Shown piece after piece: positions 1-64,000 of a stretch of 64,000 bases of DNA. The stretch is from Deltaproteobacteria bacterium (lineage in GTDB: Bacteria > Desulfobacterota > Desulfarculia > Adiutricales > Adiutricaceae). A program made the translations under genes and the position numbers. The notes beneath the pieces were generated by a model. The model was not told where the DNA came from and made no database searches. It saw only the letters and a list, made by a program, of their open reading frames with translations. The stretch lies in the NCBI GenBank assembly GCA_031276865.1, contig JAISMF010000077.1:18350-82349 (forward strand), read 5' to 3'. The stretch's first letter is position 1. Every line of letters starts with the position of its first letter.

Positions 1-1557
1 TCCGTGACTCTGAATTTTTTAAAATTCACCGCCGGAAAATCATCCGGGCCGGCCGCTCTTCAAAGAGCGTTTTTTTAGCTTTTTTCACCATTATAACAGG
101 ACGTCTTATGAAAGAAATTCCCGTTTTCCGTTAAATTTTTGTAAGACCCGAGGCTCCTGAACCGGAACGGACGGCGCTTTTCTTCCGGCCGCGCTTTTGA
201 AGCGGCTTTCATCCGACTTATAGCGAACTATAAAAAATATCGGAAAATTTATAACTTTTTCAAAGGCGAACCGGCGAATCATATCCAGCCCCTCGCCCCG
301 GCCGGCCTTACCGAAGGGAAAAGCGGTCGCGGACGAAAAACGCCGACGAAAGAAGAGGACTCGGACCTTCTTAAGTGTTCCTTTAGTCCCTTGAAGGAAA
401 AAACGAAGCGTGAAAAAGAAAATCACTCCCAGGGGATGTCATCCTCGAGGAAAACCTAAAGCGACGCGGGGAAACCCGTTTAAAGCTTTCTGATTTTAAA
501 TTTCAAAAAGGACTAAAAAAGCGGGAATACTAAGCGTCGGCGAAAAACCGGAAAAGTCCCGCCTGGCGGAGGCTGGTTTTTAAAGATCCCCCCGCGGCGG
601 GGAAGCTTAAAAAAACAGCCGCTGAACGCCTTCGGGCCGCCGACTCGGTTGAAAATGGCGAAGCGGAAGAGAGCGGAGGGCGGAAAACCGCGGCCCCCGC
701 GGCTTTAGAGAAGGACCATATCCCTTTCCGAAGTTTGCTAGTTTATACAGCAAGAATAAACGCCTGTCAAGCCTTTTTTCAAGAAAAAATCAAGGGCGTT
801 TTTCCCCTTTTTCGGCTCGAAGATCCCGTATTTATTGACTTTTTTCCCCAAATGGCCTTCGAGGCCCAAAACCGGGCCAAAATTATTTTTTCAAATTCAG
901 GCCCTTTTTTCGGACCCCGGCTGTCCGGAAAAATCCCCCGGCGGCGCCCCCCGGCGGACAAGGGAAAAAAGGGCGAATTTCCGAAAAAAATCCGCGGATA
1001 TCGACCGTTTCCGGAAGCGTCATCCAGATATGGTGGAAATCAGCCTTCAATTTTTCCGCTAACGTTTTAACCGCAGAAACTTTTTTTCGCGTCTATTCTA
1101 TTAAAGCACACTTTTTCCGAAAAAGGAACGATTCCATACTAGAATTTTTTTTCTTTCAAGCTTCGCCCGGAGCCTTTCCAACGCCTGGTTGTTTGGACGG
1201 ATCTTAAAACGACTTCACCCATCTTTTAAAAACCTCCTCCACAAATAGACGAAAAGCAGGGGCGCGGTCTTCATTTAGTGGAGACAGGTTCCCGCGTTTT
1301 TTTCAGCCGGTGTCGGTTTGTCTTCCGGAAAGTTTAAATATTTTCCCCCCCGTTCGTTTCGGCCCTCGCCCCCGATCGTTTCACCCCCTTTTTCGTTTAA
1401 GGCGGACGGTTCCCCCCCCTTCCGGCCCTCCTTAATCCGCGGCCCCCCGAAAACCGGCGGAGCCGGAAAGACCAACGGAAATGGAAAGGCCCGGCGCCCC
1501 GCGGGGGCCGGGCCTGTAAATACCGGAGGTTTTTAAAAACCCCCGCCGGAATCCGTC

Positions 1558-2229
1558 CTAGAAGAAGGCGGCCGACTCCTCGACCCGGCCATCCTCCATC
1601 ACCAGATAGCGGCAGCCGACATCGGTTAAAAAGTCTTTATCGTGGCTCACTATTAAAAGGGGAAGCATCAACTCGTTTAAGATCTTCACGAGCCGCGCGC
1701 TCACCTTTCGGTCCAGATAGGTGGTGGGCTCGTCTAAGATGAGCATCCTAGGCTTGAGAGCCAGGGCGGTCCCTAAGGCCACCAACCTTTTTTCGCCTCC
1801 GGAAAGATCGTGGGTGATCCGATCCCGAAAGTTTTTTATGTCCAGCCTCTCCAGAACCTCGTCCACCACCCGCGCGGCCTCCCTTCGCCCGAGACCCATG
1901 TTCAAAGGCCCGAAGGCTATGTCGTCGGCCACCGTGGGGCAGAAGAGCTGGTCGTCGGCGTCCTGGAAGACGAATCCCATGCGCGGCCGCGCCTTTTGAA
2001 AATCCCTCTCGCGGACGCGCGGCTCCCCGAAGATCTTAACCGCGCCGGAATCGGGGCGGATGAGGCCCATGATTATGGACAGGGTGGTGGTTTTGCCGCT
2101 CCCGTTGGACCCCACGAGCGCCACCCTTTCCCCGTCCTCCACTTTGAGATTCACCCCCTTTAAAACGGGAGGCCGGCCTTTGTAGGCGAAAGTCACGTCC
2201 ACAAGCTCGATCAAGGGCTCAGACGGCAT
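1558..2229 (-). CDS. cbiO: Energy-coupling factor (cobalt/nickel-type) transporter ATP-binding protein
   Basis: Walker A GSNGSGKTT, signature LSGGEKR, Walker B LILDEPTTYLD; overlaps the CbiQ-like gene upstream. Confidence 0.9.
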   Translation of the reverse strand: MPSEPLIELVDVTFAYKGRPPVLKGVNLKVEDGERVALVGSNGSGKTTTLSIIMGLIRPDSGAVKIFGEPRVRERDFQKARPRMGFVFQDADDQLFCPTVADDIAFGPLNMGLGRREAARVVDEVLERLDIKNFRDRITHDLSGGEKRLVALGTALALKPRMLILDEPTTYLDRKVSARLVKILNELMLPLLIVSHDKDFLTDVGCRYLVMEDGRVEESAAFF

Positions 2230-2974
2230 CTCTGTACTCCACCATGAAGATAAGAAGGCACATCGTTATGACGAATAGCAAATCCGCCAAACCGAAACGT
2301 CGCTCGAACTTGATCCAGAAGCGCCCCCGGTAGCCCCGGCAGAGCATGGCCGCCAGCACCCGATCGGCCCGCTCGAAACCGCGCACCAGCAGCATGCCGC
2401 AGAGATTGGCGACGCTTTTAAGGGCGTGCCCGCTCACCCGCGCCCTGAAGCCCCTTATCCGCATGGCGTTGCGCAGGCGGCGGTACTCGTCTCCCACCAC
2501 TTGTATGTAGCGGGTCATAAGAAGCATCAGGGCTATCATCTTCTCCGGAACCCCCAGGGCCCTCGCCCCGGCGAGGAGGTCGTGGACCGAGGAGTCGCCT
2601 ATGATGGACGCCGCCCCCAGGGTTATGGCCAGGGCCTTCACGGAAACGACGATGGAGAGATCCACCCCCTCCCGGGTGAAGGCGAATCCCAGAACGCTTC
2701 CCGCCGGAACGCCCCCGGCGTAGGAGAAGGGAAGAAAGAGCCAGATGAAGATTAAAAAGACGTTCACCGCCAAGACCTTCCAAAGGCTCCCGGGGGAGAA
2801 GAGCTTCCCCGAGAAGGCGGCCAGGATGAGGGAACCGAAAAATCCGGCCGCCGCCCCCTCCCTGGTTTCAAGGATGGCGAGAAGCGCGGACCAGACCGCC
2901 AGGACCACCACCTTCAGTCTGGGGTCGACCGAGTTTATGAAAAACACCGAATTTTTCCGCTCCGTCCGTTCCAT
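2219..2974 (-). CDS. cbiQ: Energy-coupling factor transporter transmembrane protein CbiQ-like
   Basis: Hydrophobic CbiQ-like protein with MLLMTRYIQVVGDEYRRLRNAMRIRGF and MLCRGYRGRF coupling motifs; next to cbiO. Confidence 0.88.
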   Translation of the reverse strand: MERTERKNSVFFINSVDPRLKVVVLAVWSALLAILETREGAAAGFFGSLILAAFSGKLFSPGSLWKVLAVNVFLIFIWLFLPFSYAGGVPAGSVLGFAFTREGVDLSIVVSVKALAITLGAASIIGDSSVHDLLAGARALGVPEKMIALMLLMTRYIQVVGDEYRRLRNAMRIRGFRARVSGHALKSVANLCGMLLVRGFERADRVLAAMLCRGYRGRFWIKFERRFGLADLLFVITMCLLIFMVEYRDAV

Positions 2975-3314
2975 GCTCCCTCTCCGGCGGGTCGCTCGTT
3001 TTCCGTTTTTACCGCCCCGCTTCGGTCGTTTTTTTGGCGCCTTCGTTCATCCTCAATTCGCTTGCCGCTTCGTTTTTTGGTTTACTCTAGTTCGCGAAAG
3101 CTCCTTTACGTCTTCTCCGCTTCGCTTTTCTCCGCTTCCGTCCCGTTTAGCTCCTCTCTTTTCGATTGCGTATATTTTAGGTTCCGTTCGATTCCGTTCG
3201 TTTACGTTTCGCCGCGTTTTCGGTGGCTTCATTATTTCAAGTTCCATCGCCGAGTCTTAGATTTTCATGGATATTATTAGAATTTCCTTGATATCTCTCG
3301 ATATTATTCAAAAT

Positions 3315-3456
3315 TCGCCGCCCGCGCGAAAAATCCGTCATTTAAAAACTGATAGAGACGCTATACAAAATATGGAATTATTATAATTATTATATGGCAC
3401 ATAAAGTAGTGGGTTTCACATATTCAAATATCTCGGAGGTTTTCGCGGTCGCGTCA
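3315..3456. mobile_element. MITE-like family B element (left end degraded)
   Basis: GATAGAGACGCTATACAAAATATGGA...GGTTTTCGCGGTCGCGTCAAA matches 25315-25421. Confidence 0.55.
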
Positions 3457-4111
3457 AAATTTCCGTTTTTCTTCGCTTTTCATCTATAGTCAAATGTTTT
3501 CATCACTTTATGTAGTATTACCTGTTTTTAAATATTTTATATATTTTTTTATTATTTTTATTAATTTTTATTTATTTTATATATATATCCTATTTTAGAC
3601 GCTTTTATAAACTTTTATTTAAAATTCATCGTCCGGGCCTTCCCGTCCAAACCGTCTCCCGAACCCGCCTCTAGCCCTCGCAAAACCCGCCTCAAGCCCG
3701 CTTTAGACTCCCCGAAAGCTCCCCTTAGAGTCTTCGAGGCGGCGAAAAGACGCAATCCAAGGGGGCGCCCCCCTCTTTTTGGAAGGGCGGAATCCGTTTC
3801 GTACGGATGGGGAGATGCTTAAGATTTACCACGAAAAGGCCGGAAAACAAAGAATTACTCCGCCCGGAGGGGGAGGCCCCCCATTTTTCCGGACTTTCGC
3901 GCCCGGGCCTTCCGGACTCGCCGCGGGAGGCGCCCGGAAGGGGGGCTGTCCCCGAATACCGTTGTTTTTAAAGGGCCCCTGTGCTATAAATTTCCCCAGT
4001 TTCCAGCCGCCGGAACTCCCCCGTCCGGGGATCTCCCTCCTCGTATTTTCACGCTCCCGCCGCTAAGGAGAATACCCCGACGCCAATCCGGGGCGCCTCC
4101 TCGAGGTCCCT

Positions 4112-5110
4112 ATGCCTCCCTTAGTCACCATTCTGGCCTTCATCAGCGACTGGATCATAGGAGATCCCCAGAACTGGCCGCACCCGGTCCGCTACATCGG
4201 AAAGCTCATCGACCTCGGGGAGGAGTTCGCCCGCCGAACCTTGAAGGCCCTCGGAAAGGAGAGCCCCCTGGCCTTCACCGTGGCCGGAGCGTTTTTGTGG
4301 GTCATGGTGGTGGGCGCGACCGCCGTCCTCGCGGGGCTCATCCTCCACCTCTCCTTCAAGGCGGGCCTGATAGTCTGGATCGTCTGCTCGGTCTATCTGG
4401 TCTTCGCTTTAATCTGCCTGAGGGATCTCTTAAACCACACCGCCCGGGTCGAGGAGCGGCTGCGGGCGGGGGATTTGGAGGGGGCCAGGGAGCGCCTCTC
4501 CTGGATCGTGGGTAGGGACACGGCGCCCCTGGACGCCGCGGGCGTCCGCCGGGCGGAAATCGAGACTCTGGCCGAAAACTTTTCCGACGGATTGGTGGCC
4601 CCCCTCTTCTACCTGGCCCTGGGCGGACCGATCTTAGGCTGGATCTACAAGGCCGCGAACACCCTGGACAGCATGGTGGGCTATCAAAACGAGAAGTACC
4701 TCCATCTGGGGAAGGTATCGGCCCGCCTGGACGACGTCTTGAACTTCCCGCCCTCCAGGCTCGCGGCCCTCCTTTTAGTCCTCGCGGCCCGTCTTTTGGG
4801 CCGGGATCACGAAGAGGCCCTGAAAACCTGGCGGGAGGAGGGCGGCCACCACTCCAGCCCCAACTCCGGCCAAACCGAGGCCGCCATGGCCGGGGCCTTG
4901 GGGATCTACCTGGGGGGCACCTACTCCTACCAGGGGGTGATCCATCCCAAACCCAAGCTCCACGGAAGCGGCCGGGAGGCGGACGGAGGCGACGTGGCCG
5001 CGGCCGAGGACATGGTGAAGGTGGGGACCATCCTGGCCCTCGCCGGGGCGCTGGCGGTGGAGACCCTCATCCTCCTCTTGCTAGGCGCCGCCGCCTGGAC
5101 GCCGGCCTGA
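4112..5110 (+). CDS. cbiB: Adenosylcobinamide-phosphate synthase CbiB/CobD
   Basis: Motifs DWIIGDPQNWPHPVRYIGKLI, ETLAENFSDGLVAPLFY, ANTLDSMVGYQNEKY and GHHSSPNSGQTEAAMAGAL are characteristic. Confidence 0.92.
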   Translation: MPPLVTILAFISDWIIGDPQNWPHPVRYIGKLIDLGEEFARRTLKALGKESPLAFTVAGAFLWVMVVGATAVLAGLILHLSFKAGLIVWIVCSVYLVFALICLRDLLNHTARVEERLRAGDLEGARERLSWIVGRDTAPLDAAGVRRAEIETLAENFSDGLVAPLFYLALGGPILGWIYKAANTLDSMVGYQNEKYLHLGKVSARLDDVLNFPPSRLAALLLVLAARLLGRDHEEALKTWREEGGHHSSPNSGQTEAAMAGALGIYLGGTYSYQGVIHPKPKLHGSGREADGGDVAAAEDMVKVGTILALAGALAVETLILLLLGAAAWTPA

Positions 5111-5280
5111 GGCCCGGGCGCCTTTAAATTCCCCTTGAAACGCCAGGCCTGTAAATGGCGGGCGGCCCCTGGGCCGAAGACGCCCCGCCCTTTTTTCGCC
5201 TTGAGAAACGATTCCGCCGCCCCCCGGATGGAAAAACCCGTTCCTTTCACACGTCTTAAGCCAAACGCCGCCTTCATTCG

Positions 5281-5314
5281 GAGAGGCCGGCGGAAACCCG
5301 CCGGCCTCTCTTTT
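5281..5314 (+). terminator. Hairpin plus T-tract (terminator/attenuator-like)
   Basis: GAGAGGCCGGCGG-AAAC-CCGCCGGCCTCTC followed by TTTT, between cbiB and the aminotransferase. Confidence 0.6.
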
Positions 5315-5326
5315 CAGGATCCCCAA

Positions 5327-6391
5327 TTGACCGCTCACATTCACGGCGGAAGAGTCTTCGAGGCCGCCCGGGAGCTTTCCCTTCCCTGGGAGGATATCCT
5401 GGACTTCTCCGCCAACATAAACCCCTTGGGACAGCCGCCGGGCTTGAAAGAGCGCCTCTTTTCCCAATTCGCCGCGACCGTCCACTACCCGGACATGTCG
5501 GCGGAGGGATTCACCCAGGCCGCGGCCGAAAAAAGCGGACTCCCTTTGGACTGCGTCTTCCCCGGGGCGGGCTCCACCCCCCACATAAGGATGCTCGCCC
5601 GCTTCTTTTCTCCGAAAAAACCCCTCATCCTGGCTCCGGCCTTCGCCGAGTACGCCGAGTCCCTGGTCGCCCGGGGGCTGCGGCCCGACTACGTCTACGC
5701 CCGGGAAAAGGACGGCTTTCTGCCGGTTTTGGCGATTTTAGACGAGATCCGAAAAAGGGAGCCGGATTTGATCTTTCTGGCCAACCCCGCCAACCCCACC
5801 GGGCGTTTGGTCCCCGAAGAGACGCTTCAAGGGCTCCTTTCCTACGGAACGGAGAAGAGGATCCCCGTCATCGTGGACGAGGCCTTCATCGACTTCACTT
5901 TCCGAAAATCCATGGAGGGGCTGGTGACCAAACACCCCCACCTCGTGGTCCTGCGCTCGCTCACCAAGGTCTTCGCGGTGCCGGGCCTAAGGCTCGCCTA
6001 TCTGGCCGCCTCCCCCGGGCTGGTTTCGGAGTTTAAAAGCCGGATGGAGCCCTGGCCCATAAACTTCATGGCGCTGGAGGCCGGCATATACTCTTTGGGA
6101 AAAGAGGACTTTATAAAGGAGACCCCGCTTAAGACCCGGGAGTACCGCGACGCTCTCGCGGACGTTTTAAAAACCATAGGCGATCTCACGCCCTCGGACG
6201 CGAACTTCGTTCTCGTCCGGACGGAACCCTCGAGGGGCCGGAGGATCCGGCGCGCCCTCTATCAAAAAGGGATCCTGGTCCGCGACGCCTCCAACTTCCA
6301 GGGCCTGGGGGAGGGCTACCTCAGATTCGCCGTGCGGCCCCCCAAAGAGACGGAGGTCTTGAAAAAGGCCTTAAGGGAAATCGATGCCTGA
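5327..6391 (+). CDS. cobD: Threonine-phosphate decarboxylase / histidinol-phosphate aminotransferase-like (CobD/CobC type)
   Basis: Fold-type I aminotransferase: HGGRVFEAARE, DFSANINPLG, SLTKVFAVPGLRLAY. The ORF track opens at 5135, but the hairpin at 5281-5314 and homology suggest a start near TTG 5327 with an AGGA upstream. Confidence 0.8.
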   Translation: MTAHIHGGRVFEAARELSLPWEDILDFSANINPLGQPPGLKERLFSQFAATVHYPDMSAEGFTQAAAEKSGLPLDCVFPGAGSTPHIRMLARFFSPKKPLILAPAFAEYAESLVARGLRPDYVYAREKDGFLPVLAILDEIRKREPDLIFLANPANPTGRLVPEETLQGLLSYGTEKRIPVIVDEAFIDFTFRKSMEGLVTKHPHLVVLRSLTKVFAVPGLRLAYLAASPGLVSEFKSRMEPWPINFMALEAGIYSLGKEDFIKETPLKTREYRDALADVLKTIGDLTPSDANFVLVRTEPSRGRRIRRALYQKGILVRDASNFQGLGEGYLRFAVRPPKETEVLKKALREIDA

Positions 6392-7226
6392 GCTCCCCGA
6401 GGCCCAAACCACGGTCGACGATCTAAGGCTCCTTTTAGCGGGGCGAAGGATAAGGGACGTCCTGGTGAAGGATTCGGGCGTCCTGGGAGCCGGCACCGTT
6501 TCTCCGGAACGCTTCCGGGGCCGGGAGCTCCTAGCCCCCGAACGGCTGGGAAAGGCGGTTTTGCTCCCCGCCCGAGGATCCCTCTTCATCCTGGCCTCTT
6601 TAAGGATGACCGGGCAGTTTTTGAGCGGGCCGCTTCCGGAAAAAAACCCCCTGGAAAGCTTCCCCCGCCACGTCCGTCTAGCCTTGCGCCTGGAAAAGAA
6701 TTCTCCCCGGGAAAACCCCGCGGCCCTTTTTTTTCGGGACCAGCGAAAATTCGGGCGCCTCTATTTTTTCGACCGGGAGGGACTTTCCGCCTTTCTGGAA
6801 AAATCCGCCCCCGGCCCGGACGCCCTGACGATCGATCCCAAGGACTTCCACGAAAGGTTGAGCCGCGGCCGGGCCCCGGTGAAAAACCTGCTTTTACAGC
6901 AAAAACTCGTAAGCGGTCTGGGAAACATCTACGCGACCGAGGCCCTCTTCGCGGCCGGCATCTCTCCGGAGCGCCCCGGAAACGAGCTCTCCTTGAAAGA
7001 AAGCGCGCTTCTGTTGAAAAAAATAAAGGAGATCCTCTTAGAGGCGGTGAGCCTCAGGGGCTCCACGGTGAAGGATTACCGGGCCCCCTTGGGGCCCGGC
7101 TCCTATCAAACCCGCCACCAGGCCTACGGCAAGGCCGGGGAAAAGTGCCCCCTCTGCGGAAGGCCCTTTAAAAAGATCGCCTTAGGCGGCCGAGGCACGG
7201 TGTTTTGCCCCGGCTGCCAGAAATAG
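6384..7226 (+). CDS. mutM: Formamidopyrimidine-DNA glycosylase (Fpg/MutM)
   Basis: N-terminal MPELPEAQTT, QQKLVSGLGNIYATEALF, C-terminal zinc finger CPLCGRPF...TVFCPGCQ. Confidence 0.92.
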   Translation: MPELPEAQTTVDDLRLLLAGRRIRDVLVKDSGVLGAGTVSPERFRGRELLAPERLGKAVLLPARGSLFILASLRMTGQFLSGPLPEKNPLESFPRHVRLALRLEKNSPRENPAALFFRDQRKFGRLYFFDREGLSAFLEKSAPGPDALTIDPKDFHERLSRGRAPVKNLLLQQKLVSGLGNIYATEALFAAGISPERPGNELSLKESALLLKKIKEILLEAVSLRGSTVKDYRAPLGPGSYQTRHQAYGKAGEKCPLCGRPFKKIALGGRGTVFCPGCQK

Positions 7227-7509
7227 CCGGAGGGGAATTTTCTCCCCGCCCTGAAAACCCCGGCCTCTTGGAAGGCGGCCGCCCTGAAGCCGCCCGGCGC
7301 CCTTTCCTTTGGGCGGACCCACCTTCCCGGCGAAGTCTCCGCCTGAACGCCTTCTTTTTTTCGGCGGTCCTCCCCCCGCCCGCCGCCGCGCCCCCTCGGG
7401 CGGGGAATCCCTCCCGAAACGTTTCCTCCCGGCTTGGCCCGCAGAAGGGCTCTCCTCCATCGCGCCGGAGCTTTTCAAGGCCCCGGCCGCTTTAATTTCC
7501 GCCGCCATC

Positions 7510-8685
7510 ATGATCGTCCCCTCCCGCACCGGCCTCGAGGTCTTCCTCGCGCGCAACGCCCACCTCTACCGGGATAAAACCCTGGCCCTGTTCGCCAACC
7601 AGGCCTCGGTGGGTCCGGGTTACATCCACTCCCTCGCCTTTATCGACTCCGAGCTCCCGGGCTCCGTTATCAGGCTGTTCAGCCCCCAGCACGGCTTTTA
7701 CGGGGAGAAGCAGGACAACATGATCCCCTCGGCGCATTTCCGGATGCGAGACGGCCGCGACGTCTACTCCCTCTACGGGGAGACGCGCTCCCCCACGGAC
7801 GAGATGATGAAAGGCCTGGACGCCGTGGTGGCGGATCTCCAGGATGTGGGGACCCGGGTCTACACCTTCCAGCAGAGCCTGTCCCTTCTCTTGGAGAAGG
7901 CGGGGGAAACCGGAACCGAGATCGTAGTCCTCGACCGTCCCAACCCCATAGGCGGACTGGCGCGGGAAGGGAACCTCACGGATCCGGACTGCCTCTCCTT
8001 TGTGGGCCTCCACCCCCTACCCATGCGCCACGGCCTCACCATGGGGGAGCTGGCCTTGTACATGAACTCCAGGCTGAAAAAACCCGCCCGCTTAAGCGTC
8101 TCCCCCATGCTCAACTGGTGGCGGAAGTTCCACTTCTCCGACACCAAGCTTCCCTGGGTGGCGCCCTCCCCCAACATGCCGGATCCGGTCACGGCTCTTC
8201 TTTATCCCGGAACCGTCCTCTTCGAGGGCACCACCCTCTCCGAGGGCCGGGGCACCACCCAACCCTTCCGCTTGGTGGGGTCCCCCTTCATCGACTCGGC
8301 CGCTTTGAAAAAATACCTCGACGCCCAAAGCCCGCCCGGGGCGGTCTTCCGGGAGGTCTGTTTCGAGCCCTGTTTCAACAAACACGCCGGAAAGGTCTGC
8401 CGCGGGGTGGAGATCCACCCCGTCTCCCGCTCCTTTCAGCCCCTGCGGGCGGCCCTCACCATCCTGGAGGCCGTCTTGAGGCTCCACCCGAAGGAGAATA
8501 TCCTTATAGATCCCCCCTACGAGTACGACTACGAGCGGCGGCCCATAGACCTCATCCTGGGTCGAAAAAGCGTGTTCGACGCCCTGCGAAACGGGGAGAG
8601 CGCCTGGAAACTCTGCGAGGGCTTTCAAGACGAGGTGAGCGACTTCAACAAAATAATCAAGGATTTTCTCCTCTACCCCGACTAA
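7510..8685 (+). CDS. DUF1343 family protein (NamZ-like exo-beta-N-acetylmuramidase)
   Basis: LFANQASVGPGYIHSL, FSPQHGFYGEKQDN, DLQDVGTRVYTF, VLDRPNPIGG, EGTTLSEGRGTTQPF. ORF opens at 7309; start near ATG 7510 is likelier. Confidence 0.87.
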   Translation: MIVPSRTGLEVFLARNAHLYRDKTLALFANQASVGPGYIHSLAFIDSELPGSVIRLFSPQHGFYGEKQDNMIPSAHFRMRDGRDVYSLYGETRSPTDEMMKGLDAVVADLQDVGTRVYTFQQSLSLLLEKAGETGTEIVVLDRPNPIGGLAREGNLTDPDCLSFVGLHPLPMRHGLTMGELALYMNSRLKKPARLSVSPMLNWWRKFHFSDTKLPWVAPSPNMPDPVTALLYPGTVLFEGTTLSEGRGTTQPFRLVGSPFIDSAALKKYLDAQSPPGAVFREVCFEPCFNKHAGKVCRGVEIHPVSRSFQPLRAALTILEAVLRLHPKENILIDPPYEYDYERRPIDLILGRKSVFDALRNGESAWKLCEGFQDEVSDFNKIIKDFLLYPD

Positions 8686-9383
8686 GAGACATATATGGAA
8701 AGAAAAAAGGGTAAAGGGTTAAAGGGTTGAACGAGTAAAGGGCGAATGGATATGGGATTAATTAGGGATGAAGGGAATGAGCGAACGAGGAATAGGGAAA
8801 AAAAGAGAAAAAATGAAAACTTGATGAAATGGATTAAGAGGGAAAGAAAGAAGCGGGAAAGAGAAAAAACACCCCGAAACTGAAAGAATTATTTTTAACG
8901 GCGAGGCTCAGGGCGGGGAGGCGGATGATATAAACGCCCGGACGCTTCCCGCCTTAAGAAGCTCCCTCCCCTTAAACCTTTGCCTTTTCAGGAAGATTTC
9001 CGCCCGCGGGGGCGTTTCCTCCGAGGGGTTTTTCCGCCCGTAAAACCGTCGGCCTAGGCGCTCCGCCCGCTTTTCCAAACGTCATCCAGTCATATTCATA
9101 TTTTCATACGCGTCATGTTCGGCTATATCCAAAATAGCCCAGGGGCTTCAAGTCCCGAACCGAAGTTTCCGAAAAAAACTCAAAGGAAGAAACGCGCCCC
9201 CGAAGCGTCCCGGTGGCCGTTTTAAAGTTGCGGGAGAGGCGAAAGGCCGCGATTTTTCCGCTTTAGGCCCTAGGTTGTGTTACAATTATTTAAGGTTTTT
9301 TAAACCTGTAAATAAATATCCTTCGCGGGCAGCGAAACCGCCCCCGCGCCCGGCCCACATCAGGCGGACAGATAGGTGTAAAT

Positions 9384-11147
9384 ATGGGTCACTTAACTCC
9401 GGTGGTAACCACGATTGAAGAAAACTGCTGCAACTGCCAGCGCTGCATCTCCGCCTGCCCCGTCAAGTTCGCGAACGACGCCTCCTCCGGAAACACGGTG
9501 AAGGTCGTCCATGACCTCTGCATAGGCTGCGGAGCCTGCCTGGAAGCCTGCCAGCACGCGGCCAGGGTGGGAGTGGACGATTTTCCGGCTTTCTTGAAAG
9601 ACCTCCACAGCGGAGTGCCGATGATAGCCATCGTGGCTCCGGCCGTGGCCGCCACCTTCCCCGGCCTCTATCTGAATTTCAACGGCTGGCTCTTAAGCCT
9701 GGGCGTGAAGGCCGTCTTCGACGTGAGTTTCGGAGCCGAGCTCACGGTTAAAAGCTACGTGGAGCAGATAAAGGTTCTCCGCCCCAGGACGGTCCTGGCC
9801 CAACCGTGTCCGGCCATCGTGACCTTCTGCGAGATCTACCAGCCCCAGCTTTTAAAACTCCTAGCCAAGTCCGACAGCCCCATGCTCCACTCCATGAAGA
9901 TGATCAGGGCCTTCCTGCCGGAGTACAACAACTGCAAGATAGCCGTCATGAGCCCCTGCTACGCCAAACGCCGGGAGTTCGACGAGACGGGCTACGGGGA
10001 CTACAACGTCACCTACATCAGTTTGAAAAAACACATAACCGAAAACAACATAGATTTAAACGACTTCGAGCCGGTCATGTTTCCCGAGCCCCTGGCGGAA
10101 AGGGCGGTGCTCTTCTCCATGCCGGGCGGACTTATGAAGACCGTGGAGCGCTACGTTCCGGACATCTCGGACGACACTAGGAAAATCGAGGGGGTGAACA
10201 ACATCTACCCCTATCTGGAAACCCTGTGGAAGTCCTACGAGGAGGAGAAGACCCCGCTTTTAATCGACGCCTTGAACTGCGAATGCGGCTGCAACGGCGG
10301 AACGGGGGTTCCGGAACGGGAAGATAGAAGCATGGACGAACTCGACTACCTCGTAAAGGAGCGTAGCAGGAGCCTTAAAGAGTATTACAAGGAGAAGACC
10401 AAATCCAGGACCATCTTCAAACGCAAAAACGCGGGTGAGGTGGTAAACGACTTGGTGGCCCGTTACTGGAAGGCCGGACTCTACACCAGGGGCTACACCG
10501 ATCACTCCAGAAACTTCAAACCCACCACCCTCACAAACGAGGATCGAGACAGGATAGCCAAACTCATCGGGAAGGACTCGGAGGATAAATTCTTCAACTG
10601 CCCCAGCTGCGGCTACAACTCCTGCGCCAAGATGATCATGGCCATCCACTTCGGCTGCAACACCGAGGAGAACTGCCACCACTACCTCATCGATCGCACT
10701 GAATCCGGCCGCACGCATTTAAGAAACATCATAAACATCGGCACCTCTATATCGGACTCCGTATCGGCCGCCGAATCCACAATCAACGCCATGAGCGATG
10801 GCATGGACAACATCAAGTCGCTTTCCTCCAAGATAGGGGACGTGCTTAAAAGCATCGAGGATATCTCCTTTCAGACCAACATTTTGGCCCTGAACGCCGC
10901 GGTGGAGGCCGCCCGGGCGGGCGAGGCCGGCGCCGGCTTCGCCGTGGTGGCCGACGAGGTGAGAAACCTGGCCGGCCGCAGCGCCTCCGCCGTAAACGAG
11001 TCCCGACGCATGATCGAAAAGACCCAGGCCAGCGTCCTGGACGGGGTGGAGAGCACCCAGAGCGTCAAAGACACCTTCATGGGCCTGAAAACCACGGCGC
11101 TGAGCATAACCGAAACCGTGAACGAAATTGAAAAAGAACTGGAGTAG
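9384..11147 (+). CDS. [FeFe]-hydrogenase-like sensor fused to a methyl-accepting (MCP) signalling domain
   Basis: 2x[4Fe-4S] ferredoxin ([27 protein letters not shown]), H-cluster-like segments ([41 protein letters not shown]), extra Cys cluster ([14 protein letters not shown]), MCP hairpin ([42 protein letters not shown]). Confidence 0.88.
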
Positions 11148-11151
11148 CCGA

Positions 11152-11190
11152 GGGACGCTTTAGGGCGGCCCTGAAGCGAGTCCCTTTTTT
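11152..11190 (+). terminator. Rho-independent terminator-like hairpin after the hydrogenase-MCP gene
   Basis: gggacGCTTtagggc-gg-ccctgAAGCgagtccc followed by T6. Confidence 0.65.
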
Positions 11191-11568
11191 AAAAACCCGC
11201 TCTTTTCCAGAGGATTTCTTCAAAGGTCTCTACGACTATCCTCCGTCACGCGCCCGCTTTCTCTTCGAACTTCGTGATGATGACACCGCCTCCGAAAGCC
11301 GAAACATTTATCCGGCGCTGTATAAATAAGATATATTTCCTCCGTGGTAATTATGTACCGACTCTCGACCGGCTACAACCCCGTTCGAAAAAACGGTAAG
11401 GATGACCGTATTATCCAGCCCACTGGCCTAATGAAAAACAATCATGGAGGAAAATGACTAAATATATTGTCAACGCGCTTTAAGAGCCACCACGGTCGAT
11501 AAAAACTCGGCCGCATGAATTACGCGATTTTACACCTCGATTGGGAATAGCTTGTTTGTTGGTGATTT

Positions 11569-14289
11569 ATGAAATTAAGCTGGGATCAGATATACGACAA
11601 CGCTTCTTCTTTTTCCAACCGCTGGGAAAACGGACAAAAAGAAAAATCACAGTCACAATTATTTGTTTCAGATTTATTAAAAGTATTTGGAGTCGATATT
11701 AAGTCCGACATTCAAGAAAAAGACGGCGGTTTTGAATTTCCAGTAAAAATATCCGAACATAATGCTGGGTTAATTGATTTTTTTTGGAAAAAAAATATTG
11801 CGATAGAAATGAAATCTAAAGGTAAAAATTTAACTGAAGCCTTTAAACAATTACAAAATTACATGCGTCATCTTCCAGAAGATGAAATTCCCGATCTGTT
11901 TCTCGTATCAGACTTTGAAAACATGATGCTGTTTCAGCGTTCAATAGGAAAAATACGCAAGTTTAAAACAACTAATCTTCGTAATAATGTCAATTATTTC
12001 GCTAATATCGCAGGCTATGAACAGGGATTTTATAGGGAAGATCTAGAAGAAGTCAATGTAAAAGCCGCTGAAATGATGGCTCATTTGCATGATAATCTTG
12101 AAAGCCACGGATATAAGGGACACGATCTCGAAGTTTATTTAGTGCGACTATTATTTTGTTTTTTTGCTGAACATACTGAAATATTTTATAAAGATAGTTT
12201 TTATCGTTATTTAAAAAATTCGAAACAAGATGGTTCTGACTTAGCCGCACGGTTAGGAGAACTTTTTCAGTATTTTAATTTATCAATAGATGAGCGCGAA
12301 AATCAAACATTATGGCCAGATGATATAAAACATTTTAGATATATTAACGGAAATCTATTTAAAGAAAAAATTCAACTTTTTAAACTATCCAAAGACATGT
12401 ATAATTTATTGTTAAGATGTGCGGAATTTGACTGGAGTAAAATAAGTCCCGCCATATTCGGCGCTATGTTTCAAGGCGTAATGGATAAAGAAAAACGACG
12501 TGAACTTGGGGCCCATTATACTTCTGAAGAAAACATTCTTAAACTGATAAATTCTCTTTTTATGAATGATTTATGGAAAGAATACGAGTTAATTAAAAAC
12601 GATAAAAGAGAACTTGAAAAATTTATTAACATAATCGGTCAAATGATATTCCTTGATCCAGCCTGCGGATGCGGCAATTTTCTTATCGTAACTTATCGCG
12701 AACTTAGACGATTAGAGTTGCAAGCAGTAAAACTTAAGTATGCTCAAGGCCATCTTCCTTTTCTTAACACCACGATTTCTTTAAATGTAAATCTAGACCA
12801 ATTTTACGGCATTGAATGCGAAGATTTCGCATGCCAGATAGCCCAAGTAGGCATGTGGCTGATGGATCATCAGATGAATTTAGAAGCGGCGAAAGAGTTG
12901 GGTGGATATCACTATAACCTGCCCCTTAAAAACAGCGCTTCCATAATAAACGCAAACGCTCTTAAGCTTAACTGGGAAAATATACTACCTGCCAAAGATT
13001 TTACTTATATTTTCGGAAATCCTCCGTTTGCAGGATCAAAAATGCTGACGAATATTCAACGCGAGGATATGGCCCTTGTATTTAACGACCATGTAAAAAA
13101 TTACGGAATTCTTGATTATGTGACCGCATGGTATGATAAGGCTTCAAAATATATAGAAAAAAAGACCACTAAAGTCGCTTTTGTCTCGACAAACTCTATA
13201 ACTCAGGGAGAACAGGTGACAGCTCTTTGGAAACCTCTCATTGAACGATACGGCGTTCATATTGATTTCGCTTATAGAACTTTCAAGTGGACTAACGAAG
13301 CGAAAGGAAATGCTGGAGTTTACTGTGTAATCATTGGTTTTTCCACGGCAAAATCAAAAGGAAATAAAATTATATATGATAATGACAAAAAAATCATAGC
13401 CAATAATATTAATCCATATTTATTGGACGCTCCGGATATTTTTATTGAAAAGCGCAGAGTTCCTCTTTGCGCTGTACCTGAAATTGGTATAGGAAACAAA
13501 CCAATTGATGGCGGATATTATCTATTTACCGAAGAGGAAAAAAATAGATTTGTAAAAACAGAACCAAAATCTAATAAATGGTTTAAACGATGGTACGGAG
13601 CTGAGGAATTTCTAAACAACAGACCGCGATGGTGTTTATGGCTGGGTGAATGTCCTCCGGAGGAACTCAGCAAAATGCCGGAAGCTAAAAAACGAATCGC
13701 CGCTGTTAGAGAATTTAGACTGGCCAGCAAAAGCGAACCGACACAAAAGCTAGCCAGCACTCCTAGACTTTTTCACGTAATGAATATGCCAAGAAAACCA
13801 TATTTAGTCATTCCTAAAGTTACAACGGATAGAAGAGATTATCTTCCTATAGACTTTATGCTGCAAGAAGATCTTGCAAGCGATCTATTATTTATTATTC
13901 AAGGCGCTAATTTTTATCATTTTGGAGTTCTTTCTTCAAAAATACATATGTTATGGGTAACAGCCGTGTGCGGAAGGTTGGGGAATAATTTACGTTATTC
14001 TAAAGACATTGCTTATAACAATTTTCCTTGGCCAGTTGTTTCTGATAATCAGAGAGACGATATAGTAAAAGCCGCAGAAAATATCATTAATGTGCGTAAA
14101 TTATACAAAAATAGTTCTCTCGCTTCACTTTATGATCGGGATACAATGCCGGACGATCTTTGGAACGCTCACCAACAACTTGATCGAACATTGATGAGAG
14201 CTTATCGCTTTGACATAAAAAATTTTACAGATGCTGAAATTACAGGCAGATTAATTAATATGTATGTAAAAATGATATTTAACAAGTAA
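11569..14289 (+). CDS. Type IIL (MmeI-like) single-polypeptide restriction endonuclease/N6-adenine methyltransferase
   Basis: N-terminal PD-(D/E)XK-like GLIDFFWKKNIAIEMKSKGKNL, SAM motif LDPACGCGNFLIVTYRELRRLE, catalytic FGNPPFAGSKM, and a C-terminal target-recognition-like region. Confidence 0.85.
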   Translation: MKLSWDQIYDNASSFSNRWENGQKEKSQSQLFVSDLLKVFGVDIKSDIQEKDGGFEFPVKISEHNAGLIDFFWKKNIAIEMKSKGKNLTEAFKQLQNYMRHLPEDEIPDLFLVSDFENMMLFQRSIGKIRKFKTTNLRNNVNYFANIAGYEQGFYREDLEEVNVKAAEMMAHLHDNLESHGYKGHDLEVYLVRLLFCFFAEHTEIFYKDSFYRYLKNSKQDGSDLAARLGELFQYFNLSIDERENQTLWPDDIKHFRYINGNLFKEKIQLFKLSKDMYNLLLRCAEFDWSKISPAIFGAMFQGVMDKEKRRELGAHYTSEENILKLINSLFMNDLWKEYELIKNDKRELEKFINIIGQMIFLDPACGCGNFLIVTYRELRRLELQAVKLKYAQGHLPFLNTTISLNVNLDQFYGIECEDFACQIAQVGMWLMDHQMNLEAAKELGGYHYNLPLKNSASIINANALKLNWENILPAKDFTYIFGNPPFAGSKMLTNIQREDMALVFNDHVKNYGILDYVTAWYDKASKYIEKKTTKVAFVSTNSITQGEQVTALWKPLIERYGVHIDFAYRTFKWTNEAKGNAGVYCVIIGFSTAKSKGNKIIYDNDKKIIANNINPYLLDAPDIFIEKRRVPLCAVPEIGIGNKPIDGGYYLFTEEEKNRFVKTEPKSNKWFKRWYGAEEFLNNRPRWCLWLGECPPEELSKMPEAKKRIAAVREFRLASKSEPTQKLASTPRLFHVMNMPRKPYLVIPKVTTDRRDYLPIDFMLQEDLASDLLFIIQGANFYHFGVLSSKIHMLWVTAVCGRLGNNLRYSKDIAYNNFPWPVVSDNQRDDIVKAAENIINVRKLYKNSSLASLYDRDTMPDDLWNAHQQLDRTLMRAYRFDIKNFTDAEITGRLINMYVKMIFNK

Positions 14290-14445
14290 TCTGTAATTCT
14301 CGATTTTTTTCCAACTATGCGTAAAACCGAACTGTAATTACCACCGTGGACTACACACATAATAAACCTCCCACGTGGTTATAATTTTTAATTTCTCCCA
14401 GCATGTAAGATGATTAAGAATCCATAGTCAAATATAATTGTCGCA

Positions 14446-14553
14446 GTAGGAGACGCCCTTTCAGGCGCACCCCAGCGCAAATCCCGATGGGCGCTATTTA
14501 CGCACCGGGCTCCTCTTTGGATGTTTGACGTATAATCGAGTAGAGTGGTACGG
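14446..14553 (+). repeat. REP-like direct repeat copy 1 (GTAGGAGACGCC...GATGTTTGACGTATAATCGAGTAG)
   Basis: About 80% identical by eye to 14758-14854; begins GTAG(GAG) and contains palindromic segments. Confidence 0.7.
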
Positions 14554-14625
14554 ATGCGCGATTCTGGATGCCGGAATCCTACCCCACCATTTCTGGATGA
14601 ATTGTACCCAAGTTTTTTTCCTTTT

Positions 14626-14715
14626 ATTACTCTGGCGGTTAAATATTAGAAACAGGCGGGAATAATGATCGGGATACTGACTGACATTGTTCTAACTTTT
14701 ATCCGCCGGGGCAAT
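14626..14715. mobile_element. MITE-like family A element (about 90 bp)
   Basis: Ends ATTACTCTGGCGGTTAAATATTAGAAA...TTCTAACTTTTATCCGCCGGGGCAAT; same end pair at five other sites in the window. Confidence 0.75.
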
Positions 14716-14757
14716 AGTAAAATATAATTTTATTATATATATAGTATAATGTTCGCG

Positions 14758-14854
14758 GTAGGAGACGCCATTTAGGCCGCCCCAGCGCGCGAATCCCGGC
14801 GGGCGCGATTAACGCGCCGGGATCCTATTTGATGTTTGACGTAAAATCGAGTAG
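14758..14854 (+). repeat. REP-like direct repeat copy 2
   Basis: GTAGGAGACGCC...ATCCCGGCGGGCGCGATTAACGCGCCGGGATCCT...GATGTTTGACGTAAAATCGAGTAG; nested hairpin GGCGCG-ATTAA-CGCGCC. Confidence 0.7.
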
Positions 14855-14858
14855 GGCT

Positions 14859-14916
14859 TTAGGCAAATTAGCGTGTTATATTCCGTATACGGAATAAAAC
14901 ACGCTAATTTGCCTAA
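14859..14916. repeat. 58-bp near-perfect loopless palindrome
   Basis: 29-nt arms TTAGGCAAATTAGCGTGTT(A/T)TATTCCGTA, 28/29 matching, centre GTA|TAC; just 3' of the MNT gene. Confidence 0.9.
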
Positions 14917-14926
14917 GCTCAATAAA

Positions 14927-15244
14927 TTACTGAATTTCAATGCCTGTACTAATAACTCCATTAATAAAAGGATTGTCATCATAAAGATCAGATACATGGT
15001 ATACCATTGGAGAAAAAAATAATTTATAATTAAGAGAAATCATACGTAGTTGAATCATAATTTCAAGCCAATTATCATCAGTCAGATTAGTAATAAAAAA
15101 ACAAATATCAACATCACTAAGTTCAGTCGCGTTACCTTTAGCGTATGAACCATACAATACAACTTTATCAACAGGTAATACTTGTCGAACAGCATTAGCG
15201 TATTCAATTACTATGGGCTTTATGGCTTCAATATCACCAGCCAT
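14927..15244 (-). CDS. MNT-type nucleotidyltransferase (HEPN-MNT module)
   Basis: VVLYGSYAKGNATELSDVDICFFI = GSxxxG...SDxD nucleotidyltransferase motif. Confidence 0.85.
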   Translation of the reverse strand: MAGDIEAIKPIVIEYANAVRQVLPVDKVVLYGSYAKGNATELSDVDICFFITNLTDDNWLEIMIQLRMISLNYKLFFSPMVYHVSDLYDDNPFINGVISTGIEIQ

Positions 15245-15624
15245 GAATGCATCTCCTTAGTCTTAGTTAAAATATCATTAGCCTTCTGTTTGGTAATTCA
15301 TTTATTTATGGTTTGCTTATAATCAACATATCGAATGTTAAGGTAATATGATGAAATTTCCGCCATAAATTGATATCGTTCTTCACTAACAGGCTCTTTC
15401 AATTTATCCTCAAATAATTTAACAATTTTTTGAATTTCATGAATTCTTGGAAAGTTATCTCCTACTAATAATATATGTATTCCTTTGACTAATTTTTCAA
15501 TGGCTTGCTGACGCATGAATGCGACATATAGCCAACGACCAGAATTAAACATGTTAGTTGCAGAATCAAGGTCGTATTGAGATAAATTTAACCAATGTGT
15601 AAATTTTTCTTGAATGTCCATCAT
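15220..15624 (-). pseudogene. HEPN-domain protein with an in-frame TGA before its C-terminal helix
   Basis: HEPN-like WLNLSQYDLDSATNMFNSGRWLYVAFMRQQAIEKLVKGIHI. The TGA at 15298-15300 is followed in the same frame by ITKQKANDILTKTKEMHSWLVILKP*, resembling a normal HEPN C-terminus and overlapping the MNT start. Confidence 0.75.
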
Positions 15625-17202
15625 TTATTTACTAATTTGAGATTGCATATTGCAACCGTAAATGTAATAGCCATAAACACAAACTCACCGAAGGAAATTA
15701 GATAAACTTGATCGTCGCCAGAAACGTTGTGAATGTCTTAAGTCTCTTTGCGTAAAGTAATCTGGCCTTGTTAAATTACCGCTTTCCTAACATTATTTGT
15801 TAGGTCTTATTGAAATTCTCCTTGGTGATGTAATCCCAAAATAGATGATAAACTTACACCACGAGCGTCCTAAATAAAATTCCGCATTTTTTCTAATCCA
15901 ATATATAGGTCATTAGTTACATAAATTTCGATAAATAGTGTGAAGTCGGATAATATCGCCGCCAATTCTCAAATAGGGTCCTTCTGAGCGGTTTTGGCGC
16001 GGGTCCTCTGAAAACTTGAATATATGCCGGTTTTAGCCAATACTTTGCAGAACTGATCCCGCGTTTAGAATGCGGGTGAACTTACGCTTAAAACTTAGTC
16101 TTAAATATAACATTTAATTTGCTAAACAAATTAAAAAATTCTTATTAATTATAAGTATATTTAAAAGGATATATTTATAATCTAAATACTTCTCCAAAGG
16201 CTTATTCCCGTAAATTTCCAGGATCATCACAGTTTAGAACCTGTCCGGAAACGTCCTAATTCCCTGATTCTAGGGAGTTTTACAACCTACTCCTAAACTC
16301 GCCAGCTTTCCAACCTGACTTCCAATATAGCCCAATTAGAAGCCATAGGTCAACCTGATTGAATCAGGAGTCATTTTTCCCCTATTCTCAAAATCAAGCA
16401 TAAAACCCCATTACAATTTCTCATCAGTTTTCGTAATCAAATTGTATGACGTCGAGACAACCCAATTCTCAAATTGAAATCGCCACGACATCATTATTAA
16501 TTTCATGTTATGTCCCTTTCTTCAATTTTGGGATGGATACAAAGCTAGGTCTATAGTTTATTTATATTGTCAGAAACAAGAGTTCTTTATAACTGACATT
16601 ATTATTTATTGTTCTTCCTTCGATGTTGATTAAAACCTTAGATTATATTATTTAAACCTTGAAAATTCACACTTAATTTAAAACCAACAGTCCATCAAAA
16701 TTATTTAAATAACCAATTATTAAAAAATGAATTCTAATCAAATTTAACTCAAAGCTTAAATTAACATTCTGATTTTAAACTTAAAATTCAAAAACATATA
16801 AATCGTTTAACCAGTAATGATAGGCACCTCCAATATTTTTAATAATTCACTAACCATGAATACCGAATAAATTAATTTCATTTAATTTTTATATTCACAT
16901 TTTGATTTTTCACTTGCTATTTTAATTAAGTCACCCAGAGTCGCTTTAAATTGTTTTATCCATCAGACCAAACAAAATACCAATTGTGTTTGTAGTTTAT
17001 TCATTTGATATTTTCTCATTTTAGAAGATCCAATAAATCCATTATTTTTTTGTTTATCATCACTTGTAATAAGTATATGTGACAAACCATCACTTACCAT
17101 TTTTAATTTACATTTATTTATCGAAGGATAGGAAATGTTTGAAAAAACAAGGATATTAATAAATTACAAATCACAAAAACGATCAAACAAAAATATGGAC
17201 TT

Positions 17203-17299
17203 ATTACCACGGCGGACAAAAGTTAGAACGTTAGACGTGAGAATGAAGATGTTCCTCACGTTATCTCGCTTCTTTCCAATATTGAAACGCCGGAGTAAT
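17203..17299. mobile_element. MITE-like family A element
   Basis: ATTACCACGGCGGACAAAAGTTAGAA...TTTCCAATATTGAAACGCCGGAGTAAT. Confidence 0.75.
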
Positions 17300-17775
17300 T
17301 TGAAGCGGTCGTCACATTCTTTGCCTCCAGTCAAAATTAAATGATAATCTGGCTAGGATGGTAAAGGGCTTCTTAAGACGATTTCTAAAGGACGAAAAAA
17401 ATATCAAAAACCTCTTCAAACTTCAAACGTAAGTCTATGCGATACGCTGTAAGACGTCCAAACGACTCTTATAAAATCAAACGATTTGAGTTGATGTTTA
17501 CCAAAACACTTACAAAACAAGGTCTTTCGATGGTCTAATAATTATCCGCCAGAGTTATATCAACTCATAAATGACGTTCCCGTCAAAAATCATATTTTTC
17601 AGCCTTGAAGACTATTACTTCATGAACCCGTAAGCCGGGCGTCTTTTTCATAGGCCTTCATGTAGGAAAATTCAAGAGCGGGATCCCCCCCGAACACCCG
17701 AGGCCGCCTAAACGTCCGCCCGGAGGAAGGACCTTAAAGGCGGCGAGACTTCCCCCTGGTTTTGGCGGAAGGCTT

Positions 17776-17824
17776 GAAAACAAAGAGGGGTCCCCGAAAA
17801 GACGGGAACCCCTCTTTGTTTTTA
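17776..17824. terminator. Strong terminator hairpin 3' of dnaK
   Basis: AAAACAAAGAGGGGT-CCCCG-aaaaga-CGGGA-ACCCCTCTTTGTTTTT. Confidence 0.85.
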
Positions 17825-17882
17825 AAACCCTCCAAGGGCCCTACCCCGGCCCCGGGCTTTTATGGCGTCTTCCGGTGAATAA

Positions 17883-19814
<1,932 letters not shown>

Positions 19815-20325
19815 GCTCTATCCTCCAAAAAAACGAAATCGGTATTTTTAGCGGGCTTCCGCGACGGCTAAGCCCGGGTTCCTAATCGAAGTCCGCCTCC
19901 GGCGGGAAATGGCGTCCGGAAAAATCCGAAAGCCCATGAAGCGGCCGGAAGGCTTAAAATGAAATCCCTTCGGAGTTTGTTTTCCCGCCCGGGGGGCTTT
20001 CCCCGCCAAGGTCCTTTTTCCCGAAAAATTCCAGCTTACGGCGGGCCGTCTTTTAAAAATCCAGAGTATCGGCGTCTTAAAAAAAGCGAAAATAAGAAAA
20101 AGGCCTATAAACCCGTCCCGAAAGCTCACGGTCGCCCGCGGCCCCCCCGCCCCCGAAACGAACCGGACCTCTTAGGAAGCGGCGCCTTGAAGTTCCAAAG
20201 CTTGATCCGTCCAACTCGTGTAAAGCTCCGGGATGAAACGATCCTCGTCTCGGCCGGGGCCGCCCCCCGGAAGGGCGGCTGGGAGGGTCTCGCTCATTCA
20301 AAACGCTCGGGGCCCCGAAAGCCCG

Positions 20326-22410
20326 TCACCCCCCGGAGCCGTTCCTCACCAAGGTCACCTGGATGGGCCTTAGGAGTTTGGAGTTGTGGAGGTAGCCCCG
20401 GTTCACCATCCTGGCCACCCTTCCGTCCTCGAGGCCGCCCGCCTCGCCCGGCTCGAAACCCATGGCCTCCTGGAAGTTGGGATCGAAATTGTCCCCGGGA
20501 TCGGCCTTTATCTCCCTTACGCCGTATTTGCCCAGGACGTCCAGAAAACCCTTCAAGGTCATGCCCACACCGTCGGCCAGGCCCTTCACGGCCCCGTCTT
20601 CGGGGTTCGCGTAGCTTAAGGCGAGGTTGAGGTTGTCTAACACCGGGATGAGGTTTCGGATGAGTTCCAAAGCGCCGCCTTCCTCCCGATCCTCCCGGAT
20701 CCTTTCGCCGTAAGGGGCGTCCGCCCCCCGGTAACGCCCCACGAGGGCGGCCGCGGCCGGATTGGCCGCGGCCGGGGGAGCCGCTTCCCGGGGGGGGGCT
20801 GGTCCGGCCTTCGCTTTTTTTAGGGGCTCGCCTTCCTCCCTTTCCCCGGCCTTCTCCATCCAGGCCAGGGCGGCCGGGCCCACCGGCTGGAGGACGCGGT
20901 CCTCCAAAGAGACCGTCAAGGTCTTGCCGGAGGAAAGCTCCCTGGCCTCGAGCTCGAAGAGGCCGTCCCCCTGGACCTGGTAGCTCACCTCCACCCGACT
21001 CTCGCCTCGCGGGGCGGGAGGCACGCCGGAGATCTTGTAGTTGCCTAGGAAGCGAAACTCGGACTCGGAGGAGGGGTCTCCCTGAACGAGTCTTAGGTAC
21101 ATCTCGCTTTGGTTGTCCGAGGCGGTGGTGTAGTAGGCCTTGCGCTCCGCCGGGTAGCCGTTGTTCCGCTCCAGAATCAAGCTGATCCGCCCGGCGCCGG
21201 TGTCTATGCCCACCGAGGCGGGAAGCGTCTCCAGAACCAGGGTTTGGAAGTTTCCGGCAAGGGCGTCCCCCGCGTGGATGGCCGCCCCCCGGGCGATTCG
21301 GGCCTGGGAGTCGAAAAGCGTCACCGGATCCCGGGTGAAGAGGCGGATCATGCCTCTTTTCAGGGCCGGAATCATGGAAGTCTTGCCGGCCATGAGGATC
21401 AGATCCAGATCCCCCGGCCCCGCGCCGGTCCCCTCCAAAACGCCGTAGGCCAAGGAGAGGATGCGCCGAATCACGTCTCCGGCGAGCTCCTCGAAATCCC
21501 GGCGGCTAAGGGTCCTTTTAAAGCGCCAACCCTTTAAGCGGCCGCTTAAAAGATCGGAAAGGACGATCTGCGCGTCCAAAGAGGCGCTTAAAAGGGACTT
21601 GGCGCTGGCCGCGGCGTCCCGGAAGCGCACGAGCTCCCGATCCCTTTTGAGCTCCACCCCGGTTTCGTTTAGGAACTCCCTTTTCAAATACCCGGCGAGC
21701 CGGCGGTCGATGTCTTCTCCGGCGGAAAAGGCCGAACCCATCACCCGCTGGGTTTCAATGGCCTCGTCGCGCATCTCCACCAGGGCGGCCTGGGCGAAGC
21801 CGCCGCCCGCGTCCAGGACCAAAACCCGCCGCGGCCGGGCGAAAAAGTCCCTGTTCTCCCGCAAGTACGATAGGCAGAGGGCGCCGTGGTCGCTTATCAA
21901 GCGGAAGTTTTTAAAGCGGGAGGAAAGGGCCAGCCGGGCCGCGGCCCTCTGGTGGAAGTCGAAGGATCCGGGGACGCTGAGAACCGCCAGCTCCGCCGGA
22001 AGGCCGAGGGCCTTCTCGGCGCGCCTTTTCACGTGATCCAAAATGACCGCGAGGACATCCTGGGCGCTTAAAGCCTCCCCGAAGACCTCCACGCCGGCGA
22101 AGCCGCCCCCGTCCGGAACTATCCGGTAGGAGCGGTATCCCGCCTCCCTTTTGGCCTCCTCGGAGGAGTGCTCACGGCCTAAAAGCCGCTTCACGCAGTC
22201 AACCGAGCCGGCGGGGTTTTCGTAGGACTCCCTTAGGGGGTTGAGCCCCACCGCCGGACCCTCCGGATAAAAGGAGACGGAACTCGAAATCTCGAAGGCC
22301 CCGCCCCCGAAATTCACCAGCCGAGGCTCCCGGCCGTCCATAAAGGCCGCCCGGGAACCGCAGGTTCCGAGGTCGACGCCGACGGCGCTCTGAATCTGTT
22401 CTGCGGCCAT
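20326..22410 (-). CDS. Divergent Hsp70-like ATPase fused to a C-terminal GrpE-like domain
   Basis: N-terminus VGVDLGTCGSRAAFMDG plus Hsp70 substrate-binding beta region (YYTTASDNQSEMYLRLVQGD...GVPPAPRGESRVEVSYQVQGDG). Last ~115 aa (LIRNLIPVLDNLNLALSYANPEDGAVKGLADGVGMTLKGFLDVL...NFDPNFQEAMGFEP...VNRGYLHNSKLLRPIQVTLVRN) match the neighbouring GrpE. Confidence 0.93.
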   Translation of the reverse strand: MAAEQIQSAVGVDLGTCGSRAAFMDGREPRLVNFGGGAFEISSSVSFYPEGPAVGLNPLRESYENPAGSVDCVKRLLGREHSSEEAKREAGYRSYRIVPDGGGFAGVEVFGEALSAQDVLAVILDHVKRRAEKALGLPAELAVLSVPGSFDFHQRAAARLALSSRFKNFRLISDHGALCLSYLRENRDFFARPRRVLVLDAGGGFAQAALVEMRDEAIETQRVMGSAFSAGEDIDRRLAGYLKREFLNETGVELKRDRELVRFRDAAASAKSLLSASLDAQIVLSDLLSGRLKGWRFKRTLSRRDFEELAGDVIRRILSLAYGVLEGTGAGPGDLDLILMAGKTSMIPALKRGMIRLFTRDPVTLFDSQARIARGAAIHAGDALAGNFQTLVLETLPASVGIDTGAGRISLILERNNGYPAERKAYYTTASDNQSEMYLRLVQGDPSSESEFRFLGNYKISGVPPAPRGESRVEVSYQVQGDGLFELEARELSSGKTLTVSLEDRVLQPVGPAALAWMEKAGEREEGEPLKKAKAGPAPPREAAPPAAANPAAAALVGRYRGADAPYGERIREDREEGGALELIRNLIPVLDNLNLALSYANPEDGAVKGLADGVGMTLKGFLDVLGKYGVREIKADPGDNFDPNFQEAMGFEPGEAGGLEDGRVARMVNRGYLHNSKLLRPIQVTLVRNGSGG

Positions 22411-22480
22411 GAAAGCCTCGGGTGCCTGGGGCGGGGATTTTTACGAGACTCCGGATGAAAGGCCCGGAGGGCCGGGTTTT

Positions 22481-22506
22481 CCGGCGGAGCCTTAGGGCTC
22501 CGCCGG
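22481..22506. promoter_or_regulatory. Hairpin between grpE and the Hsp70-GrpE fusion gene
   Basis: CCGGCGGAGCC-TTAG-GGCTCCGCCGG, 11-bp perfect stem. Confidence 0.4.
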
Positions 22507-22608
22507 AGACGGCTATAAAAGGAGGATGAGGGGAAAGCCGCCGGAAAAGAGGAAAGATGGCCGAAAAAGCTCACGATCCGCAAGCCGACGGTCCCTTGGC
22601 GCCCGAAC

Positions 22609-23307
22609 TCAGCCGCCGTTTTTCACCAGCCGCACCATAACCGGCCGGAGCAGCCGGTCGTGGAGGGAGTAGCCGGGTTTCACGACGCTTTTAACCGTTC
22701 CGTCGGGGAGCTCGGGATCCTCCTGGGACTCCAGGGCCTCGTGGAAGTTGGGATCGAAGGGGTCCCCCCTTTGGCAGCTTAGCTCCTTGAAACCCAGAGG
22801 AGACAGTCTTTCCAGGCAGTCCTTGACGGTCATCTGGACCCCGAGGGCCAAATTCTTCGCTCCGGCGTCCTCCGGGTTTATATAGGAGAGGGCCAGATTG
22901 AGGTTGTCCAAAACCGGGATGATCTCGAGGAGCACCCTTTCCACGCCGTATTTCCGGATCTCCTCGGTCTGCTTCTCCGCCCGCCTCCTCACGTTCTCCT
23001 GATCGGCCAAGGAGCGCAGGTACTTGTCCTTCCACATGGCCGCCTCGAGGGCGGGGTCCGCCTCCTCCGGCTCGGGAGGCGTTCCCGAGCCCTCAAGATC
23101 CTCCGCGCCGGAAAGGTCGCCGTTTTCCGGCCCATCCGCGAAATCGCCTCCCTCATGGGGATCCGCCCCGGGGGCATCCGCCCGCGGATCCTCGGCGCGC
23201 GAGTCGCCTTCCGGCTCCCCGTAGGCCGCGTCCGCGGGCGAGGCGCCGTTAGAGTCGCCGTCCGTAAAAGCGGCGGCGAAATTCACCGTCTTTATTCCGT
23301 CTTCCAT
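22609..23307 (-). CDS. grpE: Nucleotide exchange factor GrpE
   Basis: WKDKYLRSLADQENVRRRAEKQTEEIRKYG...LLEIIPVLDNLNLAL...DPNFHEALE...VKPGYSLHDRLLRPVMVRL. Confidence 0.95.
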   Translation of the reverse strand: MEDGIKTVNFAAAFTDGDSNGASPADAAYGEPEGDSRAEDPRADAPGADPHEGGDFADGPENGDLSGAEDLEGSGTPPEPEEADPALEAAMWKDKYLRSLADQENVRRRAEKQTEEIRKYGVERVLLEIIPVLDNLNLALSYINPEDAGAKNLALGVQMTVKDCLERLSPLGFKELSCQRGDPFDPNFHEALESQEDPELPDGTVKSVVKPGYSLHDRLLRPVMVRLVKNGG

Positions 23308-23322
23308 AATCTTTCCACAAAT

Positions 23323-24381
23323 CTATTTGTTGAAGGCCCCGGATAGGACCCTGGCGGCGTAGTCCACCACCGGCACGATCTCCTGGTAATTGAGGCGCCT
23401 GGGTCCCAGGACCCCCAGGGCGCCGCCCATCTCGCCTCCGGTGAAAGGCGAGGCCACCAGGGCCAGGCCGTCGGGGTCCTCCCCCGAGGGGCTGATGACC
23501 ACCCTCACCCGGCCGCCGCCGGTTATCTCGTTTAAAAGCTCCACCAGGCGCCTTTTGTTCTCGAAGGCGCGGAAAAGGGCCCGCATGGCCTCGGCGTCCT
23601 TGAAATCGGGGTGCTCCAGGAGTCTGAAACGCCCCTCCTCGTCCATGTAGATCTCCCTCTCATCCTCCCCATCCGCCGCCGCCCGGGCGGTTTCGGCGGT
23701 TAAAAGGAGGACCCGCCGGTAGATCTTCTCGAAATCGTCCCGGGCGCGGCCCATTTCGTTTATGAGCTCCTCCCGGATAGCCGTCAAAAAGAAGGGCCGC
23801 TCCCTCTCCTCGAAGTAGAGGTTCACCTGGTTGAGCTCCTCTTGGGAGAAGTCCGCCGCGGTCCGCAAAAGCCTATTTTGGATGATGCCGTTTCGGGAAA
23901 CCAGGACCGCCAGCACCCGGCGCTCCCCCATGCGCACGAAATAGAGCTTGCCGAGGCCGGCCGCCGCGAGCTCGGGGGCCATGAGCACCCCCATCTGCGA
24001 GGTGAGGCTGGAGATCATCCTGGTGCAGAAGCTCCACAGCGAGCCGGCGGTGAAATCCGCCTGGGCGATCTCTTTTTTAATCTTCTCCCTGACTCCGGCC
24101 GGAAGTTTTCCGGCCTCCAGGATGCTTCCGGCGTAGAGCTTGAAGCCCTCCTCGGTGGGGGTGCGCCCCGCCGAGCTGTGCGAGCGCCTTAAAAGCCCCT
24201 GGGCCTCGAGCTCGTGGAGGACCTTTCGAATGGAGGCGGGGGAGAGATCGAGCCCGTAGCGCTCGGCCAGCGCCCCGGAGGATACCGGCTCCCCGGTGCG
24301 GATGAAGTCCAGCACCACGGCTTCGAAGATCTTTTTCTGCCTCTCCGTTTCCGGCATGATCCCCCCCCGGCTTCGTTCCAA
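23323..24381 (-). CDS. hrcA: Heat-inducible transcription repressor HrcA
   Basis: ETERQKKIFEAVVLDFIRTGEPVSSGALAERYGLDLSPASIRKVLHELEAQGLLRRSHSSAGRTPTEEGFKLY; first in a hrcA-grpE-dnaK cluster. ATG near 24357 may be the real start. Confidence 0.95.
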   Translation of the reverse strand: MERSRGGIMPETERQKKIFEAVVLDFIRTGEPVSSGALAERYGLDLSPASIRKVLHELEAQGLLRRSHSSAGRTPTEEGFKLYAGSILEAGKLPAGVREKIKKEIAQADFTAGSLWSFCTRMISSLTSQMGVLMAPELAAAGLGKLYFVRMGERRVLAVLVSRNGIIQNRLLRTAADFSQEELNQVNLYFEERERPFFLTAIREELINEMGRARDDFEKIYRRVLLLTAETARAAADGEDEREIYMDEEGRFRLLEHPDFKDAEAMRALFRAFENKRRLVELLNEITGGGRVRVVISPSGEDPDGLALVASPFTGGEMGGALGVLGPRRLNYQEIVPVVDYAARVLSGAFNK

Positions 24382-25280
24382 GCGTCAAGGAGACGGAAAG
24401 AAATCCGCCCACCCTAAAAACAACCGCGAAAGCTCCCTTTGGCGGCGGAAAAAGCGCCGCCGGCGGCGGGAAAGAAGGCCGAAAAAAGGAAAATCCGCCT
24501 CTTCCGGCTCCATCGCCTTAAAATTTCAGGCGCTCCGCCTTTCGATTGAAAAATAAGCACGACATCCGGCCCTGTCAAGTGAGCCGCGGCGCTTTTTTAC
24601 CGGTTTTTGATCTTTCCAAGCCTCCGGCGGCGGAAAAATAGAGGCCGGCGCGCGCCGCAAGATAGCCTTATGTAATGATAAATTAAAAAAAACATCAACA
24701 TATTGATAAATTCCGCCCATTCCGCCCTCAAAGACCGCGAAGGGCCTAGGGGCGGGAACTTCCGCGAACATTTATTTTTCCGCCCGCTCCTTTGGCGAAA
24801 ACGCCCCCCGCGGAGAAAGGTTTTTTCGCCGGGAGAGCCGGAAAACCCCGGGCCGCAGCCTGGCCCCGAGGGCCCTGAAGCGACCGTGGCCGCGAACGCC
24901 CCGAGGGCGCGCTTCGCCCGCGGGGATGCCGGGAAAGGCGCCCGACGGCCCGAAAATCCGGGCGCGGCGGCGGCTCCCGGGGGAGGGGAAACGCCTTTCA
25001 GACCCGGGGAAGGGTCAGAGGAGGGAAAGAAAGGGCGCCGGATCCCGTAAGAAGGCGGCGCGCCCGGGCGAGGGAGGGGGTCGGTCCGCTAAGAAAGGGG
25101 TCCCAGTCCGGCGGTGAAAAAGCTTCCGGCCGCGGGGAAGGCGGGGACGCTGGGGGACGAAAGCGGCGCCGGAGGGAGGGACGGGGGGGGATCCGGAAGA
25201 TATAATAATGTGGCGTCGGGAGGCGTCCGGAGCCCCTAAGGCGCCCCGCGCCTTGAAAAGGGAAAACCCCTGGCTGAATC

Positions 25281-25420
25281 TGACGCGACCGCGAAAAGTC
25301 TGGCACAAACCGAAAGATAGAGAAAATATACAATATATGGACTATTACTGTTGAATAATTTAAACTTGTGGTAGATGATTACAGATATCAAAAAACGATG
25401 CGGTTTTCGCAGTCGCATCA
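25281..25420. mobile_element. MITE-like family B element (about 140 bp)
   Basis: Ends TGACGCGACCGCGAAAA...TTTTCGCAGTCGCATCA inverted; similar copies at 3315-3456, 55366-55509, 56092-56221. Confidence 0.65.
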
Positions 25421-26087
25421 AACATCACCTAGCGCTTCACTTACCGATAAAGGGAGCCTTTCATGAAAGAGACGGGAAAAGCAGAAATCTTTCAGGCGCG
25501 AAGCGTTATTCCGAACCCCCGGCCCCATGCTTAAAGGGAACGCCTCCGCCCGTCAAGCGTAATTCAGCCGCCAAGCCTCCCCTTAAAGTTTTTTAGGACG
25601 ATTACGCGCCTTCAACTCCCCGAGAACGCTTCCACGTCTATTAAAAGCTCCAAAACCGGCCATGCGCCGCAAGATGAGAACGTCTACGGCGGCGGAAAAA
25701 AAAGAGTAAAAAAGCGTAATTTTAAAAATCAGAAAATACGGATAAAAAAACTTTCCGGAAACAAAATATATGTTATAATAATTTTGGAGCCTTGAAAATT
25801 AGACTCTAGCCAAATCCGGATTCGGCGCTCAATCCCCTTTTCCGGCTCTCTTTCGTAGAGAACTTCAATCACCCTAAGGCGGTAACGTTATACGAAAGAT
25901 CTCTTCGTGACTCAACTAAATATCCGGACGGAAAGGAAAACACCGGTTTTATTGAAAAAATCGCTGAAAATAAACGCGGCGGAACTAAACCATCTTGCTC
26001 TCTTCCTTCAACGTGAACAAGGCCTCTTATTTATATTTTTCATTTTTCACAACACCACCTCTATCTTTGAAAACAAACGAGGTTTTC

Positions 26088-27833
26088 ATGATTAATAAAT
26101 TAAAACCTATTCAGGTGGATAAAACCTCTTTTAAATCAATTATCGAAGGTGGTTTCCTCTATGTGGACAAAACCGATTTAATCCACGATCTCATAACCAG
26201 CGGCGCCACAAACTACTTTCTCTCCCGTCCTAGACGTTTCGGTAAATCTCTTCTCTTGGACACGATTGCGGAAGTGTTCAAGGGAAATAGAGACCTTTTT
26301 AACGGACTGAAAATCGGAGAGACTGATTACGACTTCGAAACTCACCCAGTACTGAAATTCACCTTGTCCATCGCCAGCGATAGTCCTAAAGAGCTAAAGT
26401 CAAGACTCGGCGTTCAACTGGATCTTATGGCCGACAGAATGGATGTTAAGCTGAAACATCACTATTACGACACATCCGTAACGGAACTAATCGAAAATAT
26501 TTATAAAAAATATAAAAAGACGGTCGTGGTTCTTTTTGATGAATATGACGATCCCGTAAGTTCTAAAATTGACAACATGAATCTAGCGAAAAAAAACGCC
26601 GAGGTTCTCCGCATTTTCTACTCCGGCTTCAAGTCGTCAAATGATATGCTTAGATTCGTGTTGGTGACAGGCGTCACCCGTTACGCTATGATGGGCATAT
26701 CGGCGGGGTTCAACCTTCTTACCGACATCTCGCTGGATGAAAGGTATGCGGCTATATGCGGTTTTACTCTTAATGAACTGGATGAGTATTTTAGTGATTA
26801 CTACCCATCTGTTTTGGAAACGATTGTAAATTCCAAACAATATAAACGCTCAAGATTATATGAACAAAGATGGTCAAAAAATGTAAAAAATTTATCCGTA
26901 TCCGATCAAATCGCCATTTCCGCTATTAAAACGGAAACCGATTTGCGTGATGAAATATTGAGATGGTATGACGGCTATACATGGGATGAAGAAACAAAGA
27001 TTTTGAACCCGGTTTCAGTGCTTAGATTTTTTTTCAAACAAAAATTCTCACGATATTGGATGGCCACAGCCAATTCAAAAAATTTTTTACAAAATATTTT
27101 GAGAGCGACTCCTTTAAATTTTACAAAAGATATGCTTTCAAACGTCCCGTTGACTGATCTTGAAACGGTAAGCGTGGGGGAACTGAAACCGATCCCCCTG
27201 CTTTTTCAGACAGGATATATCACTATTGATAAAATCAAAGATTGGATTACTGATACGACTTATTCTTTTAAAATACCCAACTTTGAAATAAGTAACGATT
27301 ATGAAAAAATTTTAATTGAAGCGGCTTCCAACATTTTAGTGGATGATATATCCAGAGAAAGGGAAATTCTAAAAACAAGTATTTATAAACGCGACGCCGC
27401 CGCCCTCTCAGATCTTTTTGAAGCGAATTTCTCCAGACTTACCGCTGAGCAACATTCACGATACATGGTAATGGATAATCATAATCTTAAAAATTATTTT
27501 ACCGAGTTTTTTTATTCAGCGGTATTGTATTTATATATTAGGTCTTTGATAGGAAATAACGTTGTTCAGGATGAACAAGGACCTTATGGCAAACCGGATT
27601 TCACTCTGCGTTTTCCTAAAAATGTTCACACGATTATAGAGATGAAATATTCATCTAGGAGCGATAAAACGAATATAGATAAAACATTAGATAATTTAGC
27701 TAGAAAAGCGCTACGCGTTATAAAAGAAAAAGACTACGGCGTTCAGCACCGAAAAGCGGGCGGAAAAGTAATATCCATAGGCATGGGCGTCGCCGGCAGG
27801 GGCAAAGTGAAGGTCTTATTCGCGGAAGAATAA
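26088..27833 (+). CDS. AAA-ATPase-like / PD-(D/E)XK nuclease superfamily protein (DUF1703-type)
   Basis: KPIQVDKTSFKSIIEGGFLYVDKTDLIHDLI, RPRRFGKSLLLDTIAEVF, VVVLFDEYDDPV, C-terminal GKPDFTLRF...HTIIEMKYS nuclease-like motif. Confidence 0.88.
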   Translation: MINKLKPIQVDKTSFKSIIEGGFLYVDKTDLIHDLITSGATNYFLSRPRRFGKSLLLDTIAEVFKGNRDLFNGLKIGETDYDFETHPVLKFTLSIASDSPKELKSRLGVQLDLMADRMDVKLKHHYYDTSVTELIENIYKKYKKTVVVLFDEYDDPVSSKIDNMNLAKKNAEVLRIFYSGFKSSNDMLRFVLVTGVTRYAMMGISAGFNLLTDISLDERYAAICGFTLNELDEYFSDYYPSVLETIVNSKQYKRSRLYEQRWSKNVKNLSVSDQIAISAIKTETDLRDEILRWYDGYTWDEETKILNPVSVLRFFFKQKFSRYWMATANSKNFLQNILRATPLNFTKDMLSNVPLTDLETVSVGELKPIPLLFQTGYITIDKIKDWITDTTYSFKIPNFEISNDYEKILIEAASNILVDDISREREILKTSIYKRDAAALSDLFEANFSRLTAEQHSRYMVMDNHNLKNYFTEFFYSAVLYLYIRSLIGNNVVQDEQGPYGKPDFTLRFPKNVHTIIEMKYSSRSDKTNIDKTLDNLARKALRVIKEKDYGVQHRKAGGKVISIGMGVAGRGKVKVLFAEE

Positions 27834-27871
27834 TCGAGACGTTACCTCCATAACCTTTAAGGTAATAAATT

Positions 27872-28078
27872 ATGACTAGCCAAAAACTATACAAACCAGG
27901 TATTGACAAAGAAATTCAATAGAGAGCGACTGAAATTCTCGAAAGTATAGGACTAACTATTCCAGAAGCCTGTCGTTTATTTTTGACCAGGATCGTGCGA
28001 GACAAATACTTTATTTGTGATTTATTTACTCCAAACGCCAAAACTTTAGAAGCTATTACCCCGGCGGATAAATATTAG
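27872..28078 (+). pseudogene. RelB/DinJ-family antitoxin relic
   Basis: MTSQKLYKPGIDKEIQ*RATEILESIGLTIPEACRLFLTRIVRDKYFICDLFTPNAKTLEA, in-frame TAG at 27920; the 3' end runs into a family A MITE end at 28055. Confidence 0.75.
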
Positions 28079-28141
28079 AAAAAAAATGCAAAAAATTTTT
28101 ATAAATCATTACTTCTAAAATTAAAAAATTCAAAATTTGTT

Positions 28142-28231
28142 ATTACCACGGCGATTAAATATTGGAAAAAAGTCACGTATTCAAGGGAATCTCTTCCTTT
28201 TACCTTTCTAACTTTTATCCGCCGGGGTAAT
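28142..28231. mobile_element. MITE-like family A element
   Basis: ATTACCACGGCGATTAAATATTGGAAA...TTCTAACTTTTATCCGCCGGGGTAAT; additional solitary end at 28055-28080. Confidence 0.78.
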
Positions 28232-28610
28232 ATCAACCAGATGAGGATAGTCATGGAATTTATATCGCGGATGCTTTAATCAAATATATTAAATTTAGAC
28301 GACCAACATGCTTTAAGCGGCCTACAAGATTTAAACAATCATAAGGAGTAGAACTAATGAGTGGATAAACCTCATAGTTTAAATCACAAAAATACCAACT
28401 CTAATGATATTAGCGCGAATGTGACTAATTATCAGATTGATTATTCTAATATTCCCGTCGAAAAGACAACCTATCTTCTACCACATACCTGAGGCTATTC
28501 CCCCGGACAAAAATACAGCATATCGCTTCCACCACCTCCACCGCCAAAATCTGGAACAAATGTATCAAAACCAAAAAAATGCGGACAAACAATAAGCGTT
28601 ATTTTGAATA

Positions 28611-28699
28611 TCGCCCCAACGGATAAAAGTTAGAATATCGTCTCTCGGTAACACTGGACTTATACTTGTCAGTTTCGAATATTTAACCAACCAAGTTAT
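28611..28699. mobile_element. Degenerate MITE-like family A element
   Basis: TCGCCCCAACGGATAAAAGTTAGAA...TTTCGAATATTTAACCAACCAAGTTAT. Confidence 0.5.
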
Positions 28700-28729
28700 A
28701 CTTTCGTCAGTTGATTTGAAAATACCTCA

Positions 28730-29097
28730 GTGTTTTTTTCCGCGGCGATGCGTGGGGCGTCATCATCTTATCATAAGAGTATGGATCAAATCGCCGCAGA
28801 TTACTCTGAAACACAGGAAATCCATATAGTTATGGATAATTACCGCATTCACAAGAAATGTGATGAATGTGTGGCCGAGCATCAGAATTTGTCTTTTCAC
28901 TATACACCCACTTCTGCGAGTTGGCTTAATATGGTGGAAATTTTGTTTGGCGTTTTAAGCCGAAAAGCCATTAAAGGAGGCAATTTTAAAGGATGTGAGG
29001 AGTTACCAATGGCTATCGGTTAATTCATATCGGTTTATAAAGCTAAGACGAAACCATTCGTATGGCGCAAACGGGAAGTGAAAGGCAGCCAGCTATG
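28730..29097 (+). pseudogene. IS630-family transposase C-terminal remnant
   Basis: IHIVMDNYRIHKK...LSFHYTPTSASWLNMVEILFGVLSRKAI; in-frame TAA, then FISVYKAKTKPFVWRKREVKGSQL*. Confidence 0.8.
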
Positions 29098-29131
29098 AAA
29101 TACTATCGTGAATTTGCGCGAATAAGTACTA

Positions 29132-29683
29132 GTGGGCCTCGCCTGCATGAACTCGGACCTGGAAACCAACCAGGGCCACCGGGTGAACGACGTGGGCGTG
29201 GACCAGGAGCTTCCTAAAATCGCCCGGGACCCGGCGCTTCCGGACCTCCTGGTCCACCACAGACCGGTCGATCTAAAGTACGCCGATCGGGAGGGATTCG
29301 CGGTCATGCTCGCGGGCCACAACCACGGGGGCCGGGCGTTTTCGGGAAATCTCCCGATCCGGCTAATCTTCCCCTACGTGTTGGGTCGCTACGACGCGGG
29401 CGGCGCGAAGCTTTTGGTCTCCCAGGATGTGGGCGCCTTCGGACCGGTCGCGCGCCTGGGAACGGAGAGCGAGCTCCAGTTCATCCGCCTGGTGCCGGCG
29501 CCCGCTCAGGCGTCCCTCCCGCGTTCCTTCCGGGCGACCGACGACCGCCAGGACGCCGCCGCGGCCCCGAAAGAGGGCGTTTCCGGAAACCCTTCGCCCT
29601 CCGACCGGAAAGAGGCGTCGGGGTCAGGGTCTCCGGCGGCCGGAGACCCGCGGAAGGAGTCGAGGCCCGTGAATCCCGCTTAA
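29132..29683 (+). pseudogene. 5'-truncated metallophosphoesterase
   Basis: DLLVHHRPVDLKYADREGFAVMLAGHNHGGRAFS...ARLGTESELQFIRL matches the C-terminal half of calcineurin-like phosphoesterases (GHxHGG); no N-terminal metal motifs. Confidence 0.7.
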
Positions 29684-30298
29684 CTGAGCGCGCGCTTGAC
29701 GGCCGGCCCCGGGAAGTAAAATCCGCCGTCATAAGTCCGGGCGAGGGCCCGCGCGCCGCGCCATCGACGCCCATGCGGCGGTGGCGAGCGGGGGCCGAAC
29801 GGCCGGTTTCGCGGCTTTGCGGCGATGGGTAAAATATTTTGAATCTATATATAGTTAAATTTTAATAAAATATACAAAAATTAAAAAAAGCGCATGGCAC
29901 AATTGGAACATCTTTTCCTCCATGGTAAAATTTCGGCGAAAAGGACGCCTTCGACGCCGCCGCCACGGCCGGAGCCCGCTTCGGGGGGCGGGTCTGGGAA
30001 GATCCAGTCGACAGGGAAGGCGGGCGGGGGAATAAAACCGCCCGAGCCGTACTTGACAGCTCCGACGCCGCGCGACGGAGCCCCTCCGTTTTTCATTCGC
30101 TGCCGATTGTTATTGCCTTTCATCCGGTTATCGCCTCCGAGGGTGTTCAACGGCGCCGACTCCGGCGCCGGATTTTTCAGCCTGCTTCAGATTTTGTTCA
30201 AGCGGCTCAGAAACATGGACGGATTTAAGCCGTTTTAAGGCGATACGCTCACACCCAAAATGTTTTCCCGGAGCGTTCCGGAGCGGTTCATGAAAATA

Positions 30299-30509
30299 GG
30301 GTTTGTCCGCGATATGATGTAGGATAATTTATGCAAAGTCTTGTTATTTAAAAGGTAAATTAATTTTTTAATATTGTATACTTCTATTTATATCGAAATG
30401 TTAGTCTTTAGATCGTATTGACTAAACATTTAGTCGTATGTGAGACACAGGTTAAAACATGAAGTTTAATATTGAATTTTTACTAACACATCATATCGCG
30501 GAAAAACCC
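30299..30509. mobile_element. MITE-like family C element (about 211 bp)
   Basis: GGGTTTGTCCGCGATATGATGTA...CACATCATATCGCGGAAAAACCC; second copy at 63787-63996; flanked by ATGAAAAT on both sides. Confidence 0.8.
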
Positions 30510-31497
30510 ATGAAAATGGAGATGGAAAAAACTAAAAAAAAGAAAATTAATTCAAACAATCCGCCGGATATATGCAAAATATGCCCCTAAGACCCAGCGG
30601 TAAAATGATTTTTTTGAAGAGACTGAAATTATTTTTTGTCGAAAAAAATGATTAAACGTGAAAAAAATTAAACCTTTTAAAAATAAAACGCGCCGGACGA
30701 CCAAAAATTCAACTAATCTAAAAATATTAAAAACACGTCATCTCCGCCGGCGAAAGAAAATGCGAAAAAAAGCTTGACATGCGTTATTTGTTCCCCTACT
30801 ATCTTGTCATCATGAGCATTCAACCGTGACGGGAGCGTCCCGCTGTCGTTTTCCTAAATCTTTCATCTTTCCGTTTTCCATAAACCTTATTTCCGGCGCC
30901 GATTATCCCAACCGCTTCTTAGCACCCAGCCTAGTAATAGCTAAAATAATAGAGGTAAAGGAAGGGCGTCATGAGAGCGTCATAATTATGTTGGCCATTG
31001 AACCGCCATCGGACGCCATCGTCAAGTCCAGCTGATTGTCGGAGCGGGAAGTTCTCGCCCTCCGCGACAGTTTGCGAAGTTACTATAGCCACATAGACCT
31101 CTCCAAGTTCCTCTTCAAGTTCGAGAGTACTGAAACGTTACCAAGTCGCCCTCGGTGAACGGATACAATTTTTTTAGAGGGATATTTTCGATGGTTCCAA
31201 GCCTCCGAAATTACTGAAAAACTTTCATGCGCTCACTGACGGAAAAGGCTCAGGCCTTTCGTGAGCGTTTAATTCGAAAACCTGATTTTTTTTGAGATTT
31301 TCCCAAATTCAAGCATTAGGGGATCAATTCAGGCTCCAATACGCCCTTCCAGCCCTCCCTTTGATGAAATAATGGATGGGGACGGCTATAGCGCCTGAAT
31401 GCTTACCACCTTTTTTTCCTTTAGTTGATCGAAGGAATGGGCCAGCGGCCAGTCTCCGCCCATTTCCAGCCTTAAGGCGAGGCTTCCAACTCCGCCT

Positions 31498-32826
31498 TTG
31501 AACCAGAACGGAGCTGAAATAATTCCCATGACCGACGATCGAAACCGCGAAGACGGGCGAAACAGATCTGACGCCGAGGCGCCGTGTTCCGAACCACCTC
31601 AGAGCGCGTCTTCGGAATCAACAGTCGCCGACAACGCCGAATCGGCTGACAGCGCGAACGGTGGAAACCCGGGCGTCAAAAGCCCTTTTGGACAAAAGGA
31701 ACCGCATAACCGCCTGTCGAAGGATCATGTTTTCAAGCTAATTTTCCAATTTCTCTTCTTTATTTCGAATGGGTTAGCAGAGCTGTTCGCTAATTCGCGT
31801 GAAGTACGGGGATCGCGTGACAGTAATTTTGGGTTATCGCCCAAGCTCACCAGCTTCAAGACCGTTAAGAGACACCCGACTACCCGCACCGTGCCAATAT
31901 TTGAAGTTAACAATGATTTCGCCATTTTACTCAAGGATGGAAGGGTGCTCATTGAATTTGAGTCCTTTATAAAACCTCACGAAGAAATGACGAAATTGCT
32001 AAAGAGTTTACTAGCCTTATTATTGGAAAACGACCCTCCCGTTTCGAAAAACCAGAGGGAGCCTTTCCTTTTACTCATCTATACCGGGGCCCAGAAGTTC
32101 CCGGATTCGGCCTTCTGGCGGGGCTTCGGCACCCTGAATTTCAGGGTCATTTGTCTTAACGAGCTGGACGCGGAAAAGGAGATTGCGGAATTGCGGGAAA
32201 AGGTCAATAAGAATCCCGAATTTAAAACTCGGAGCGTCTGGGTCCTGTTTCTCCTCCTTTTCCCGCCTCTGGCGAAAAAGTTCCATCGGAAACGCCTGTC
32301 CGACTGCGCGGCCCTGGCTCTCAAAATACTTGACAACCGGTTAAAAGAGGATTATTTTAAGTGCATGAAGACGCTCTACGGCCCAGCTCTAGGCGCTATA
32401 GGCCAGGCCGATTGGACAACGGAGGAGAGTTTAATCATGAAATCCACAGCCGTCCCCATGCCTCCCGAACTGAATAACATCGACGTGGTGTCGCAAACTG
32501 ACGAACTTTGGTGGATCAAACTCGAATATAAGAAGGAACTGAAGAAGGCTGTGAAGAAGGCCGCGAAGAAGGCCGCGAAGAAGGCCGCGAAGAAGGCCGC
32601 GAAAGAGGCCGCGAAAGAGGCCGCGAAAGAGGCCGCGAAGAAGCTTAAGGCCGCGAAAGAGGCCGCGAAAGAGGCCGAGGAGAAGCTTAAGGCCGCGAAA
32701 GAGGCCGAGGAGAAGAATTCTAAGGAGATCGCCTCCAAGCTCCTTTTGGAAGGCTTGTCCTTGGAGAAAATCTCCGAAATCACCGGCCTGTCTCTGGAAC
32801 AGGTGAAGTCCCTCTCCCCAGCCTGA
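31498..32826 (+). CDS. Rpn/PD-(D/E)XK-transposase-like protein with a Lys/Ala repeat tail
   Basis: DHVFKLIFQF...VLIEFESFIKPHEEMTKLLKSLLALLLEN...LLLIYTGAQKFPD; C-terminal KEIASKLLLEGLSLEKISEITGLSLEQVKSL typical of Rpn-like families. Confidence 0.6.
   Translation: MNQNGAEIIPMTDDRNREDGRNRSDAEAPCSEPPQSASSESTVADNAESADSANGGNPGVKSPFGQKEPHNRLSKDHVFKLIFQFLFFISNGLAELFANSREVRGSRDSNFGLSPKLTSFKTVKRHPTTRTVPIFEVNNDFAILLKDGRVLIEFESFIKPHEEMTKLLKSLLALLLENDPPVSKNQREPFLLLIYTGAQKFPDSAFWRGFGTLNFRVICLNELDAEKEIAELREKVNKNPEFKTRSVWVLFLLLFPPLAKKFHRKRLSDCAALALKILDNRLKEDYFKCMKTLYGPALGAIGQADWTTEESLIMKSTAVPMPPELNNIDVVSQTDELWWIKLEYKKELKKAVKKAAKKAAKKAAKKAAKEAAKEAAKEAAKKLKAAKEAAKEAEEKLKAAKEAEEKNSKEIASKLLLEGLSLEKISEITGLSLEQVKSLSPA
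32541..32715 (+). repeat. In-frame 12-bp tandem repeat (GAAGAAGGCCGC / GAAAGAGGCCGC) encoding KKAA/KEAA
   Basis: Encodes KKAVKKAAKKAAKKAAKKAAKEAAKEAAKEAAKKLKAAKEAAKEAEEKLKAAKEAEEK. Confidence 0.9.
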
Positions 32827-33198
32827 CCTCTCAAAATCGGTTTTCCGGCTCCCGGCCCTGAGAGGGTCCCCCAACTGGGGGACGCGTCTTTTTTCCGCTT
32901 CCCACCCGTATAAATTCCCGCCAGGGCGGTCGCGTTCGGCCGTCCTGGCGGTCTTTATCTGGGGGGTCTCCACCCCCGTTCCTTCCGACTCCGCTCCGCC
33001 AGTTTTCCCAGGGCTTTCACGCATCCCCCACCAGCCCGTCGCGCTCCCCCGTTCGAAAACCGCGAAGGCCCTCTTCGCGGACTAAAGAGCGCCTGCTCTC
33101 ATCCCATTCCCTCTCTTTTTTAGCGCCCGCCCTTTTTTAGCAACAGAAGATATAACTGCGATATATATAGTTATTTATAATTAACTATACCTCATTTT

Positions 33199-33515
33199 GT
33201 ACTTTAAAGGAACGTTCAACTTCAGGGAAAAACGCTGGAAACTTACCTGAAAATTGACGGGCGCGCCAAAAAAATAGTTTCTTTTACCGGTTGGCCGCAA
33301 CATATCGCGATTAGGTTGCTTATCAGAAGCTGGAGCAAACAACGCGATATGTATGATTTTCCATGTTCAAACATACCGCGATTTGTACTTTAAAGGAGCG
33401 GTCAACTTCGGGGAAAAACGCTGGAAACTTAGCTGGGAATTGCCGGACGCTCCAAATAAATAGGTTCTTCTACTACTTGACCGCGATATATTTAGGTTGG
33501 GTTGCTTGTTGGAGG
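33199..33515 (+). repeat. Two near-tandem direct repeats, period about 185 bp
   Basis: TGTACTTTAAAGGaaCGtTCAACTTCaGGGAAAAACGCTGGAAACTTA at 33199 recurs at 33384 with similar downstream sequence. Confidence 0.8.
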
Positions 33516-33742
33516 CGCCCCTAATTAAATAGATTTAGTTAAATTAATACTTAAAAACATAAATTAGATATTAAACATTCCCGCGGAACCGCTTCGCCCC
33601 CGGGGCTTAAGCGGGGGAAGCCCCCTTTGGCTCCCTTTGACTTGCCTTTAGCGGGAGCTTATTATATTGTTTTCGCGAGAGTCACGCCTCCCGATTCCGG
33701 CCTGGATTCGTTTTTCCGGCTCCCGTTTCTCCATTTCTCCAC

Positions 33743-33784
33743 GGCTCACCCTCCCCGCCCGTCTACGGGCGGGGAGGGTGAGCC
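33743..33784 (+). promoter_or_regulatory. Perfect 19-bp hairpin immediately upstream of pfaD
   Basis: GGCTCACCCTCCCCGCCCG-TCTA-CGGGCGGGGAGGGTGAGCC, 14 nt before ATG 33799. Confidence 0.85.
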
Positions 33785-33798
33785 GGAAGCGGCCAACA

Positions 33799-35355
33799 AT
33801 GTCCAACTCTCTTTTCCTCGACAATCTGCTAACCGCCCTCTACGACCCCCTGGAACCCATCTACCTGAAATCGGGCGGCGAGATGGCCGTCCACGGCGAC
33901 TGCGGGATAACCGCCATGATCCCCCCCATCGCCCCGGGAAACTTCGGCTCCAAGGCCTTCCGCAAGGAATTCAACCTCCGCTTCGCCTACATGGCCGGAG
34001 CCATGGTGGGGGGCATAAGCTCGGTCACCATGGTGGAGGCCCTGGCCCAGGCGGATCTCCTCGGCGTCTTCGGGGCCTCGGGGCTCGCGCCGGAGGCGGT
34101 GGAGGACGCGGTCGCGCGGCTAGGAAAGGACTTACCGGGTAAAAGCTTCGGCTCGTGCCTGATCCACACCCCCCAGGACCCCGAGCTGGAGCGGAAGATT
34201 GTGGACATCTACCTCAAACACAAGGTGTCCCTGGTGGAGGCCTCGGCCTTCCTCCAAATTTCCCCCGCGCTCGTCTTGTACCGTCTAAGCGGGTTAAGGG
34301 AGCTTCCCGACGGCTACATCGTGGCCCCCAACAGGATCGTCGCCAAATGCTCCCGGGTGGAGCTGGCCCGCCGCTTCTTCAGCCCGCCCCCCGAAAAGAT
34401 CGTGAAAAGCCTTCTGGAGAATAAACTCATAACCCCCTCCGAGGCCGAGCTGTCCCGCTACATACCCATGGCCCAGGATCTAACGGCCGAGGCCGACTCC
34501 GGCGGACACACCGACTTCCGGCCGGCCATCACCCTGTGGCCCAGCATGCTCCACCTGGCCGAGGAGTACACCCGCAAATTCGACTACCTCCAGCCGCTGC
34601 GGGTGGGGGCCGCGGGCGGACTGGGCACCCCGGCCGCCCTCCAGGTGGCCCAGGACATGGGCTGCTCCTATTTCGTGACCGGTTCCATCAACCAGAGCTG
34701 CGTGGAATCGGGACTCTCCCCCCGGGGAAAGGAGCTCCTGGCCAAGGCCGGACAGACCGACGTGTCCGCCGCCCCGGCGGCGGACATGTTCGAGCTGGGG
34801 GCCAAAGTGCAGGTGCTTAAATACGGCACCCTCTTCGCGCCCCGGGCCCAGAAGCTCGCGGAACTCTACCGCTCCTGCGCCGCGCCGGAGGACATACCGG
34901 CGGACGAGGTCCAGGCCTTGGAGGAGAAGATATTTAAAAAACCCCTCTCCGAGGTCTGGCGCGAGACCGAGGAGTTCTTCCAAAAGAGGGATCCGGCGCA
35001 ACTTAAAAAGGCTGAAAATCCCAAATACAAGCTCGCTTTGATGTTCCGCTGGTACCTGGGCCAGGCCTCCCGCTGGGCCATCGCCGGAAACGAGGAGCGC
35101 CGCGCCGACTGGGCCATTTTCACGGGCCCCTCCATGGGCGCCTTCAACGAGTGGGCGCAGGGAAGCCATTACGAGGATCCCTCCCGACGCCGGGTGGTCG
35201 ATCTGGCCTTCAACCTCCTCTACGGCCTGGCCGTCCTGAAACGCCTGACCCTGGCCCGGGATCTGGGACTTCTTCCGGACGATCAGATGTCGACCTTGAA
35301 ACCCCTACCTCCGGAGCAGCTGGCGGACTACATTTCCATCAATCCCAACCTCTGA
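33799..35355 (+). CDS. pfaD: PfaD-like enoyl reductase (2-nitropropane dioxygenase/FMN family)
   Basis: FAYMAGAMVGGISSVTMVEALAQADLLGVFGASGLAPEAVE, RVGAAGGLGTPAALQVAQDMGCSYFVTGSINQSCVESG, MAPAADMFELGAKVQVLKYGTLFAPRAQKLAELY-type motifs; next to pfaA-like gene. Confidence 0.92.
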   Translation: MSNSLFLDNLLTALYDPLEPIYLKSGGEMAVHGDCGITAMIPPIAPGNFGSKAFRKEFNLRFAYMAGAMVGGISSVTMVEALAQADLLGVFGASGLAPEAVEDAVARLGKDLPGKSFGSCLIHTPQDPELERKIVDIYLKHKVSLVEASAFLQISPALVLYRLSGLRELPDGYIVAPNRIVAKCSRVELARRFFSPPPEKIVKSLLENKLITPSEAELSRYIPMAQDLTAEADSGGHTDFRPAITLWPSMLHLAEEYTRKFDYLQPLRVGAAGGLGTPAALQVAQDMGCSYFVTGSINQSCVESGLSPRGKELLAKAGQTDVSAAPAADMFELGAKVQVLKYGTLFAPRAQKLAELYRSCAAPEDIPADEVQALEEKIFKKPLSEVWRETEEFFQKRDPAQLKKAENPKYKLALMFRWYLGQASRWAIAGNEERRADWAIFTGPSMGAFNEWAQGSHYEDPSRRRVVDLAFNLLYGLAVLKRLTLARDLGLLPDDQMSTLKPLPPEQLADYISINPNL

Positions 35356-35924
35356 GGCCTCCCGTCGTCCCCGGGCCCCCCGCCGGATCCCCGGGGGAAC
35401 TCCGCCTTGGCGCCGGGTTCTTCAAGAGTTAAAACCCTTTGAAACTTCCGCTTCTGAAAAAATTGGCAAAGGCTTGGGGGGGGGACGCGAAACAGGCGAA
35501 AAAACGCGCGATTATGAAATTACGGGAAACATGAAACGGCAATCGAATTCGACCGCGTGAAACCCTAAATTTTTCCGCCGCCGTTTCGCCTCGTCAAGTT
35601 TCGTCTCCCCTCTAAAAACAAAGGCGTCAGCAAGATATTTTTCGGGGGGCGTTTACCGCGACAACTTTTTTGAGCGGCCGAAAACGCCCACACCCGTTTC
35701 AATCATCTAATTCGCGTCCGAAACGCTCTTCTCGACGCTTTGTTTCCGCGCTTATCCGCAAGCGTCGATTTAAAGGAATCATGGGTTTTTCTTGTGAATT
35801 CAACTTCAATAATTTTTTATTCATTTTTTTCACACGCCAAATCAATTTCAAAATTTCTTATGGATGAGTATGTTTCATCTCCGTCATCGACATGTGTTTT
35901 GCGAATATATCGGTGAATTACGCG

Positions 35925-36013
35925 TCACCCCGGCGGACGAAAGTTAAAGCGTTAGAATGAAGAGGTTCCCCCCTTTATCCGGATCTTTCCAATATTTAAC
36001 CGCCGGAGAGATA
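35925..36013. mobile_element. MITE-like family A element
   Basis: TCACCCCGGCGGACGAAAGTTAAAG...TTTCCAATATTTAACCGCCGGAGAGAT; interior resembles 17203-17299. Confidence 0.7.
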
Positions 36014-37077
36014 ATGATGGAGGTTTTCCAAAAAAACACCCGAAGCGGAGGATAATCCGGAGAGGGCGTTCGCGAAAATTTCCTTTAACAGGGGTCATCG
36101 CCTTTTAGGACGCCGCTTTGCGATTTTTCCCCTTTTTTGAGATTAGTTTTTTTCATCCTCCACGTTGGAATACGCCTGATGGAAATGTTTTAAGCGCCCG
36201 CCCTCCGCTTCCGTTCAACCGAGGATTTTAGTTCGCGAATAGGGGGCGACCCCGCCATTGTTCCCGAGACCTCTTTTCCCAATCTCGACTCGCGGGGAAA
36301 GTCCCCCTGGGAATTTATTTCCGCCGCGGAAACTTTAACCCATAGCGCGGCGGCGATAAAAACCGAATTCATAAAAAACGCTCCCTCGCCAAACCTTTTC
36401 GTTTCCCAGTCGTCTCCGTAGTCGCTTCCCGCGCCTCCGCCCGCGGCCCTCCAACTTGTCCAGGCCGTCCCGGGCGAGCTTTTCACCCCCCTTTCCCCCC
36501 GTTAATTTAAAACCGTTTTCCGCCTCCCCCCGGCCGTCCCCGCCCTCCGCCGGCGGCTCCGGCGGCTCCGGCCGTTTCGCGGGGGCGAAGGGCGAGCTCC
36601 GAAAAAGGGCGCCCCAATTCGGGGCTCGACTGCGAACGCGTCCGGTAAAGGGCCCCGGTCCTTTTTCCCCGCTTATCTTTTTCCCCCGCCCGCCTCTTTT
36701 CCGATCAAACGATCGTGCGGAAAACCGCTTTCCGCGGGCTTAAGCCTCCCCCGGCTTCGAGACGGAGCGGAAATCAGGCCCGAAGCTTCCGGAAAGAGGC
36801 CGGAAACCAATCCCCAAGAGCCCGAAGAGGGCGCCGGGCGCCTTGAATCGGGAGGCGTAAAAATGCTAAAATGTTCCGTTTCTTAGCAGGCTGTTCTCCG
36901 AGAGCCACCTTTTTCCCCCGGACCCCGTCCCCGGGCCCCTTTCGCCTTCTTTCCCGCCGTTTTCCGGCTCTCGCGGGTGGAACGGCTTTTTCTTTGACAA
37001 GCCCTCTTTTTCATCCGGTCGCGCTCTTCGCCGCCCCCTCGAGTTCGGGAGGGCGAAGGGCGCGCCCTCCAGGTTTT

Positions 37078-40000
37078 ATGAACGCTCCCGCTTCCTCCAA
37101 ACCCGGCCCCGCCTCCGGTTACGACGGCTCCGCCGCTATTATCGGCCTGGGAGCCCATTTCCCCGGCCGCCCCGGCGTTTCGGGCTACTGGTCGCTTGTG
37201 AAAAACGGCCTGGACGCCGTGACGGACATCCCCAAGGATCGTTTCCTAATCGAGGACTACTACGACCCGGACCCCAAGGCCCGGGACAAGATCTACGTGA
37301 AAAGGGGGGCCTTCCTCAGCCCCCTCGCCTTCGAGCCGTTGAAGTACGGCATCCCCCCCCGGGAGATGGAGTCCGTGGACTCCACCCAGCTTTTAAGCCT
37401 CCTCGTCGCGGACGCGGCCCTCACGGACGCCGGCTATCCGGCGGACCGCGCGAACCACGGCCGCACGGCCGTCATCCTCGGCGTGACCGGGGCCTTGAAG
37501 ATGGTGGTGAGCTTGGGATCGAGGCTCGCGCATCCCCAGATCCGCCGGGCCATGGAGGCCTGCGGGGTGCGGCCCCAGGTGATACAAAGGGTCTTGGAGC
37601 GCTTCTCCCAGTCCTTCGAGCCCTGGACCGAGAGCTCCTTTCCGGGGCTCTTGGGAAACGTGGCCGCGGGCCGGGTGGCCTCGCGGCTGAACCTCCAGGG
37701 CGAGAACATGGCCGTGGACGCCGCCTGCGCGAGCTCGCTCGCGGCCGTGTCCCAGGCCCTTCTGGCTTTGAGGGCGAAAAAGGCCGATCTGGTGGTGACC
37801 GGCGGCGCCGACACCTTCAACGACCCCTTCATGTTCTCCTGCTTCTCCAAGACCCCGGCCCTCTCCCGCACGGGGGAGGCCCGGGTCTTCGATCGGGGGG
37901 GCGACGGCACCATGCTGGGCGAGGGCGTGGGGATAGTGATTTTAAAGCGCCTGGAGGACGCCCGCCGGGACGGCGACAGGATCTACGCGGTGATAAGGGC
38001 CGCGGGCTCGGCCTCGGACGGCCGGGGCGCCTCGATCTTCGCCCCCAGCGCCAAGGGCCAGACCCTGGCCTTGGAGAGGGCCTTTCGGGAGGCCGGCTGG
38101 GAGGCGCGCGAGGTGGAGCTTTTGGAGGCCCACGGCACGGGCACGGCCGTGGGCGATCAAGTGGAGCTTTCGGCGCTCCAGGCCTTCTTCGGCCGGGACT
38201 TGCCGGCGGCGGACGCCGGGGAAAAGGACCCGGCCGCCCCCCCGCTTCCCTGGTGCGCCTTGGGCTCGGTTAAAAGCCAGATCGGCCACGCCAAGGCGGC
38301 GGCCGGCGCGGCCGGCCTCATCAAGGCCGCGCTCGCCCTCCACCACAAGGTGCTGCCCCCCACCATCCACGTGAAAAAGCCCCTGGAGCCCTTTTCCCGG
38401 GAGGGCTGCCCCTTTTATCTGAACACCCGGGCCCGGCCCTGGTTCGCGTCGCCCAAACATCCCCGCCGGGCCGGGGTTTCGGCCTTCGGTTTCGGCGGCT
38501 CCAACTTCCACGTCCTTTTAGAGGAGGCCGGGGACGTGAAAATGCCCTTCGACGCCGGGGTGCACCTTTTGCCGCTCGCGGGGAAAAGCCTTTCCGCCGT
38601 GGCCCTCCAGATAAAAGATCTAAGCGAGTCCGCCGGACTCGCTCTAAGCCCCCTGGAGCTCAAAGACCCCCTTTTAAGGCCCCTGGCCTTCTCCCAGGCC
38701 CTGGACTCCCGGATCCGCCCCCTCATCTCGTCGTTTAACCCGGAGGCGGAGGAAAAGGTCTTTCTGGCCTTCCCCGGGGAGCGGGCCGGAAGCTTTCTGG
38801 AGACCCTCCCCGAGGTCCTCGATGCCCGCCGCCGGGGCGGCGCCGGCTTCAAACTCCCGGACGGGGTCTTTTTCGGCCGCGAAAAATCCCCCCAGGGCCT
38901 GATCTTCTTCGATCCGGGCGGACTCCCCCTCGGATCCGGCCAGGGGCTCGATTTGGCCCTGGACTTCCCCCACTACCAGATGATCCTGGATCTCTTCTCC
39001 CAGGGCCGGGAGGGATCGCCCATCGGGCTCCTCCTCCACCCCCCGGAGACGCTTCCGGAGTCTTCGCTCGCGGCCCTGCGAGAGGAGCTGAGGGATCCCG
39101 CCAGCTCCTATTTTCTGGGACCGGCCCTCGCGGCGGCCCTCCACGAGCTCTACTCCTTTTTCGGCTTGGCTTGCGGCGAATGCGCGGGAAGCGGACCCGG
39201 CTTCGTCTCCGCTTTGATCGTGGGCGGCTTTCTGCCTTTAAAGGAGGCCGTTAAAGGCCTGGGCGCGATCAAGCGCCCGGCGGAACTTAAAACGCTCAGA
39301 AAAACCCTGGAGGGACTCTCCCTCACGCTTCCGGAAAACCCCGGACTCCCTAAACTTTTGGGGCCGGACGCCGAGCCCGTCTTAAGCGTCGCCCGCGCCC
39401 GGGAGATCCTTTTAAGCGAACTCGAAGAGGTCCTCCGGGCCCCCGGAAAAGGGGCGGAAATAAACGGCCGCGCCGTAAAGGACCCGGACACCCCGAAGAG
39501 CCCGGACGACTCCCCCGTGAAGGCGGAAAATTCGACTTTAAAAGAGAGCGCCCCCTTCGCGGGCGAAGACGGCGAGGGGGGGGAGGATCCGTCCCTTCCG
39601 CCCGCGCTCCGGTTTTTTTTACGGCGCTTTCCGGAAAAGCTCCTCCTCTTGGCCGGCGGCCCGGAGTCTCCGGAGGCCGGATTCGGAGAGGATTTTCCAA
39701 AATCCGCGGGCGAGATCGACGTGGACCTTTTGGGAAGGGTCTTAAGAAACCCGACGGGCGCCTTGGATCTGGCCAAAAACCTGGCCCTTTTGGCCTCCCG
39801 GGGGGTGAACGTCCTATTTAAAAACTGGTCCTTCGGAAGCTTCCCGACCCCCAAACCCCGGGGGCACCACGTCATGCTCGGCGGCGCGAACCTCTTCAAA
39901 CCCGCCTTCGCCGCGGGCGAATCCGACCCGCGGGGCGGGGAGCTAAGCGATTTTCCCTTGGACCTTCCGGAAGAAGGGGAGGGGGAAACCCAGGGGCGCG

Positions 40001-43000
40001 TCCTCCGCTTGGAAAACGGCCTAGCCGCCCTCCAACGAAACCAGGCCGAAACCCTTTCCATCCTCCGCTCCCTGGAAAGGCGGATCCCCCCATCCGCCGG
40101 GGCGCCTTCCCCGGCGGCCCTCTTCGGGGCGCCTTCCCCGGCGCCCCTCCGCCAGGCGCCCCCCCCCGAAGAAGGGGACCCGACTTTACCGGCCGCCTCC
40201 GGGAGCCTCCTCAAAGTCGTTCCCAACCCCGGTTTTCAAGATTTCGGGAGCTCGTTTAGGGAAAAAGACCCCGCCCCTCCGGAAGAGCCCCGCCGGGCGG
40301 ATTCACCCGGGGCGGATTCCGCCCCTCCGCGGTCGGCGGCGGCGGAGAGCTTCTACGCCTTGATCGCGAAAGAGACGGGCTATCCCCGGGAGGCCCTGCG
40401 GGCGGACATGGATCTGGAAAACGATCTGGGCCTCGACTCCATTAAAAAGGTGGAGCTCCTCTCCGAGGCGGCCCGGGTCTTTCCCGGCTTCCAAAGCGAC
40501 CCCGGGGCCCTCACCCTGGGCGCCCTCGCGGCCCTCTGCGGGGTCGCCCCGAGTCCGGAAAGTCCCGCCCCCCCCTCCAGGCGGCCGGCCTCCGCTCCCC
40601 GCGGCTTCGGGGAAGGCCCGCCGGAGCCGCCCTCCGGCCGGACCGCGCCGGCGGAGCTCCCCGCGGCGCGGGAGCGGGTTTTACAAATCATCGCCGCCGA
40701 GACCGGATACCCGGCCGAGACCTTGACCGGCTCCCTCTCCCTGGAGGGGGATCTGGGCTTGGACTCCATTAAAAAGGTGGAGATCCTCTCCCTGATCGGG
40801 GAGTTTCTTCCCGCGGGGGATCCGGGGGTCTTAGGCGCCGCCGAAACCATAGACGACATCCTGAAAACCCTGCCCCCGGCGGAGGCCCCCGGCCCCGTAA
40901 GCGCGGCCGGAGGCCTTCCGGGCGGGGGGGATCCCCCGGATCGCCCGAAGGGATCCCTTCGGCCCTTAAGCCGGGTGGGCCCCCTGGGGACCCGCTCCAG
41001 CGCCCTCGACGTCCAATCGTCTCCGCGGGCGGGGGAGGAGGAGGAAGGCGAAAAAGAGGACCGCGCGCTCGAGGACCTCGAAAAGATGGTCCTGCGCCTG
41101 GTCTCCCGGGAGACGGGCTATCCGGAGGAATCCTTAAGTCCGGGGCTTGATTTGGAAAACGATCTGGGCCTCGACTCCATTAAAAAGGTGGAGCTTTTAA
41201 GCCTTTTAACCGAGGAGGCGGGAAAAAGAAGCGCCCTTAAGGAGGCGGGAACCGAGCTGCAGCGGGCCTTAAGCGCCTCCTCCACCCTGGGCGACTGGAT
41301 CGCCTCCCTCGCCCTCTTGAGCCGGAAGAGGCCCCGGGGCCTCCCCGCCCCGCCGGATCCCCTGCGCTCCCCCCTCCCCCTCGCGGCCTTCCTGGACGCC
41401 CCGAATCCCCGGGATCCAAAGATCCCGCGGAAGGACGCCCCTTTCGGGGAGGCTTCCGCGTTTCCGCCCCCGGGGCGGGAATCCGTTTCCGGCGGCCTCC
41501 CCTCCGATTGGGACGGCGAAAGCGGCTCCGCGGGATCCCCCCACGGGGAGGGCGTCCCGGAGGAGACCGGCGTGAAGGGATCCGCCCCGGCCCCCCGGGA
41601 GGGATCCGGCCGGGACGTTTTTCCCGGCGTGATCAATCCCGGATTCTCCGTGCGGGATCCGGACGGTTTAAACACGGGCTCCCTCCTCGGAGAAGGGGGC
41701 CCGCGGGACCCCTCCCCGCCCTTCGCCTTGATGGATCCGGACTACCGCCATGGCGAGGCGGCCCCCCTTTCCCGCGGGGGGGCTCCCCGCGCCCCCCGGG
41801 CGAAGCCCGGGGAGCGGGTCCCGAGAGGCGGAGAACGCCAGGCGGCGGTCTTCCGGGTGGAGTCCCAGCCCTTGAACCCCCTTTCCGGGGAGGCGGACCT
41901 TAAGGCCCACTCGCCGGTCATCCTGGTGGGGGGGAGCCCCCAGGCGGATTTTCTCGCCGGGGGGCTAAAGGAGAGGGGGCTCCTCTTGAAAAGGGTATCC
42001 TGGCGGGACGATTTTTCCTCCCTCTTTCAGAGCGGCTCTTTGGACGTGGAGGGGGAGAAGGCCCGCTCCCTGGTTTTAGTCTGGCCGGGATCGGATCGGG
42101 ATCCCTTCCTCGCCCGTCAGGCCTTGGCCATTTTAAAAGAGGCCGGACCGAGCTTGAGCTCGGTCGCGGGGGTGACCTCGCTGGGCGGAAACTTCTCCCG
42201 GCCCGGAAACGGGGAGGGGCCCCGATCCTCGGGCAACTACGCCTCCGCCGCCCTTTTGGGGCTCATCCGGACCATCGCCCTGGAGTGGCCGGAAATAAGG
42301 ACCCGGGTGATCGATCTGCCCTTGGCCGCGCACGAGATGCACCTTCCGGACATTCAAGAGCGCGTCGTGGAGCGCCTCTTTTCCGACGGCCCTCTGGAAA
42401 TCGGCATCCCCTCCTCCGAGCGGTCCCTCTCCCTGGCTCTGTCGCCGGTGGAGATCTCCGGCAGGTCGAATCCGGGCGGGCCTCCGGCCCTAAAACCCGG
42501 GGACACCTTGGTCGCGACCGGCGCCTTAAGGGGTTTGACGGCCCTGGTTTTAAAGGAGCTCGCGGCCCAGGAGCGTCCGGACATGGTCATCCTGGGCCTC
42601 GACCCCTTGGGGCCGCCCGAGCCCCCGTGGCTTTCCGAACTTAAAACCTTGAAGGAAATCAAGGCCAGGTTCCGCTCCATGTTCCAAGACGCCCTCGGCG
42701 CCGCCGAGCTCCACGAGCGGGCGGAGTTGGCCCTCAAGTCCCGGGCCTTGCGGGAGACTTTAACGGATCTGGAAAACCTGGGCTCCCGGGTGGAGTACCT
42801 CTCCGGCGACTTTTTAAACCCGGAGGTTCTGGACGGGGCCCTACGGTTCATCCGCCGGGAGCGCGGCCCCGTCAAGGGCTTGGTCCACGGCGCCGGCGCC
42901 TTGGACGGCGGCTGGATCGAAGACTTCCATCGCTTGGAATTCTCCCGGGTCTACGCCACCGGAGCCGAGACGGCCGCGCGGCTTTTAGAGGCCTTCCAAG

Positions 43001-43371
43001 ACGAGCCCCTCTCCCTCATCCTGTTTTTAAGCCCGGCCCCCGAGGCCCCGGGGGAGCTTCTTCCCGCCGGCTTCTCGGCCGCGGGCGAGGTCCTGCGCAA
43101 GATCGCCTGGGACGAGGCCGGAAACCGCCCGGAGGCCAAGGTCCTCTCCATTTCCTGGGCCCAAGGGGCCTACGCCCCCCAAAGCGCCCCGGGGCGGCGC
43201 GGGGGGGCCCCGAAGGCCGCCGCGAGTCCGGCCGCGGGACTGTTGCGGGACCTTTTGCGGCTCCCGGCGGACTCCCCCCAGGAGCTTTTGGTGCTGGGCG
43301 CCGGACGGGGGCGCCCCCGGACGGGGGCGCCCCGCTCCGGCGGCCCGCTCAACTTCGGGGGGGATTCATGA
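37078..43371 (+). CDS. pfaA: PfaA-like polyunsaturated fatty acid/polyketide synthase: KS, degenerate AT, 3xACP, KR-like
   Basis: KS VDAACASS, EAHGTGT, KSQIGHAKAAAG; three ACPs LGLDSIKKVE (about 40430, 40755, 41165); C-terminal KR-like VKGLVHGAGALDGGWIEDF. ORF opens at 36871; start near ATG 37078 is likelier. Confidence 0.9.
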   Translation: MNAPASSKPGPASGYDGSAAIIGLGAHFPGRPGVSGYWSLVKNGLDAVTDIPKDRFLIEDYYDPDPKARDKIYVKRGAFLSPLAFEPLKYGIPPREMESVDSTQLLSLLVADAALTDAGYPADRANHGRTAVILGVTGALKMVVSLGSRLAHPQIRRAMEACGVRPQVIQRVLERFSQSFEPWTESSFPGLLGNVAAGRVASRLNLQGENMAVDAACASSLAAVSQALLALRAKKADLVVTGGADTFNDPFMFSCFSKTPALSRTGEARVFDRGGDGTMLGEGVGIVILKRLEDARRDGDRIYAVIRAAGSASDGRGASIFAPSAKGQTLALERAFREAGWEAREVELLEAHGTGTAVGDQVELSALQAFFGRDLPAADAGEKDPAAPPLPWCALGSVKSQIGHAKAAAGAAGLIKAALALHHKVLPPTIHVKKPLEPFSREGCPFYLNTRARPWFASPKHPRRAGVSAFGFGGSNFHVLLEEAGDVKMPFDAGVHLLPLAGKSLSAVALQIKDLSESAGLALSPLELKDPLLRPLAFSQALDSRIRPLISSFNPEAEEKVFLAFPGERAGSFLETLPEVLDARRRGGAGFKLPDGVFFGREKSPQGLIFFDPGGLPLGSGQGLDLALDFPHYQMILDLFSQGREGSPIGLLLHPPETLPESSLAALREELRDPASSYFLGPALAAALHELYSFFGLACGECAGSGPGFVSALIVGGFLPLKEAVKGLGAIKRPAELKTLRKTLEGLSLTLPENPGLPKLLGPDAEPVLSVARAREILLSELEEVLRAPGKGAEINGRAVKDPDTPKSPDDSPVKAENSTLKESAPFAGEDGEGGEDPSLPPALRFFLRRFPEKLLLLAGGPESPEAGFGEDFPKSAGEIDVDLLGRVLRNPTGALDLAKNLALLASRGVNVLFKNWSFGSFPTPKPRGHHVMLGGANLFKPAFAAGESDPRGGELSDFPLDLPEEGEGETQGRVLRLENGLAALQRNQAETLSILRSLERRIPPSAGAPSPAALFGAPSPAPLRQAPPPEEGDPTLPAASGSLLKVVPNPGFQDFGSSFREKDPAPPEEPRRADSPGADSAPPRSAAAESFYALIAKETGYPREALRADMDLENDLGLDSIKKVELLSEAARVFPGFQSDPGALTLGALAALCGVAPSPESPAPPSRRPASAPRGFGEGPPEPPSGRTAPAELPAARERVLQIIAAETGYPAETLTGSLSLEGDLGLDSIKKVEILSLIGEFLPAGDPGVLGAAETIDDILKTLPPAEAPGPVSAAGGLPGGGDPPDRPKGSLRPLSRVGPLGTRSSALDVQSSPRAGEEEEGEKEDRALEDLEKMVLRLVSRETGYPEESLSPGLDLENDLGLDSIKKVELLSLLTEEAGKRSALKEAGTELQRALSASSTLGDWIASLALLSRKRPRGLPAPPDPLRSPLPLAAFLDAPNPRDPKIPRKDAPFGEASAFPPPGRESVSGGLPSDWDGESGSAGSPHGEGVPEETGVKGSAPAPREGSGRDVFPGVINPGFSVRDPDGLNTGSLLGEGGPRDPSPPFALMDPDYRHGEAAPLSRGGAPRAPRAKPGERVPRGGERQAAVFRVESQPLNPLSGEADLKAHSPVILVGGSPQADFLAGGLKERGLLLKRVSWRDDFSSLFQSGSLDVEGEKARSLVLVWPGSDRDPFLARQALAILKEAGPSLSSVAGVTSLGGNFSRPGNGEGPRSSGNYASAALLGLIRTIALEWPEIRTRVIDLPLAAHEMHLPDIQERVVERLFSDGPLEIGIPSSERSLSLALSPVEISGRSNPGGPPALKPGDTLVATGALRGLTALVLKELAAQERPDMVILGLDPLGPPEPPWLSELKTLKEIKARFRSMFQDALGAAELHERAELALKSRALRETLTDLENLGSRVEYLSGDFLNPEVLDGALRFIRRERGPVKGLVHGAGALDGGWIEDFHRLEFSRVYATGAETAARLLEAFQDEPLSLILFLSPAPEAPGELLPAGFSAAGEVLRKIAWDEAGNRPEAKVLSISWAQGAYAPQSAPGRRGGAPKAAASPAAGLLRDLLRLPADSPQELLVLGAGRGRPRTGAPRSGGPLNFGGDS

Positions 43372-46300
43372 GGAAGGCCCGGGACCCTTTGAAGACCGCG
43401 GCCGTGGTGGGCCTGGGCGTCCGCCTCGCCGGCGCCGACGACCCGAAAACTTTCTGGGAAAACATCGTAAACGGCCGGACCTTTTTTCGGGAGGCGGAGT
43501 TTTCCGACTTCGGGGCCGATCCTCCCCGTTTTTTCGGCGCGGGAAAGGTCCTGCCGGATAAAGCCTTAAGCCTTAAAGGCGCCTGGAGGCGGGAGGGGGC
43601 TTCCCCCCTTCCGCCCTCGCTTATTTCCGCGGACGAGATCCAATCCCTGGACGACTCCCTCCTCTACCTTCTGGCCGCGGGCCTGGACGCCCGTCCCAAC
43701 CTCGCCGGCCACGACCCGGAAAAAATGGGGGTGATGGCGGGGCACATCCTCCTTCCCACCCGGGCCATGTCCGAGGCCACGGTGGCCTTGTACGGCAAGG
43801 AGCTCACCCGGCTCTGGGACTGGAACCCCTTCCCTCCGCCGGATCTGAAAAGCGACCCCTTCCGGGCGGCGGGCCGCTCGGCCGCCCTTTTAGGCGCGGC
43901 TTTGGGCTTTCGGGGCCCGCTTTTCACCGTGGACGCGGCCTGCGCCTCCTCCGTTTACGCGATCGATCTGGCCCTCCGGCGGCTTTTGGACGGCTCTTTA
44001 AGCCTGGTTTTAGCGGGCGGCGCCGCCAAGGCGGACCCCTTGTTCACCCAGCTGGGCTTTTCCCAGCTCCAGGCCCTTTCCCCGGAGGGCGTGTCCCGGC
44101 CCTTCGATTCCCGGGCCTCCGGCTTGGCGGTGGGGACCGGGGCGGTGGTTTTGGCTTTGAAGAGACTCGATCGGGCCCTTTGGGACGAAGACGACATCGT
44201 CTGCCTCGTAACCGGCGCCGGACTCTCGAACGATCTGGGCGCGAACCCCCTCTCCCCCGACGGGGAGGGCCAGGAGAGGGCCATGGAGCGCTGCTTTCAA
44301 AACGCCGCCCGCGCCTTTCCGGAGGGCCGGGTGGAGGGTTTTCTGGGGCTCGTGGAATGCCACGGCACGGGGACCGTCGCCGGGGATCGAACCGAAATCG
44401 CCGCGCTGAAGTCCTTTCTCCAAAAAGGCCGCTATAAGTTGCAAGATCCGGTGGCGGGCTCGGTCAAGGGAAACCTCGGGCATCTTTTATCGGCGGCCGG
44501 CGCCGTCTCCGCCTTAAAGGCCGCTTTGGCCCTGAAGCATAAAATCCTCCCCCCCCAGGCGGGCTTTGAAACAGAGGCCCCGGGCCTAAACCTCTCCCAC
44601 GCGCCCGCCTTGAGGATTTTAAAGGAGGCCCTCCCCTGGCCGGATCCTCCGGACAACCAGCCCCGCCTCGCCTTGGTGAACGCCTTCGGCTTCGGGGGCG
44701 TGAACGCCCAGCTGCTTTTAGAGGAGTACCGAAAGGAGGATTTCCGGGAGCCCCTAAAAGAGCTTAAATCCGGACCGGCCCCCGCCCGGGGCCCGCTCGC
44801 CCCCCTGGACGCCGGCGCCGCCGCCCCTTCCGTTTCTTCCGCCGCCTCCGGCGCCGCCCCTTCCGCCCCTTCCGCCCCTTCCGCCTCTTCCGCCGCCTCC
44901 GGAAAGCTCAAAAAAAGAAAGAACCAGGAAGCCTTGAAGAAAAACCAAGCGCCCGCGGAAAACGACTTAAGCGGGCCGAAGGGTGTTTCCGCCCCGGCGT
45001 CCGCGGCGGATCATCCTCCGAGCGCTTGGGAGAACGCTTCTCCGAGCGCCTGGGAAAACGATTCCCTGGGCGTTTCCCCGCATGATTCCCCGCCGGCGGG
45101 GGGCGGCTCCCCCGGGGAGCTCTCCATGACCCTCTTCGCCGCCCGGACCGTGCTCGCGCCCTGGCCCTCCTACGAGTCCCTGGCCCGCTACTGGCTCACC
45201 CCCGAGGAGCCCCCCATGGCGAGCGGCCGCCGGATGGGATCTTTGAAGGCCACGGGCTTCTTCTTCGAGGAACTGAGCCTGGACGCCTCCAATCTCAAGC
45301 TCCCCCCCCTGGAACTCAAAGAGGCCCTGCCCCAGCAGACCCTGGCTTTAAAGGTCATGATCCACGTCTTAAGGGCCGCGGGGCTGGCCCCCGGAAAGTT
45401 TCCGGAAGGGGTGGACCCCTCCCGGGTGGGGGTCTTTCTGGGGCTCAAAACCGACCCCCGGGCCGCGGACTACGCCTTGCGCTGGCTGGGTCCGGAAAGG
45501 GCCCTGGAGAGCCTCGAGCGCCAAAACCCTTTAGGGAGGGACGAGCGGGAGGCCTTTAAAGAGAAGCTTTTGGAAAACTCGCCCCCCCCCCTCACCCGGG
45601 CCCGGGTCTTGGGGGCCTTGGGCTCCCTGGCCGCCTCCAGGATCGCGCGCTGGCTGAGGGTCGGCGGTCCGGCCTTCACTCTGACCGACGAGCGGGACGG
45701 CGGGGTGAGAGCCCTAAAGGAGGCCGCCCGCTTTCTCAGCGCCGGGGAATTGGATCTCTGCCTGGTGGGGGTGGTGGACACCTTCGGCGACCCTCGGACG
45801 CAGGTCTTCTCGCCCCGGAGCGTCTGGGTGGAGGGGGCCGCGGGCATGCTCATCGGGACCCCGAAAATGGCCGAGCGCCTCACGCCCTTGGCGGATCTCC
45901 TTTTAACCGGCCAGGACTTCCAGGCCGGCCCCCTTTCCGGACTCTTTCAGATCAACCGCTCGGGCTTTTACCTGCGCCACCACTTAAGGCCCTTGGGCCG
46001 GGGCAAGGGGCTCCGGTACTACCTACGGGACCAAGGCGATCCCCCCCGCGAGTTTTCCGGCCCGGGCTACGTCTTAACCGAGTGCGCCTCCCGGGCGCCC
46101 CGGGCCCTCGCCGTGCCGCCCGAACCCTCCCGGCCCGATATCTGGTTTTTCCTCCGGGCGGAAGACGAGGGGGATCTCGTGAAAAAACTGGATCTCCTAG
46201 ACGAGTTGGCCGAGGCCGCCAAGGAGCCCGGGGATTTTAAAAGCCTCCCTTTAAAGTACCGGGCCCGGGCCGGCGCCGGCGGAAAACCCGCCCTGGCCAT

Positions 46301-49300
46301 CCTCGCCCGCTCCCGCTTCGAACTCCTCGGAGCCTTGAAAAAGGCGCGGCTGAAGGAAACGGATCCGACGGATCCGCGGCCGCGGATCTTGCGGGCGCCG
46401 GAAAAGAAGCTTTTAGGGAAAACCGCCCTGATGTTTCCCGGGGCCGGAAACCACTACAAGGGCCTGGGCCGCGCCCTTTCCCTGGCCTTCCCCCAGGCGG
46501 TCTCCGAATTGGAAAACGCCTGCGCGCGGCCCAAGGCCCTTTTCCAGCCGGAGTTGTTCTGGGAGCCGGGGCACCAGAAACCCGGATTGCGGGAGGGGCT
46601 CATAGCCCAGTGCCTCTTCGGGGCGCTGTGCCAAAGGGTTTTACAAAGCCTGGGGGTCTTTCCGGACATGCTCCTCGGCTACTCCCTGGGGGAGAGCGCC
46701 TTAATCGTCTCCTCCGGGCTCTGGCCGGACATGGATTCGCTCCGGGACGATCTCTTCTCCTCGCCCTTGTTCGAAACGGACTTGGCGGGCCCCCTCCGCT
46801 CCGCCCGGGCGTATTGGAAATGGCCGGAAAACAAGCCCTTGAAATGGGCCGCGCGGACGATCCCCCGCGCCCTCGAGAAGATCGAAAAGGCGATGCGGAG
46901 GCTCAAACCCTCCAGCGCCCGCCGGGTGTGGCCGCTCATCGTGAACACCCCGGAGGAGTGCCTGGTGGGAGGAGAGGAGAAGGCCGTCCTCGAGCTTTCC
47001 GGGCTTTTGGACGTCCAGGGGGCGGCGTTGGACGAGCTCCCCGCGCTCCACTCCCCGGCCGCCTCGCCGGTCGCCGCGGCCTACCGGGCCTTCAACACCC
47101 GAAGGATCGGGAAGGTCGAAAACCTCGCCCTCTACTCCTCCTACTTTTTACGGCCGCTCGCGGCCGACTCCAAAGACGTCGCGGAGTCTTTAACCGCCCA
47201 GGCCTTGAACCGCTGCGATTTTCCGGCCTTGATCGAAAGGGCCTACCAGGACGGGGCGCGCTTTTTCATCGAGACCGGCCCGGGGGCCGGGCTCGCCCGG
47301 ATGGTGAAAAGCATCCTCAAGGGCAAACCCCACCTGGCCCAGTCCGTCGCCGCCACCCCGGCGGACGAGGGCTGGCCCGGTCTTTCCCGGCTCCTAGCCG
47401 AGCTCTGGCTCGCGGGCCGCCCCCTGGATCCCGAGGCCCTCCTCCCCCGGGCCGCGTCCCTCCCGCCGGAGGGGGTCCTCGTCACCATCAACCTCGCCCC
47501 CCCGAAGCTCGCCTGGCCCGCCCCGCCCGAAGGCGCCCCTCTTTCCCCCGCCGCTCCCTCCGCCCTCCGGGGGGGCGCCGTGGGCGCCCCCCCGGAGGAC
47601 TACCTCGCCTGGCTCGACCGCGAAAGCCAAAAAGCCCCGCCCCGGGGGGAAATCCCCGCGGGCCCTCCGGGGTCCGGCCCAATCCCCCCGCCAACCCCCG
47701 GGGCCGGGGTCTCCTGGGAGAAGGCTCCGATGGCGAAGGGAAGCGCCGCCCCCGGCCTTTTGGAGCGGCGCCCCGGGGACCCCCAGCGGCCCGACTGGGA
47801 AAAAAGCCTCACCCGCAGCGCCGGGTTGGAGGCGGTGGAGCGCCTGAACAAGTACCGCCACCGGGAAAGCCCCCTCACCCGGGACCCCCGGGGCGAAGGC
47901 CCCAAACCCGGGCCCGGGGACCCCGTAAAGGAGAGCCCGGAGGCCCCCCGCGGCCTGGGTCCGGAACAAGGATCCCCCGGGGGGGGCGGGACCCCTTCCG
48001 TCTTTAAAAGGGAGGGATTGAGGCGTCCGGACAAAGAGGGGTCGCCGCGGGAGTCCAGGGTTTTACGCACGGTGGAGATCCCCCCCAATCCCCGCCTTAA
48101 ATCCCGGCCGCTCGAAAAGCGCCCGAGCCGCCCCGGGGGGGACTCCTATCGGCCTCCGGCGGACGCCCGCGACTCGGGCGCCCTCCCCGGGGCCTTCCCG
48201 CCCCCCCCCGGGGCCTACGATCCCCCCCTCTTTTCCGGAAGAGGGGGGGGAACGCCGGAGGCTGCCCCCGGCGGCCCTCCGGCGGGAAAACCCCTCCCCC
48301 GGGAGGCCCCCGAGCGCCGCGCCCGCAAGGCGGCGGAGGGCGTCTTGGCGGAGGCCGCGCCCCCCCCCCGGGAGGGCGCCACCCCCCCCGTCCCTCCCGT
48401 TCGGGCCTCCGCCGCCGGGTTGGACGCGGATCCGCCCCTCCCGGCGGCCCGGGCCCAAAACCCCTCCTCGGGCATCCTCGATCTGGTCTCCGGCGTCAAG
48501 CGCCCCCTCGTGAAAAGCCTTCCGGTGACCCCGCCCCTCCCCCCCGGGGCGCCGACTTTGAATCGGGCGGAGCTGTTGGAGTTCGCGGGGGGCTCCCTTT
48601 TTCGGGTCTTCGGCGACGAGTTTAGGGAGGCGGATTCGCAACCGTCGCGGGTGCGGCTCCCCCTGGAGCCCCTCATGCTGGTCGATCGGGTTTTGGGGAT
48701 CGAGGGGGAAAAGAAGTCCATGAACCCGGGGCGCGTGGTGACCGAGCACGACATTCGGGAGGGCGCCTGGTATCTGGATCAGGGGCGCCTCACCCCGGGC
48801 TTGTCCATGGAATCCGGCCAGGCGGATCTTCTCTTGTCCTCGTATTTGGGCGTGGACTTCCAGACCAAGGGCGAATCCCTCTACCGCCTCCTGGACGCCG
48901 AGGTGACCTACCACCGCGGGCTTCCCCTTCCGGGGGAGACCGCCCGCTACGACATTCGCATCCTGAAGTTTTTCCGCCACGGCGACACCCACATGTTCCG
49001 CTTCGAGTTCGACGGCTCGATTTCCGGCAAACCCTTGATGAGCATGCGCCGGGGCTGCGCCGGGTTTTTCACCCCGGCCGAGCTCGCCCGGGGGAAAGGC
49101 CTCCCCGCCCCGATCCGGAAGGACGCCTCGCCGGGGGAGGTGAAAAAAGATCTGATCCCGCACCCCCGCCCGGTCGAGAGTTTAAGCGCCTCCGCCCTGG
49201 ACGCCTTGCGGGACGGAGACCTCGGGGTTTTAGGCGCCGCTTTTCCCAAGGCCTTCCCAAAGACGAGGCCCTGGACCCTTCCCGGGGGGCGCCTCGCCCT

Positions 49301-51101
49301 CGTGGAAAGGGTGAGCGAGCTGAAGCTCTCCGGCGGGCTTTACGGCTTGGGCTTTTTACGGGCGGAATCCCGGGTGGATCCCCGGGCCTGGTATCTAAGC
49401 TCCCATTTCAAAGACGACGAGGTGATGCCGGGAACCCTCATGTACGACGCTTCCCTGCAGGCCCTGCGCGTCCTTCTCTTCTCCCTCGGCTGGATCCCGG
49501 AAGAGGGCCGAAGCGCCCTTTTACCGGCGGTCGGATTCGCGACCGCCCTTAAATGCCGGGGCCAGGTGACGGCGGCCGTGAAAACCGTCTCCTACGAAAT
49601 CCACTTAAAGGAGCTCTCCTGGAAGAAGGCCCCGGCCTTTCCCCCCCGGGGGGAAAAGGCCGGGAAAGCCGAACCGTTCCCCTACGCGGCCGCGGACTGC
49701 GTCATGCGCGCCGACTCCCGCCCCATAGTCCTGGTGCGGAATCTGAACCTGATCTTCTCCGGCGCCGACCGGGAGCGCTTTAAGGAGCTCCGCGGGGTCT
49801 TGGGGAAAAGCCTCCCCGCGCCCGCGGCTTTAAAGGAGAACGGGGAAGAGCCCGCCGAAAAGCCGCGCGAGGCCCTGGAAGGCCCCCGAAAAACGGGCGC
49901 GGACGAGGCCCCGGGGAAAAAATCCCCGAACCGGAAAGCTCCGGCCCCCGACCCCAAGCCCTCCGCCGCCCGGCCCAAAGAACTAATCTACTCCCGCGCG
50001 GACATAGACGCCCTCATCCTCGGCCGACCCTCGGAGGTGCTGGGACCCCTCTTCCGCCGCTTCGACGACGGCTCCTTTATGGCGCGGCTCCCCCGGGCCC
50101 CCTACTCTTTTCTGGACCAGGCGCGGATCCTCAAGGGAAAGGTCGGCGACCCCGCTCCGGGCTCCAAGCTCGAGGCCCTCTTCACGCCGGATCCGACGAA
50201 GTGGCCCCTTACCGAGAGCCGCTCCAACGGCGGGACGCTCCCCTACGCCATCCTAAACGAAACGGCCCTCCAGCCCTGCGGCTTCCTCGCCACCTTCATG
50301 GGCTCGGCCCTGCCTTTCAAGGGGCCCATGCGTTTCCGGAACCTGGGCGGTCAGGCCCGGGTGACGGAGAAGATCGACTTGTTAAACCCCCTCCCCATCC
50401 GGACCCGGGTCACCTTCGCCAAGTCCGCGGTTTTAGGGGAGACCGTCATCCAGCACTACGCCTTCCAGGCGGAAATGGGCGGCAAAACGATTTTCGAGGG
50501 GGCGACCCACTTCGGCTTCATATCCCCGGAGAATCTGGAAAGGCAGGAGGGATTGAAAAACGCCGCCTCCGGCGTCCTGGCCGCCGCACTCCCCCCCGGA
50601 GCCGTCTTTCACCGCTATCCCGAGGGACCCGGCTGGCCCGGAAAGGAATGGCGCATGCTGGACGGCTACGCCTTCGCTTCCCCCGGAGGCGCCAAGGCGG
50701 GGACGCCCGCCGCCAAGAGCGGCGGAGCCGTCTACGGCTCCGCCAAAGTGAACCCCGAGGCCTGGTTTTTTCACGCCCACTTCCCCTTCGATCCGGTGTG
50801 GCCCGGATCCCTCGGGCTGGAATCCTTCTTCCAGCTGGCCAAAGTCGCGGCCGCCACGCGCTTTTTTCCGGATCTTCCTTTAAAGGAGAGGGAGAAATCC
50901 TTTTACGGCCCGGTTGTCGGAAGCGTCCATAAATGGCTCTACCGGGGCCAAATCCTCCCCGAAGCCGGCGAGTGCCTCCTGGGAATCACCGTAACCGGCG
51001 AAAACCGCCGGGAAAAATCCTTAAGCTTCCAGGGGATCCTCCATGTCGACGGACTCCCCATTTACCGCGTGGAAAACTTCTCGGTGCGCCTTGACCCTTA
51101 A
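43368..51101 (+). CDS. pfaC: PfaC-like synthase: KS, chain-length factor, AT, tandem FabA-like dehydratase domains
   Basis: KS VDAACASS/ECHGTGT/KGNLGHL; CLF lacking Cys (LTDERDGGVRAL); AT FPGAGNHYKGLG and GYSLGES; four hotdog segments (LTPGLSMESGQADLLLSSYLG; HFKDDEVMPGTLMYDASLQAL; ILNETALQPCGFLATFMGSAL; HFPFDPVWPGSLGLESFFQLAK). ATGA overlap with pfaA. Confidence 0.92.
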   Translation: MRKARDPLKTAAVVGLGVRLAGADDPKTFWENIVNGRTFFREAEFSDFGADPPRFFGAGKVLPDKALSLKGAWRREGASPLPPSLISADEIQSLDDSLLYLLAAGLDARPNLAGHDPEKMGVMAGHILLPTRAMSEATVALYGKELTRLWDWNPFPPPDLKSDPFRAAGRSAALLGAALGFRGPLFTVDAACASSVYAIDLALRRLLDGSLSLVLAGGAAKADPLFTQLGFSQLQALSPEGVSRPFDSRASGLAVGTGAVVLALKRLDRALWDEDDIVCLVTGAGLSNDLGANPLSPDGEGQERAMERCFQNAARAFPEGRVEGFLGLVECHGTGTVAGDRTEIAALKSFLQKGRYKLQDPVAGSVKGNLGHLLSAAGAVSALKAALALKHKILPPQAGFETEAPGLNLSHAPALRILKEALPWPDPPDNQPRLALVNAFGFGGVNAQLLLEEYRKEDFREPLKELKSGPAPARGPLAPLDAGAAAPSVSSAASGAAPSAPSAPSASSAASGKLKKRKNQEALKKNQAPAENDLSGPKGVSAPASAADHPPSAWENASPSAWENDSLGVSPHDSPPAGGGSPGELSMTLFAARTVLAPWPSYESLARYWLTPEEPPMASGRRMGSLKATGFFFEELSLDASNLKLPPLELKEALPQQTLALKVMIHVLRAAGLAPGKFPEGVDPSRVGVFLGLKTDPRAADYALRWLGPERALESLERQNPLGRDEREAFKEKLLENSPPPLTRARVLGALGSLAASRIARWLRVGGPAFTLTDERDGGVRALKEAARFLSAGELDLCLVGVVDTFGDPRTQVFSPRSVWVEGAAGMLIGTPKMAERLTPLADLLLTGQDFQAGPLSGLFQINRSGFYLRHHLRPLGRGKGLRYYLRDQGDPPREFSGPGYVLTECASRAPRALAVPPEPSRPDIWFFLRAEDEGDLVKKLDLLDELAEAAKEPGDFKSLPLKYRARAGAGGKPALAILARSRFELLGALKKARLKETDPTDPRPRILRAPEKKLLGKTALMFPGAGNHYKGLGRALSLAFPQAVSELENACARPKALFQPELFWEPGHQKPGLREGLIAQCLFGALCQRVLQSLGVFPDMLLGYSLGESALIVSSGLWPDMDSLRDDLFSSPLFETDLAGPLRSARAYWKWPENKPLKWAARTIPRALEKIEKAMRRLKPSSARRVWPLIVNTPEECLVGGEEKAVLELSGLLDVQGAALDELPALHSPAASPVAAAYRAFNTRRIGKVENLALYSSYFLRPLAADSKDVAESLTAQALNRCDFPALIERAYQDGARFFIETGPGAGLARMVKSILKGKPHLAQSVAATPADEGWPGLSRLLAELWLAGRPLDPEALLPRAASLPPEGVLVTINLAPPKLAWPAPPEGAPLSPAAPSALRGGAVGAPPEDYLAWLDRESQKAPPRGEIPAGPPGSGPIPPPTPGAGVSWEKAPMAKGSAAPGLLERRPGDPQRPDWEKSLTRSAGLEAVERLNKYRHRESPLTRDPRGEGPKPGPGDPVKESPEAPRGLGPEQGSPGGGGTPSVFKREGLRRPDKEGSPRESRVLRTVEIPPNPRLKSRPLEKRPSRPGGDSYRPPADARDSGALPGAFPPPPGAYDPPLFSGRGGGTPEAAPGGPPAGKPLPREAPERRARKAAEGVLAEAAPPPREGATPPVPPVRASAAGLDADPPLPAARAQNPSSGILDLVSGVKRPLVKSLPVTPPLPPGAPTLNRAELLEFAGGSLFRVFGDEFREADSQPSRVRLPLEPLMLVDRVLGIEGEKKSMNPGRVVTEHDIREGAWYLDQGRLTPGLSMESGQADLLLSSYLGVDFQTKGESLYRLLDAEVTYHRGLPLPGETARYDIRILKFFRHGDTHMFRFEFDGSISGKPLMSMRRGCAGFFTPAELARGKGLPAPIRKDASPGEVKKDLIPHPRPVESLSASALDALRDGDLGVLGAAFPKAFPKTRPWTLPGGRLALVERVSELKLSGGLYGLGFLRAESRVDPRAWYLSSHFKDDEVMPGTLMYDASLQALRVLLFSLGWIPEEGRSALLPAVGFATALKCRGQVTAAVKTVSYEIHLKELSWKKAPAFPPRGEKAGKAEPFPYAAADCVMRADSRPIVLVRNLNLIFSGADRERFKELRGVLGKSLPAPAALKENGEEPAEKPREALEGPRKTGADEAPGKKSPNRKAPAPDPKPSAARPKELIYSRADIDALILGRPSEVLGPLFRRFDDGSFMARLPRAPYSFLDQARILKGKVGDPAPGSKLEALFTPDPTKWPLTESRSNGGTLPYAILNETALQPCGFLATFMGSALPFKGPMRFRNLGGQARVTEKIDLLNPLPIRTRVTFAKSAVLGETVIQHYAFQAEMGGKTIFEGATHFGFISPENLERQEGLKNAASGVLAAALPPGAVFHRYPEGPGWPGKEWRMLDGYAFASPGGAKAGTPAAKSGGAVYGSAKVNPEAWFFHAHFPFDPVWPGSLGLESFFQLAKVAAATRFFPDLPLKEREKSFYGPVVGSVHKWLYRGQILPEAGECLLGITVTGENRREKSLSFQGILHVDGLPIYRVENFSVRLDP

Positions 51102-52524
51102 AGACCTGGAAAATCCCATCGTTTTGGCCCTCGAGCTTTTAGACTTTCTGGCGTACGCGGACGAATTGTCCCTCCGCTCCATCGCGCCCCCGCTTCCGCC
51201 TAAAATCGACCCCCCGCCCGAGGCCTTTTTTTCGCCGGACGCGCCCCCGGAAGGCTCGGCGCCGTCTCCCCTGGCCCCGGGGTCCTCTCCCTTGGCCGCC
51301 AATTCGCGGACGCCCCCCTCCGAAGGCCCCCAAACGGGCGCCCCCGGGGGCCGGGAAAACCTGTTAGGCGAGGGCGCTTCCTTCGGGCGGAAGGCCTTGC
51401 GCTTCGATCCGGGAAAGGTCGTCCTTAAAACTCGGGATCCGGACCCTCCGGCGGCGCCCCCGGCGCCGGAAAAGGACCCAAGCGCCGTGAAAGATCCCTT
51501 TACGCCCCCGGACGCGGACCTTTCCGCTGGAGGTTCGACGCCCGCCCGAAAAGACCGGGAGCCTCAAGAACCTGAGCCTCAAAAGCCGGAGCCTCAAGAG
51601 CCAAAGCCCCAAGAACCGGAGCCTCAAGAGCCGGAGTCCCAAGAGCCAAAGCCCCAAGAACCAAAGCCTCAAGAGCCGGAGTCCGCCTTCCCGGGCTGGG
51701 CGGCTCCGGAAGACGGCCTCGCGTATTACGGAACGCCGGACCAAGGTCCGGGTAGGGCGGACTTCGCGGGGGAGAACGAAAAGCCCGGCCGGGCTCCCTC
51801 CGGCGAAGTTCCGGACGGGGAGAAGACCCCCCCCCCGAGCGGGTCCGCCCCGGAAAACCCGGCCGCGGCTTTAAGGGAGCCGGACTTCTCGGGCCAAGGC
51901 TCCGCCCCGCCGGAAGAATCCCGCCGGCCGGCGGCCGCCCTCCCCGCCCTCTGGATCAACAGCTCCAAAAATCTGTCCGAACTTAAAGCGGGCGTCGACG
52001 GCTGCGCCCTGTGCCCCCTGGGCCGGGGGGCGCCGCGGCGCTTTTTCGGCCGGGGGCCCCTAAGCCCGCGGATCCTCCTCGCGACCGGCGTCGTCGAAAA
52101 GGAGACGGCGCGGGAAGGCGACTTCCTCAAGCCGGAGGAATGGGAGCTTCTGCGCTCCATCATCGTCAAAGGCCTGAAGCTCTCCCTAGAAGAGGTCTAC
52201 GTCACCCCGGTGGTGAAGTGCCCCGGGGAGATCGAGGACTTCGTCCCCCCTCGAAGCCTGGCCGTCTGCCGCAACGTGACCCTCAAAGAGATAAAACTAG
52301 CCAACCCCCGGGCGGTTGTGAGCTTCGGGGCCGAGGCCGCCCAGTGCCTTTCCCGGGAGAACGCGGTTTTGGGGACCTTGAGACGAAAGAAGGATCTGGT
52401 AGTGGAATCCGGAGAGACCCTGGTTCCCTTCCAGGCCACCGTGGGCCTGGAGAACATGCTGGAGTTTCCCCTCCTGAAAAAAGACGCCTGGGAGGACCTT
52501 AAAAGGCTCCTCAAGCGCCTTTAG
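51043..52524 (+). CDS. Uracil-DNA glycosylase superfamily (FeS type)-like protein with a long disordered repeat N-terminus
   Basis: C-terminal ~190 aa: CALCPLG, VYVTPVVKCP...LAVCRNVTLKEIKLANPRAVVSFGAEAAQCL, LVPFQATVGLENML; N-terminus is Pro/Glu-rich repeats. Confidence 0.7.
   Translation: MSTDSPFTAWKTSRCALTLKDLENPIVLALELLDFLAYADELSLRSIAPPLPPKIDPPPEAFFSPDAPPEGSAPSPLAPGSSPLAANSRTPPSEGPQTGAPGGRENLLGEGASFGRKALRFDPGKVVLKTRDPDPPAAPPAPEKDPSAVKDPFTPPDADLSAGGSTPARKDREPQEPEPQKPEPQEPKPQEPEPQEPESQEPKPQEPKPQEPESAFPGWAAPEDGLAYYGTPDQGPGRADFAGENEKPGRAPSGEVPDGEKTPPPSGSAPENPAAALREPDFSGQGSAPPEESRRPAAALPALWINSSKNLSELKAGVDGCALCPLGRGAPRRFFGRGPLSPRILLATGVVEKETAREGDFLKPEEWELLRSIIVKGLKLSLEEVYVTPVVKCPGEIEDFVPPRSLAVCRNVTLKEIKLANPRAVVSFGAEAAQCLSRENAVLGTLRRKKDLVVESGETLVPFQATVGLENMLEFPLLKKDAWEDLKRLLKRL
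51561..51685 (+). repeat. Tandem repeat encoding PQEPE/PQEPK
   Basis: EPQEPEPQKPEPQEPKPQEPEPQEPESQEPKPQEPKPQEPES. Confidence 0.9.
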
Positions 52525-52879
52525 CCCGGGATCCCCCCCCCTTTTGGAAAGTTTCACGCGCCCCCAAAAATCCCGGGGAGCGTAAAGGCCCGCCCGAAGC
52601 CAAGGGGGGAATTTTACCGCCCCCAAAGGCTCGTTTCCCGAAACGCTTGTTTCCGGATCCCCCGCTAGCCGATAACGGATATTGGATATTTTTCCAATTT
52701 TCGAAAAAACCCGCCCCGAATCCCCTTCGCCCCGAACTCCCCTCGCGGACCCCGCGCTCCCTTTCGAAGCGCTTCGACGTCCACGCGCCGAGGCTCGCGT
52801 CCCGCTCTCATTTCAGCGTGAAAAAGGCCAAAAGAGGCGGCGGACGCCCCTCGTTTTAGACGCGCGCCCCTTTCGAAAA

Positions 52880-52929
52880 ACCTCCGCCCCCCGCCCGCCT
52901 GAAGGCGGGGAGGGCGGAGCGTTTTTTTT
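52880..52929 (+). terminator. Rho-independent terminator-like hairpin after the pfa/UDG operon
   Basis: cctccgccccccgcccgcc-tgaa-ggcggggagggcggagcg followed by T8. Confidence 0.75.
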
Positions 52930-53374
52930 GGCTCGCATAGTCCCCCAAAAAGGCCCTGGCGCCCCCTCCCGCTTGGCGTTCAAAGATCTTGATCCGAAAA
53001 GCGCCTCCGGACCAACCGATCGAAGGCTTTAGAGGGCTTTAATAAGGGCATTAATGAGGGCTTTAAAAAACCCGCCGCGCTTAGGGGCGGCGTTCGCCGA
53101 CATGACGTTTTCCGGTCCGCCGGGCCCCGCGTTTTTCCGTCAAACACACCAAAACGCGGGAAAAATCGCCGCCGAAAAAACACATCCGCGTGTTTTTTTT
53201 AGGAAGATGATTTTCGTTCCGAAAAAATTTTGACAAATCATTCCCCGTCCGATAAGATCCCCTTTCAAACACCGCCTCGGGGCGCGCCGGCGCCTATTCG
53301 GCGCCGCGGAGCCTTGACGCCCGCGGGCGACCCTTTCGGCGCGAAAAACCAGCTTGTCACATAGGAGTCTCTTC

Positions 53375-53683
53375 ATGATTAAGTCCAAATACCACGTATT
53401 GATTTGCTCGGGCGGAAAACTTAGGGGCGACAAAAAAGGCATGTGCCACACCAGGGACGCTGAAAAGCTCGTGAAAAAACTGGTGGAGGAGCTCGAGGAC
53501 AGGGATCTAAGTTCCGAGATCATCGTCAACACCACGAGCTGTTACGGCATCTGCGACAAGGGTCCCGTCATGGTCGTGTATCCCGACGGCGTCTGGTACG
53601 GAAATCTCGACGCGGAAAAAATTCAAACCATCGTAGACGAGCATCTCGAAAACGGCAAGGTCGTGGAAGATCTTAAAATCTGA
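53375..53683 (+). CDS. (2Fe-2S) ferredoxin domain protein, thioredoxin-like fold
   Basis: HVLICSGGKLRGDKKGMCHTRDAEKL...SCYGICDKGPVMVVYPDGVWYGNL. Confidence 0.9.
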   Translation: MIKSKYHVLICSGGKLRGDKKGMCHTRDAEKLVKKLVEELEDRDLSSEIIVNTTSCYGICDKGPVMVVYPDGVWYGNLDAEKIQTIVDEHLENGKVVEDLKI

Positions 53684-53721
53684 AAGCCCCCTCCTTCTCC
53701 CCGAATTTTCGCGGATCCGTT

Positions 53722-53809
53722 TTACTCCGGCGGATAAACGCTGGAAACGCCCAAAAACGAGATCGGGTGTTCCGAGCGCGGTTATTCTATCTTTCCTCCG
53801 CCGGAATAT
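53722..53809. mobile_element. MITE-like family A element (diverged)
   Basis: TTACTCCGGCGGATAAACGCTGGAAA...TTCTATCTTTCCTCCGCCGGAATAT. Confidence 0.6.
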
Positions 53810-54477
53810 CTTTTCCTCCCTGTCGACGACCTTTCACCCCCAAATTTTATTTTCCTCCGCTTTTTTCCCGCCCCGGAAAAAAATCTTGGCGGCGAGAGCG
53901 ATTGTCGCGCGCTTACGCGGACGAGACCTCTTTTCCATCCTCTCTTAAAACCCTAAAAATCCCCCCAAACACCCAATTCAGGCCTCCATTCCCCTCCGGC
54001 GATAAACGAAGGGGGCGAAGGGCGCCATTTTAATGATAAGACGCCCGTCCCGTTTTGAACGCCATCCGCGTTCGCCTATGGCTTCCGCTTACAAAAGCGA
54101 AGCGAAAAACAGCACCGGGATCGATTCCGCCTTTCTCGTCTTCCCGCTATGGCCGACGATATTATTTTTCCGCCCCCCCCCGCGGGGACCGCTTTCGCGT
54201 TTTCCATTTCCTCTCCGGCATGGCATTTTTTAAAACGATCCTCTTTGAAAAAATGTTTTTTTTCTATCCGCGCTAAAACTTAGACGGGGGAGGGAAAAAG
54301 CGTTTTCAACGCCTCCGAAAAATTTATCCGCCCGCCAAAAAAAATCCGGCGCCACCCCTTTTCTACCCGTTCGCGGTCAAACGCGCCGGATGACGACAGT
54401 TGTTTTTTAGTTCCGGCCGCGAAAGGCCCCAAGGCGACGGGAAAAGGCCTCGAACCCGCGGACGCTTTCCATGATTC

Positions 54478-54530
54478 ACGGTTGACGGTTGACGGTTGAC
54501 GGTTGACGGTTGTCGATAGACGGTTGTCGG
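54478..54530 (+). repeat. 7-bp tandem repeat (ACGGTTG)n
   Basis: ACGGTTGACGGTTGACGGTTGACGGTTGACGGTTGTCGATAGACGGTTG. Confidence 0.9.
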
Positions 54531-54591
54531 GCGTGCATGAACTTCCGTTTTTTTCCACAATCTCCCTCGCTTGGAATCCGCGAAAATCCGT

Positions 54592-54736
54592 GAACAACTG
54601 TTGTTCTTCCGCCTTTTAAAAATTAAAAAAAACGCCGCGCCTCAAGCCTCGTGAACAACAGTTGTTCTTCCGCCTTTAGTTTTTTAAAAAATTCAAAATC
54701 CCGCACCGCGTCAAGACCCTTGAACAACAGTTGTTC
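54592..54736. repeat. Array of three GAACAACWGTTGTTC palindromes in about 61-69 bp imperfect direct repeats
   Basis: Sites at 54592-54606, 54653-54667, 54722-54736; the first two are followed by TTCCGCCTTT and an A-rich spacer. Confidence 0.9.
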
Positions 54737-55365
54737 ATCGAGCGCCCTCGGATGGGCTCAAGGTCTTTATTTACCAGGCTGAAATATTTGGCGGGAAAAG
54801 AGATGAATGGCGAAGCTCTGGTAATTTTTAAAAAAAGCGCGCCGATTCTTCATAAATTTCGAAATTTTTTCACTTTTACAAAATTTACCAATAATTTTTA
54901 TACCGCGCGCTATAATTATGACGGGCGCCCGCGCTTTTCCCGTTTCCGGCCATTTCCGGCGGCTTTCGCCCCCGGGGGCGGGCCGCGGCCCGCTCACTTC
55001 GCCGCGTTTCCACGCGGTTTTTCGCCCTTCCCCGTCCCATAAAGGGATAAACGCGTTTTTTAGCGTCGATATTTTCTTGATTTTCGTGTTTTTTTTCCCT
55101 TTTTATTTTTTTTTATGCGTTTTTCACCTTCCGAAGTTTCTCCGTTTAGTCGAACCGGAGCAAATCCCGCGCAATTATTCCCGTTTTGAGCCCGCTTCCG
55201 GCGCCGGACGCGTTTTTAAAAAAAAATTTTTTCAACCGGACGAAAAAAACGCTCCAAAATACTTGAATTTTTTTTTAAAACGCCTTATCCTCTTTCTTGA
55301 CGAACAGAGCGACCGTTTTCCCGGTGAAAACGATTTTTTTTCACCTGAAAAAAGGAGGTTGAATC

Positions 55366-55509
55366 TGAAACGGGGGCGAAAAGTCCGGCATTGAAAATCG
55401 TTTAGCGTTGGCGCTCAAGATTGGGTTAAATTTATATACATTAGCGCTCATAAAGTATATTATTCCCTTAATTTAAATCCAAAACCAAAAAGGTTTTCGC
55501 TGAACGACA
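55366..55509. mobile_element. MITE-like family B element
   Basis: TGAAACGGGGGCGAAAAGTCCGGCA...AAAGGTTTTCGCTGAACGACA. Confidence 0.55.
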
Positions 55510-56091
55510 AATATCATCCGTTTTTTATCTTTTTGAAGCGGAAGAGACTAAAAAGAATTAAATTGTCTATAGTTAGTTTAATTATCTTTAATTAATACCC
55601 GTTGACCGAACGCGCGCCGGGGGGGCGGACGTTCGCGCCGCGGCCGCCGATTGTTCCGTTAATTTCCACCCCCCTTCGGGGGAATCCTTCCCGCCCTCCC
55701 ATGTTAATCGCCCTCGACCCGTTTTCCTGATTCAAAGTCCGAATCAAGCTCCGGCCCCGCCGGGGGCGGCCTTTTTCGGGTTTTAAACAGCCCGCGGCGG
55801 CCGTGGGAGGCCGGGTCGCTCAGCCGGCGGCTCGACTAGGGGGCCGTGATCTTCCCGGGGGAAAAGGCCGCGGCCGTCCCGGGAAGGCCCGGGAAAACGC
55901 CTTCGGCGCGTAACCATCCCTCCGCGGCCCCAAAACCCTCCGCGGCCCTGAAACCAAAAATTCGTAGTTAAACCCCTTCCCTTGCATTTCGCCCGGCTTT
56001 CCGGAGGCTGAAGCCTCTTGGGAAACAGCCGGATCTTAGCGGGAGTTTGAAATTTTTTTCCAGCGCCCGTGAAATTTTCCCACCCAACCCG

Positions 56092-56221
56092 CGACGCGGA
56101 TGCGAAAAGTCCAGCTGAAAAATGAAAATATACAATACATTGGTTAAGTAATAATACTCCGCGGACATAAAGCGCGGCGTTTCAACTTTCCCAACAGCGA
56201 AGACTTTACGCGTTCGCCTCA
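56092..56221. mobile_element. MITE-like family B element
   Basis: CGACGCGGATGCGAAAAGTCCAGC...GAAAATATACAATACATTGG...GACTTTACGCGTTCGCCTCAA. Confidence 0.55.
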
Positions 56222-56462
56222 AGCTTCCCTTTTTCCCTATGAAAAGCCCTCCGGGGATTTTCATGAGGCGGGGCGAACACCCTCGACGCTTAGACGAGCG
56301 TTTATTCAATTTTGAATAAGAACGAACGTTCGCTTAGTTTATCGCTCAGCTTCTCGCTCAGCTTCTTCCCTCGAGGGCGTTTCTCCGGCCCCGCGCGCCT
56401 TCCCCTGGCCGGCCCTCTTTCACCTCGAAAATGAAAGAGCCTCCCCATGAAAGGTTCAGCCA

Positions 56463-57830
56463 ATGTCCAATCCCGTAAAAACCACCGCCGCCATGATCAT
56501 AGACGTGGAGAACTTCATCGGCGGCTACATCCACGAGCTGGAGCAGGCCGGACTCGATCCGTCCAGGCCACCTAGGACGGGTGGCTTGGATATCGGCCCC
56601 GTCTGCGAGGCCATCATCCAAATGTACGGCTCGCTGCATTTCCGCATCTCCATAGGCGACATTTTCTACAGCTGCTACCGCACCAGGTGCATGGATCTGA
56701 ATTTGCACCTCAAGAAAAACTTCCACGACAACTTCGTGGACATCCACGAGGTCACCAACTTCGACAACGTGAAGGACTGCTCCGATTTCGTCATATACAC
56801 CGAGACCCTGGATCTGGCCTACCGGGAGGAGTCCATCGACTCCTTCACCATCATATCCATGGACAAGGGCTTCATCCCCCTCTACGTGAAGCTCAAGCAG
56901 CTGGGGAAGAAGGTGAGCGTCGTGGGCATGTCCCCCGCCTTCACGCCGGAGCTGGTGCACCGGGTGGTGGACAAGGTCCTCTACTACACCGATCTGGTGG
57001 ACATAACCAAGCAGCCCCCGGCGGACGCCCCCCCGAAGGACGCCGCCCGCGACAGCCAGCTCGTCCTCGTCTCCGCCGCCTCCCAGGCCAAGGGCCAGAC
57101 CCAGAAAGACGAGACCCGGGCCCCGGAGGCCGCCCCCGTCGGAAAAAAGCCGGAGATCGACCGCTTCCTGATACCGGAAACGGAGTTTCCGGAGTGGGTG
57201 AACTTCGAGAACTACGGGCTCGCCGAAAAGATCATCAAGTGCGTGGAGAAGGTCTTGCGCTGCCCGGTTTTAAGCCGCGAGCACTACGGCTACATCTGCC
57301 AGATGGTGGAGCACATCTTCCGGGAGAAGACTAAAAACGGCTCCCCCATAAAGATGGTGGCCCTAACCGATCTGGTGACCGACAGGATCCTGGCCCGGGA
57401 CGACCTCATCACCAGCGCCGATCTCCAGGAGTACAACCTCGAGAACAAGGGCCTCGACAAGCTGGCCAGCAAACTGGTCTACAAGGTGATCCGCACCCTC
57501 TACATGACGGCGGCCTTCAACAGGCTCCCCAACGAGACCAACAAGACCAACGACCCCACCCTCCCCTCCTTCGCCGAGGAGAACCCCGAACTTTTGGAGC
57601 ACCTCTTCTCGGCCTTCTTCGGCTTCCTCAAGGTGGACAACCTGTCCCTGGACCCGGAGCCCCTCACCATGGCCTTCTACCGCCTCCCCACGGAGGAGAA
57701 CAAGAGCGAGATTAAGGAGTTCATCCGCAAGCACAAGATATACCGCTCCACCTACTTCAACCAGAGCTCCAAACCCCAGCCCTTTGAAATCCTGGGATCC
57801 TTCAAAGCCTCGGGCTCCGGCGAAAACTAA
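56463..57830 (+). CDS. NYN-domain (LabA/DUF88-like PIN-fold) protein with an extra C-terminal region
   Basis: AAMIIDVENFIGGYIHEL, SDFVIYTETLDLAY, SFTIISMDKGFIPLYVKLKQLGKKVSVVGM pattern of NYN nucleases. Confidence 0.78.
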   Translation: MSNPVKTTAAMIIDVENFIGGYIHELEQAGLDPSRPPRTGGLDIGPVCEAIIQMYGSLHFRISIGDIFYSCYRTRCMDLNLHLKKNFHDNFVDIHEVTNFDNVKDCSDFVIYTETLDLAYREESIDSFTIISMDKGFIPLYVKLKQLGKKVSVVGMSPAFTPELVHRVVDKVLYYTDLVDITKQPPADAPPKDAARDSQLVLVSAASQAKGQTQKDETRAPEAAPVGKKPEIDRFLIPETEFPEWVNFENYGLAEKIIKCVEKVLRCPVLSREHYGYICQMVEHIFREKTKNGSPIKMVALTDLVTDRILARDDLITSADLQEYNLENKGLDKLASKLVYKVIRTLYMTAAFNRLPNETNKTNDPTLPSFAEENPELLEHLFSAFFGFLKVDNLSLDPEPLTMAFYRLPTEENKSEIKEFIRKHKIYRSTYFNQSSKPQPFEILGSFKASGSGEN

Positions 57831-57921
57831 AAAACGCCGCGGCCTTCCGCCCGACCCGTAAGCCGGTCTAAAACCCCCGCCCCGGATCTTCCGGACCAAC
57901 TCCCCACGATACCCCGCCCCC

Positions 57922-57958
57922 AAAGGCGCGGGGGGGCCTAAGCCCCCCCCGCGCCTTT
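57922..57958 (+). terminator. Rho-independent terminator-like hairpin after the NYN gene
   Basis: AAAGGCGCGGGGGGGC-CTAA-GCCCCCCCCGCGCCTTT. Confidence 0.75.
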
Positions 57959-58128
57959 CTTTACTCTCCTTCCCGCATCAAGTAAACTGGAAAACACCCC
58001 CCCTCCTCCGGAGCGGGGCGAATCCGCCTTTCCGGAGGCGTCCGGCTCCCTTCGGATGGCGCCCGGCTCCCGCCGGAGGCTTTTCGGGGGCCGCCTGGAA
58101 CCCTCCGGCCCTGAAACGAAGCTTCCCC

Positions 58129-59715
58129 ATGCCAACCCCCCCCCTCGTGACCACCACCGAGCAGTCCAAGGCCCTAGACGAGCTGGCCGTAAAGAGCTAC
58201 GGCCTCTCCGGACTCATCCTCATGGAGAACGCCGCGAGAAGCGTTCTCGACGCGATCCTCGCCTTTTTTCCGGAACTCGCGGGCGGCCGGAAAAGGATCG
58301 CCATCCTGGGGGGGCCCGGTCAGAACGGCGGCGACGGCTGGGCGCTCGGCCGGCTCTTCCACAACCGCGGGCACCTTGTCCACGCCTTCCTCTTCACCCG
58401 GCCCGGACACCGGCCCAAAGGGGACGCTCTGGTCAATCTGGCCATTTTGGAAAACCTGGCGATACCCTTTAAGACCGTATCCTCCTTTAAGGAGCCTCCG
58501 GCGGATTTCGCCTCCTACGATCTTTTAGTGGACGCCCTCTTCGGCACCGGCCTCAGCCGGGGCCTCGAGGGCGTCCACCTGGAGCTTGTCCGTCACTTGA
58601 ACGCCCTACCCCGAATCTTCAAGGTGGCGGCGGTGGATCTGCCCTCCGGCCTTTCCGGCGACAGCGGGGAGGCGGAGGGGGAAGTTTTGAGGGCCGATCT
58701 CACCGTGTCCCTGGGCTCCTATAAAAGGGGCTTCTTCCAAAACCGCGGCCCCTCCCTCACGGGAAAGCTGGCCTTGGGCGACATCGGCCTCAGCCCCGAA
58801 ATGTATGAAAAGATCGAGCCCGCGGGGACCTTTACCGGAAAAGAGGAGGTCTTGAGGATCCTTCCTCCACGGGACCGCCTGGCCCATAAAGGCGTCTTCG
58901 GGCACGCGGTGGTATGCGGCGGCTCCCCCGGGAAATCCGGCGCCCTGGTCCTTTCCGCCCTGGGCGCGGCGCGGGCGGGAGCGGGGCTGGTGACGGCGGC
59001 CCACCCGGAGGGTCTGGAAACGATCATGGAGACCAAGCTCACCTCCGCCATGACCCGCTCCCTTCCGGAAAACCGGGAGACCCGGGAGCTGGATCGCCTC
59101 GCGGCCCCCTTCCTGTTAGAGCTCCTCCAAGGGAAGGACGCCCTGGCCCTGGGCCCGGGCCTCGGCCTCTCCTTCGGGGCCCGGGACTTCACCAAGGAGA
59201 TCGTCTTAAACGCCGAACTCCCCTTGGTGCTGGACGCCGACAGCCTCACCCATCTGGGCGCCTCGCTGGAGATCGTGGCCGAGAGGACCCATCCCACGGT
59301 TCTAACCCCGCACCCCAAGGAGGCGGCCGCCCTCTTGGGGACCAGCGCGGGGGAGGTGCTCCGGGATCGCTTCAAGGCGGCGGAGGCCATCGCCCGCCTC
59401 GGCTACGCGGTGGTGATCCTGAAGGGGCCCCACAGCATCGTGATGGACCCCCGGGGGAACTTCGCCGTCAACTCCACCGGCGGACCGGAGCTCGCCACCG
59501 GCGGCTCGGGCGACATCCTCACCGGGTTGGTCTGCGGCCTTCTGGCCCAAAAGATCCCCCCCTTCGAGGCCGCCAGGCTCGCGGCCTGGGTCCACGGCCG
59601 GGCCGGGGAGCTGGCCGCGGAGCTGATCGGGCCCTTCGGGATGTCGGCCGCGGAGATCCAGCCCTGCGCGACCAAAGTCTGGGAGGAGCTTTACCGGGCC
59701 CGGGGCTGGCTCTGA
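58129..59715 (+). CDS. nnrD: Bifunctional NAD(P)H-hydrate epimerase / ADP-dependent NAD(P)H-hydrate dehydratase
   Basis: YjeF N domain (LMENAARSVLDAI, GGPGQNGGDGWALGRL, VDALFGTGLSR) and carbohydrate-kinase-like domain (PHPKEAAALLG, KGPHSIV, TGGSGDILTGLVCGLLAQ). Confidence 0.95.
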   Translation: MPTPPLVTTTEQSKALDELAVKSYGLSGLILMENAARSVLDAILAFFPELAGGRKRIAILGGPGQNGGDGWALGRLFHNRGHLVHAFLFTRPGHRPKGDALVNLAILENLAIPFKTVSSFKEPPADFASYDLLVDALFGTGLSRGLEGVHLELVRHLNALPRIFKVAAVDLPSGLSGDSGEAEGEVLRADLTVSLGSYKRGFFQNRGPSLTGKLALGDIGLSPEMYEKIEPAGTFTGKEEVLRILPPRDRLAHKGVFGHAVVCGGSPGKSGALVLSALGAARAGAGLVTAAHPEGLETIMETKLTSAMTRSLPENRETRELDRLAAPFLLELLQGKDALALGPGLGLSFGARDFTKEIVLNAELPLVLDADSLTHLGASLEIVAERTHPTVLTPHPKEAAALLGTSAGEVLRDRFKAAEAIARLGYAVVILKGPHSIVMDPRGNFAVNSTGGPELATGGSGDILTGLVCGLLAQKIPPFEAARLAAWVHGRAGELAAELIGPFGMSAAEIQPCATKVWEELYRARGWL

Positions 59716-59917
59716 AGCGCCCCGGGGGGGCTCCCTCTTCCGGATTTTTCGGATACCCTTTTTTTCGGCCTTTTTCCGGTTTCGCCCCGAAATGATCCGC
59801 CCCCCCCTTAGCAAAAACCCCGAAGCGAAACCCGCGCCCAAGGCCGAAAGCGGCCAAAACTTAAAATAACGCCCGTAAAACCCGAACATTTCCCGGCGAA
59901 AAAAATTCAAGGAAAAC

Positions 59918-61204
59918 ATGCGCAAAAGGATTCCCGTCATCATCGCCTTCGTCATCCTGGCGGCGGCGGCCCTCCTGGTTTTCAGACCCTTCTCCGGAAA
60001 GAGTCCCGCCCTTTCCTACCGCACCCAGCGGGCCATCGTGAACCAGCTGCGCATAGCGGTCTCGGCCACCGGCACCCTCAATCCGGTGTCGGTGGTGAGC
60101 GTGGGCACCCAGATCTCCGGCACCATTAGGGAGATCCTGGTGGACTACAACGACGAGGTCGAGGCCGGGGATCTCCTTTTGGTCTTGGACGATCAGCTCT
60201 TCCAGGCCAAGACCAAGATGGCCGAGGCCAATTTGGCCTCGGCCCGGGCGCAGGAGAGGCTTTCGCGGATGAAATACGACCGCCAGAAGAAGCTCTTTCA
60301 GAGCCGCTCCTCCTCCCAAGAGGAGCTGGACACGGCCGAGGCCGATTTGGAGATAGCCCAGGCCCAGGTGGCCCAGCACGAGGCCACCCTGGCCCAGGAG
60401 ACCTACAACCTCTCCAACACCAAGATAGTCTCCCCGGTGGACGGGGTGGTGCTCGATCGGGCGGTGGACGTGGGGCAGACGGTGGCGGCGAGCTTCCAGA
60501 CGCCCACCCTCATAAACATCGCCCAGGACCTTTCCAAGATGCAGATAAACGCGAGCTTCGCCGAGGCGGACATCGGCCGGCTCTCGCCGGGGCTCGAGGC
60601 CTCCTTCACGGTGGACGCCTACCAGGGCAAAACCTTCGCCGGGAGGGTGCGGCAGATAAGGCTCAACCCCACGGTCACCTCCAACGTGGTGACCTACGAC
60701 GTGGTGGTGGACGTGGACAACCCGGATCTCACGCTTCTTCCCGGAATGACGGCCTACGTGGACATAGAGCTCTACCGGGAGGACGGCGCCCTCCTCATTC
60801 CCAACTCCGCCTTGAACTTCCGTCCCGAAGGCGCGGGAGCCCCGGATCCGGTTAAGTTCTCCCCCGCCGGCGGAGTCCGGCCGGACTCCGCCGAGGAGGG
60901 GGGATCCCCCGCCGGGGAGGGGGAACCCCCTTCCCGGGCCGTAACCGCCGCTTCCGAGATCAAAAGCTCGGCCCGGGCGATGATCCCCTCCAAGGACGAC
61001 CCTCCGACGCGGGGCCGGGTCTACATCCTGGGCAAGGACGGAAAACCCCGAAGCGTGGACGTGCTCCTAGGCGCGACCGATCTGCGCTACACCGTGGTGA
61101 AGGGCGGGGACCTCAAGGCCGGGGATCTGGTCATAACCGGAGACCTCTCGGCGCCGGGCGCCCAGACCCTGTTCTCCGGCCCGGCTCCGGGCGGAAGGCG
61201 TTAG
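59918..61204 (+). CDS. macA: Efflux periplasmic adaptor subunit (MacA/HlyD family)
   Basis: N-terminal signal anchor, VSVGTQISGTIREILVDYNDEVEAGDLLLVLDDQLFQAK, IVSPVDGVVLDRAVDVGQTV. Confidence 0.92.
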   Translation: MRKRIPVIIAFVILAAAALLVFRPFSGKSPALSYRTQRAIVNQLRIAVSATGTLNPVSVVSVGTQISGTIREILVDYNDEVEAGDLLLVLDDQLFQAKTKMAEANLASARAQERLSRMKYDRQKKLFQSRSSSQEELDTAEADLEIAQAQVAQHEATLAQETYNLSNTKIVSPVDGVVLDRAVDVGQTVAASFQTPTLINIAQDLSKMQINASFAEADIGRLSPGLEASFTVDAYQGKTFAGRVRQIRLNPTVTSNVVTYDVVVDVDNPDLTLLPGMTAYVDIELYREDGALLIPNSALNFRPEGAGAPDPVKFSPAGGVRPDSAEEGGSPAGEGEPPSRAVTAASEIKSSARAMIPSKDDPPTRGRVYILGKDGKPRSVDVLLGATDLRYTVVKGGDLKAGDLVITGDLSAPGAQTLFSGPAPGGRR

Positions 61205-61212
61205 GCGTCCCC

Positions 61213-62058
61213 TTGAGCGGAAAAACGCGTCCGGAAGAGCTGGCGGCGCTAAAAAAGACCCCGGGGACCGGAACGGCGCCCGACGTCGGGGAAGACCCGG
61301 ACGACCGTCGAAAGCGCCAATCCCCCGGGGCCGGGGCTTCCCCGGACCCGGGGGAGCCGGAAACCGTCATCCGGACCAAGGATCTGAAAAAATCCTACCT
61401 CACCGACGCCGGGGCCTTCGAGGTCCTCCACGGAGTGGACTTCAGCTTCCGGAAGGGGGAGTTCGTCTCCATCATGGGACCCTCCGGGTCGGGCAAATCC
61501 ACCTTCATGAACATCCTGGGCTGCCTGGACACCCCCACGGCGGGAACCTACGAGCTTTTAGGCGAGGACGTCTCCCAACTGAGCCGGAACCAACTGGCCG
61601 CCAGGCGCAACCTCTACCTGGGCTTCGTCTTCCAGGGCTTCAACCTCCTTCCCAAGGCGGATCTCCTGGAGAACGTGGGCCTGCCCCTGCTCTACGCCAG
61701 GGTGGGCGCCGAGGAGAGGCGGAGCCGGGCCCTGGAGATGTTGAGGAAGGTGGGCCTCGAGCCCTGGGCCGGGCGCAAGCCCAGCCAGGTCTCCGGCGGC
61801 CAGCAGCAGCGGGCGGCCATCGCCCGGGCCCTGGTGGGGGAGCCCAGTTTGGTTTTAGCCGACGAGCCCACGGGAAATCTGGACAGCAAAACCTCGGACG
61901 ACATCATGAGCCTCTTTCGCAAATTGAACGACGAGGGCCTCTCCCTCATCGTGGTCACCCACGAGCCGGACGTGGCCGCCCGCGCCAAAAGGCTGGTCCG
62001 CTTTCGCGACGGCTCCCTCGTGGAGGATCGCGAAGTTTCACCCCGAAGGAGCTCTTAA
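61213..62058 (+). CDS. macB: MacB-type ABC transporter ATP-binding protein
   Basis: GPSGSGKSTFMNILGCLDTPTAG, VSGGQQQRAAIARALVGEPSLVLADEPTGNLD; probable TTG start or a downstream start. Confidence 0.92.
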   Translation: MSGKTRPEELAALKKTPGTGTAPDVGEDPDDRRKRQSPGAGASPDPGEPETVIRTKDLKKSYLTDAGAFEVLHGVDFSFRKGEFVSIMGPSGSGKSTFMNILGCLDTPTAGTYELLGEDVSQLSRNQLAARRNLYLGFVFQGFNLLPKADLLENVGLPLLYARVGAEERRSRALEMLRKVGLEPWAGRKPSQVSGGQQQRAAIARALVGEPSLVLADEPTGNLDSKTSDDIMSLFRKLNDEGLSLIVVTHEPDVAARAKRLVRFRDGSLVEDREVSPRRSS

Positions 62059-63282
62059 ATGCTGTTCGCCATGCTCTGGGAGGCCCTGAGGGCCATGGCC
62101 GCGAACCGGCTGCGCACCTCCCTCACCATGCTGGGGATAATCATCGGCGTGGCCGCGGTGGTGCTCATGCTGGCCGTAGGCGAGGGGACCCGGGTCGCCA
62201 TCAAAAAGCAGGTGGACGCCATGGGCACCAACATCTTCATCGTCCTCGCGGGCGCCCAGAACACCGCGGGCGCCCGCAGCGCCACCGGCGCCCGCCCCAC
62301 CCTCAAATCCGAGGACGGGGAGGCCCTCCTCCAGGTGGACGGGGTGGTGGCCCAGAGTCCGGTGGCCTTTTCGAATTTGCAGATAGTGGCGGCCGGATTG
62401 AACTGGAACACCGCCGTCATGGGCGTAAACGAGGAGTATTTGACCGTGCGCTCCTGGGAGGTGGAGGACGGACGCCCCATGGATTATCTGGACACCCAGT
62501 CGGCGGCCCGGCTCATCTGGCTGGGAAAATCCACCGTGAAGGAGCTCTTCGGGTCCGCGGATCCCTTGGGCTCCACCGTGCGGGTGGGCATGGTGCCCTT
62601 CACCGTCTGCGGGGTCTTGGCCTCAAAGGGTCAGAGCCTGGACGGCCGCGATCAAGACGACACCGCCATAGTCCCTTTTTCCACCTTCACCCGATTCCTC
62701 CAGGGCTCCCACTTCCAAGGCCAGGTGCGCATGATAATGGTTAAAGCCCGAGACGGCGCGGACATGAACCTAGTGATGGAGGATATGCGCTCCGTTTTAA
62801 GGGAGCGCCACCACATCCTCGACCCCGCCCAGGCGGACGACTTCTTCATCTCGAATCTCTCCGCCGTGATGGAATCCGCCGAGGAGACGGCTAGGGCCAT
62901 GACCCTCCTCTTGGGCGCCATCGCCTCGGTCTCGTTGGCCGTGGGCGGCATCGGCATCATGAACATCATGCTGGTCTCGGTCACCGAGCGCACCCGGGAG
63001 ATAGGCATCAGACTGGCCATAGGGGCGAGAAAAAAGGACATCCTCACCCAGTTCATCCTCGAGGCCGTATTGGTGTCCGTGACGGGCGGCCTCCTGGGTC
63101 TGGGAGCGGGGGCGCTGGGCGCCTTCCTGGTCTCCAAGCTCTGGCACATAAGCGTCTACGTGACCGTCTTCTCGGTCACCCTCTCCTTTTCCGTCTCCCT
63201 TTTGACGGGGCTCTTTTTCGGCTTCTACCCCGCCTGGAAGGCCGCGGACCAGAACCCGATAGACGCCCTGCGTTACCAGTAG
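62059..63282 (+). CDS. MacB-type FtsX-like permease
   Basis: MLFAMLWEALRAMAANRLRTSLTMLGIIIGVAAVV...GGIGIMNIMLVSVTERTREIGIRLAIGARKKDI...NPIDALRYQ. Confidence 0.95.
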   Translation: MLFAMLWEALRAMAANRLRTSLTMLGIIIGVAAVVLMLAVGEGTRVAIKKQVDAMGTNIFIVLAGAQNTAGARSATGARPTLKSEDGEALLQVDGVVAQSPVAFSNLQIVAAGLNWNTAVMGVNEEYLTVRSWEVEDGRPMDYLDTQSAARLIWLGKSTVKELFGSADPLGSTVRVGMVPFTVCGVLASKGQSLDGRDQDDTAIVPFSTFTRFLQGSHFQGQVRMIMVKARDGADMNLVMEDMRSVLRERHHILDPAQADDFFISNLSAVMESAEETARAMTLLLGAIASVSLAVGGIGIMNIMLVSVTERTREIGIRLAIGARKKDILTQFILEAVLVSVTGGLLGLGAGALGAFLVSKLWHISVYVTVFSVTLSFSVSLLTGLFFGFYPAWKAADQNPIDALRYQ

Positions 63283-63786
63283 GGGGCTCTTTTCAAAAGC
63301 GCCGCCCCGAGGGCGCTCTTAAAAACCGCGCGTTTCGCGTCACCCCCCTCCCCCGGCGGAAAACGGCCGCCCTCAAAAAAACCATCGTTTTAGCCCGCGG
63401 CTTTAAGGCTTAAGCCGGAGGATCCCTAAAACGCCCCCCCTGGCGCGCTCGACAAGAGCATCGGCCGGAGGCGCGGTTTGAAAATATTTTTCCCCCAAAC
63501 TTAATTTTTTTAAATAGAGATTGGAATACGCGAGCGCCGAAAGAGCCTTGAGAGCGCTTTAAGCGGGAATCCCCCCGAGCGTGAATGAATTTATCGGCCC
63601 GCGAAATCTTTACCCCGTCTCCTTGGCAAAGCGAATTAAAGAGATAAAAAAAAATTAAACAAGTTTCCTCTTCAATTGAAAAAAAATAAGAAAAGAACAT
63701 CCTTAAGGGGAATTTTTCCAAATTTCCTTAGGAACCGGGTGTTCCTGGTTTTACGCGCGTTTTATCCGCCGTGTCGTCAAAGAGAC

Positions 63787-63996
63787 GGGTTTGTCCGCGA
63801 TATGATGTAGGATAATTTAAACAAAATCTTGTTGTTTATAAGGTAAATACATTTTTTAATAACGCGCGATTCTATTTATACATGAATTATAATCTTTAGA
63901 ATGTATTAATAAAATATTTAGCGTCCCGCGCGAAATTAGGTTAAAACTTGAAATCAAACCGCGTCTTTTCGACTACATAGTATCGCGGACGAACCC
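63787..63996. mobile_element. MITE-like family C element, copy 2
   Basis: GGGTTTGTCCGCGATATGATGTAGGATAATTT...CTACATAGTATCGCGGACGAACCC; similar length and interior to 30299-30509; left flank AAAGAGAC, right flank AAAG at the window edge. Confidence 0.8.
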
Positions 63997-64000
63997 AAAG

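Follow-up and report, generated by a model that had tools for sequence, protein, structure and literature searches.

The locus lies in a 64,000-nucleotide stretch of a contig from a Deltaproteobacteria bacterium (hereafter the window) and consists of a gene array of the order hrcA-grpE-[fusion]-dnaK, with all genes on the minus strand. The array comprises the gene of the heat-shock repressor HrcA (23323-24381; Pfam HrcA, E = 1.3e-38), a standalone, full-length grpE (22609-23307; Pfam GrpE, E = 1e-40), a gene encoding an Hsp70-GrpE fusion protein of 694 aa (20326-22410), and a canonical dnaK (17883-19814; NCBIfam PRK00290.1, 1036 bits). The fusion gene starts with ATG and its reading frame contains no internal stops. 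The initial annotation, which had not given the strand, described it as an Hsp70-like reading frame with a C-terminal GrpE domain between grpE and dnaK, a description with which the Pfam matches and the gene order agree. Searches of the genome of this organism yielded one canonical dnaK and one standalone grpE besides the fusion gene, and a peptide-pattern scan of the genome contigs returned one distant Hsp70 and no fusion. A perfect 12-bp inverted repeat with a 4-nt loop and without a T-run is located between grpE and the fusion gene (22480-22507, minus strand); it is not a conserved part of the locus, as the same gap measures only 43 bp in the sister species G029. No CIRCE element was found in the window, with up to 3 mismatches allowed.

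The plus strand of the window encodes several other proteins, including an AAA-ATPase_like protein (PF09820; 25995-27833) at approximately 1.6 kb from hrcA, a MmeI-type (type IIL) restriction-modification enzyme that is complete by domain content (11569-14289), and a putative hydrogen-sensing chemoreceptor, in which a [FeFe]-hydrogenase-like domain with ferredoxin motifs is fused to a methyl-accepting chemotaxis signalling domain (9384-11147). In addition, an acyltransferase-like reading frame is followed by two giant reading frames with ketoacyl synthase, carrier, KR, and FabA-like dehydratase domains (33667-51101), which resemble a polyunsaturated fatty acid synthase cluster.

Both halves of the fusion protein were recognized far above chance, as their Pfam scores are well over the respective cut-offs. 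The HSP70 profile (PF00012) matches residues 9-503 (E = 3.5e-78; 263.7 bits versus a cut-off of 20.6), and the GrpE profile (PF01025) matches residues 572-687 (E = 3.1e-23; 82.7 bits versus a cut-off of 25.8) with its positions 52-163 of 165. The C-terminal GrpE assignment was thereby confirmed, and the stretches of the fusion that had been aligned with the neighbouring GrpE proved genuine and correct. DnaK and HscA are the best NCBIfam Hsp70 models for the fusion, which misses both DnaK equivalog cut-offs (271 of 648 bits and 264 of 823 bits for PRK00290.1 and TIGR02350, respectively). An AlphaFold2 model, calculated from an input alignment of 18 rows, displayed pLDDT values of approximately 93 for the nucleotide-binding domain (NBD), 57-86 for the substrate-binding beta domain (beta-SBD), below 50 for the linker (residues ~505-575), and approximately 88 for the GrpE domain, and E. 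coli DnaK structures were the top matches of this model in Foldseek.

The NBD (residues 9-387; 21250-22386, minus strand) was aligned with the local DnaK, together with the other Hsp70-like copies described below (the fusions of G029 and G024 and a related protein of G025, four copies in all with that of the window), and E. coli residue numbers were assigned by motif. All four copies carry a Phe at the position of the catalytic Thr199 of E. coli DnaK (Phe205 in the window fusion, codon 21796-21798), and all four have lost Glu171, Asn170, and the GrpE-contacting Arg34; the Glu171 and Arg34 positions are occupied by Asp174 (21889-21891) and Phe39 (22294-22296) in the window copy. The two complete fusions, i.e., those of the window organism and G029, have further lost Arg345, Asp201, Asp366, Glu267, and the adenosine-motif glycine Gly342, which has become Lys. 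Of the catalytic set K70/E171/D194/T199, the window fusion thus retains K70 and D194 only. D8, T11, G196-198, and G341 are preserved in all four copies, the K70 and K270 positions are Lys or Arg, and D194 is retained in both complete fusions; with D8, T11, K70, D194, the GGG motif, K270, and G341 in place, the NBD may still bind ATP. Replacement of Thr199 by Ala is a standard route to minimal hydrolysis by DnaK (PMC10825016), and judged from its residues the Hsp70 half of the fusion appears to be ATP-dead. Such a loss of the catalytic site is not general to the divergent Hsp70s of the family, since the more distant Hsp70b paralogs have intact NEPTAAA and GGGTFD motifs in those that were read.

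The beta-SBD (residues 388-505; 20896-21249, minus strand) is 69% identical to that of the sister species and its substrate pocket is still hydrophobic (A429 kept, F426 replaced by Tyr or Phe, V436 by Met, and I438 by Leu). The change of V436 to Met would narrow the pocket for client proteins, which tempers the interpretation of the fusion as a client holder. As claimed initially, the alpha-helical lid of Hsp70 is missing: it is absent from the window fusion in the alignment and the AlphaFold2 model, absent from the G029 fusion, and reduced to a stub in the G024 and G025 copies. Its place is taken by a disordered, fast-evolving linker (residues 506-571; 20698-20895, minus strand; 26% identity and dN 0.92 over residues 506-575). 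The designation of this linker as Pro/Ala-rich holds for the window copy and not elsewhere, as the G029 linker differs from it (26% identity) and the G024 linker is a 14-aa Gly/Ala/Ser/Gln repeat.

The GrpE domain (residues 572-690; 20341-20697, minus strand) comprises the end of the stalk helix, the helices of the four-helix bundle, and the beta-wing, and the C-terminal 154 residues match the GrpE chains 3a6m, 1dkg, and 4ani by sequence. AlphaFold2 placed helices at residues 567-599 and 606-627 and the beta-wing at 631-688. The long GrpE stalk is mostly absent, the match covering the profile from position ~52 onward only and helix 567-599 representing the stalk end, and the disordered N-terminal tail of GrpE is missing as well. 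The GrpE stalk contacts the linker and SBD of DnaK (PMC10803776, PMC11685456) and is reported to be indispensable to refolding by the M. tuberculosis system (PMC10803776). The fused domain has retained the four-helix and beta-wing parts, which contact the NBD in the solved DnaK-GrpE and mortalin-GrpEL1 complexes. At the position of E. coli GrpE Arg183, motif comparison placed Lys in the window fusion and Met in G029, and this replacement may weaken binding to DnaK.

The fusion was also found in G029, a species of the same genus, within the same gene order (hrcA-grpE-fusion-dnaK) and with a length of 687 aa and 57% overall identity to the window protein, while the DnaK proteins of the two species are 96% identical (over the 399 aa of the G029 DnaK present on the contig). 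In G024, a member of another genus, hrcA and grpE are followed by a divergent Hsp70 frame that leaves contig C435 within a 14-aa repeat, GPAGAGGQAASGAS, and contig C412 opens in this same repeat and continues with a GrpE domain and dnaK. Over a length of 67 nt the ends of the two contigs coincide except for 1 mismatch, and their frames are compatible, so that the most economical reading is a single fusion gene split by the assembly at its repetitive linker, the exact join being unproved. The suspicion that an assembly or frameshift artefact had created the fusion can draw on the fragmented state of every genome concerned; against it stand the independent G029 ortholog, divergent in sequence and in the same place, and the third copy in G024 with its matching contig ends, which together refute the artefact and leave it a negligible probability. 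Neither of the two conditions under which the initial annotation would have been refuted, a C-terminus without a GrpE profile match and a fusion created by frameshift or misassembly, was borne out.

In G025, which belongs to the genus of G024, the corresponding slot is occupied by the gene of an Hsp70-like protein of 601 aa, in which a GrpE domain is not recognizable. Downstream of the repeat region a GrpE-like remnant scored 6.9 bits (E = 0.008), which is a hint only; between the Hsp70-like gene and dnaK, this genome contains a reading frame of RRGxPDRR-type repeats (L049, 4731-5373, minus strand), with the weak GrpE-like stretch downstream. In those other genomes of the family whose contigs allow the grpE locus to be followed as far as dnaK, dnaK comes after grpE with no inserted gene, and the insert is missing from G022, G023, G026, and the sampled members of other genera. 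The distribution searches covered the class (64 genomes) and the phylum (123 genomes), where fragmented genomes could hide copies. With all matches of the GrpE search listed, fusions were detected in 3 of the 64 genomes of the class (those of the window organism, G029, and G024, all members of one family), and among the 123 phylum genomes the only above-cut-off GrpE in a frame of at least 600 aa was that of the window. Other genera have long GrpE frames of 480-800 aa, and Pfam scans of representatives detected no Hsp70 fusion among them. A 585-aa GrpE frame of G104 is not an Hsp70 fusion either; it overlaps with hrcA, which is read in a different frame. Away from hrcA, a second Hsp70/GrpE pair, consisting of a long GrpE-domain protein beside a divergent Hsp70 (L035-L045), is encoded in several further genera of the family; these Hsp70s are approximately 38% identical to DnaK, and many of the GrpE-domain proteins have a low-complexity acidic tail. 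Searches of the open literature retrieved no description of a DnaK-GrpE or Hsp70-GrpE fusion. All parts of the protein belong to known families; joined in this way, and with a degenerate ATPase site, they are undescribed within the reach of these searches.

Comparison of the window and G029 copies revealed that selection differs by domain. Identity amounts to 49% in NBD lobe I, 61% in lobe II, 69% in the beta-SBD, 26% in the linker, and 72% in the fused GrpE domain, with dN values of 0.92 for the linker, 0.23 for the beta-SBD, and 0.18 for fused GrpE. The corresponding region of standalone GrpE is 69% identical with a dN of 0.27, indicating that the fused domain is held as tightly as a working GrpE. 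Within this domain, the dimer-forming four-helix region and the beta-wing are 73% and 70% identical, respectively. For the whole gene, dN is 0.37 and dS approximately 1.0, the latter being near saturation and taken only as a sign that enough time has elapsed, and the frame has remained intact. These data bear on the possibility that the gene is a decaying duplicate without present function, as could be suspected from its fast change relative to DnaK (57% versus 96% identity), its absence from G022, G023, G026, and the sampled other genera, and the G025 copy without a recognizable GrpE half. Conservation of the domains with a binding role while the linker drifts argues against decay, as do the open frame in two species at this dS and the preserved hydrophobic pocket and GrpE wing, and this explanation is considered unlikely.

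With respect to its origin, the four inserted Hsp70 copies form one clade in the Hsp70 tree (support 100/99) with long branches; the clade is supported independently of branch length by the T199F replacement, the lost E171, and the lost lid that the copies have in common. Diagnostic residues, which amount to 11 columns only, were uninformative as to where in the DnaK tree of the family the Hsp70 half originated. In the GrpE-domain tree, the fused domains group with standalone GrpE proteins, namely those of genera g1, g5, g6, and g10 (14 rows, support 96/90). Topology tests gave a p-AU of 0.415 for a single fusion event, 0.51 for a branch just outside the GrpE proteins of these four genera, and 0.26 for a grouping of the fused domain with the GrpE of the window organism and G029, a grouping that the tree itself does not show. 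None of these three arrangements is rejected, and the data agree with a single fusion as well as with two independent ones. A local duplication and fusion of the flanking grpE, as suggested initially, is in line with the position of the fused domains among the flanking GrpE proteins of related genera, but the event is older than species and genus, since the same insert occurs in another genus. For that reason, and because of the tree grouping, a recent fusion of the species' own grpE is not favoured. The duplication probably took in dnaK as well as grpE, and the order hrcA-grpE-[dnaK'-grpE']-dnaK is the one that would be expected from a tandem grpE-dnaK duplication followed by fusion of the inner genes.

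The initial annotation offered two functional options, a self-exchanging chaperone and a scaffold or regulator that brings GrpE to DnaK. In the former, the tethered GrpE would drive nucleotide exchange in the Hsp70 half to which it is attached, and the presence of both domains in one chain, the flexible linker of ~65 residues, and an exchange-loop hairpin of the same length as in DnaK could be adduced in support. The fused NBD has, however, lost Thr199, Glu171, the adenosine-motif Gly342, Arg345, and the GrpE-contact Arg34, which leaves little reason for nucleotide exchange in cis, and a lid that could close over a client is missing; without the catalytic residues and the lid, a self-exchanging, ATP-driven chaperone is very unlikely. 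The latter option is the better reading, and in its preferred form the fusion would be a pseudo-Hsp70 holdase combined with a nucleotide-exchange module that acts in trans on DnaK, to which a probability of roughly 0.45 is assigned. The constraint under which the beta-SBD and the fused GrpE have evolved, the intact ortholog that G029 has at the corresponding position, the lost catalytic residues, the hydrophobic pocket, and the retained four-helix and beta-wing parts count in its favour, and the relatives that lack or have lost the insert, the mostly missing stalk, the changed Arg183, and the Met at V436 count against it. Its main rival is a decoy or heterodimer regulator of GrpE, in which the fused GrpE would pair with ordinary GrpE and the pseudo-Hsp70 would occupy GrpE, J-proteins, or clients, thereby restraining or tuning the DnaK cycle without promoting exchange. 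The conserved dimer-forming region, the lost catalytic residues, and the gene array shared with grpE and dnaK fit such a role, and since GrpE protomers are known to differ in their tasks within the 1:2 complex of Hsp70 and GrpE, a specialized partner is plausible (PMC11685456). Titration of J-proteins is made less likely by the altered Asn170 of the J-domain site in all four copies, and the beta-wing is conserved too rather than the dimer region alone, so that the decoy is regarded as possible but doubtful.

For the preferred holdase with a trans-acting exchange module, the following course of events is proposed. An old dnaK duplicate would have lost its lid and catalytic residues, and with them the ATP-driven clamp cycle, and a flexible linker would have joined it to a GrpE copy reduced to the dimerizing four-helix bundle and the DnaK-opening beta-wing. 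Clients that are unfolded or aggregated might be held by the lidless beta-SBD in a weak, reversible manner. The GrpE module, either in a homodimer or together with ordinary GrpE in a heterodimer, would meanwhile dock in trans on ADP-state DnaK and open the NBD of this DnaK. Exchange, and hence the release or hand-over of clients, would then be favoured where the fusion already holds a client. DnaK and GrpE are treated as separate partners, and the known exchange factor of bacterial DnaK is GrpE. If the proposal is true, exchange factors can evolve from Hsp70 in bacteria, the question of why GrpE has to be a separate, dimeric protein can be addressed in a natural tethered system, and direct tests of client holding by exchange factors become possible; the three fused copies and the copy without a recognizable GrpE half would represent stages of its arising or loss.

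Among known systems, the fusion resembles DnaK in the fold of its NBD and beta-SBD, with approximately 31% identity over ~500 residues and DnaK structures as top Foldseek matches, and differs from it by the missing lid, the absence of Thr199 and Glu171, and the attached linker and GrpE domain. With GrpE it shares the four-helix and beta-wing domain, the local GrpE proteins being nearest in the tree, but the fused copy resides at the C-terminus of an Hsp70 and lacks the disordered N-terminal tail as well as the greater part of the stalk. The PilZ-DnaK proteins CsdK1 and CsdK2 of Myxococcus are likewise bacterial Hsp70 paralogs with an extra domain, which is a PilZ domain in their case, and they have another function (PMC10313047). 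The GrpE2-Hsp70b pairs of the same family resemble the fusion in that an additional Hsp70 has an additional GrpE-domain protein in its vicinity, but they are separate genes with intact ATPase motifs in those read, and form a separate clade. A functional parallel may be provided by the eukaryotic Hsp110/Grp170 proteins. Hsp110 proteins are related to Hsp70 and serve both as holdases and as nucleotide exchange factors (PMC12987570), and the same pairing of client holding with exchange on another Hsp70 is proposed for the fusion from its domain content. Hsp110 achieves exchange through its own NBD in an NBD-NBD contact, whereas the fusion carries a grafted GrpE, and the kinship claimed is restricted to the Hsp70 fold. 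It is tentatively suggested, with less than even confidence, that the fusion is a functional analogue of Hsp110, i.e., a catalytically dead, lidless Hsp70 holdase with its own GrpE that would transfer clients to and from DnaK, and that was born of a tandem grpE-dnaK duplication and fusion of the inner copies.
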